This document shows positions 1-36,156 of a DNA stretch of 36,156 nucleotides, piece after piece. The stretch is taken from assembly GCA_013286655.1 (NCBI GenBank), contig JABDFG010000020.1, positions 1-36,156 on the forward strand, read 5' to 3'. Below the pieces are notes generated by a model. That model was given only the letters and a program-made list of their open reading frames with translations. It made no database searches and was not told the origin of the DNA. The DNA is from Bacteroidota bacterium. GTDB taxonomy: Bacteria; Bacteroidota; Bacteroidia; JABDFU01. Within the stretch, counting starts at the first letter, position 1; each line of letters opens with the position of its first letter. Both the position numbers and the translations under genes were made by a program.

Positions 1-486
1 GATATTGTGCACGTGTTAACTACAACTGGTTCTGGTCAGCAATATTTTTCTGCTACGCACCGTTTGGTGAAGAACAGAATGCAACTACTTATTGTTCCGA
101 TTTCAACTCCGGAGGAACGGACGTATTTGATTGAAACAGACGTAACAAAGTTGCGAGTGCCTTTTCCACTCACGGTTTCGAAAAGGAAATTGGGATCTTT
201 TAAAATTCCCCGGTCCCCGGATGTGGCCTGTATAGACAGGGATAAATTAAAATTTCCGTTGACTCTTAGAAAATGGAAGCAGGCAGATGCATTTGTGCCC
301 CTTGGAATGAAAACTCAAAAGAAGCTGAGTGATTATTTTACAGATAATAAATTTTCCCTGATTGACAAAGAAAATACCTGGCTTTTGATTTCGGGATCTG
401 AGATTGCCTGGATCGTCGGAGAACGGTTAGATGAGCGCTACAAAGTGACCGAAAAAACGAAAGTAATTTGTATATTTAAATCATGA
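1..486 (+). CDS. tilS: tRNA(Ile)-lysidine synthase, C-terminal part (5' end outside window)
   Basis: TilS modifies the wobble cytidine of the CAU-anticodon isoleucine tRNA to lysidine in the cytoplasm. Only about 160 C-terminal residues are present; the frame is open to the first base, so the GTG at position 7 is not a credible start. The visible part matches the TilS C-terminal substrate-binding domain: LRKWKQADAFVPLGM, then KKLSDYFTDNK, WLLISGSEIAWIVG and ERYKVTEKTK. The catalytic PP-loop half would lie to the left. The stop overlaps the next start (ATGA, 483-486), which suggests translational coupling. Confidence 0.9.
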   Translation, partial: DIVHVLTTTGSGQQYFSATHRLVKNRMQLLIVPISTPEERTYLIETDVTKLRVPFPLTVSKRKLGSFKIPRSPDVACIDRDKLKFPLTLRKWKQADAFVPLGMKTQKKLSDYFTDNKFSLIDKENTWLLISGSEIAWIVGERLDERYKVTEKTKVICIFKS

Positions 487-1019
487 AGGAAGCCGTCCTA
501 TTTGAGGAAAAGCAGTATTTGGGATACAATAAACAGTCTATGTTACGTCGTACCATTCTGGCTTTGTTTTGTTTCCTGGCTTATTATTGGTCCGAAAATC
601 CGAAGGCCGTGGATGTTTCAGGGGTGCATATCGGCTCCTATCCGGCTCAGAGCCTGGAAAATTCAGGTCAGCTTTTCTTTATCATGGGCGTAACAATACT
701 TTTATTTTCTATTATTTTCATATTTGTCGTTCACCTGCATACTTCAGTCAGTATCTCGGGTATAACGCTTACAGGCCTTTGGACATCGCGAAAAGTTAAA
801 ATTGAATTTTCGGAGATTGTTTCTGTACGTAAAGTGCGGTACCGTAAACATTTCGTTGGTCGTTCGGTCTATAATTTACATAGCAAAGGCAAGATCCGAT
901 TTTATACCCGGGGCAATGAGTTCGTTGAATTGATTGATAAAAGCGGGCTTAAGTACCGTATCGGAAGCCAACGGGCGGATGAGTTGACGGAAATTATAAG
1001 GAAAGCGCTTGCTTCCTGA
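483..1019 (+). CDS. two-helix membrane protein, PH-like tail, unknown function
   Basis: Not a protein I can name. The 178 residues show a short N-terminus, a first hydrophobic helix near residues 22-36, an extracytoplasmic stretch of about 25 residues, a second helix near 63-85, and a basic beta-rich tail of about 90 residues (SISGITLTGLWTSRKVKIEF and onward). That tail resembles small bacterial PH-like membrane domains, but this is a shape argument only. The start overlaps the tilS stop by 4 bp, so it is probably in the tilS operon. Amino-acid composition and coupling support a real gene. Confidence 0.75.
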   Translation: MKEAVLFEEKQYLGYNKQSMLRRTILALFCFLAYYWSENPKAVDVSGVHIGSYPAQSLENSGQLFFIMGVTILLFSIIFIFVVHLHTSVSISGITLTGLWTSRKVKIEFSEIVSVRKVRYRKHFVGRSVYNLHSKGKIRFYTRGNEFVELIDKSGLKYRIGSQRADELTEIIRKALAS

Positions 1020-1089
1020 ATTTTTATGAAATTTTTTGTAACGTTTTTCAAGAAACTGCGTTCAATCACTATAATTAAATCAGATAATT

Positions 1090-1383
1090 ATGGAAGCGAA
1101 CCTTAAAAAGCCAGAAGTGATTGAAAAAGAACAAGTGGCGCAGCTCAGATTTCCCAATGAAGAAGTATTACTTGCGGCAGATGCCATTAAGCTTCGCAAA
1201 GCTGATTTGGATAAGGCACTAAAGCTTGGAAACATTGAAAAAGGGAAAATTAAAATAGTGTTTGAGGATTCGGAAAGTATTAAACAGATTGAAACAACTA
1301 TATGGGGTGTAACGGATAAAAGAATCATTCTGAAACAGGGTGTCGTTATCCCCATTCACCGCATTCATGAAGTAAAGATGTAG
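1090..1383 (+). CDS. small soluble hypothetical protein
   Basis: A 97-residue protein without a signal peptide or membrane segment. The N-terminal half is charged and helical (PEVIEKEQVAQLRFPNEEVL); the C-terminal half is beta-rich and ends IHRIHEVKM. I do not recognise a domain. It lies 70 bp after the two-helix membrane gene and 52 bp before dsbD, all on the same strand. The antisense frame at 1080-1355 is less protein-like. Confidence 0.7.
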   Translation: MEANLKKPEVIEKEQVAQLRFPNEEVLLAADAIKLRKADLDKALKLGNIEKGKIKIVFEDSESIKQIETTIWGVTDKRIILKQGVVIPIHRIHEVKM

Positions 1384-1410
1384 GTGGAACAGAAAGCCAA
1401 TAAAATTCCG

Positions 1411-1437
1411 TAATTTTGATACCCGGCATCTGGGTAT
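1411..1437 (+). promoter_or_regulatory. candidate -7 box and start-codon hairpin of dsbD
   Basis: TAATTTTG at 1411-1418 fits the Bacteroidota -7 consensus TAnnTTTG; no clear TTTG box is seen about 20 bp upstream. Directly after it, ATACCC (1419-1424) and GGGTAT (1432-1437) form a 6-bp inverted repeat around a 7-nt loop, and the right arm runs into the ATG of dsbD at 1436. If both are real, the transcript would start a few bases before the hairpin and the stem would cover the start codon. Sequence pattern only. Confidence 0.35.
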
Positions 1438-3538
1438 GAAATCTAAACCAAGACATTTTAAAGGGGCAGTTTCAATCATTTTGTTTTTAATGGTTGGAAT
1501 GTTTTCTGCGTTTGTTGCGCAGGTTCTCAATCCTGTCAAATGGACTTTCAGTTCAAGAAAAATCAGCGATACAGAAGCCGAACTGGTCTTCAAGGCCCAA
1601 ATTGATAAGGGCTGGCATCTGTATTCTCAGTTTATTGATGACGGAGGGCCTATTCCCACAAAATTCACGATTGAAAAAAGTAAAAATTTTCAGCTTATTG
1701 GTAAGGTCACGGAAGGAAAACCTGAAAAAATTCACGATCAGAATTTTGGAATAGATTTACTTTTTTTTCAAAAAAATGCGGAGTTTAAGCAGAAACTAAA
1801 AATCACATCACTAAAACCTTTTGAGGTCAAGGGCAAAGTCGACTTTATGGTTTGTGATGATTCACGTTGCTTACCTCCCGATGCAAAGGAGTTCTCTATT
1901 CAGCTGGAAGGCATGCCTGCTAAAACCCTTACAGATACTCTGCCGAAAAGTGTAAAAAACAGTTCCCTCGACGCCGGGCCGGCGGACACGAATCAATCCG
2001 CCAAAATCGATTCGTTGAAAACAGGTGTTCATTCGAAGTCCAATACCATTATTGCCGCAACTGCACCTGTTCCGGTCGTTGAACATTCTTCCTGGGGAAT
2101 TTTTATTCTTGGTTTTTTCGGAGGATTGCTGGCCTTACTCACTCCTTGCGTATTTCCAATGATACCGCTTACGGTCAGTTTTTTTACTAAACGCAGCAAA
2201 ACGCGCGAACAGGGCATTGCAAATGCGATTATTTATGGTATATCTATTATTGTATTGTATGTTTCTCTTGGACTCCTGATCACCTTCTCGCTTGGTCCCG
2301 ATGCTCTGAACGCATTGGCCAGCAATGTATTCATGAATTTGGCATTCTTTGTAGTGTTTGTAGTATTTTCTATTTCATTTCTTGGGGCTTTTGAAATTAC
2401 CCTTCCTGCTTCCTGGGTGAATAAGGCGGATACTGCTTCCGACCGGGGAGGCTTGTTGGGAATTTTCTTTATGGCTTTTACCCTGGCATTGGTATCTTTT
2501 TCCTGCACAGGTCCTATCATTGGCACTCTGTTGGTAGAAGCGGCGGTTGGAGGCAACGTGCTTAATCCGACTTTGGGAATGGCTGGTTTTGCGACAGCTT
2601 TGGCGCTGCCATTTGCTTTATTCGCCGCTTTTCCGGCATGGCTCAACTCTCTTCCAAAGTCAGGCAGCTGGCTTAATTCCGTAAAAGTTGTATTGGGCTT
2701 ACTTGAACTTGCATTGGCGCTTAAATTTTTATCGAATGTTGATTTGGCTTACCATTGGGGTATTTTAAAACGTGAAGTTTTTATTGCATTATGGATAGTC
2801 ATTTTCAGCATGCTTGGTTTTTACCTGCTGGGTAAATTGAAATTTTCTCACGACAGCGAACAATCCTATACTTCTATTCCCCGTGCCCTGTTGGCCATAC
2901 TTACGTTTTCGTTCGTTGTTTATATGATTCCGGGAATGTGGGGCGCACCTCTGAAATTAATCAGTGGTTTCCCTCCCCCGATCTTTTATAATGAAGGATG
3001 GGATGGCGCGAATGGGGGGGCCGCCATTGCAAATAGCACCTTAATAGAAGGAACCGATCCGGCACATTGTCCTCACAATCTGTCTTGCTTCCATGATTAT
3101 GATAAGGCGCTGGCCTATGCGAGACAAACAGGTAAACCATTAATGGTTGATTTTACCGGATGGTCCTGCGTAAATTGCCGGAAGATGGAAGAGAAGGTAT
3201 GGATAGATCCAAAAGTATTAAGTCGCCTGCAAAATGATTATGTACTTGTCTCCCTGTACGTTGATGATAAAACACCTCTTCCTGAAAATCAGCAGTACAC
3301 CTCAGCTACGACAAATAAGAAAGTTAAAACTATAGGAAATAAATGGAGTGATCTGCAGACAACACGATTCATGACGAATTCACAACCTCTTTATGTATTG
3401 CTGGACCATCAGGAAATGGAATTAATTTCCCCTATTGGTTATACTCCTGATATTGACGAGTATGTAAACTATTTGGAAATCGGGAAAACGGAATTCAAAA
3501 AAAGGAATCTGGAGTCTTCCCATTCACTTACTCACTAA
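1436..3538 (+). CDS. dsbD: thiol:disulfide interchange protein DsbD
   Basis: DsbD carries electrons from cytoplasmic thioredoxin across the inner membrane to periplasmic disulfide reduction and cytochrome c maturation. All three modules are visible in 700 residues: a signal-anchor (about 11-29) and periplasmic N-domain with the redox pair C140-DDSR-C145; a multi-helix core (about 219-500) with the paired motifs LLTPCVFPMIPLTVSFF (C238) and FSCTGPIIGTLLVEAA (C357); and a C-terminal thioredoxin-like domain with VDFTGWSCVNCRKME (C578, C581). No redox cysteine is missing. The ATG at 1436 is chosen because it gives an intact membrane leader. The end overlaps the convergent response-regulator gene by 4 bp, leaving no room for a terminator between them. 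Confidence 0.95.
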   Translation: MKSKPRHFKGAVSIILFLMVGMFSAFVAQVLNPVKWTFSSRKISDTEAELVFKAQIDKGWHLYSQFIDDGGPIPTKFTIEKSKNFQLIGKVTEGKPEKIHDQNFGIDLLFFQKNAEFKQKLKITSLKPFEVKGKVDFMVCDDSRCLPPDAKEFSIQLEGMPAKTLTDTLPKSVKNSSLDAGPADTNQSAKIDSLKTGVHSKSNTIIAATAPVPVVEHSSWGIFILGFFGGLLALLTPCVFPMIPLTVSFFTKRSKTREQGIANAIIYGISIIVLYVSLGLLITFSLGPDALNALASNVFMNLAFFVVFVVFSISFLGAFEITLPASWVNKADTASDRGGLLGIFFMAFTLALVSFSCTGPIIGTLLVEAAVGGNVLNPTLGMAGFATALALPFALFAAFPAWLNSLPKSGSWLNSVKVVLGLLELALALKFLSNVDLAYHWGILKREVFIALWIVIFSMLGFYLLGKLKFSHDSEQSYTSIPRALLAILTFSFVVYMIPGMWGAPLKLISGFPPPIFYNEGWDGANGGAAIANSTLIEGTDPAHCPHNLSCFHDYDKALAYARQTGKPLMVDFTGWSCVNCRKMEEKVWIDPKVLSRLQNDYVLVSLYVDDKTPLPENQQYTSATTNKKVKTIGNKWSDLQTTRFMTNSQPLYVLLDHQEMELISPIGYTPDIDEYVNYLEIGKTEFKKRNLESSHSLTH

Positions 3539-3978
3539 CTATTTCTAAGCAGTTCCTCACTAATGTTTTTTACAATCTCTACTAATTCGTAAAATCCGCA
3601 GGGTTTGGTAACGCACTTTGTTACCCCTAATCCGGATATGTATTTATGGTCTTCATTGGAAATCGTTGTGGAAAGAATAATGATATTAAGCTTTTCAAGG
3701 TCCGCATCCGATCTTATTTCTTTTAGAGCTACCCGACCGTCTTTGCGAGGCATATTGAGGTCCAGTAAAATGAGATCAGGTAGTTGATGGTTCTTTTCCG
3801 TACTAAAAGATTGCCGAAGATAAATCATTAGTTCTTCGCCATTCTTGACGAAATCAATCAAATGCCCGACTTCCGCCTCTTTAAAGGCTAGTCCAATCAG
3901 TTGTCTGTCGTCAACATCATCGTCAACAATTAGTATTCTCAATACTTTGTTTTTCTGCACTAATTTTTCTTTCATCAT
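3535..3978 (-). CDS. single-domain response regulator, Rcp1-like
   Basis: A 147-residue stand-alone receiver with no output domain. Seen: acidic cluster VDDDVDD near 18-24, phospho-acceptor D73 in LILLDLNMPRKDG, the switch Thr/Ser in LSTTIS, and K125 in VTKPCGF. The long alpha2-beta3 loop and the LDLNMPRKDG motif are typical of the Rcp1 class that partners phytochrome-type kinases. Its start overlaps the end of the upstream kinase gene (3923-5200) by 56 bp; a GTG at residue 7 would shorten this to 38 bp. The overlap argues that the kinase upstream is its partner (inference). Signal output must go through protein contact or a phosphorelay. Confidence 0.92.
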   Translation of the reverse strand: MMKEKLVQKNKVLRILIVDDDVDDRQLIGLAFKEAEVGHLIDFVKNGEELMIYLRQSFSTEKNHQLPDLILLDLNMPRKDGRVALKEIRSDADLEKLNIIILSTTISNEDHKYISGLGVTKCVTKPCGFYELVEIVKNISEELLRNS

Positions 3979-5200
3979 GACTTAAGGGTAATGATATAAT
4001 AAATGTCGACCCTTCATTTAATTTACTTGTTGCCGAAATGAATCCACCATGTTGTTCCGCTACTTTTTTACAAATTGCCAATCCGATCCCTGTACCTTCA
4101 TGCGTCGAACTATCATCCAGTCTCTTAAATAGACTGAAAATTTGTTCCACATAGGATTGGTCAAATCCTATGCCGTTATCCTGTATATATATATTACAGT
4201 ATAACCGAAGTGGATTCCCTTTTTCAATGATATCATAAGTAATGTTTATTTTCGGAGGAATTCCCCGCCGGGAAAACTTCAATGCATTTCCAATGATATT
4301 CTGAAATAGCTGCCTTATTTGACCAGGATTTACCGGCAATTGGGGGAGCTTAGTAATTTTTATTTTAGCATCGGAATCCTGAATTTTAAATTCCAAATCT
4401 ATCAGGATCTCATTCAGTATATTATTTAAGTCAGACTTTATAAAGGCACCTTCATCATTTTCTGTTAACCTGGAGTAAGATAAAATATCCTTAATTAAAT
4501 TTTGCAAACGTGCTGATCCATTTTGGATCCGGTCAATGTAATTCCGGCCGGGCTCATCTAAAACAGAAGCGTATTTATTTTTCAGAAGGTCTCCGTAGGT
4601 TTGAATTTTCCGGAGAGGTTCCTGCAGATCATGAGAAGCGACATAGGCAAACCGTGCAAGTTCGGTATTTGCATCTTTGAGGTGTTCAATGTTTTCGAGG
4701 AGCCTGACATTCAGACTTCTTATTTTATCCTCTGATTTTTTTCTTTCCCGGATCTCTATAGCCAGATTTTTATTAATGGAAATAAGTTTCTGCTCCTGTA
4801 TGATCAGTTGATGGTTTTTTTTGTACAGATCAATGAATACAGATACTTTGGCCTTTAATAATTGTGCATTTATGGGTTTGTAGATATAATCGACGGCTCC
4901 GGTTTTATAACCCTCATATACTTTTTCTTCACTATAGTTATAGGCGGTTATGAATATTACCGGAATATGCTTGAGTTTATCTCTTTCATAAATGAGTGAG
5001 GCCGTTTCAAATCCGGATAAACCGGGCATTTTGACATCCATCAGCACTAAATTGAAATCCTGATCCTTTAATAAAATCTTTAATGCCTGCCTGCCCGAAT
5101 TTGCTTTTACAAAACTATAGCCATCCGAAGCAAGTATGGTTTCAATGGAAAGTAAATTGTCTTCCCGGTCATCCACTAATAATATTTTAATCTCAGACAT
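3923..5200 (-). CDS. receiver-histidine kinase, REC-HisKA-HATPase
   Basis: A 425-residue soluble kinase with an input receiver. REC at 4-125 (D55 in LVLMDVKMPG, K108 in YIYKP), a coiled-coil linker at about 130-185, HisKA with H190 in ASHDLQEPLRK, and HATPase with N-box N305 (IIGNALKF), G1 motif DNGIG at 341-345 and G2 motif GTGIGLAICKK. There are no membrane segments. It starts 6 bp after the giant poly-HAMP kinase, so the two are almost certainly co-transcribed, and it overlaps the single receiver downstream. The N-terminal receiver suggests it is controlled by phosphorylation, plausibly from the giant kinase or the Hpt protein nearby (inference). Confidence 0.93.
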   Translation of the reverse strand: MSEIKILLVDDREDNLLSIETILASDGYSFVKANSGRQALKILLKDQDFNLVLMDVKMPGLSGFETASLIYERDKLKHIPVIFITAYNYSEEKVYEGYKTGAVDYIYKPINAQLLKAKVSVFIDLYKKNHQLIIQEQKLISINKNLAIEIRERKKSEDKIRSLNVRLLENIEHLKDANTELARFAYVASHDLQEPLRKIQTYGDLLKNKYASVLDEPGRNYIDRIQNGSARLQNLIKDILSYSRLTENDEGAFIKSDLNNILNEILIDLEFKIQDSDAKIKITKLPQLPVNPGQIRQLFQNIIGNALKFSRRGIPPKINITYDIIEKGNPLRLYCNIYIQDNGIGFDQSYVEQIFSLFKRLDDSSTHEGTGIGLAICKKVAEQHGGFISATSKLNEGSTFIISLPLSHDERKISAEKQSIENTNC

Positions 5201-5206
5201 ATATCT

Positions 5207-8200
5207 TTATTTTCTGTATAACCACAAGCGCATCAGGGACAGTAGTTGATCCACTTTTACGGGTTTTGTAATGTAATCGGAAGCTCCGGCCTCAATGCAT
5301 TTTTGCCTGTCTCCTTTCATGGCCTTTGCTGTCACTGCTATTATCGGAAGACTGCTGTTTTTTGTTTCGCGCCGTATTTTCTGAGTGGTTTCATAACCAT
5401 CCATTTCCGGCATCATTATATCCATCAAGACAATGTCGATATTTTCATATTCATTCAGCAGGTTAATCGCTTCCTGTCCGCTTTCAGCTGTAATTACATT
5501 CATGTTGTATCTTTCAAAGGCAGTAGTTAATGCAAAAAGATTCCGCACATCATCATCCACCACAAGGACATTTTTGCTTGCAAGCACATCCTCTTTTATC
5601 CGGATATTTTCAATAATCTTCCGTTTGGCGGGCTGTAAATCTCTGTGTTCGAGGTGAAGGTGCATGACCGTTTCTTCCAGCAGACGCTCAAGCGAATTTA
5701 CATCTTTCAGCATAATGCTGTTCGCCAGTTGTTTTAATTCGGAGGTTTCCTTTGAGGTAAATTCTTTAGCTGAATAAATAATAACGGGTGTAATTTCTTC
5801 CGAATGTTTCTGATCAATCATCCGCAGTAATTCCATTGCCGTAGTATCCGGCAAGGTATAATCAAGAATTACACAATCAAACTGTTTAGTTCTCAGCTGT
5901 TTCATGGCTGTACTTCCAGTGCGGGCCAGGGTTATTTTAATTTCATCGTGTTCCAGCATTTTGATGATGTTGGAATAATCGAGTTCATTGTCCTCTACAA
6001 GAAGCAGGTTTTTAACCTTTTTGCTATTGAATTTAATAATGTTTGTGAACAGGTTATTCAATGCTTTGTTTTTGAGAGGCTTTAATGAAAAACTCTTTGC
6101 CCCGCGTTTTACAGCCAATGATTTATTCTCTTCTCCGGAAATCAGGTGAATGGGAATGTGCCGGAGGTTCAGATCATTTTTGAATAGCTCCAGAATCTTC
6201 CATCCGCTGGTGTCCGGAAGTTTTACGTCCAGGGTAACGGCGATGGGTTTATATTTGTTTGCAAATTCAAAAACTTCTCCGTAATTCACTGCGACTACTG
6301 CTTTTAGTCCGGCCTGGTGGGCTTTGTCAATCATAATCTTGGAAAAGCGCACATCATCCTCCACAATTAAAAGGGTCTTGTCATTGGCAAGGACATTTAT
6401 TCTGTCATCGCCTGTTTCATTGATCATCTCATTTATAAAATGCAGATCTTTTATTTCTCCCGTTGCGGTGACCGAAAGGTTAGAAATAGTTGCTGTTTCC
6501 GGCTCAGCAAGGTTTTTGTCTTTTCCGATATTTTTTTCCATCCGATTACTTGCAGGTACGTAGTCGAGTGGTAAAAACAAGGTAAACATACTTCCTTGTT
6601 CTAACTGGCTTTCTAATTCGATGGATCCCCCCAACAAGTCGGCGAGACCCCGGCTGATGGATAAGCCAAGGCCGGTTCCTCCATACTTCCGGCTGGTAGA
6701 ACCTTCTGCCTGCTGAAAAGCCTCGAAAATAATACTTTGTTTATCCTTGGAGATTCCAATACCTGTATCGCTGATCGCAAATGCAATGACGGTTTTGGCT
6801 GAATCGAGATTTACATTCTTTGTTTTCCAGTTTTTTTGTGCTTTGTAAATTTTGAGTTTCACCTCACCTTTTTCGGTAAATTTAAAGGCATTGGATAATA
6901 AATTTTTTAAGATCTGGTTCAAGCGTTGAATATCTGTTTCGATTTTTTCGGGAATGTTTTTTTCCAAATCAATGATGAACTTCAGGTTTTTGGCTTCCGA
7001 TATGTGTTTAAATGTAGATTCAACAAAGGAGGATATCTCGGAGAACCGAATAGGAACAAAATCGGTAGAAATGAAACCAGATTCAATTTTAGACAAATCC
7101 AGAATATCATTGATCAATTGTATCAGGTCGTCTCCGCAAGAGTGAATCGTTTTGGCAAAACCAATTTGCTTTTCCGTAAGGTTACCCTCGTGATTTTCGA
7201 ATAATTGCTGGGCCAGAATTAAGAGACTATTGAGGGGGGTTCTCAATTCATGGGACATGTTCGCAAGAAACTCGGATTTGTATTTGGAAGTAAGTGTTAA
7301 TTGCTCCGCTTTTTCTTCGAGGGATTTACTTGCATCTTCAATTTCCTTATTTTTTTGCTCCAGTTCATCCTTTTGTTTCACCAGCAGGAGGGCTTTGTCC
7401 TCCAGTTCCTCATTCGTTCTGCGTAATTCATCCTGCTGTATTTTCAACTCACCTGCAAGTGACTGAGACTGGGCAAGTAACTCTTGTGTTTTGGTGTTGG
7501 TTTCAATCGTATTCAATACGATACCGATACTTTCCGTCAGTTGTTCCAAAAAGTCAATATGTGTTTCGCTGAATTGTGCAAAAGAAGCAAGTTCAATTAC
7601 GGCTTTTACCTTTGTTTCAAACAGTACTGGAAGAACGATTAGATTAGTAGGCCTCGCTTCTCCTAAACTTGAACTGATTTTCACATAATCTGTAGGAGCA
7701 GTTATGAGGATGCGTTCTTTTTCCAATGCACATTGTCCAACCAAACCTTCCCCAAGAGTGAATTCCGATGATATGGATTTTTCACCTTTATATGCATAAG
7801 AAGTAAATAATTTTAACTTGGAATCGTCCTGAAAGATATAAAATGCTCCAAAATTTATGGACACAACCTGGGCGAGCTCCGAGAGAATTCTTTTTGTAAC
7901 GGTATTCAGATCCTTCTGCCCCTGAAGCATCTGGGTAAATTTGGCAAGATTTGATTTTAACCAGTCTTGTTCCTGATTGCGCAGAGTTGTCTGTTTTAAG
8001 TTGGAGATCATCTGATTAATCGTATCCTTCAAAGCTTCCACTTCTCCCTTCGCATCCACACTGATCGATCGTGTCAAATCTCCTTTTGTAACCGCGGAAG
8101 CTACTTCGGAGATCGCCCTCACCTGAGTAGTTAAATTTTCCGCCAGCTGGTTCACATTTTCTGTTAAGTTTTTCCAGATCCCGGAGGTTCCCGGTACATT

Positions 8201-11200
8201 GGCTTGCCCCCCCAGTTTTCCATCCACACCCACCTCACGGGCAACTGTGGTTACCTGATCGGCAAACAAAGCGAGGGTATCGATCATTTCATTAATTGTT
8301 TCTGTTAACTGGGCCACTTCTCCTTTTGCATTGATGGATAATTTCTGCTTCAGGTTACCAGTGGCCACGGAGGTTACCACCTTGGCAATACCCCGCACCT
8401 GGCTGGTAAGATTAGAAGCCATCATATTAACAGAGTCTGTCAAATCCTTCCATGTTCCGGCAACACCACGTACCTCCGATTGTCCTCCAAGAATTCCTTC
8501 CGTCCCTACTTCGCGGGCTACCCGTGTTACTTCTGATGCAAAAGAATTGAGCTGATCCACCATTGTATTAATGGTATTCTTCAGATCAAGAATTTCACCT
8601 TTTACGTCAATGGTCACTTTTTTCGATAAGTCACCGCCTGCTACAGCTTTTGTTACTTCTGCAATATTACGTACCTGCGATGTGAGGTTACCTGTCATCT
8701 GATTCACGGAATCGGTCAAATCTTTCCAGGTTCCGGCTACTCCAGGTACAAATGCCTGTCCACCCAGTTTTCCGTCGGTACCCACCTCACGGGCTACGCG
8801 TGTTACTTCCGAAGCGAAGGCCCGAAGCTGATCCACCATCGTATTCAGCGTCTCTTTTAACTGGAGGATTTCTCCACGAACGTCCACCGTAATTTTTTTA
8901 GACATGTCCCCGTTTGCGACAGCAATCGCAACATCTGCGATGTTACGGACCTGTGAGGTAAGGTTACTTGCCATCTGGTTCACGGAATCCGTTAAGTCTT
9001 TCCAGGTTCCCGCCACCCCAGGTACATTTGCCTGCCCGCCCAGTTTTCCTTCGGTACCAACCTCACGTGCCACACGGGTTACCTCGGAAACGAATCCTCT
9101 TAGCTGATCGACCATGGTGTTGATCGTATTTTTTAACTCCAGGATCTCGCCCTTTACGTCCACCTCAATTTTTCTTGATAAATCACCATTTGCCACGGAG
9201 GTCGTTACCTCTGCAATGTTCCGGACCTGTCCAGTCAGGTTACTTGCCATTTTGTTAACCGACTCCGTTAAGTCTTTCCAGGTACCTCCCACACCTGGTA
9301 CGTCTGCCTGGCCACCTAACTGGCCTTCGGAGCCCACTTCACGTGCCACACGGGTTACTTCTGAACCGAAAGAGTTCAGCTGATCCACCATGGTATTGAT
9401 CGTATTTTTCAGCTCCAGAATTTCGCCCTTGACATCCACTGTAATTTTACGGGATAAGTCTCCTCTTGCCACAGCTGTTGTTACTTCCGCCACATTACGC
9501 ACCTGAGCGGTGAGGTTACCGGCCATCTGGTTCACGGAATCTGTTAAATCTTTCCAGGTTCCGGCCACACCTTTTACCTGGGCCTGACCACCGAGTTTGC
9601 CTTCGGAACCTACTTCTCTTGCTACACGAGTTACCTCTGAACCAAAGGAGTTCAGCTGGTCAACCATGGTATTGATGGTGTCTTTTAATTCCAGAATTTC
9701 ACCTTTAACGTCTACTGTAATTTTCCGGGATAAGTCACCTTTGGCCACGGCAGTGGTTACCTCGGCAATATTCCGGACCTGTGAGGTGAGATTGCTTGCC
9801 ATCTGATTCACAGAATCTGTTAAATCCTTCCAGGCACCACCTACGCCTTTCACTTTTGCCTGTCCGCCCAGTTTACCTTCCGTACCTACTTCCAGTGCTA
9901 CACGGGTTACCTCAGAAGAGAAAGAGTTCAACTGGTCGACCAGTGTGTTAATGGTCTTTTTAAGTTCCAGAATCTCACCTTCTACATCCACCGTAATTTT
10001 TTTAGATAAGTCTCCATTGGCCACCGCTGTAGTTACTTCTGCAATATTACGTACCTGAGCTGTCAGGTTACTGGCCATCTGATTTACAGAGTCCGTTAAA
10101 TCTTTCCAGACACCGCCTACACCTTTCACCGTTGCCTGCCCTCCTAATTTTCCTTCCGAACCCACTTCACGTGCCACACGGGTTACTTCCGAACCGAAGG
10201 AGTTCAGCTGATCCACCATGGTATTGATCGTATTTTTCAACTCCAGAATTTCTCCTTTTACGTCGACCGTAATTTTTCTTGATAAATCCCCGTTGGCTAC
10301 AGCCGTTGTCACCTCTGCAATATTACGTACCTGCCCAGTCAGGTTACTTGCCATTTGGTTCACGGAATCTGTTAAATCTTTCCAGGTACCCGCAACTCCT
10401 TTTACCTGCGCCTGTCCTCCCAGTTTTCCTTCCGTACCTACTTCCAGTGCTACACGTGTTACTTCCGAACCGAAGGAGTTGAGCTGATCCACCATGGTAT
10501 TAATGGTGTCTTTTAATTCAAGGATTTCACCCTTAACGTCCACTGTTATTTTTTTTGATAAGTCACCTTTCGCAACCGCGGTCGTAACTTCAGCAATATT
10601 CCGCACCTGGCCCGTCAGATTGCTGGCCATTTGGTTCACAGAATCCGTTAAATCTTTCCAGGTACCTGCCACACCCTTCACCTGGGCTTGTCCGCCTAAT
10701 TTACCTTCTGTACCTACTTCCAGGGCCACCCGGGTTACTTCGGAAGAAAAGGAGTTCAACTGATCCACCATGGTGTTGATGGTATTCTTTAATTCCAGGA
10801 TTTCTCCTTTTACGTCCACTGTAATTTTTTTCGACAGGTCACCTTTTGCCACAGCTGTTGTTACTTCAGCAATATTCCGCACCTGTGCGGTAAGGTTGCT
10901 TCCCATCAGATTCACGGAGTCTGTCAGATCCTTCCAAACACCGGACACTTCTTTTACTTTTGCCTGTCCTCCCAGTTTGCCTTCAGATCCTACTTCTCTT
11001 GCTACGCGGGTTACTTCCATGGAAAACAAGTTGAGCTGCTTCACCATGTCATTTACCTCCCTTGCAATCCTGAGAAATTCTCCTTGCAGCATTTGTCCTC
11101 CGATTTCCAAAGGCATTTGTTCGGATAAGTTACCTTTTGCAACCGAACTGATCACATTCGCGATTTCAATAGTAGGATGTACAAGATCGGAGATCAATGT

Positions 11201-11527
11201 GTTTAATGAATCAACACCGCTTCTCCAGGCCCCTCTTGCATTTGGAATTTCAAATCGCTGTGTCAGTTTCCCCTGTTTGCCGATCGTACTACCTGCTTTG
11301 GTAAATTCCAGCATCATTTTTTCATTCATCTCAATGATATCGTTCAGGGTGTCACATATTTTACCCGGAAGGCCTATCTGATCAATTGGCATTCTCACTG
11401 AAAAATTTCCATTCTTAACTTCGGATAAAACCTCAAATAGCAATTTGTTATCCACATAATCCAGCGGATTTAGTTTTTGTTCTCCGTTAAGTTTTTTGAG
11501 ATTTTTTTTCGACAAGGTGTTTTCCAT
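5207..11527 (-). CDS. giant soluble poly-HAMP hybrid histidine kinase (GAF, three receivers)
   Basis: A 2106-residue hybrid kinase with no membrane helix. Residues 1-215 hold divergent HAMP units; 216-1135 are ten 92-residue repeats, each pairing a HAMP of type [17 protein letters not shown] with a second of type [20 protein letters not shown]; 1136-1180 is a last HAMP. Then GAF (about 1200-1340), coiled coil (1345-1415), HisKA with H1426 ([12 protein letters not shown]), HATPase (DTGIG 1587, [10 protein letters not shown] 1616) and three receivers with D1767, D1889 and D2036. The second receiver carries LDYTLPDT and IMLKD in place of the usual K-P. The plan resembles fungal Nik1/Os-1 cytosolic kinases, which sense osmotic stress through HAMP arrays. 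Ligand and stimulus here are unknown. A stand-alone Hpt lies just upstream. Confidence 0.95.
8123..10882 (-). repeat. ten tandem 276-bp coding repeats (double-HAMP units)
   Basis: Ten head-to-tail units of exactly 276 bp (92 codons) fill 2760 bp of the giant kinase gene, with no indels between units at the protein level. The units nearest the N-terminus (high coordinates) are most alike; the last ones (low coordinates, beginning [23 protein letters not shown]) diverge most. This pattern suggests growth by unequal crossover in the N-terminal part. Synonymous differences between units indicate that the array is not a very recent single amplification. Confidence 0.93.
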
Positions 11528-11898
11528 AGGTGATTCTTATTTGGTATAAATCTTAGAAATTCCGCCTCTTTAAACAGATATACTCAACAATATAATAACA
11601 GATATAATAATGGTTGCACGAATTTGATAATTCTATCAAAAAGCTACCGGGTTTTTCGGTAAACTTTCTTTTTGTGTAGTTAAACTTCATCAAAATGAGG
11701 GTAAATATTTCAATCCGACCGCCGGATGGGACACAAAATCCTTGAAAAACACGCGTTTTTTTAATCTTGTTTTTAACCTGCTTTTTCGGGTATTCTGTCC
11801 ATTAATTGAATATGTTTATCGAAAATAATTACCCGGGCGCCGTCTGATCGTGTAGTTTAGCAGAACAAATAGTATAAATTGGTTTAAAAAAAGCACGT
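11528..11898. promoter_or_regulatory. intergenic region between giant kinase and small membrane peptide gene
   Basis: This 371-bp AT-rich gap separates divergent genes and should carry both promoters. Seen: the 10-bp direct repeat AACAGATATA at 11573-11582 and 11597-11606 (24 bp apart), and a perfect 7-bp inverted repeat TTTGATA (11623-11629) / TATCAAA (11634-11640) about 100 bp upstream of the kinase start. A weaker dyad TACCG/CGGTA is at 11645-11661. I found no clean TAnnTTTG box for the kinase. No other gene is evident. Confidence 0.4.
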
Positions 11899-12069
11899 AT
11901 GACGGTCAAGCTAATTATTGTTTTACTCTTCATAAGTTTCATACTCCTTATGGCTTTCTGGATCGTTCGGACGGAAGAGAAACCCAAAAGAAAATCAGGA
12001 TTTTCCGATCCTTCCAAATCCTATAAGAAAGCAATTGAAATGGGACTTAATGTTCCCAACAGAAATTAA
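11899..12069 (+). CDS. 56-residue single-pass membrane peptide
   Basis: A short frame encodes 56 residues: MTVKLIIVLLFISFILLMAF begins a single hydrophobic helix (about residues 4-22), followed by a strongly basic stretch (KPKRKSGF) and a hydrophilic tail ending GLNVPNRN. The composition is what a real single-pass inner-membrane peptide should look like, with the tail probably cytoplasmic. It is the only plus-strand gene inside the minus-strand signalling block, and its stop lies 6 bp from the convergent Hpt stop. I know no function; a link to kinase control is guesswork. The overlapping antisense frame at 11829-12017 is rejected. Confidence 0.6.
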   Translation: MTVKLIIVLLFISFILLMAFWIVRTEEKPKRKSGFSDPSKSYKKAIEMGLNVPNRN

Positions 12070-12075
12070 CGCCGA

Positions 12076-12435
12076 CTAAAAACTTTTTTTCTGTTCCTCT
12101 AATTCAACCATAGCTTTGTTGCAGAACGTTTTAACTTTAGAAATCATTTCAGGTAATAAATCGAAATGAATTTCCTTTTCGGCGTATTCTTCTATTAAAT
12201 TGATAACCGGAGTCAGTTCTTTTAATCCGACAAATGTGAAAGATGGTTTCATCTTATGAGCCACTGCTCTAAGCATCTTCCAGTTTTTATCCCCATAATA
12301 CTTTTCAAGGTTGCCTATTGCTTCAGGGGTTTGTTCCATAAATACAACGAGCATTTCTTTTATAAAAGCATTATCCCCCTTGGCTAATTCCTTTAAATAA
12401 GTAAGATCGGTTACATTGCTGTTTGTCGCTTCCAT
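12076..12435 (-). CDS. stand-alone histidine phosphotransfer (Hpt) protein
   Basis: A 119-residue all-helical protein with the Hpt signature: phospho-accepting H60 in RAVAHKMKPSFTFVG, preceded by a helix of type IKEMLVVFMEQTPEAI and followed by ELTPVINLIEEYAEK. Hpt proteins shuttle phosphoryl groups between the receiver of a hybrid kinase and a final receiver; they have no catalytic activity of their own. The gene lies 21 bp downstream of the REC-PAS-PAS hybrid kinase, which ends in a receiver, so that kinase is the likeliest donor. The giant three-receiver kinase just downstream could also use it. Confidence 0.9.
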   Translation of the reverse strand: MEATNSNVTDLTYLKELAKGDNAFIKEMLVVFMEQTPEAIGNLEKYYGDKNWKMLRAVAHKMKPSFTFVGLKELTPVINLIEEYAEKEIHFDLLPEMISKVKTFCNKAMVELEEQKKSF

Positions 12436-12456
12436 GTCCTTAAATAGTTATTTTGG

Positions 12457-14892
12457 TTAATTTTTCAAATAGTTGGTTTTCTTATGAACCGCAATAATTT
12501 TATTATACAATACCTGTTCCTCAAAAGGTTTGGACATATAATCGTTCATTCCGGCTTTAATACATTTTTCTTCTTCTCCTGATATCGCATGTGCTGTCAT
12601 TGCAATAATTGGAATATTACATTTGGGAAGAGGTAGTGTTTTTCTGATTTTCCCGGTTGCTTCATAGCCATCCATCTCGGGAAGCTGAATATCCATCAAT
12701 ACGAGGTCATAATTATTGTCTCTTACCTTTTGTACCGCGATCAATCCGTTCTCGGCGATTTCAACCTTCCATTTCCAATTTGTTATAACCTTTTTAGCTA
12801 ATAATTGATTCAGTGTATTGTCCTCCACCAATAAAATACTCAATTCTTCAGTGGGTGAGATGTCCGGCATACTTACCGGCAACTCTTTTTTCTGTTCCGT
12901 GACGTGACCGCTCTTTATGAACGTCAGATTAAAAATAAATACTGAACCAACGCCAACAGTACTTTCAACCTGTATAGATCCCCCCTGTAATTCAAGCAAT
13001 TGTTTAACAATCGTCAATCCCAGTCCGGTGCCACCGTATTTTCTGGTTGTTTCATTACTTGCCTGCGTGAAACCCTCAAATATATATTGCAGCTTGTCTT
13101 TAGGAATTCCAATACCCGTATCAGCAATCGAAAATTTCAATTCCAATGTATCGGTATTTTCTGCCACCAGATCTACTGTTATCTTAATTTCACCTTTTTC
13201 GGTAAACTTGATGGCATTTCCAATAAGATTTAATATTATTTGGCTCAGCCGTGTAGGATCACCCATTATCTGTTCAGGAACTTCTTTACTTATAACGTAA
13301 GAAATTTTGATGTCCTTTTGCCCTGTTTTATACAGCATCGAGTCAGAATGTTTGGCAATCAGACTATAAAGGTTGAATTCGATTTGTTCGAAGGTAATCT
13401 TGCCGGATTGAATTTTAGAAAAATCAAGGATATCATTAATAATTACAATAAGGTTTCTTCCGGAAGTTTTAATAGCATCAACATATTGATACTGATCGGC
13501 CGAAAGTTTTGTTTTTATAAGAAGGTCTGTAAATCCAATGATTGCATTCATGGGAGTCCGAATTTCATGGCTCATATTGGCAAGGAATTGTTCTTTTACT
13601 TTCATCGATTCCTCCAATTGCTTTTTAGCTTTCATCAGTTCCTCCAAGGCCTTATTTCCTTTCATCAGAGAGTGCTCGGCAATTTGGGTTGCCATAACAA
13701 GTTCCTCTTCCATCTGTTTCCGGAGTGTTATATCGGTATCAATTGCTATGATTCTTGCAATTTCTCCATTTTTGTCTAAAACAGGTGAAAGGGTAGTAAT
13801 GACCCAGTATTTTTCACCGTTCTTTGTGTAATTTTTTCTTTCATAAGAAACGGCTTTTTTATGAAAATCCGATTTGTTGAAACTTTCGTCCTTCGGAACT
13901 TTGGTTTCTCCGACTATTTCGAAAAGATTTTTCTCAATGGCCTTGATATCCTTTAAGGTATAGCCGCTCAGTTTAGTAAAGCCTTCATTTACCCACTCGA
14001 TTTCCCCCTCTCTATTTGCTATAATAACTGAATTAAAAGATTTGGTTGCAGCCGTAGCGAGCTTATCCAATTCCTCTTCGTTCATTCGTTCCGTAACATC
14101 CTGGCCGGTTCCGAGCATCATCGTTGGATTTCCTTTCTCGTCCTTGATAACCTCGCCTCTTGCATGAATAACCCTTGTGTCGTTGTTTGGACGTATAATC
14201 CGGTGATAAAAATTAAACGGAACCTGTAATTTATAGGATTCCTCAATTATGTTCTTTGTGAAATCCCTGTCTTCTATGTGCACCTGAGCCAGGAATGATT
14301 CATAAGTAGAATTGAACTCTCCTGACTTCAGGCCATAGATATCGTGGAGTTCGTCAGATAAGCTAATCGTATTGGTGCCAATATTCCATTCCCAGCTTCC
14401 GATATGAGCAAGCTTCTGAGCTTCCGAAAGCTTCCGTTTTTCTTTCAGCAGATCGTCCGTTTTTTCCTGGAGTTTTTTTGTTTTTTCGAAAAGCTCTTTC
14501 CGAAGTTTATTGCGTTCAATGCCATAATTGATGGAACGCCTCAGCCCTTTTGCTTTTACCTTTCCTTTGATGAGAAAATCCTGGGCTCCTAATTTCATGG
14601 CATTCAGCCCGACATTTTCATCCTCAACGCCTGTGAGAACAATGATCGGAGTGTCTGGTGTCTTTTCAAATATTTTTTTAAATGTATCCAGGCCAAAGCT
14701 ATCGGGTAATGTTAAGTCAACCAGGATAACGTCAAAGTCCCTTTGAGCGGCAAATTCCAACCCTAATTTTAAGTTATAAGCTGTTGTAAAGGTGTAGAGG
14801 CTATCGTCATAAGCTTCGCTTAAATAAATATCAATTAATCTGGCATCCGCCGGATTATCTTCGATCATTAATATATTAAACTTTTCTTCCAA
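12457..14892 (-). CDS. hybrid histidine kinase REC-PAS-PAS-HisKA-HATPase-REC
   Basis: An 811-residue soluble hybrid kinase. Order: REC 5-125 (D59 in VILVDLTLPD; K110 lies in LIKGK, without the usual proline), coiled coil 128-160, PAS1 about 163-272 (HIGSWEWN, ending GTGQDVTERM), PAS2 about 278-395 (YTLKDIKAIE, ending AIDTDITLRK), coiled coil 395-433, HisKA with H442 (ANMSHEIRTPMNAI), HATPase (N559 in LIGNAIKF, DTGIG 591-595, GGTGLGLTIV about 620) and C-terminal REC 684-800 (D734 in LVLMDIQLPEMDGY, K788 in YMSKPF). The class resembles BarA/ArcB-type phosphorelay kinases but lacks a membrane part and a fused Hpt; the Hpt is the next gene, 21 bp away. It follows the 407-residue kinase by 9 bp in the same operon. 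Confidence 0.94.
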   Translation of the reverse strand: MEEKFNILMIEDNPADARLIDIYLSEAYDDSLYTFTTAYNLKLGLEFAAQRDFDVILVDLTLPDSFGLDTFKKIFEKTPDTPIIVLTGVEDENVGLNAMKLGAQDFLIKGKVKAKGLRRSINYGIERNKLRKELFEKTKKLQEKTDDLLKEKRKLSEAQKLAHIGSWEWNIGTNTISLSDELHDIYGLKSGEFNSTYESFLAQVHIEDRDFTKNIIEESYKLQVPFNFYHRIIRPNNDTRVIHARGEVIKDEKGNPTMMLGTGQDVTERMNEEELDKLATAATKSFNSVIIANREGEIEWVNEGFTKLSGYTLKDIKAIEKNLFEIVGETKVPKDESFNKSDFHKKAVSYERKNYTKNGEKYWVITTLSPVLDKNGEIARIIAIDTDITLRKQMEEELVMATQIAEHSLMKGNKALEELMKAKKQLEESMKVKEQFLANMSHEIRTPMNAIIGFTDLLIKTKLSADQYQYVDAIKTSGRNLIVIINDILDFSKIQSGKITFEQIEFNLYSLIAKHSDSMLYKTGQKDIKISYVISKEVPEQIMGDPTRLSQIILNLIGNAIKFTEKGEIKITVDLVAENTDTLELKFSIADTGIGIPKDKLQYIFEGFTQASNETTRKYGGTGLGLTIVKQLLELQGGSIQVESTVGVGSVFIFNLTFIKSGHVTEQKKELPVSMPDISPTEELSILLVEDNTLNQLLAKKVITNWKWKVEIAENGLIAVQKVRDNNYDLVLMDIQLPEMDGYEATGKIRKTLPLPKCNIPIIAMTAHAISGEEEKCIKAGMNDYMSKPFEEQVLYNKIIAVHKKTNYLKN

Positions 14893-14901
14893 TGGAGTTT
14901 T

Positions 14902-16125
14902 TTATTTAGCGCCGGTTTCCAATTGATTAAGTGGGTCTTTAATTGTAAAAAAGAAAGAGGAACCTTTTCCAGGTTGAGATTCTATCCATATTTTCCCCCC
15001 ATGCCGTTCGACTATCTTCTTGCAAATAGCTAAACCAATACCTGTCCCGGGATATTTTTCTTTGCTGTTGAGTCGTTGAAAAATAACAAAAATTTTTTCA
15101 AAATATTCAGATTTAATTCCGATCCCGTTGTCTTTTATACAATATAGTGTCGCATTTGCTTCTTTTTTACTGCTGATGTGTATTTCCGGTTTTATGTCTC
15201 CCCTGAATTTAATCGCATTTCCTATTAAATTCAAGAACAACTGGCCAATCAGGACAGAATCGCCATATATTATATGCAGTTTATCACAGGTTATTAAGGG
15301 AGTACTTTCCTGAATGAGATCTTTCAGATCATGAATGATGAGTTCATTTATGAGCAGGTTAACATCTATGTTTTCAAAAGGTTTTATTCTACTTACGCGC
15401 GAATATTCCAGAAGGCTATTGATCAGATTTCGCATTCGGGCTGCACCATCAACCGCATAATGAATAAAATCGTCTGCATCCTTATCCAGTTTATTCTTGT
15501 ACCGTTTTTCAAGCAATTGCAGGTAGCTCGTTACCATTCTCAGGGGTTCCTGCAAATCGTGAGAAGCGACATAAGCAAATTGTTCTAATTCTTTATTTGA
15601 ACGGGTCAATTCCTGTGTTATTTCCACCAATTTGTCAGATCCGTTTAATTCTGTGGGTTTATGAAAAAAATCATTCTTCTCATTGTTACGAATTTCATAA
15701 AGAAGCTGCAGTGCTTTGTCTTCAACCTTCATGTAATAGTCCATCACTTCCCAAACAATACCCATTGCTTCTTTCAAGTCCTTCGTATAAACCGGAACAA
15801 ATTTCAGCAAGGCTTTTTTCCGAGAAGCATTTCCAAGAATGACATCGGATATATGAATAGTTTCCTTTGACAAGCCGGATGTTTTGTCTTGCTCCCATTG
15901 CTCTAAATTTTCTTTCAGGTATGCTATCGCTTGTCGCTCTCCCATGGACGTTAACATTTTTTCCATATGGCCTATTTCCCTCTCAAGGAGCTGATCTTCT
16001 GAAAAATGTGCAATAACTTTCAGGAATGGAGAACCCAATTGCCTGCCGATCCGAATATTTTCTATCGCCAAATCCCTAAGGTGATTTTCCTTCAGGTAAA
16101 GAGAAAAGTCCTGTATGTTCTTCAT
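14902..16125 (-). CDS. soluble histidine kinase, phytochrome-type core
   Basis: A 407-residue kinase without membrane helices. Residues 1-145 form an all-helical sensory region (RDLAIENIRIGRQLGSPFLK and onward) somewhat like the N-terminal domains of RsbR/RsbT regulators; this is a weak match. HisKA follows with H189 in YVASHDLQEPLRM, then HATPase with N303 (NLIGNAIKF), DNGIG at 332-336 and GTGIGLAICKK. The kinase core closely resembles that of the 541-residue kinase at 17447-19072 (shared HDLQEPLR, LLEKR-KNK, KIVERHGG), so the two are probably paralogues. It lies 14 bp after the single receiver at 16140-16598, its probable partner. Confidence 0.92.
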   Translation of the reverse strand: MKNIQDFSLYLKENHLRDLAIENIRIGRQLGSPFLKVIAHFSEDQLLEREIGHMEKMLTSMGERQAIAYLKENLEQWEQDKTSGLSKETIHISDVILGNASRKKALLKFVPVYTKDLKEAMGIVWEVMDYYMKVEDKALQLLYEIRNNEKNDFFHKPTELNGSDKLVEITQELTRSNKELEQFAYVASHDLQEPLRMVTSYLQLLEKRYKNKLDKDADDFIHYAVDGAARMRNLINSLLEYSRVSRIKPFENIDVNLLINELIIHDLKDLIQESTPLITCDKLHIIYGDSVLIGQLFLNLIGNAIKFRGDIKPEIHISSKKEANATLYCIKDNGIGIKSEYFEKIFVIFQRLNSKEKYPGTGIGLAICKKIVERHGGKIWIESQPGKGSSFFFTIKDPLNQLETGAK

Positions 16126-16139
16126 CTGTATTTAGAAGC

Positions 16140-16598
16140 TTAACTCTTCCTGTGATTTGGCAGTTTGACAACCATTAGCCAAAAATTTTCAATGGAGCGT
16201 ATAATGTTAGTAAACTGGTTAAAATCAACAGGTTTCATAATATAACAGTTGGCATGATGCGCATACATATTTAAAATATCCTGTTCTGCGGCAGAAGTGG
16301 TCAATACAATAACCGGAATAGTCATCAGGTCCGGGTCTGATTTAATTTCAAATAAAACCTCTCTTCCGTCCTTTTTCGGCAGATTGAGATCAAGCAAAAT
16401 AAGGTCGGGAACAGTAGCATTTGCGAACTTTTCTTGTTTTTTCAAAAAAGAAATAGCCTCTTCTCCATCTGTTACAACACTTAATGTATTGTAAATTTTT
16501 CCTTCTTTTAAAACCTCCCGTGTAAGCCTTACATCACCGGGATTGTCTTCCACCAATAAAATGTGAATGGGCTTCAATCTGTCTGGTGAATCGCTCAT
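16140..16598 (-). CDS. single-domain response regulator, Rcp1-like
   Basis: A 152-residue receiver without an output domain: acidic residues in LLVEDNPGD, acceptor D70 in [13 protein letters not shown], Thr/Ser of the switch in VLTTSAAE, and Lys in YIMKPVDF. It shares the long loop and LDL-x-P-KDG motif with the receiver at 3535-3978, so the two are same-class paralogues serving two kinases. It heads the minus-strand run receiver, kinase, hybrid kinase, Hpt with gaps of 14, 9 and 21 bp, which reads as one operon. Confidence 0.93.
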
Positions 16599-16696
16599 AT
16601 AGGCTCTCTGAAGGTTATGCTTTCCAATATACGATTGGTTAACAGAACCGGTTGGTTTTTTCGATGAACAAAGAATTATTGCAGGTAAACAATAAT

Positions 16697-17389
16697 TTAC
16701 AAAAGATTTAATCGTTTCGTCAGATTTTCCTTATACACGGCGCCGACCGGAATGAGTTTGCTGCCAATTACTATTACCGTGTCATCAATTGAATTAATCT
16801 TATCAAGAGATACGATATACGAACGATGAACCCTGATAAATTTATCCGCAGGGAGTTTTCCTTCAACTATTTTCATGGTTGTATGAATAATGTGTCTCTT
16901 GGTAGAAGTATTGATCGTTATATAATCGCCCAGCGCTTCGACCCATACAATCTCGTCGATGCCGATTTTTACCAGAGTGGAGTGACTTTTAATAAAAACA
17001 TAATCAATCCCGGAAGAGCTGATGGTTTGTTGTGAACTATCAAATATTTCTTTCGCCTTTGTAATTGATTTAACGAAACGATCAATACTCACCGGTTTAA
17101 TAATGAAATCAACGATATTATATTCATAGGACTCAAGTGCGTATTTCTTTTTAGAAGTAGCCAGAATTATAAGTGGTGGTTTTTTCAAATTTTTAATAAA
17201 TTCCAAACCCGTCATTTCCGGCATCTCTATGTCCAGCAATACCAGATCAACTTTTTCAGCATTTAAAAAATTCAAAGCTTCCACTGAACCAGAGCATACT
17301 TTAACAAGTGAAAGGGAGTTAACCTGTCCAACCAGCTTTGTTAAAGCCAGCCTTGACATTTCGTCGTCGTCAACTATTATACATTTCAT
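16697..17389 (-). CDS. LytTR-family DNA-binding response regulator
   Basis: The only classical transcriptional regulator in the signalling block: 230 residues with REC at 1-115 (IIVDDDE, D53 in [14 protein letters not shown]98 region FIIKPVS) and a LytTR DNA-binding domain at about 130-230 ([28 protein letters not shown]). LytTR regulators bind paired direct repeats, usually in promoters, as dimers. The gene lies 57 bp downstream of the membrane kinase at 17447-19072, which is therefore the probable partner. In Bacteroidota, LytTR regulators usually pair with His_kinase-family LytS-type enzymes, so pairing with a phytochrome-type kinase would be less common. Confidence 0.93.
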
Positions 17390-17446
17390 TTGTTTTTTTT
17401 TAACGCTTGATTACCGAATGGAACTATTCACATCCGGTTGGTTGGT

Positions 17447-19072
17447 TTATGATAATTTTGCGGGTATTGTAAAATAAAAAATGGACCCGGATTTTCCAGG
17501 TTCAACCCATATTCTGCCTCCATGGCGCTCTACTATTTTTTTACAGAGCGCAAGACCTATTCCGGTGCCAGCGTACTTTTCCCGGGTATGAAGTCTTTGA
17601 AAAATAACAAATATGCGCTCAGAATATTCTTTGGCTATTCCAATGCCATTGTCACTAACCGAAAATGTCCAGTTTCCTCTTGTCTTATGAGCGGAAACTT
17701 TAATTTCAGGAGCTTCATCATTGCGCCTGTATTTTATGGCATTTTCAATCAAATTTTGAAATAACTGAATTATTTGCGACTGATCCGCCATAATAACGGG
17801 CATCGGATTTTCTAAAATCACCTGAGCTTTACATTCACGTATCGTATTATCCAGGTTGTTCAAAACAATCGTCATGACTTTCGTGCAATCAACGTTATCA
17901 AAAACCTTCGTATTAGTCCCTATACGTGAATAAGTCAACAGGTCATTAATAAGAATATGCATTCTTTTTGCCCCGTCGACCGCAAAGTTAATAAACTCAT
18001 CTGCTTCCTTGTCAAATTTGTTTTTAAATCGTTTCTCTAACAGTTGCAAGTAACTTACAATGGTACGAAGTGGTTCCTGCAAATCGTGAGATGAAATATA
18101 GGCGAATTGCTCCAGGTCTGCATTGGAACGGGCGAGATCTTTTGCCTGTTTTTCAAAAGCGTCTTTGGCTGCTTTCAATTTTTCTTCTGCTTCTTTTTGT
18201 TCTGCCAGCATCCGTTCCAGACTGTTGATCATCGTATTGAATGAGGCGGCCAAAATTCCGATTTCATCTTCCGAATACTTTTTTGCCCGGTCGCTAAAAT
18301 CGGCTTTTGCAACTTTGGCAGAAACACGCATGACCTCATTAATACCTTTGGAAATTCCAACGCTTACTGAAATGGTGAGAAATAAACCCGTGAATTCTAC
18401 TGTTAACGCAATGATAAATAGTAGTTTCAAGATCAGTTTTTCAAGCCACCTGGAGCCTTCTCCCAGCGTATAGGAAAACCGATCTTCGACAACCGTTAAT
18501 TGTCGGTTCAGAAGGTCAACTTTATCCAGCGTTGCGTTAATATTCTCCCTGGATTCAGTTAAAGAAAGTACCTGTTGATGAAGTTTAAAACCAACATCCT
18601 GTAATTGTGTCATTAAAGAATCGCCTTCTGTCCAGTAAACAATTGCTTTGCTGATATAAGATATACCGGAAAATCTTCTGAGTAATTTTATAGTTCCTTC
18701 AATATCGTCTTTGTGAATGCGACCTTCGATAAATCCCTGCCGTACCGTGCTTAAATCGGGATTCTGTTTCAGAAGTTCATGCCGGGCCTTGGAATCGCCT
18801 AAGGGAACTTTCAGCGAATGCAGGTATTCCAGATAATCGTTTTCGTTTTTTCCGAGGCCGTATTTTTGCAAATAATAAGAAGCATTCTTTTGTGCTTTTG
18901 ACCAGAGTCCTTCCGCCCCAACCAGTGTTCTTGTGGAAGAAAGCGTATGCATGGTAAATACCAGCATAAGTAATTCAAACGCAATTAACAGGGCCATTAT
19001 CCCTAACATAAAGTACAATTTCTTGGCGATTGATACATCGCGGATCCATTTTAGAAGAAAGAAATTACTCAT
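17447..19072 (-). CDS. membrane histidine kinase with periplasmic sensor, HAMP and HisKA
   Basis: The only clearly membrane-spanning kinase here, 541 residues. TM1 about 19-40, a mostly helical periplasmic sensor 41-212 of four-helix or CHASE3-like type (family not certain), TM2 213-237, HAMP 238-290, coiled coil 285-318, HisKA with H329 in YISSHDLQEPLRT, HATPase with N-box LIENAIKY, DNGIG, and GTGIGLALCKK. It is divergent from the five-receiver run starting at 19260, with 187 bp between. The downstream LytTR regulator and the neighbouring stand-alone receivers are candidate phospho-acceptors (inference). Confidence 0.93.
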   Translation of the reverse strand: MSNFFLLKWIRDVSIAKKLYFMLGIMALLIAFELLMLVFTMHTLSSTRTLVGAEGLWSKAQKNASYYLQKYGLGKNENDYLEYLHSLKVPLGDSKARHELLKQNPDLSTVRQGFIEGRIHKDDIEGTIKLLRRFSGISYISKAIVYWTEGDSLMTQLQDVGFKLHQQVLSLTESRENINATLDKVDLLNRQLTVVEDRFSYTLGEGSRWLEKLILKLLFIIALTVEFTGLFLTISVSVGISKGINEVMRVSAKVAKADFSDRAKKYSEDEIGILAASFNTMINSLERMLAEQKEAEEKLKAAKDAFEKQAKDLARSNADLEQFAYISSHDLQEPLRTIVSYLQLLEKRFKNKFDKEADEFINFAVDGAKRMHILINDLLTYSRIGTNTKVFDNVDCTKVMTIVLNNLDNTIRECKAQVILENPMPVIMADQSQIIQLFQNLIENAIKYRRNDEAPEIKVSAHKTRGNWTFSVSDNGIGIAKEYSERIFVIFQRLHTREKYAGTGIGLALCKKIVERHGGRIWVEPGKSGSIFYFTIPAKLS

Positions 19073-19259
19073 GTTTAAGAAGCTTCGTATTTATTGAGTT
19101 TTCAAATGTAGATTTAGAATTTATGAAAAACAAGGAATGTTTCCACCCTGATTTGATTACGTTTGCCGATAAATGTGACCCGTTGACCGAAATCTTTCAT
19201 TTCTGCTTATCTCCAAGCGTTAAATTGTCAAACGAGCTACTTAACTTAAAAAGGCTTTT

Positions 19260-19778
19260 ATGGAACCTAAAAAAGATAAACTGATATTCCTCGTGGATGA
19301 TGATAAAATGTTTCTCAAAACCATGGAACTGTATATCCGTCAGTTTTTTAACAATTATACGATACGAACATTTTACACCGGGGAGGAATGCCTGAATTCC
19401 ATTCATCAAAAACCTGATATTGTACTGTTGGATTATATGTTGAACGGGAATTACCCTGATGCGATGGACGGAATCAAAGTCCTGATCCAGATCAAAAAAA
19501 CGAATCCCGAGATTACCGTTATTATGTTTTCAGCTCAGGATCATATTGATATAGCTGTAGATACTATGAAACATGGTGCATTCGACTACATTGTTAAGAA
19601 TGATAAGATGTTTTTGCGTGTGCAGAACGCAATCAAAAATGTCATCTATAATTTAGTGCTGAAGCAAGATATGAAAGAATACAAACGCAAAATGCGTTTA
19701 CTGGGTATACTTATTGCCGTAATAATCGGCGCCCTGGTTTATGTTAGTATATTTTGCCGTTCGTTCTTACAGGTTTAA
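19260..19778 (+). CDS. membrane-anchored stand-alone receiver (REC-TM)
   Basis: A 172-residue protein: receiver at 6-128 and a C-terminal hydrophobic helix at about 146-166 (LLGILIAVIIGALVYVSIFC), preceded by a basic segment (KEYKRKMR) that should keep the receiver in the cytoplasm. Acidic residues LVDDD and acceptor D58 (IVLLDYMLNG) are present. It differs from ordinary receivers in two ways: the loop after D58 (NGNYPDAMDG) is about five residues longer and lacks the usual M-P, and the usual K-P is K113-N114. It is the first gene of a five-receiver run. No output domain; possibly a membrane-local phosphate sink or a localisation switch. Confidence 0.9.
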   Translation: MEPKKDKLIFLVDDDKMFLKTMELYIRQFFNNYTIRTFYTGEECLNSIHQKPDIVLLDYMLNGNYPDAMDGIKVLIQIKKTNPEITVIMFSAQDHIDIAVDTMKHGAFDYIVKNDKMFLRVQNAIKNVIYNLVLKQDMKEYKRKMRLLGILIAVIIGALVYVSIFCRSFLQV

Positions 19779-19801
19779 TGGTTAACAAATCGGCATTGGG
19801 C

Positions 19802-20170
19802 ATGAAGATAATGGTTGTGGACGACGATGAAATCATGTTGAATGCTTTATACCTCTGTCTTACCAGGGCGGGTTATCAAACGGTAACGGTAACAGATGGG
19901 ATTAAGGCATTGGAAATATTCAATGCCGGTAAAAATTTTGACTTAATAATAAGTGATATTATGATGCCCGGTCTCTCTGGATTTACGCTGTTAGATACCA
20001 TCAGGAATATGGCCAAGGACTCTGTTCCTGTGATTTTGATATCTTCACTTGACAAAGCGAAGACAATCTCTTCGAGGCTTGATTTGAAAGCAGATGATAT
20101 TATCGTTAAACCGATTGATTTTGATAAGTTACTTTTAAAAATTTCGAGCCTATTGGGGCTATCTAATTAA
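19802..20170 (+). CDS. single-domain response regulator
   Basis: A stand-alone receiver with standard motifs: IMVVDDDE, acceptor Asp in LIISDIMMPGLSG, ISSLDKA and IVKPIDF. I place the start at the ATG at 19802 because this gives 122 residues, the same length as the close paralogue at 21196-21564, and begins right at the first beta strand. Earlier in-frame starts exist: ATG at 19778, touching the previous stop (TAATG), and a TTG at 19754. Soluble, no output domain. It sits between the two membrane-anchored receivers. Confidence 0.9.
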   Translation: MKIMVVDDDEIMLNALYLCLTRAGYQTVTVTDGIKALEIFNAGKNFDLIISDIMMPGLSGFTLLDTIRNMAKDSVPVILISSLDKAKTISSRLDLKADDIIVKPIDFDKLLLKISSLLGLSN

Positions 20171-20247
20171 TTCGTACTTCACTTTCCAGTGTTCATCGAA
20201 AAATTCAGAGGTTAGTGTAATATAGATTGTAACTTAGAAAAAAAAGC

Positions 20248-20754
20248 ATGAAAACTTTAAGAGATGTTGTGATTTTTCTGGTGGATGATGACAAGCTTTT
20301 TTTAAAGTCTCTGGAGTATCATTTGCAGCATAGACTGAAGTATACTATTAAAATAAGGTCTTTTCCTACCGGGGAGGAATGTTTAAACAATCTCCATCAA
20401 AATCCGACGATTGTCGTTCTCGATTATTTGTTAAATGCAAATTACCCCGATGCTATGAATGGAGTGCAGGTATTGCAAAAAATAAAAGAAACAAATCCGG
20501 AAATTGAAGTAATTATGTTGTCGGGTCACGAAAAGGTTGAAGTGGCGCTTGAAACAATGAAATATGGGGCGTATGATTACGTATTAAAAAATGAAACGGT
20601 ATTATTGAAAATTCAATCGGTCATCAGAAATGCTATCGATTCCATTGCAGTTAAAAGACAAGTAAAGACCTATAAGCTTTTGATGCAGATAATTGGCGGA
20701 ATTGCGCTGGTCATTCTGCTGATTGTGCTCGTTAAACGAATGTTTTTGCACTGA
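20248..20754 (+). CDS. membrane-anchored stand-alone receiver (REC-TM), paralogue of 19260-19778
   Basis: A 168-residue protein with the same plan as the gene at 19260: receiver 6-130 and C-terminal helix about 145-163 (QIIGGIALVILLIVLV) flanked by basic residues. Acceptor D59 in IVVLDYLLNANYPDAMNG carries the same long loop, and the usual K-P is K-N (YVLKNE). Shared stretches such as TGEECLNN.H and NYPDAM show that the two genes arose by duplication. The 77-bp gap before it may hold a promoter, but I see no clear box. Confidence 0.9.
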   Translation: MKTLRDVVIFLVDDDKLFLKSLEYHLQHRLKYTIKIRSFPTGEECLNNLHQNPTIVVLDYLLNANYPDAMNGVQVLQKIKETNPEIEVIMLSGHEKVEVALETMKYGAYDYVLKNETVLLKIQSVIRNAIDSIAVKRQVKTYKLLMQIIGGIALVILLIVLVKRMFLH

Positions 20755-20777
20755 CGAATTCATAAAAACGGGAAATC

Positions 20778-21185
20778 ATGGAAACTTCAGAAAAAAAACT
20801 TGTTTTTATAGTGGACGATGATCCTCTGTATTCAAAGGTGATGAGTGAGTTTTTTACAAAAGAAATTCCTCACCTGGAAGTAAAGCTATTCAGTACGGGA
20901 GAAGCCTGCTTGCATGAAATGTATTTGAACCCGGTGGCTGTCATTCTTGATTACTATCTGGACTCGGAATTTGAGTATGCCTGGAACGGCATACAGATTT
21001 TGAAAAAAATACTTCTTGCTTATCCATCATCTAATATTATTATAATCTCTGCTCAGGAAAATATGGAAACTGCACTTAACTGTGTTAAACAAGGTGCTCT
21101 GGAGTATGTTATAAAAAATGAGAAAGCACTTTGGGCGATTAAAAAAACCTTGTTGGATGTAATTGATGATACTGTTGAATATTAA
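20778..21185 (+). CDS. atypical single-domain receiver, soluble relative of the REC-TM pair
   Basis: A 135-residue receiver related to the two REC-TM proteins (VDDDPLYSK, STGEACLHEM) but ending after the receiver fold, without a membrane helix. Acceptor D58 lies in AVILDYYLDSEFEYAWNG, again with the long loop, and the usual K-P is K-N (YVIKNE). It follows the second REC-TM gene by 23 bp. It may have lost its anchor or represent the ancestral soluble form. Confidence 0.9.
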   Translation: METSEKKLVFIVDDDPLYSKVMSEFFTKEIPHLEVKLFSTGEACLHEMYLNPVAVILDYYLDSEFEYAWNGIQILKKILLAYPSSNIIIISAQENMETALNCVKQGALEYVIKNEKALWAIKKTLLDVIDDTVEY

Positions 21186-21195
21186 ATAATAGGTT

Positions 21196-21564
21196 ATGCA
21201 AGTATTAGTTGTTGATGATGATAAATTGCTTCTAAAAGCAATTGCTCAATGTTTGGAATCGAACAGTATGGGCGTTATTTCGGCGGAAAATGGCCTGCAG
21301 GCTATGGATGCTTTGGAAAAGCATAAGCCCGACTTGATTATCTGCGATGTCATGATGCCTGGTTTTTCCGGTCTGGGTCTGTTAAGTTTGTTAAATAATT
21401 TTTACCTGAATAAAATTCCCATCATTATTATTTCTTCGCTTGATAAAGCTGACGTAATAGCCTCTTCTAAAAAATTGGGTGCGGTGGATTATATAACTAA
21501 GCCAATCAATTTCGAATACCTTATAAATTTGGTGAAACGCTATCTTCCTGCTGAGTCTAGTTAG
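21196..21564 (+). CDS. single-domain response regulator, paralogue of 19802-20170
   Basis: A 122-residue receiver with canonical motifs: VLVVDDDKLLLKAI, acceptor Asp in LIICDVMMPGFSG, ISSLDKADVI and YITKPINF. Shared segments (VDDD, MMPG-SG, ISSLDKA) make it a paralogue of the receiver at 19802. The gap to the previous gene is 10 bp. The run therefore alternates two receiver classes: long-loop (19260, 20248, 20778) and canonical (19802, 21196). The stop codon lies inside the palindromic repeat region starting at 21550. Confidence 0.92.
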   Translation: MQVLVVDDDKLLLKAIAQCLESNSMGVISAENGLQAMDALEKHKPDLIICDVMMPGFSGLGLLSLLNNFYLNKIPIIIISSLDKADVIASSKKLGAVDYITKPINFEYLINLVKRYLPAESS

Positions 21565-21639
21565 CGCCCTTCGGGCATAAATGCGAAGCATTCATGAACA
21601 CCGGAAATATGCAAAACGAGTGAGTAAACTAGACTCAGC
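21550..21639. repeat. 90-bp element with 13-bp perfect terminal inverted repeats
   Basis: GCTGAGTCTAGTT at 21550-21562 is matched by its exact reverse complement AACTAGACTCAGC at 21627-21639. Inside are two small hairpins, GCCC-TTC-GGGC (21566-21576) and ATGC-GAA-GCAT (21581-21591). The left end covers the last codons and stop of the receiver gene at 21196-21564. The nested form resembles a REP- or MITE-like intergenic palindromic unit; no such family can be named from this window alone. Confidence 0.7.
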
Positions 21640-21681
21640 TTGCTAAAGAGTAGGTACTAGTTAGCGCCCTTCGGGCATAAA
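21557..21681 (+). repeat. 25-bp direct repeat, two copies exactly 100 bp apart
   Basis: CTAGTTAGCGCCCTTCGGGC plus ATAAA occurs at 21557-21581 and again, identically, at 21657-21681. In the second copy the flanks continue to AACTAG (21680-21685), so CTAGTT...AACTAG closes a second palindrome around the GCCCTTCGGGC hairpin. The two copies suggest two partly overlapping insertions of the same element. Confidence 0.8.
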
Positions 21682-21718
21682 CTAGACTAAGCTTTGCTCG
21701 CGCAAAGCAAGTCTAGTT
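21680..21718. terminator. long hairpin, probable bidirectional terminator
   Basis: AACTAGACT-AA-GCTTTGC (21680-21697), loop TCGC, then GCAAAGC-A-AGTCTAGTT (21702-21718) form a stem of about 16 bp with one small bulge. It lies between convergent genes (receiver at 21196-21564 and the minus-strand gene ending at 21713), where a two-way terminator is expected. There is no long T-run, and it is part of the palindromic repeat cluster, so it may be a repeat put to this use. Confidence 0.5.
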
Positions 21719-22174
21719 AAAGTTATTGGGATCCGGAGCTTTTTCGTATCCTTTTTTCTTAGGTTTTATCTTTTTTACAAACATCACATTGATGAGTTCA
21801 TCATCAATGGTAATGAGGGTTTTCGATATGCCATTCTGGATGGTAACATCTTTTATTTCGTACTTCCATTTTCGTTTCACTTGTTCAAAGGTGCCGTCTT
21901 CCAGCTTTAAGTACATGGCCGTCACCATGTTGTTCTTTACATCTGCTTTCCCATTGAAACAAGAAGCGCTGCTACCATTCCGGAAAGTAAGGATTACATC
22001 GGTATAGGTGCCATCTTCCACATCCATGGCGCCTCTTTCTTCAAATTTTTGTGCCCATTTCAAATAGCAGTTTGTTTCAATGACATCCTTCTTGTCAGTT
22101 GTATTATCCTGAGCAATCATGCAAGTGATCCCCATCCCGGCGCAAAGAATAGAAGCTAATAGAAGTTTTTTCAT
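21713..22174 (-). CDS. exported hypothetical protein
   Basis: A 153-residue protein with a signal peptide (MKKLLLASILCAGMGITCM, probable cleavage after MIA, about residue 21) and a mature beta-rich domain (DGTYTDVILTFRNGSSASCF, KRKWKYEIKDVTI) ending in a basic proline/asparagine tail. The cysteines in the leader do not fit a lipobox well, so I call it periplasmic or surface rather than a lipoprotein. No family recognised. Its stop lies inside the hairpin at 21680-21718. It is divergent from gmhA. Confidence 0.75.
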   Translation of the reverse strand: MKKLLLASILCAGMGITCMIAQDNTTDKKDVIETNCYLKWAQKFEERGAMDVEDGTYTDVILTFRNGSSASCFNGKADVKNNMVTAMYLKLEDGTFEQVKRKWKYEIKDVTIQNGISKTLITIDDELINVMFVKKIKPKKKGYEKAPDPNNFN

Positions 22175-22248
22175 TTAGGTTGGTTTGAGAGGCTGTTCAT
22201 AATTTGAACAAGCGCTAGTTTACATAAAAATAGAAATACTTTACCGTA

Positions 22249-22280
22249 TTTCAAATTCACGTAGCTTTGACATATTTTTG
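22249..22280 (+). promoter_or_regulatory. candidate promoter of gmhA
   Basis: TATTTTTG at 22273-22280 matches the Bacteroidota -7 box TAnnTTTG. TTTC at 22249-22252, 20 bp upstream, is close to the -33 box TTTG. The gmhA ATG lies 17 bp after the box, so the leader would be very short. Pattern match only. Confidence 0.4.
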
Positions 22281-22297
22281 AACCTATTTTTAAATCG

Positions 22298-22870
22298 ATG
22301 AACGACCCAATCAAACAAAATTTTTTCGAGGCACAGGATGTGCTCAACAAATTTATCAGTGACGGTAAAAATTTCCAACTTATTGCTAAAGCAGGTGTAC
22401 TGATGGTAAAGGCGCTTCGGGAAGGATGCAAGGTGATTTCCTGCGGCAACGGAGGTTCAATGTGTGATGCTATGCATTTTGCGGAAGAACTGAGTGGTCG
22501 TTTCCGGGATGACCGAAAGGCTTTGGCAGCCGTCTCTATTTCTGATCCTTCGCATATTTCCTGTGTCGGAAATGATTACGGATACGATAAAGTCTTTTCC
22601 CGGTATCTGGAAGCACTTGGAAGTAAAGGGGACATATTGCTGGCGATCAGTTCAAGTGGGAATTCAGCGAACGTAATCAATGCTATCAATTCCGCAAAAA
22701 CAAAAGGGATGATGGTGGTCGGTCTGACAGGGAAAGATGGAGGAAAAATGGCCTCCTTGTGCGATGTAGAGATACGGGCTCCTTATTCCAGTTATGCAGA
22801 TCGTGCGCAGGAAATTCACATTAAGGTTATTCATGCGCTCATACACTATATCGAATTGAATATCGATTGA
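22298..22870 (+). CDS. gmhA: sedoheptulose 7-phosphate isomerase (phosphoheptose isomerase)
   Basis: GmhA converts sedoheptulose 7-phosphate to D-glycero-D-manno-heptose 7-phosphate, the first step to ADP-heptose for lipopolysaccharide inner core. The 190-residue SIS-domain protein is close to the E. coli enzyme (192 residues) throughout: [61 protein letters not shown] and [19 protein letters not shown]64 and H179 correspond by alignment to catalytic E65 and H180 of E. coli. No other heptose gene is nearby. Confidence 0.96.
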
Positions 22871-22936
22871 TAACTCCAAGGACGCTCTACGTCTTTGTAC
22901 CTGATTTAGGTGTCTGAATTACAGCCATCTTGCGCT

Positions 22937-24475
22937 ATGCTTATTAAGACATATGGCAGTGCAGTCCAGGGGATAAATGCTACAACGGTAACGATAGAAG
23001 TAAATATTTCCCAGGGAGTCAATTTTTTTATTGTCGGTTTACCGGATAGTGCTGTAAGGGAAAGCCAGCAAAGGATTGATGCGGCTTTGAAAAATTTGAA
23101 TTTCAGAATACCTGGCAAGCGGATTATTGTGAACATGGCTCCTGCTGATATTCGCAAGGAAGGTTCGGCATATGATCTCCCGATCGCTACGGGAATACTC
23201 GCCGCAAGCGGACATCTAAAAACAGATAAACTGGGTGATTATTTATTGATGGGGGAGTTATCACTTGACGGAGGATTACAGGCCATAAAGGGGGTGTTGC
23301 CAATTGCGCTCAATGCCAGGGAAGAAGGATTTAAAGGAATTATAGTGCCCGGGCAAAATGCCCCGGAAGCTGCAATTGTTAGTGACTTGCTGGTGTATGG
23401 AATAGAAAATGTCAAACAACTGATTGATTTTTTTAACGAAAAAACGAAATTGAACTGTACAATCATTGATAGAAAGGAAACATTTTATTCCTATCAGGGA
23501 ATGGGAGAGTCGGATTTTTCAGACGTTAAAGGGCAGGAAAATATTAAAAGATCACTTGAAATTGCAGCTGCGGGAGGGCATAATGTAATTCTTATAGGAC
23601 CTCCCGGCTCGGGTAAGACAATGCTGGCCAAGCGTATACCAACGATATTGCCTCCTTTAACGATGAATGAAGCATTGGAAACTACTAAAATACATTCCGT
23701 TGCCGGCAAGACGAACCAAAAAGAAGGTTTAGTTAAAACAAGACCATTTCGCTGTCCTCATCATACCATTTCACATACCGCCCTTGTCGGAGGCGGTTCT
23801 TTTCCTCAGCCGGGGGAAATATCCCTGGCTCATAATGGGGTTCTGTTTTTGGATGAATTACCTGAATTTCAAAGAAATGTATTAGAAGTAATGCGACAGC
23901 CACTGGAAGATAGGGTGATAAATGTATCCCGCGCAAAATTTTCTGTTATGTATCCTGCAAACTTTATGTTGGTGGCTTCCATGAATCCCTGTCCCTGCGG
24001 CTATTATAATCATCCGAAGAGGGAATGCATTTGTGCACCAGGTGTCGTACAAAAATATTTGAATAAAATATCCGGGCCCCTCCTTGATCGGATTGACTTA
24101 CATGTTGAGGTCAGCCCCGTATCATTTACAGAACTTTCGGGGGAACTAATTTCTGAAAAAAGTGAAGTAATCCGCGCACGTGTTGTTTTGGCCAGAGAGA
24201 GACAACACAACCGGTTTATAGGCGCAAAAGAAATTTATTGCAATGCGCAAATGAACGCGAAGATGTTGAAAAGCTATTGCAACATAGCCGAAGCTGGCAG
24301 AAGGCTTTTGCAGACTGCGATGGAAAAGCTGGGATTATCGGCCCGGGCGTATGACCGTATCTTAAAAGTTGCCCGTACTATTGCGGATCTGGATGGTTCT
24401 TCTACTATTGAAACGTATCACTTGGCGGAAGCCATTCAGTACAGGAGTTTGGACAGAGAAGGCTGGGCAGGATGA
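22937..24475 (+). CDS. yifB: YifB/ComM family Mg-chelatase-like AAA+ ATPase
   Basis: Members of this family are hexameric AAA+ helicases; in naturally competent bacteria ComM drives branch migration during integration of transforming DNA. From the ATG at 22937 the protein has 512 residues, the usual family length, and begins MLIKTYGSAVQGINA like its relatives; the GTG at 22910 would add nine unlikely residues. Seen: N-terminal ChlI-type fold (IIVNMAPADIRKEGSAYDL), Walker A GPPGSGKT at 221-228, HHTISHTALVGGG, Walker B LFLDELPEF at 303-311, a four-cysteine motif (CPCGYYNHPKRECIC) and LLDRIDLHVEV. It lies 66 bp after gmhA and ends 2 bp before the convergent barrel gene. Confidence 0.94.
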   Translation: MLIKTYGSAVQGINATTVTIEVNISQGVNFFIVGLPDSAVRESQQRIDAALKNLNFRIPGKRIIVNMAPADIRKEGSAYDLPIATGILAASGHLKTDKLGDYLLMGELSLDGGLQAIKGVLPIALNAREEGFKGIIVPGQNAPEAAIVSDLLVYGIENVKQLIDFFNEKTKLNCTIIDRKETFYSYQGMGESDFSDVKGQENIKRSLEIAAAGGHNVILIGPPGSGKTMLAKRIPTILPPLTMNEALETTKIHSVAGKTNQKEGLVKTRPFRCPHHTISHTALVGGGSFPQPGEISLAHNGVLFLDELPEFQRNVLEVMRQPLEDRVINVSRAKFSVMYPANFMLVASMNPCPCGYYNHPKRECICAPGVVQKYLNKISGPLLDRIDLHVEVSPVSFTELSGELISEKSEVIRARVVLARERQHNRFIGAKEIYCNAQMNAKMLKSYCNIAEAGRRLLQTAMEKLGLSARAYDRILKVARTIADLDGSSTIETYHLAEAIQYRSLDREGWAG

Positions 24476-24477
24476 TT

Positions 24478-25908
24478 TTAAAAAGAACGGAATAGCTCTA
24501 ATTGAAATCCCGGAATAGCCGCTTGGTCTTTTATAGTATTATTACTAATCGAACCGAGCGAATAGCTGAAAGAAGGACCCGCAGAAAGATAATAGTCCTG
24601 TCCCAAATAATAATATAAAGTGAAACTGGAATATGCCGAACAATAATATTTTTTCAATGTGCCCGAATCATTCGTTTCGTATAGATTCTGTTCGTATCCT
24701 CCATGGTGTACGTATACTTTTGTGGTGCTATTCAATAAAATATTGTTTTCAAGACCAAGCTCAAAGGCAAAACCAATTTTTTTCCATTGATATCTGTACT
24801 GGGCGAGCAAAGGAATTTTAATATACTCCATAACCAGTTGCGATTCATAATTAACCTGGTATACTTTCAGGTTGGATGGAGTGGTTTGTAAATAAAGACT
24901 ACTCACATTCGTGTTCGCCACTATGGCCGGGCCGAATGTTCCGTTTGGAGGCGAAGGTAGGCTTGAATTTGTTGAGGAATTTGATAAAGAGTAGGTGGAA
25001 AGTGTATTTTTCGAAGTTGCAGAGGAGTCTTCTGTAATCAAAACAGAATTGGAGCGAACGGCAAGCCTTTCGTATAACAATCCACTCGAGATGCTGAAAT
25101 GTGAATTGAAAGCATAGCCCACGCTAAAACCGTTACTATAACTGAACATGGGTGATTTGGAACTATTAAAAACGGCTGCCTGTGTTTGGTAAAATTCGTT
25201 CGAGGATGAGAATTTTGGATTTAAGTACTCAGGAGAAAACAACAGACCAATCGTCCAGTGTTTTTTTTCCTGATCTGTTTTTGCCGGGTAAACCGGTTGA
25301 GGGAAAACAATTTTTAAGGAATCATTTTGGGTAGAAATGGCCGGATTTTTAACGGTGATTAACGGAATGGCGATCGTTGCAGTAGAATTGCTAAAAATAA
25401 CAGCAGCGGTCAATTCGCCGGGCGTGGAAGCCTGAACAGGCTGCTCCGAATTTTCAGCAGGCACTACGTTTTGTTTTGCATCAGAGGCATTTTCTTTTTC
25501 AGGCTCATTATTTTGTGCGAATTGTTCGGAAATGGAGGTTTTCTCATCTTGAATTACGGTGGATGTGGGAGTTGAGTGACTTTTTACCTTGTTTTTTAAA
25601 ATACCTGTAAGACCTGGAACTTCCTGAATCACGGCAGCAGAAGTGAGAGCAGAAATTTTTTGAACCGGGGTCGCCTGGGCAAAAGTGGAAATTTTGTTTT
25701 TACTTTTCTCAATAAATAATAAAGAAGTTAGTAATCCTATAATCACAATTGCGGAGGTTCCGGAAAAAAAGAGCCAGAAAAACCTTTTTCTTTTGCTATT
25801 GCCTTCGTCCAGTTCTTTTTTCACCCCAGCCCAGATATCCCCTTTGGGTTGAACCTCAAAGTTCTCAAAAGCATCCTTAAACGAGTTGTCGAAATTACGA
25901 TTGGACAT
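24478..25908 (-). CDS. anti-sigma-like N-terminus fused through a TM helix to an outer-membrane beta-barrel
   Basis: A 476-residue protein of unusual build. Residues 1-40 are cytoplasmic and match the start of Bacteroidota anti-sigma-type proteins (FENFEVQPKGDIWAGVKKEL). TM helix about 43-66. Residues 67-215 form a low-complexity Ser/Thr/Glu/Pro linker. Residues 217-476 are beta-barrel-like with alternating aromatic strands (YYYLGQDYYLSAGPSFSY) and end in ELFRSF, a terminal phenylalanine typical of barrels inserted by BAM. It overlaps the ECF sigma gene by 14 bp. Inference: it holds the sigma factor at the inner membrane while its barrel reports from the outer membrane. An N-terminal TM that is simply an uncleaved signal is an alternative. 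Confidence 0.8.
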   Translation of the reverse strand: MSNRNFDNSFKDAFENFEVQPKGDIWAGVKKELDEGNSKRKRFFWLFFSGTSAIVIIGLLTSLLFIEKSKNKISTFAQATPVQKISALTSAAVIQEVPGLTGILKNKVKSHSTPTSTVIQDEKTSISEQFAQNNEPEKENASDAKQNVVPAENSEQPVQASTPGELTAAVIFSNSTATIAIPLITVKNPAISTQNDSLKIVFPQPVYPAKTDQEKKHWTIGLLFSPEYLNPKFSSSNEFYQTQAAVFNSSKSPMFSYSNGFSVGYAFNSHFSISSGLLYERLAVRSNSVLITEDSSATSKNTLSTYSLSNSSTNSSLPSPPNGTFGPAIVANTNVSSLYLQTTPSNLKVYQVNYESQLVMEYIKIPLLAQYRYQWKKIGFAFELGLENNILLNSTTKVYVHHGGYEQNLYETNDSGTLKKYYCSAYSSFTLYYYLGQDYYLSAGPSFSYSLGSISNNTIKDQAAIPGFQLELFRSF

Positions 25909-26446
25909 GAAAGTTCATTTTAATGGATGAATGCATGGTTAATTTGGATTGCAATAATTGCCTGGCCCGTGCCAATTGAGATTTAGATGTGCCTTCTGAT
26001 ATTTCAAGCAAGCCCGCAATTTCTTTATGCGAATATCCCTCAATGGCGTACAAATTGAAGACGGTCCGGTATCCTTCGCTTAAACTTTGTATTGCTTTTA
26101 AAAGATACTCGGTGTCATAGTACTCTGTTATTGGATTATCGGTATAATCGGTCTGATACTCCTCCCGATTGATAAACAACATTGTCTTTTCTTTTCGGAT
26201 AATTTCAAGACAAACGTTAATCACCACGCGTCTTATCCAGCCTTCCAATGAACCACTTCCGTTGTATTGTTTTATGTTTTTGAATACACGTATAAAGCCT
26301 TCCTGTAAAAAATCTTCGGCTTCCATTTGATTTTTTGCATAGCGCAGGCAAACGCCAAACATTTTTTTTAAATGCCGATCATACAGCAACTTTTGGGCGA
26401 ATTGTTCTCCCTTGATGCAACCTTTAAGTATTTCCTGTTCTGTCAA
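25895..26446 (-). CDS. ECF-family RNA polymerase sigma factor
   Basis: Region 2 is visible as QKLLYDRHLKKMFGVCLRYA, EAEDFLQEGFIRVFKNI and SLEGWIRRVVINVCLEII; region 4 as LSEGYRTVFNLYAIEGYSHKEIAGLLEISEGTSKSQLARAR (seen in parts), with the DNA-binding helix near the end. No ATG is available. I take the TTG at 26446 (LTEQEILKGCIKGEQ, usual sigma start; AGAAGGA just upstream), giving 183 residues. A TTG at 26491 would extend it by 15 residues; two TGA codons lie further upstream. Rare TTG initiation may keep its level low. The next gene is the barrel anti-sigma protein, overlapping by 14 bp. Confidence 0.92.
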   Translation of the reverse strand: MTEQEILKGCIKGEQFAQKLLYDRHLKKMFGVCLRYAKNQMEAEDFLQEGFIRVFKNIKQYNGSGSLEGWIRRVVINVCLEIIRKEKTMLFINREEYQTDYTDNPITEYYDTEYLLKAIQSLSEGYRTVFNLYAIEGYSHKEIAGLLEISEGTSKSQLARARQLLQSKLTMHSSIKMNFHVQS

Positions 26447-26486
26447 TATTCCTTCTGGTAATAGACTATACGCATTGCTAATATAC

Positions 26487-26520
26487 CCCAAATCAGTTGA
26501 TCTTCATCAGCCGATTTGGG
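26487..26520. promoter_or_regulatory. perfect nested inverted repeat in the sigma-factor leader
   Basis: CCCAAATC (26487-26494) and GATTTGGG (26513-26520) form a perfect 8-bp inverted repeat. An inner TGAT-CTTC-ATCA hairpin (26498-26509) is nested within it. There is no T-run on either side, so it does not look like a simple terminator. It lies between the lipoprotein stop and the sigma start (over the longer start option) and could be an operator for autoregulation or an RNA structure that limits sigma translation. Confidence 0.5.
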
Positions 26521-26528
26521 AGGATTTA

Positions 26529-26915
26529 CTACTTCCTGGATAGCGGCACAATGACCGGAAGTCGTCGCTCATTACAGGAGCAGGCTGAAACATTATTAAG
26601 AGTGGGTTGACATCCGCCTAGTCCCCCACAGAGATCAGTAACCATAGGACAAGCTATTCCTAAAGGAACGGGGGTGTAGTTTATTTCGACGCGCTCTCCA
26701 TCATACAGCTTAATACCAAATTTATTTATTGAATAAATTGAATCTGCAAATATCCCCCCTTTATTTCCATCGAGGGCATACATATAATAACCACATATTG
26801 TTTTTCTCACTGTAGCATTAGTTTCGCAGGGTGTCTTTTCTTTCCTGCAGGAATTGAAAAGAAATAAGGAGATCCCGATAAATGCTAGTGCCAGTAATTT
26901 TGTTGTTGTTTTCAT
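26529..26915 (-). CDS. small cysteine-rich lipoprotein
   Basis: A 128-residue protein with a lipoprotein signal peptide: basic start, hydrophobic stretch ALAFIGISLFLF, then NSC with lipidated C23 followed by RKEK. The mature part is rich in cysteine (C33, C41 and a C-terminal cluster CPMVTDLCGGLGGC ... CSC). I know no family. It lies between the RiPP-like precursor (26979-27260) and the sigma/anti-sigma pair, all on the same strand, with 63 bp and about 40-80 bp gaps. Confidence 0.75.
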   Translation of the reverse strand: MKTTTKLLALAFIGISLFLFNSCRKEKTPCETNATVRKTICGYYMYALDGNKGGIFADSIYSINKFGIKLYDGERVEINYTPVPLGIACPMVTDLCGGLGGCQPTLNNVSACSCNERRLPVIVPLSRK

Positions 26916-26932
26916 TTCGTAGATGCTATGAG

Positions 26933-26954
26933 AGCAGGGCTTTATTGTCCTGCT
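26933..26954 (-). other. stem-loop between precursor peptide and lipoprotein genes
   Basis: AGCAGG (26933-26938) and CCTGCT (26949-26954) make a 6-bp stem with a 10-nt loop in the 63-bp gap after the precursor gene. No U-tract follows in the direction of transcription, so it may be a processing or attenuation stem rather than a terminator. Weak. Confidence 0.3.
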
Positions 26955-26978
26955 TCTGGTTAATTTTTTGAGAATGAT

Positions 26979-27260
26979 TTATCTATGGTATTTTGTCATA
27001 TGCCCCCATGTTTCTACTGTTGTAGTTGGATAGGCAATCGTACCTCCTTGCAAAGTAGAAGTTTGATGGAAACAATTGCGCGTTTCAAATACCGTTGATG
27101 TTGGGTGAAAAACAGTTACGGGGCCACCTAAATTTATAGTAAAGATTGGCTCTATAGTTTTTTGCGATCCTCCTATTAAATCATTCATCTGTGAATAATT
27201 TAGTCTTGCTATCGTTTCTTTATTCAAACGAAGCTTGTTTTCAAATTTTACTTTTTTCAT
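26979..27260 (-). CDS. GG-leader RiPP-like precursor peptide, Thr-rich core
   Basis: A 93-residue peptide whose first 31 residues match the leader of Bacteroidota class I lanthipeptide-type precursors (MKKVKFENKLRLNKETIARL ... LIGG). The double glycine at 30-31 is a likely cleavage site. The 62-residue remainder is rich in Thr/Ser/Pro (HPTSTVFETRNCFHQTSTLQ, YPTTTVETWGH) with a single cysteine, so it could not form many lanthionine rings; another modification or none is possible. No LanB, LanC, radical-SAM or peptidase-transporter gene is in the window. The leader closely resembles that of 35928-36134. Confidence 0.75.
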   Translation of the reverse strand: MKKVKFENKLRLNKETIARLNYSQMNDLIGGSQKTIEPIFTINLGGPVTVFHPTSTVFETRNCFHQTSTLQGGTIAYPTTTVETWGHMTKYHR

Positions 27261-27521
27261 TTGATGAGTGTTTATTGTTATTTATTTCTTCAGTTTGCTG
27301 TTGCCCAATTTAAAATTTGTATGATCCTGCTTTATAGATGCAGTTCGAAGCGGAATGGTTGCATTCCGGCTAAAATTTTAGGTAAGTGTTTCATTTTGAG
27401 AGTTAAATTTTCCTCTGGAAGGACGAAGGTTAACAGGGTCCTGTTTATAAGTTCAACCTTCGATGCAATAATCCATCTTACGTTCAAGTTAAATTAGCAA
27501 GGTTAATTAATCTCTTAAACT

Positions 27522-28271
27522 ATGCTAAGTTCTGTCCTATTGCAGATAACCGGGTCTACCGGTGCCACGGTAGTTGATACACTACATAAATCCGCTGCTT
27601 CAGCTCCAAATGCACTACCCCCTGAACAGTTATCTCCGCAAATCGAGAATTCACTTTCTCTTTTCGATCTGGTTATGAAGGGTGGGTATATTATGATACC
27701 GATTGGTATTTTGCTTTTTCTGGCCATTTATGCTTTGATTGATCGTATCATAGCCCTTAAAAAGGCTTCGCGTCATGATAAGAATTTTATGCTGACTATC
27801 AAGGATTTTATAGTGTCCGGGAATCTGGAGGCTGCCCGGACTTTCTGCAGGAGTAATGCCTCACCAGAGGCTGCTATTGTAGGAAAAGGGTTGAGCCGTC
27901 TGGGAAAACCTGTTTCGGAGATTAAAGAAGCCATGGAAGGAGTGGGGAAAGCGGAAGTATATAAGATAGAGAAGAATATGATCATACTCAGTATTATTGG
28001 TCGTATTGCTCCCATGTTTGGTTTTGTGGGAACCATTATAGGTGTTGTGAAAATATTTTATGATATCTCACTTGCAGGGGGAGATATTAAAATTGACACC
28101 ATTTCTGCTGGATTATATCAGAAGATGATCACCAGTGCGGGTGGATTGATAGTCGGTATTTTTGCCTTTGCCAGTTACCATATCCTCAACATCGTAATTG
28201 AAAGGATCATGAACCGGATGGAAAACAGCTCCATGCAATTTTTTGATATTTTAAATGAACCGTCTAAATAG
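27522..28271 (+). CDS. exbB: MotA/TolQ/ExbB proton channel family protein
   Basis: ExbB forms the pentameric proton channel that powers TonB-dependent transport. The 249-residue protein has an N-terminal extension (1-50), TM1 about 55-75, a cytoplasmic domain with MEGVGKAEVYKIEKNM, TM2 about 153-178 (IGRIAPMFGFVGTIIGVV) and TM3 about 203-225 (ITSAGGLIVGIFAFASYHIL). The GTIIG and TSAGG-IVGI motifs are typical. exbD starts 8 bp downstream and a TonB-like gene follows, so this is a complete energy-transducing operon. Confidence 0.93.
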   Translation: MLSSVLLQITGSTGATVVDTLHKSAASAPNALPPEQLSPQIENSLSLFDLVMKGGYIMIPIGILLFLAIYALIDRIIALKKASRHDKNFMLTIKDFIVSGNLEAARTFCRSNASPEAAIVGKGLSRLGKPVSEIKEAMEGVGKAEVYKIEKNMIILSIIGRIAPMFGFVGTIIGVVKIFYDISLAGGDIKIDTISAGLYQKMITSAGGLIVGIFAFASYHILNIVIERIMNRMENSSMQFFDILNEPSK

Positions 28272-28279
28272 ATTTTTTA

Positions 28280-28687
28280 ATGAATTTAAGACGCAGGCAT
28301 AAGGAAGGTGCGGAAGTAAGTACCGAATCACTGAATGACATTATGTTCTTTTTACTGTTGTTCTTTTTGATCGTATCTACGATGGTCAATCCTAATATTA
28401 TTAAACTAACTCTGCCAAGTACTAAACACGGAACCTCCATTCAAAACAAACCCAAGGTTGTAATCGAAGCGGGTAAAAACGGGATATTTGCTGTTAATGG
28501 TTTGCAAATGCCTTTTACTGCGCTGGAACAAGCCGTTACATTGGAAGTTAATAAAACAGGTGAAAAAACAGTTGTTTTGAAAATGGACAATTCATTATCA
28601 GTACAGGATCTGGTAGATATTCTGCAAATTGGTGATAAGCTGGGCGTGAAGATGGTGCTTAAGACTAAGTCTCCGACAAAGCAATAA
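28280..28687 (+). CDS. exbD: ExbD/TolR biopolymer transport protein
   Basis: A 135-residue single-span protein with the ExbD order: short basic cytoplasmic N-terminus, TM helix about 19-38 (LNDIMFFLLLFFLIVSTM) carrying the proton-binding Asp at residue 20, and a periplasmic domain ending DILQIGDKLGVKMVLKTK. The Asp next to the membrane is the essential protonatable residue of the family. It is followed after 3 bp by the TonB-like gene. Confidence 0.94.
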   Translation: MNLRRRHKEGAEVSTESLNDIMFFLLLFFLIVSTMVNPNIIKLTLPSTKHGTSIQNKPKVVIEAGKNGIFAVNGLQMPFTALEQAVTLEVNKTGEKTVVLKMDNSLSVQDLVDILQIGDKLGVKMVLKTKSPTKQ

Positions 28688-28690
28688 TTC

Positions 28691-29500
28691 ATGGAAGCCA
28701 TTGAAAATCCGAAAGATCGTATCCTTACCTTCGTGTCATCGCTTTTCGTTTTTGCGTTGATACTGTTTTTTTTAATTTTTTTCCTTATTAAAACTCCAAT
28801 CCCTCCTTATCCTCCCAGTAAAATACAGGATGTAGAAATTGATTTTGAAGGCGGCGGAGGTTTGGATGGAACTGAAGGAATGGGAAACCCCCAATTAACG
28901 AGTGCCGTGAAAACAAAAAGTAATACCAATGGGGCTGAAGAGGATGTATTTGCAAGTAAAACAGAAGAACCCCTGCTTACTGTAAAGGATCACAAGAAAA
29001 AAAATAAAAAGAAAGAAGAAAAGACGGAACCGAAGACTGCTACACAACAGGATCCGCAGCCGAGCCAGGAGTTAATGAGTTTGATTGCGAATGTAAAGGA
29101 TAAGCTGAAAAATTCGAGTGGAAACTCGACCAATGCGGATGGTAATGGTAAAGCTGCGGATGGAGATGGATCGGGAAAGGGTAAAGGGGATGGAACCGGA
29201 ATCGGTAATAAGACCGGGCCGGGAAACGGGAACGGTTATTCTCTGAAGGGAAGAAAATTATTACAAAGACCTCAATTGCTTGATAATTCTCAGGAAGAAG
29301 GAACGGTGGTGGTAGAAATTATAGTGGATGAAACGGGTAAGGTAATTGATGCGAATCCGGGTCAACGTGGTTCAACTACAACAAGTGCCTATTTATATAC
29401 CCTGGCCCGCCAGGCTGCTAAAACTGCTAAATTCAATGCCAGCCCGGATGGCATTCATGAACAGAAAGGCACCTACACATTTGTATTCAGGTTGGATTAG
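28691..29500 (+). CDS. TonB-like energy transducer with Gly/Asn-rich linker
   Basis: A 269-residue protein: TM helix about 11-33, PPYPPSK just after it, then a charged Lys/Glu-rich section (KDHKKKNKKKEEKTEP), then a low-complexity Gly/Asn/Asp/Lys stretch (GNGKAADGDGSGKGKGDGTG, about 148-178), and a C-terminal TonB-type domain from about 185 (GTVVVEIIVDETGKVIDANPG ... in parts, ending YTFVFRLD). It should link the ExbB/ExbD motor to outer-membrane receptors. The Gly-rich linker is unlike the Pro-rich rod of E. coli TonB. No TonB-dependent receptor gene is in the window. Confidence 0.87.
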   Translation: MEAIENPKDRILTFVSSLFVFALILFFLIFFLIKTPIPPYPPSKIQDVEIDFEGGGGLDGTEGMGNPQLTSAVKTKSNTNGAEEDVFASKTEEPLLTVKDHKKKNKKKEEKTEPKTATQQDPQPSQELMSLIANVKDKLKNSSGNSTNADGNGKAADGDGSGKGKGDGTGIGNKTGPGNGNGYSLKGRKLLQRPQLLDNSQEEGTVVVEIIVDETGKVIDANPGQRGSTTTSAYLYTLARQAAKTAKFNASPDGIHEQKGTYTFVFRLD

Positions 29501-29511
29501 TTTCCCTTAGA

Positions 29512-30813
29512 ATGACAGACTATCAGCAAACATTGGATTACCTGTACAGCCAGTTGCCGATGTTTCACCGCATTGGCAGCGCAGCTTACAAGGCTAATCT
29601 GGATAATACAATCGCTATTTGCGATTTGCTGAATAATCCTCAGAATAAATTCAAGACAATACATGTGGCTGGAACAAATGGGAAAGGTTCTACTTCTCAT
29701 ATGATTGCTGCGGTATTGCAAAGTGCAGGCTATAAAGTTGGATTGTATACATCCCCGCATTTGAAGGATTTTCGTGAACGGATAAAGATCAACGGCAAAA
29801 TGATCGAACGAAAATTTGTGAGCGATTTTGTCACTGCTCACAAAAAGAATTTTGAACGGATACAACCTTCTTTCTTTGAGATGACGGTTGGTCTGGCATT
29901 CGATTATTTTTCCAAACAAGGGGTGGATATCGCCGTCATTGAAGTAGGGCTAGGTGGAAGGTTGGATTCAACAAATGTCATCAGGCCATTACTGTCGGTT
30001 ATTACTAATATCAGCTATGACCACCAGAATTTACTGGGTTCAACACTTCCGGAAATTGCGGCCGAAAAGGCGGGAATTATTAAACCCGGAATACCGGTAG
30101 TCATTGGAGAAACGCAAAAGGAAGTCCGACAGGTATTTCTCAATAAGGCGGAGGAATGCAAGTCTCCCATTTATTTTGCTGATAAATACTACCGGCTTAA
30201 AGAGCTGGGACAGGTATCTCAAGGAGGAAAATTGTTTTTGTCTGCCAATGTATACCGGCAATCAAAACTGTTCCGGAAAAAGCTTTACTGCGAATTACCG
30301 GGATATTATCAGTTGAAAAATATTTCAACGGTGTTCATGGCGATTGATGTGCTTAATCGTTTTGGGGACGCCATTACAGATGAACAAATGGATTTTGGAA
30401 TAAAAAATGTGATTGCTCAAACCGGTCTCTCCGGTCGCTGGCAAGTGTTGTCTAAAAAACCTCTGAGCATTGCCGATACGGGTCATAATGAAGCAGGCAT
30501 TAAAGAAGTCCTGAGACAGATTAAATTAACTCCTCACAAAGACTTACACATTGTTCTGGGCATGGTGAATGATAAAGACATTACAAAAATTTTACAATTG
30601 TTGCCTCCAAAGGCAACGTATTATTTCTGCAAGCCGGCTATTCCAAGAGGGCTTGATCAACTGGTATTAATGGAACAAGCCCGGGTAGCGGGGTTGAAAG
30701 GAATGGCGTTCAAGTCGGTAAAAGAAGCATTCAAAGCGGCACAGTCAAGAGCCGGTAAGGCTGATCTTGTTTTTGTAGGCGGAAGTACTTTTGTTGTAGG
30801 AGAAGTGATTTGA
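29512..30813 (+). CDS. folC: bifunctional folylpolyglutamate/dihydrofolate synthase
   Basis: FolC adds glutamate to dihydropteroate and then to folates using ATP, in the cytoplasm. The 433-residue protein matches the Mur-ligase-like family: P-loop IHVAGTNGKGSTSHMIAAVL (Gly-rich loop 54-61), LYTSPHLKDFRERIKING, FEMTVGLAFDYF, VIEVGLGGRLDSTNV, NISYDHQNLLGSTLPEIAAEK (in parts), the late SGRWQVL and ADTGHNEAGI. It begins 11 bp after the TonB-like stop and may be read from the same transcript. Confidence 0.95.
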   Translation: MTDYQQTLDYLYSQLPMFHRIGSAAYKANLDNTIAICDLLNNPQNKFKTIHVAGTNGKGSTSHMIAAVLQSAGYKVGLYTSPHLKDFRERIKINGKMIERKFVSDFVTAHKKNFERIQPSFFEMTVGLAFDYFSKQGVDIAVIEVGLGGRLDSTNVIRPLLSVITNISYDHQNLLGSTLPEIAAEKAGIIKPGIPVVIGETQKEVRQVFLNKAEECKSPIYFADKYYRLKELGQVSQGGKLFLSANVYRQSKLFRKKLYCELPGYYQLKNISTVFMAIDVLNRFGDAITDEQMDFGIKNVIAQTGLSGRWQVLSKKPLSIADTGHNEAGIKEVLRQIKLTPHKDLHIVLGMVNDKDITKILQLLPPKATYYFCKPAIPRGLDQLVLMEQARVAGLKGMAFKSVKEAFKAAQSRAGKADLVFVGGSTFVVGEVI

Positions 30814-30851
30814 GGAATTAATTTTTTCGCTGCACTGGAGGAATCTCCGAA

Positions 30852-31712
30852 TTATTTCTTCCTGGGGTCGGGAGCAGGAAAGTCGGCGTCAAATTGACTA
30901 AAATTTACATTATCGTAGCGCCTGTCGTCCGGTCTTTCTTTAGCTCTTTTTAAGAAATTCAATTTATAAGTGAAGGACACGTAGGTGTATAAATAAGAGT
31001 CGCTATTGCCATTGGCCTTGACATTGTCCAGATAATCACTGGAAGTATAAAAATAAGTGGCCCCCAGTTTTGCACTAAAATCGTCAACAATATTGAAATT
31101 AAATCCAATTGTTAGTGGGATAATAAGTGCTTGGTGTAAATAAGAATGGGAGGGATCCAGAGGGGTGTTGAAATTATAGTTAAGAACTAAAATTTTGGCT
31201 GAGCCAGAGTTTTGATTTGTTTGAGTCTGGTTACGGATACTGCCGTCTGACCAGTAATAATATTTTTCTCCATTATTATCGTACAAATCTCCGTAAGGAT
31301 TAAAGGAAAGAATGCCAAATCCTGCTCCGACAAAAGGGGTGACTCTTGATCTTGGAAATAAATTTTCCGTATGCAGAATAATGCTTAGATCGGCCTGTAT
31401 AACTTTCGTCTCAAAATTCAGACTGCTTGTTTGGGCAGTTTCAACGTTGGAAAGTGTTCCAAAAAGTCCTGTTAAGGACAAACTGAGCATTTTGTTTAAT
31501 TCTTCTTCAGCGAAAATAGAATACCCCGTTCGGATACTGCCCAAAGAGCTGATGTTATTATTTTTACCGACATCGCCATAAAATGTGAGACCCCCCGCTG
31601 CCAGCCCAACAGATGGTATGCTGTCAAATAATCCATGAGCCAGCACGCTTCCGCAAAAAAACAAGGGTAATAACCCGGCTATAAACTTGTTTTTGACCAT
31701 TTTGCTAAACAC
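30852..31712 (-). CDS. outer-membrane beta-barrel protein
   Basis: A 286-residue exported protein. The signal peptide is clear from the second Met (31700; MVKNKFIAGLLPLFFCGSVLAHG), so that may be the real start. The mature part shows amphipathic strands and turns such as GLTFYGDVGKNN, TPFVGAGFGILSFNPYGD, GFNFNIVDDFSAKLGATYFY and YTYVSFTYKLNF. The last strand is followed by about 36 charged residues ending FPAPDPRKK, so it lacks a terminal phenylalanine. Function unknown. It reads toward folC and lies just outside the integrative element. Confidence 0.82.
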   Translation of the reverse strand: MFSKMVKNKFIAGLLPLFFCGSVLAHGLFDSIPSVGLAAGGLTFYGDVGKNNNISSLGSIRTGYSIFAEEELNKMLSLSLTGLFGTLSNVETAQTSSLNFETKVIQADLSIILHTENLFPRSRVTPFVGAGFGILSFNPYGDLYDNNGEKYYYWSDGSIRNQTQTNQNSGSAKILVLNYNFNTPLDPSHSYLHQALIIPLTIGFNFNIVDDFSAKLGATYFYTSSDYLDNVKANGNSDSYLYTYVSFTYKLNFLKRAKERPDDRRYDNVNFSQFDADFPAPDPRKK

Positions 31713-31782
31713 ATTGCGAAATTAAACAAAATTCAATGAGATGCAAGTTGTTAGGGTAAGCTTTCAAGGTCTTCTGAAGAAA

Positions 31783-31810
31783 CAAAAGCCCTTCTTATGA
31801 AGGGCTTTTG
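31783..31810. terminator. hairpin terminator beside the left attachment copy
   Basis: CAAAAGCCCTTC (31783-31794), loop TTAT, GAAGGGCTTTTG (31799-31810) is a perfect 12-bp stem with A/T flanks, able to work on both strands. Read on the minus strand it follows the duplicated tRNA-Val 3' end, so it is probably the tRNA's original terminator, parted from the gene by the insertion. Confidence 0.75.
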
Positions 31811-31818
31811 TTTTAACC

Positions 31819-31841
31819 GTGGGAGCACATGGATTCGAACC
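31819..31841 (-). repeat. attachment-site copy, tRNA-Val 3' fragment
   Basis: Identical over 23 bp to the 3' end of tRNA-Val at 35690-35712 (T-arm 3' half plus acceptor strand). Homology stops at GAACC, beyond which the sequence (TTGCCACC) is unrelated to the tRNA. This is therefore a tRNA fragment and not a gene. Confidence 0.85.
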
Positions 31842-31968
31842 TTGCCACCACCTGCTAAACCTTCAAAATTTGCGAAATTTCGCATACAAAACTGTTCATT
31901 TTTTGACATTTCTGAGCAATACCTGACTCAAAAACCTGACTCAGGAACCTGACTCTGAGGGTTCTTTT
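31842..31968. other. left end region of the element
   Basis: No gene. Besides the repeats at 31921-31956 it holds a perfect 14-bp palindrome TGCGAAATTTCGCA (31871-31884), about 30 bp inside the attachment copy. A palindrome and repeat cluster so close to the junction suits recombinase or directionality-factor binding. Confidence 0.45.
31921..31956 (+). repeat. three tandem repeats ACCTGACTCA, 13-bp spacing (left end)
   Basis: ACCTGACTCA at 31921-31930 and 31934-31943, and ACCTGACTCT at 31947-31956, spaced exactly 13 bp apart. The same core occurs at the other end of the element (35611-35633) in the same orientation and spacing. The place, form and spacing suit integrase arm-type binding sites. 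Confidence 0.75.
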
Positions 31969-33039
31969 TCAATGAAGTTTTAGCAGCTTTAAAGTATGGT
32001 GCCAATAAAAAAGAGAACCTCCTGGTGTATTCTTCAATTTGTTCAGTTTGTTGTGCTCCGGATTGGAAATCGAATATTCTCCAAGATTTATGGAGGTATC
32101 GAATTTCAATAATTCCCTGCTATCTGTTTTTATAATAGCAGCAAGATACGCTGCTTTTGCAGATGCTGTTATTGCCTCATCAATGCGGAAGGGGGCGGTG
32201 AAAATATAGGATTTAATCTCCTCCAGGCCTTGTGCTATTTCCGGAAATTTTGTTTTGCCTGCATCATGGGGATGACTGCCTCTTAAAGCAATAATTTGTG
32301 CTGTTGAAATGGTATCATCCAACACCTTTTCAATGGTGATCTTCTTTTCAGCTCTGTATCCCATTTCCTGGCTGGCAATTCTGTCAAATGCCTTTTTAAT
32401 GGTTTCTACCTTACGAACTAAATCAAATAATGTCCCTATATCAAAAAGCTGTTTGACTATTTCCATTTCTTTTTTCCGGCCATACAATATACCAATGGTT
32501 TCTGGAGCAAATGCTGTCAGTTTATCTCCTGTTATAGAATCAATGCTCGGTATTTTTACCAATGTGGCGATACTATTTGTTTTTAACCAGGCAGATTGAA
32601 TTTTTCCATCAATCAGCTCAGGGTAACTATGCTTCTCGTAAAGGACATCGAGCATAATGTCCTTTTCTTTGCCTTCGGTTTTTGAAAAGAAAAATAAATG
32701 ATAATGCGCCTTTGGAATCCCCGGTTTGTAACTTCTGTTATCGTCAAGCGACCATTTTGTAAAAATGCCCTTGGTAATTATTTCGTTTAAAATGCTTTCA
32801 ATTTTTTTCCGGCTTTCAAGGGTAACGATATCCACATCAACTGAAAACCGCCGGGGTTCTGGCAACAGCAAAAAGAGACATGTCCCGCCTTTGAAAACAA
32901 AATCCAGTTTTGCAATCGAAAGCTGCTCAACCAGTGATAAAGCATAAATAACTTTCTCAATTATGCCCGGGTCAGCTTTTGCATGATTTGCCCGTATTGA
33001 GTTAATCCACTCAGCTGTATAGGTTTCTTCCTGAATCAT
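31969..33039 (-). CDS. AbiEii-type nucleotidyltransferase toxin
   Basis: A 356-residue protein of the AbiEii/MenA-like nucleotidyltransferase toxin family, the toxin part of type IV toxin-antitoxin or abortive-infection pairs; related toxins inactivate tRNAs or otherwise halt growth. Seen: LDFVFKGGTCLFLLL (GG at 51-52) and RRFSVDVDI with D68 and D70 as the metal-binding pair, followed by a helical C-terminal half. The family is recognised from this motif set; the exact target is unknown. Its start overlaps the end of the AbiEi-like gene by 4 bp, the usual tight coupling in such pairs. Confidence 0.85.
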   Translation of the reverse strand: MIQEETYTAEWINSIRANHAKADPGIIEKVIYALSLVEQLSIAKLDFVFKGGTCLFLLLPEPRRFSVDVDIVTLESRKKIESILNEIITKGIFTKWSLDDNRSYKPGIPKAHYHLFFFSKTEGKEKDIMLDVLYEKHSYPELIDGKIQSAWLKTNSIATLVKIPSIDSITGDKLTAFAPETIGILYGRKKEMEIVKQLFDIGTLFDLVRKVETIKKAFDRIASQEMGYRAEKKITIEKVLDDTISTAQIIALRGSHPHDAGKTKFPEIAQGLEEIKSYIFTAPFRIDEAITASAKAAYLAAIIKTDSRELLKFDTSINLGEYSISNPEHNKLNKLKNTPGGSLFYWHHTLKLLKLH

Positions 33040-33785
33040 TTCAGTATGTTGCCGGGAATTGTTGTATTAGCTTTCATGAATTCAATAATTTCCTTCTTTT
33101 TACCTCTGCGCCAGGCATAGGTTAGTAAGGTAGAAAAATTAATATCATATTTTTCAAATGCAGTATTAAAAATATTCTTTAGTTCTCCTGTGAATCCGCT
33201 AAAAATGAATTGCTCGCAAAAGATATCTACCAATATCTTTTCCAGTTTCGGAACTATCATTTTATTTAGCTGTTGCAGAGGAGACTTAGTCAGCAGGCGC
33301 TGAACAATAAGCGTTTCAGGGTACTGGTATACATATTGGCGCATTACATTTTCATCCGGCTGCAAAAAAGCATTATTATACCCCTTGTCTCTTAGATAAT
33401 AAAAGACCGATTCTGCCGCGTCTTTTTCTACTTCAATGATAATAAGGAAACGCCCGCTCTGGTGGACCATAAAATCATTCATCCATCGGGTATTCCACAT
33501 GCATACTTTTAAATACGGATAGTTCGCTGTTATCTGTTTATGTATTTTTTCTAATTCCTTTTCATCCGGAGGATGAAAGAGGACTTTATTCGAAAGTGAG
33601 TACACGCCTCGTCCGATGGCCCTTAAAAGACCTTGCTGTTTCAAATGATATATTCTCCAACCAAATGTTCCTTTGTTTATATCCGGATCAGATTTTTTAA
33701 AAAAGGAAAGGAGGTCCTTCCGGTTAAAGCTGTTCTTGCCAGAAAACTCTCTTTTTAATACTGATATGTCGAATACTCCGGCCAA
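33036..33785 (-). CDS. AbiEi-like antitoxin/transcriptional regulator
   Basis: A 249-residue protein placed directly upstream of the AbiEii-type toxin with a 4-bp overlap. The N-terminus is a predicted winged helix (SFNRKDLLSFFKK, TFGWRIYHLKQQGLLRAIGR, GVYSL), the usual AbiEi arrangement. The rest resembles the AbiEi C-domain in layout (KVCMWNTRWMNDFM, EVEKDAAESVFYYL). In known AbiE systems the antitoxin neutralises the toxin and represses its own promoter at inverted repeats; palindromes are present upstream (33834-33857, 33888-33917, 34009-34039). Confidence 0.8.
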   Translation of the reverse strand: MAGVFDISVLKREFSGKNSFNRKDLLSFFKKSDPDINKGTFGWRIYHLKQQGLLRAIGRGVYSLSNKVLFHPPDEKELEKIHKQITANYPYLKVCMWNTRWMNDFMVHQSGRFLIIIEVEKDAAESVFYYLRDKGYNNAFLQPDENVMRQYVYQYPETLIVQRLLTKSPLQQLNKMIVPKLEKILVDIFCEQFIFSGFTGELKNIFNTAFEKYDINFSTLLTYAWRRGKKKEIIEFMKANTTIPGNILK

Positions 33786-33825
33786 TTTTTTTGTTTAATG
33801 CGTGTGTAAATATAAGAATTAAAAT

Positions 33826-33857
33826 CAAAATTAAGACAATAAGTGTATTTATTGTCT
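33826..33857 (-). promoter_or_regulatory. candidate promoter and operator of the AbiE-like pair
   Basis: On the minus strand TAATTTTG (33826-33833 on plus as CAAAATTA) matches TAnnTTTG, about 40 bp before the antitoxin ATG. Directly upstream lies a perfect 9-bp inverted repeat AGACAATAA (33834-33842) / TTATTGTCT (33849-33857) with a 6-bp spacer. A repressor bound there would cover the promoter spacer, as expected for autoregulation. Confidence 0.5.
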
Positions 33858-33887
33858 ATTATTTGAATAGCTATTTATTCTATATAA

Positions 33888-33917
33888 TTGTCACAAAAAT
33901 GCAAATATTTGTGACAA
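33888..33917. promoter_or_regulatory. palindrome TTGTCACAAA-N10-TTTGTGACAA
   Basis: A perfect 10-bp inverted repeat (33888-33897 and 33908-33917). It shares the core plan TGTCrCA ... TGyGACA with the dyad at 34009-34039, with almost the same spacing (14 and 15 bp between 7-bp cores). Two like dyads upstream of a toxin-antitoxin promoter suggest operator sites. Confidence 0.5.
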
Positions 33918-34008
33918 AAGTAAAGGGAAATTCAGCGAGCCCTGCACGCAATTATTATTATTTTAAATATTTAAATATCAATTAGTTATATTAAATTATT
34001 GGAGAATT

Positions 34009-34039
34009 ATGTCGCATATTTAGGAAATATTTGCGACAT
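34009..34039. promoter_or_regulatory. palindrome ATGTCGCA-N15-TGCGACAT
   Basis: A perfect 8-bp inverted repeat (34009-34016 and 34032-34039), related in core and spacing to the dyad at 33888-33917 and 122 bp away. On the plus strand TTTTT overlaps its end, so a terminator is an alternative, but nothing known is transcribed toward it on plus. Confidence 0.45.
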
Positions 34040-34051
34040 TTTTGGGTAGAA

Positions 34052-34824
34052 TTAAATCAATTGCTCTTCCAACATATCTTTCCAAATTATAAAACCTTTT
34101 CGATCCTCAGAATAATCATGAACAATTCGGCTGAAATTACCAGTCTGTATTTCCATGTATTGCTGCCGGCCTTTTGCCCTTATTGTCCCAAGGTCAGCAT
34201 CTATTTGTTTTAATTTGGCTTTCAGGGATGCAATTTTCTTGTCAATGTGCCAGATAAATGTTGCTTCTTCGGTATCAAGGGTCTCCCAAACTATGTGAAA
34301 TTGCTGTTTACCGCTGAGCAGAAAGACAAAAGAAAAAGGAGTTAAAACAAACCGCAATTTCAGGATTTTGCTTTCATGTTTTTTTGAAAGATAGACCAGT
34401 TGCCGGTAATGTTTTACGTTCTTATTTTTTAAAATGTCGTCCAGTAATTCATTTTCGGAGCCGTAAAGAGGATTGTTTTGTTCATTTGCCTGCATTTGTT
34501 TAATATCAAGCATGTTTTCCTCTCCAAAAGGCGTTTTCCCAATAATGCCTTTGGTAACGAACTGAAATTTAACGCTGTCAATTATATCTCTGTTGATTTT
34601 CCCTATGTCATGTGAAGTGGCTGAATGAATTACCGGCACCCCATTTGAAAGCGAGCTAAGACATCAACTTTCACCTTTTTAGTTTTCAGGATTTTTGAAA
34701 AATAAGGTTTAAGAACATTGAATTCCGGACGCATTTCAGCATTCTCCATTTCAAATTCCTGTTCTGTATTTATCTGCGGGATCAGGTGCCTAAATGCAAC
34801 GGCTCCAAACCGGAACTCAAGCAT
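34052..34824 (-). pseudogene. hypothetical protein gene split by a -1 frameshift
   Basis: Two minus-strand frames read as one protein. The first (34824 down to 34630) begins MLEFRFGAVAFRHLIPQINT and ends FQMG then CR-stop; the second (34639 to 34052, from a weak GTG) continues VPVIHSATSHDIGKINRDII and runs 195 residues. Joining them at the four-G run (plus-strand CCCC, 34639-34642) with a one-base slip gives a smooth protein of about 255 residues. Loss of one G is the simplest cause; programmed slippage or a sequencing error is possible. I do not recognise the family. It lies between the AbiE-like operon and the integrase remnant. Confidence 0.6.
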
Positions 34825-34877
34825 GTCTATTGGAATGTTAATGCGTTGCTCATAGGTGAAAGTATTTGAATTCTTAG

Positions 34878-35608
34878 GTGACGATGCAGGAATTTTATGG
34901 GATGTTGAGACTTATTACAAATGAAAATGGCAGTTTTTATGAAAAGAATGGGAAAAAAAGGTCTCTATTCAGAACCTGGATGATCAATGCTTTTAAGCTT
35001 GGTCTGTTTACCGGCGGAAGAGGTGAGGAGGTAGCTCAGATGAAATGGTGCCATATCGTATCGTTCATGCTTTTGATGGAGACATGAGCTATATCGACGT
35101 TAACCATTTTAAAATAAACAGGGCCAACAGTGGAAATATTTCTGAGGAGGAATATGAGGTAAAGAAAGTTTCGATAAACCCGGATTTTAAGGAATTGCTT
35201 ATCGAAATGGGCTACCACGAAAAAAGAGGGCTGGACGAGTTTATTTTAGCTCCTGAAGAAACCTGCACGAGAAAACAGCTTATGCGAATTGTTTCAGATG
35301 CATTTACTCACTTTTATAAGATGCTCAATACCGGCGATGTGAAAAATTTCAAACATTTACGAAAAACCTATGTTACGGAAATGGTTGTTCTTTTAGGAAA
35401 AGATGCTCCGGCTGCAACAAAACAGAGGCTTGATACAATCATGAAACATTACTATGCCGAGGCAAGAATGATGGAGGTGCTTCATGAGCATTTCAAGGCG
35501 TTGGGTAAAATATTTGATGATAAATCGGTTCAGCCTGCAGTCGAAAATGAAGAAGGTGAAAACAAAAAAGAGAAGAAAAAAAAGTCGGTAAAGAAGAAGA
35601 AAAAGTAA
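34878..35608 (+). pseudogene. tyrosine recombinase (integrase) remnant, 5'-truncated and frameshifted
   Basis: The first frame (34878-35087) holds the start of a tyrosine recombinase catalytic domain, with the first catalytic Arg in LFTGGRGEEVAQMKW. The second (about 35045-35608) continues with FDGDMSYIDVNHFKINR, a K-x-x-R form of the usual H-x-x-R box (NFKHLRKTYVTEMV), and KHYYAEARMM with the probable Tyr. The frames join by one lost base between about 35041 and 35075. The N-terminal arm- and core-binding domains (normally 150-200 residues) are absent. The frame ends in a poly-Lys tail of unclear meaning. Its place beside the attachment site fits the integrase of this element. Confidence 0.75.
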
Positions 35609-35610
35609 AT

Positions 35611-35633
35611 ACCTGACTCAGAAACCTGACTCA
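35611..35633 (+). repeat. two tandem repeats ACCTGACTCA, 13-bp spacing (right end)
   Basis: ACCTGACTCA at 35611-35620 and 35624-35633, starting 3 bp after the integrase stop. They match the left-end copies (31921-31956) in sequence, spacing and orientation. Confidence 0.75.
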
Positions 35634-35649
35634 GATTTTCCAAACCATG

Positions 35650-35686
35650 AAAAAAGCCCTTAATTTCAAAAATTAAGGGCTTTTTT
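35650..35686. terminator. 17-bp hairpin, bidirectional terminator
   Basis: AAAAAAGCCCTTAATTT (35650-35666), loop CAA, AAATTAAGGGCTTTTTT (35670-35686): a perfect 17-bp stem with a T-run on both strands. It separates the plus-strand integrase remnant from the convergent minus-strand tRNA-Val and should end both. Confidence 0.85.
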
Positions 35687-35690
35687 GTTG

Positions 35691-35765
35691 TGGGAGCACA
35701 TGGATTCGAACCAAGGACCCTCTGCTTGTAAGGCAGATGCTCTAAACCAGCTGAGCTATGCTCCC
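35691..35765 (-). tRNA. tRNA-Val (anticodon TAC)
   Basis: The minus strand reads as a 75-nt cloverleaf: acceptor GGGAGCA/TGCTCCC with discriminator A, D-arm GCTC...GAGC, anticodon stem TCTGC/GCAGA with loop CTTACAA (anticodon TAC, valine GTA codons), 5-nt variable loop, and T-loop TTCGAAT. The T-stem CTTGG/CCATG has one T-T mismatch. CCA is not encoded. The 3' 22 bases belong to the duplicated attachment sequence. Confidence 0.93.
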
Positions 35766-35871
35766 AAAATAATGATTGGGGCTGCAAATATATATACTTT
35801 GCTGATAGCAGCAAAATAAATGCTGTTTTTTAGAGATTATTTGGGGTTGAACTCATATCCCTAATAGTATA

Positions 35872-35902
35872 AAAAAAGCAGAGTTATTAGCTCTGCTTTT
35901 TT
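35872..35902 (-). terminator. terminator of the downstream precursor-peptide gene
   Basis: AAAAAAGCAGAG (35872-35883), loop of 7 nt, CTCTGCTTTTTT (35891-35902): a 12-bp stem followed on the minus strand by a T-run. It lies 26 bp after the stop of the gene at 35928-36134. Confidence 0.75.
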
Positions 35903-35927
35903 CTGGTAATTTAGAGAAATTTATGTA

Positions 35928-36134
35928 TTAATTGGTATTAATACAGGTATACCCGTCTCCAGTATAGCATGCATTGGGAACTCCGCAAGTGTTATCACAA
36001 GAATAAGCCCCATCCAAACTGGTAAGACATTTGTGTGACAGACCACCTTTGACAGATTTTTGTTGTGCGTTGTTTAATGTTGTTACAGTCTCTTTTTTAA
36101 GAGTTAGTTTTTTTTCAAATTTCAGCTTTTTCAT
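35928..36134 (-). CDS. class I lanthipeptide-like precursor peptide
   Basis: A 68-residue precursor: leader MKKLKFEKKLTLKKETVTTL ... KGG (double Gly at 30-31) and a 37-residue core with five cysteines (HKC, YSC, NTC, NAC, YTC) plus many Ser/Thr. This is what Bacteroidota class I lanthipeptide-type precursors look like: Ser/Thr dehydrated, then Cys added to form rings, with leader cleavage after GG. The leader closely matches that of 26979-27260. The biosynthetic genes, if linked, must lie beyond the right edge; none is in this window. The gene has its own terminator at 35872-35902. Confidence 0.8.
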   Translation of the reverse strand: MKKLKFEKKLTLKKETVTTLNNAQQKSVKGGLSHKCLTSLDGAYSCDNTCGVPNACYTGDGYTCINTN

Positions 36135-36156
36135 TTTGATTTTTTTAAAGTTTATT

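Follow-up and report, generated by a model that had tools for sequence, protein, structure and literature searches.

The tRNA-Val Locus

The window, meaning the whole stretch of DNA that was analysed, is the 36,156-nt contig C20 of genome G000, a multi-contig Bacteroidia assembly that is 72.6% complete and of which 2.6 Mb was searched. It contains a single tRNA gene, tRNA-Val(TAC). The last 23 bp of this gene occur a second time at the opposite border of a 3.87 kb segment. Inside this segment lie an intact AbiEi/AbiEii operon and the broken genes of a hypothetical protein and a tyrosine integrase (Table 1). An initial annotation of this DNA had described exact 23-bp copies of the tRNA 3′ end bracketing about 3.9 kb; these were recovered at 31819-31841 and 35690-35712, and Pfam, PADLOC, and homologue alignment agree with it on all of the enclosed genes. 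The locus thus has the marks of a tRNA island, with the 3′ end of the tRNA directly repeated at each border and the tRNA itself restored.

Table 1. Features of the tRNA-Val island and its borders (window coordinates).
Feature	Position	Strand	Evidence
Terminator hairpin beyond the left border; presumed to have served tRNA-Val until the insertion moved it off	31787..31816		-22 kcal/mol, z -5.8 to -6.6
Left attachment-site copy; all 23 bp match the 3′ end of tRNA-Val	31819..31841	-	Exact repeat; same 23 bp followed by homologous island DNA in G002, within the intact tRNA in G004
Conserved island left end	31842..31942		Aligns with G002:C123 at 78% identity over 124 bp, 23-bp copy included; E 1.5e-23
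Predicted arm-type repeats, left end: three ACCTGACTC units, 13-bp period	31918..31957	+	Repeat search
abiEii toxin gene, 356 aa, intact, hGGx15DhD motif	31969..33039	-	Pfam PF08843 5.5e-17; PADLOC AbiEii 1e-124
abiEi antitoxin gene (DUF6577), 249 aa; 4-bp overlap with abiEii start (ATGA)	33036..33785	-	DUF6577 7e-73; PADLOC AbiEi 7e-85
Candidate AbiEi operator palindrome AGACAATAA-6-TTATTGTCT	33834..33857		Palindrome search; equivalent upstream of G004 abiEi
Second palindrome TTGTCACAAA-10-TTTGTGACAA, abiE upstream region	33888..33917		Palindrome search
Third palindrome ATGTCGCA-15-TGCGACAT	34009..34039		Palindrome search
Hypothetical gene, broken by a frameshift near 34635 and by loss of its 5′ end	34052..34824	-	Intact 302-aa homologue in G031
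Tyrosine integrase remnant; N-terminal part absent, frameshift near 35055, catalytic His replaced	34872..35608	+	Alignment to relatives
Predicted arm-type repeats, right end: two ACCTGACTC units	35608..35634	+	Repeat search
Island-borne bidirectional terminator hairpin between integrase and tRNA	35650..35686		17-bp perfect arms; z -4.3 and -5.5
Right attachment-site copy, 3′ end of tRNA-Val	35690..35712	-	Exact 23-bp repeat
tRNA-Val(TAC), intact, integration target	35690..35765	-	tRNA prediction

Attachment Site and Flanking Signals

A core flanked by arm-type sites is the expected layout of a tyrosine-integrase attachment site, as in lambda-like integration. Repeats of this kind, which the initial annotation did not mention, stand near both ends of the island. 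The window has three copies of the spaced pair CTGACTC-N6-CTGACTC, which 100 shuffles did not produce once, and in the searched 2.6 Mb of G000 the ACCTGACTC repeats were found nowhere beyond the two island ends. From this arrangement, the repeats are predicted to be the binding sites of the integrase.

Each junction also carries a terminator hairpin beside the tRNA 3′ sequence, as previously proposed, with folding z-scores of -4.3 to -6.6. Hairpins followed by a T-run lie between the tRNA and the integrase in 7 of the 11 related loci examined, and strong hairpins adjoin tRNA-Val itself in G005 and G003. Since the integrase gene converges on the tRNA, the bidirectional terminator of the island would shield the two from each other.

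The AbiE Operon

The AbiEi and AbiEii genes are neighbours in one operon. The AbiEii translation carries GGTCLFLLLPEPRRFSVDVD, a GGx15DVD sequence with the motif-II Arg that fits the nucleotidyltransferase motifs I/II, hG[G/S]x15DhD; the hGGx15DhD form is the published definition for AbiEii nucleotidyltransferases (PMC3985639). No exact match to the motif IV pentad (+DxxD) occurs in the protein. The palindrome nearest to the operon, some 50 bp ahead of the abiEi start as listed, is likely the AbiEi operator, because AbiEi proteins control their own expression by way of inverted repeats upstream (PMC7319586).

The nearest AbiE homologue found is in the congener G004 (77% amino acid identity for AbiEii, 55-58% for the antitoxin), where the pair occupies another locus and adjoins IS66-type and resolvase genes. 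Differences between the two pairs are concentrated at third codon positions; these codon-position counts were used alone because dN/dS is saturated at synonymous sites. As the initial annotation had stated, the operon is the sole intact cargo, the hypothetical gene and the integrase both being frameshifted and truncated, and it is probably what stays functional in the island. An anti-phage or addiction activity would fit its gene families.

The Integrase Remnant and Its Relatives

The integrase survives in two frames, of which the first (34872-35054) corresponds to residues 219-279 and the second (35063-35515) to residues 281-432 of its 434-aa relative in G192. Approximately 218 N-terminal residues are therefore missing, the frameshift falls past the catalytic-Arg box, and H401, which is invariant in the family, has been replaced (TGH to TKQ). 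A protein that is truncated, frameshifted, and deprived of its catalytic His does not qualify as a functional integrase. By the state of this gene, the island is a remnant of a tRNA-targeting tyrosine-recombinase island rather than an active member, and the decayed integrase is the putative agent of its insertion.

The neighbouring hypothetical gene matches the C-terminal part of the G031 protein with 43% identity. Its start was lost near 34870-34905, at the point where the integrase remnant sets in, and one deletion between the two head-to-head genes would explain both truncations.

A search of 395 genomes turned up members of the integrase family in another 22 Bacteroidia genomes. They are tyrosine recombinases, with PF00589 in 13/13 members and lambda integrase among the PDB matches, and the residues R268, K297, R380, H401, and Y411 are invariant. 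Most adjoin tRNA or tmRNA genes, and the search for relatives with full integrases that the initial annotation had suggested yielded full-length members beside such genes. The closest relative of the remnant (44%) is that of G192, in an island of about 26 kb between 24-bp tRNA-Leu repeats that carries CBASS cyclases with a 4TM effector and an IetA-like gene. The G173 island lies at tRNA-Asn (40-bp direct repeats, about 35 kb) and encodes a MobA-type relaxase, while the G224 island lies at tRNA-Met (32-bp direct repeats, 11.9 kb) and encodes a serine recombinase and a protein with a weak TrwB-like match. All three share with the window the integrase family, an integrase gene converging on the tRNA 3′ end, and direct repeats; they differ in their complete integrases, their size of 12-35 kb, their larger cargo (CBASS, IetA, relaxase, and a coupling-protein-like gene), and their tRNA targets. 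G381, where an AbiEi_2/AbiEii pair lies inside a distal 26-bp repeat of the tmRNA end, was considered as a further intact relative and rejected, because its integrase is a remnant and chromosome-like genes intervene.

The Same Site in Congeners

In G004 (L027), tRNA-Val follows a folC - yceH-like - lipoprotein block, and only one 23-bp copy is present, inside the intact tRNA. The lipoprotein gene and spacer of G002 (L024) align with those of G004 up to and through the 23 bp, past which G002 continues with DNA like the left end of the island in the window (78% identity across a total of 124 bp). This alignment fixes the left border of the island. The spacing from core to arm repeats is 80 bp in both G002 and the window. 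G001 shares the left-neighbour gene of the window, and in the stretch read behind it has neither a 23-bp copy nor tRNA-Val, so the fragment was not found in this relative without the element. The integration at tRNA-Val inferred previously is thus borne out by an empty, an occupied, and a fragment-free locus, and tRNA-Val is a recurrent target in the genus. The empty site needs a qualification: G004 provides it, although with a left neighbour other than that of the window, and no empty site with the exact left flank of the window (folC - outer-membrane gene - tRNA-Val) was found.

Beside the left end, where the window has AbiE, G002 has a PDC-M21A/B pair (PADLOC 2e-50 and 5e-54). As in the window, this is a two-gene module of an HTH protein and an AbiEii-like nucleotidyltransferase, with the nucleotidyltransferase gene nearest the island end and both genes transcribed towards it. 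The two pairs differ in that tblastn detected no homology between their genes, and PDC-M21 is a PADLOC candidate system. The most interesting feature of the island is that its conserved end adjoins an exchangeable defence pair, an arrangement known so far from only two genomes. It may hint at an undescribed family of small tRNA-Val islands in the genus, with a conserved left end (attachment core plus arm repeats) and one interchangeable HTH and nucleotidyltransferase defence pair, AbiE in one species and PDC-M21 in a second; the place next to the attachment site would then be a cassette position for modules of this sort. We consider this idea speculative and rather unlikely. A search of genome contigs for the exact end pattern returned the G002 record only.

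Origin and Fate of the Island

We interpret the locus as a tyrosine-recombinase island that used the 23-bp core to enter tRNA-Val(TAC) at its 3′ end, with the ACCTGACTC repeats as arm sites, and that has since decayed around an AbiE operon that is probably functional (estimated probability about 0.86). The insertion would have swapped the 3′ end of the tRNA for an identical copy and placed the bidirectional terminator of the island between the tRNA and the convergent integrase gene, leaving the original tRNA tail and terminator at what is now 31787-31841. A later deletion would have taken the first half of the integrase and, next to it, the beginning of the hypothetical gene; the frameshifts would have come afterwards. 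With its integrase deleted in part and frameshifted, the island would now be fixed in place. In the operon, AbiEi would repress its own promoter through the upstream palindromes and neutralise AbiEii. This toxin, a nucleotidyltransferase, would come into action upon phage infection and would make loss of the locus costly.

The initial annotation had instead suggested a minimal, satellite-like defence carrier relying on an integrase from outside. Such an element would still be mobile, would retain only attachment sites, arm sites, and AbiE, and would be excised and inserted in trans by the integrase of a full-sized relative. Both attachment-site copies and all arm repeats are indeed intact while the integrase is broken, G002 contains a sibling that shares the island end but carries other cargo, and E. 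coli defence islands without known mobility partners have been described (PMC10121019). However, the integrase remnant stands in the standard place and orientation of its family and has its own arm sites on either side, which means that the element formerly encoded an integrase itself. No helper of that family was found in the searched 72.6% of G000 or in the searched parts of five congeners. A search by end pattern and by integrase found no relatives on viral contigs. Within the 3.9 kb, no packaging or mobilisation genes were identified, including packaging, capsid-redirection, or replication genes of phage satellites (PICI, P4-like). Neither the AbiE genes nor the hypothetical gene matched PHROGs, the integrase had one weak match of unknown function, and the single match of AbiEii in a phage collection was 36% over 67% of its length. 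Given the remnant, the absent phage genes, and the absent viral-contig relatives, we ruled against the satellite proposal, which appears very improbable. The small size of the island is better explained by internal deletion, since the three relatives whose ends could be read and whose integrase gene is open (G224, G192, and G173) span approximately 12, 26, and 35 kb.

A separate history for the AbiE pair, which would have been added later or have replaced an earlier pair in the left-end slot, is compatible with insertion and decay of a tyrosine-recombinase island, and is possible if somewhat doubtful. The unrelated pair in the same slot of G002 favours it, as does the location of the nearest AbiE homologue at a different G004 locus beside IS66-type/resolvase genes. 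Nevertheless, neither scars of insertion sequences nor target duplications were noticed in the region around 31960-34040, and a swap could equally have occurred by recombination between islands before integration. Finally, similar AAAGCCCTT hairpins on both sides can mislead one into taking the 23-bp fragment at 31819 for a stray piece of tRNA, arisen by chance or as a duplication artefact. The chance of this is negligible, as the segment has arm repeats at both ends and an integrase remnant, and the empty site in G004 and the occupied site in G002 refute it in practice.

Relation to Known Systems and Significance

A survey of E. coli describes integrase-only defence islands that occupy tRNA genes or other hotspots (PMC10121019). 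Like these, the decayed island described here is small, uses a hotspot shared by several types of element, and combines defence genes with an integrase in the absence of phage or conjugation genes. It differs in its Bacteroidia host, its broken integrase, its size of 3.9 kb, and its clear arm-type repeats. The AbiE pair likewise resembles the published type IV toxin-antitoxin and abortive infection systems in its bicistronic antitoxin-toxin operon, its hGGx15DhD nucleotidyltransferase, and the inverted repeats upstream of the antitoxin (PMC3985639; PMC7319586). It departs from them in the DUF6577 branch of its antitoxin, in the sequence and spacing of its inverted repeats, and in its inexact motif IV pentad.

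The island is therefore best read as mostly ordinary in kind, a decayed and formerly autonomous tRNA island with AbiE, and by itself it leaves the understanding of AbiE and of tRNA islands unchanged. It offers a compact and well-bounded case of how a defence module may become fixed in a chromosome, through landing in a tRNA gene and loss of the integrase, with the AbiE operon left behind. Furthermore, one and the same site is occupied in G000, re-stocked in G002, and empty in G004, and this comparison makes the exchange of cargo beside the attachment site testable.

AbiE-type pairs in and beyond the window

The pair closest to the AbiE genes of the window is the DUF6577/AbiEii pair of G004, a genome of the same genus, which lies away from tRNA-Val and, together with an AbiEi_2/AbiEii pair, surrounds IS66-type genes and a resolvase-like ORF. 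In G381, a genome with a related integrase remnant, an AbiEi_2/AbiEii pair is found immediately inside a 26-bp copy of the tmRNA end and is adjoined by three direct repeats, GGTTAAGGAATT. Upstream of the window abiEi, a stretch of about 200 bp contains three separate palindromes, each with a TGTC/GACA-like half site.

Other genes in the window

As read from translations only, two-component genes are densely clustered, including several lone response regulators and a hybrid histidine kinase of 2106 aa that contains numerous near-identical internal repeats. Directly past tRNA-Val, at the contig end, is the gene for a 68-aa peptide whose leader is of the class I lanthipeptide type (NF038153, 5.9e-11).

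The tRNA-Val site

In G005, also of the window's genus, tRNA-Val is the target of an element that differs from the window island. It features a 48-bp copy of the tRNA end, TGTGTAACCC repeats at both ends, and an intact integrase of 407 aa (Arm-DNA-bind_5, SAM_5, and Phage_integrase domains). Outside it, another end-like stretch with TTGTACCC repeats and a hairpin suggests tandem elements. In the compared genome G003, a strong hairpin and AAGTCAGGTATTT come after tRNA-Val and are similar to the right end of the window island; no integrase follows, and the stretch is possibly an element remnant. tRNA-Val is an integration hotspot in the window's genus.

Positions of the features discussed
Feature	Location	Position (strand)
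Two-component gene cluster	Window	3535-21564
Hybrid histidine kinase	Window	5207-11527
Palindromes	Window	33834-34039
Lanthipeptide-leader peptide	Window	35928-36134 (-)
tRNA-Val element	G005 L101 (C126)	189-1626
tRNA-Val element	G005 L028 (C87)	6190-6336
Two AbiE-type pairs	G004 L029	8189-14645
AbiEi_2/AbiEii pair	G381 L066	13987-16147
tRNA-Val, hairpin and AAGTCAGGTATTT	G003 L025	8507-8660
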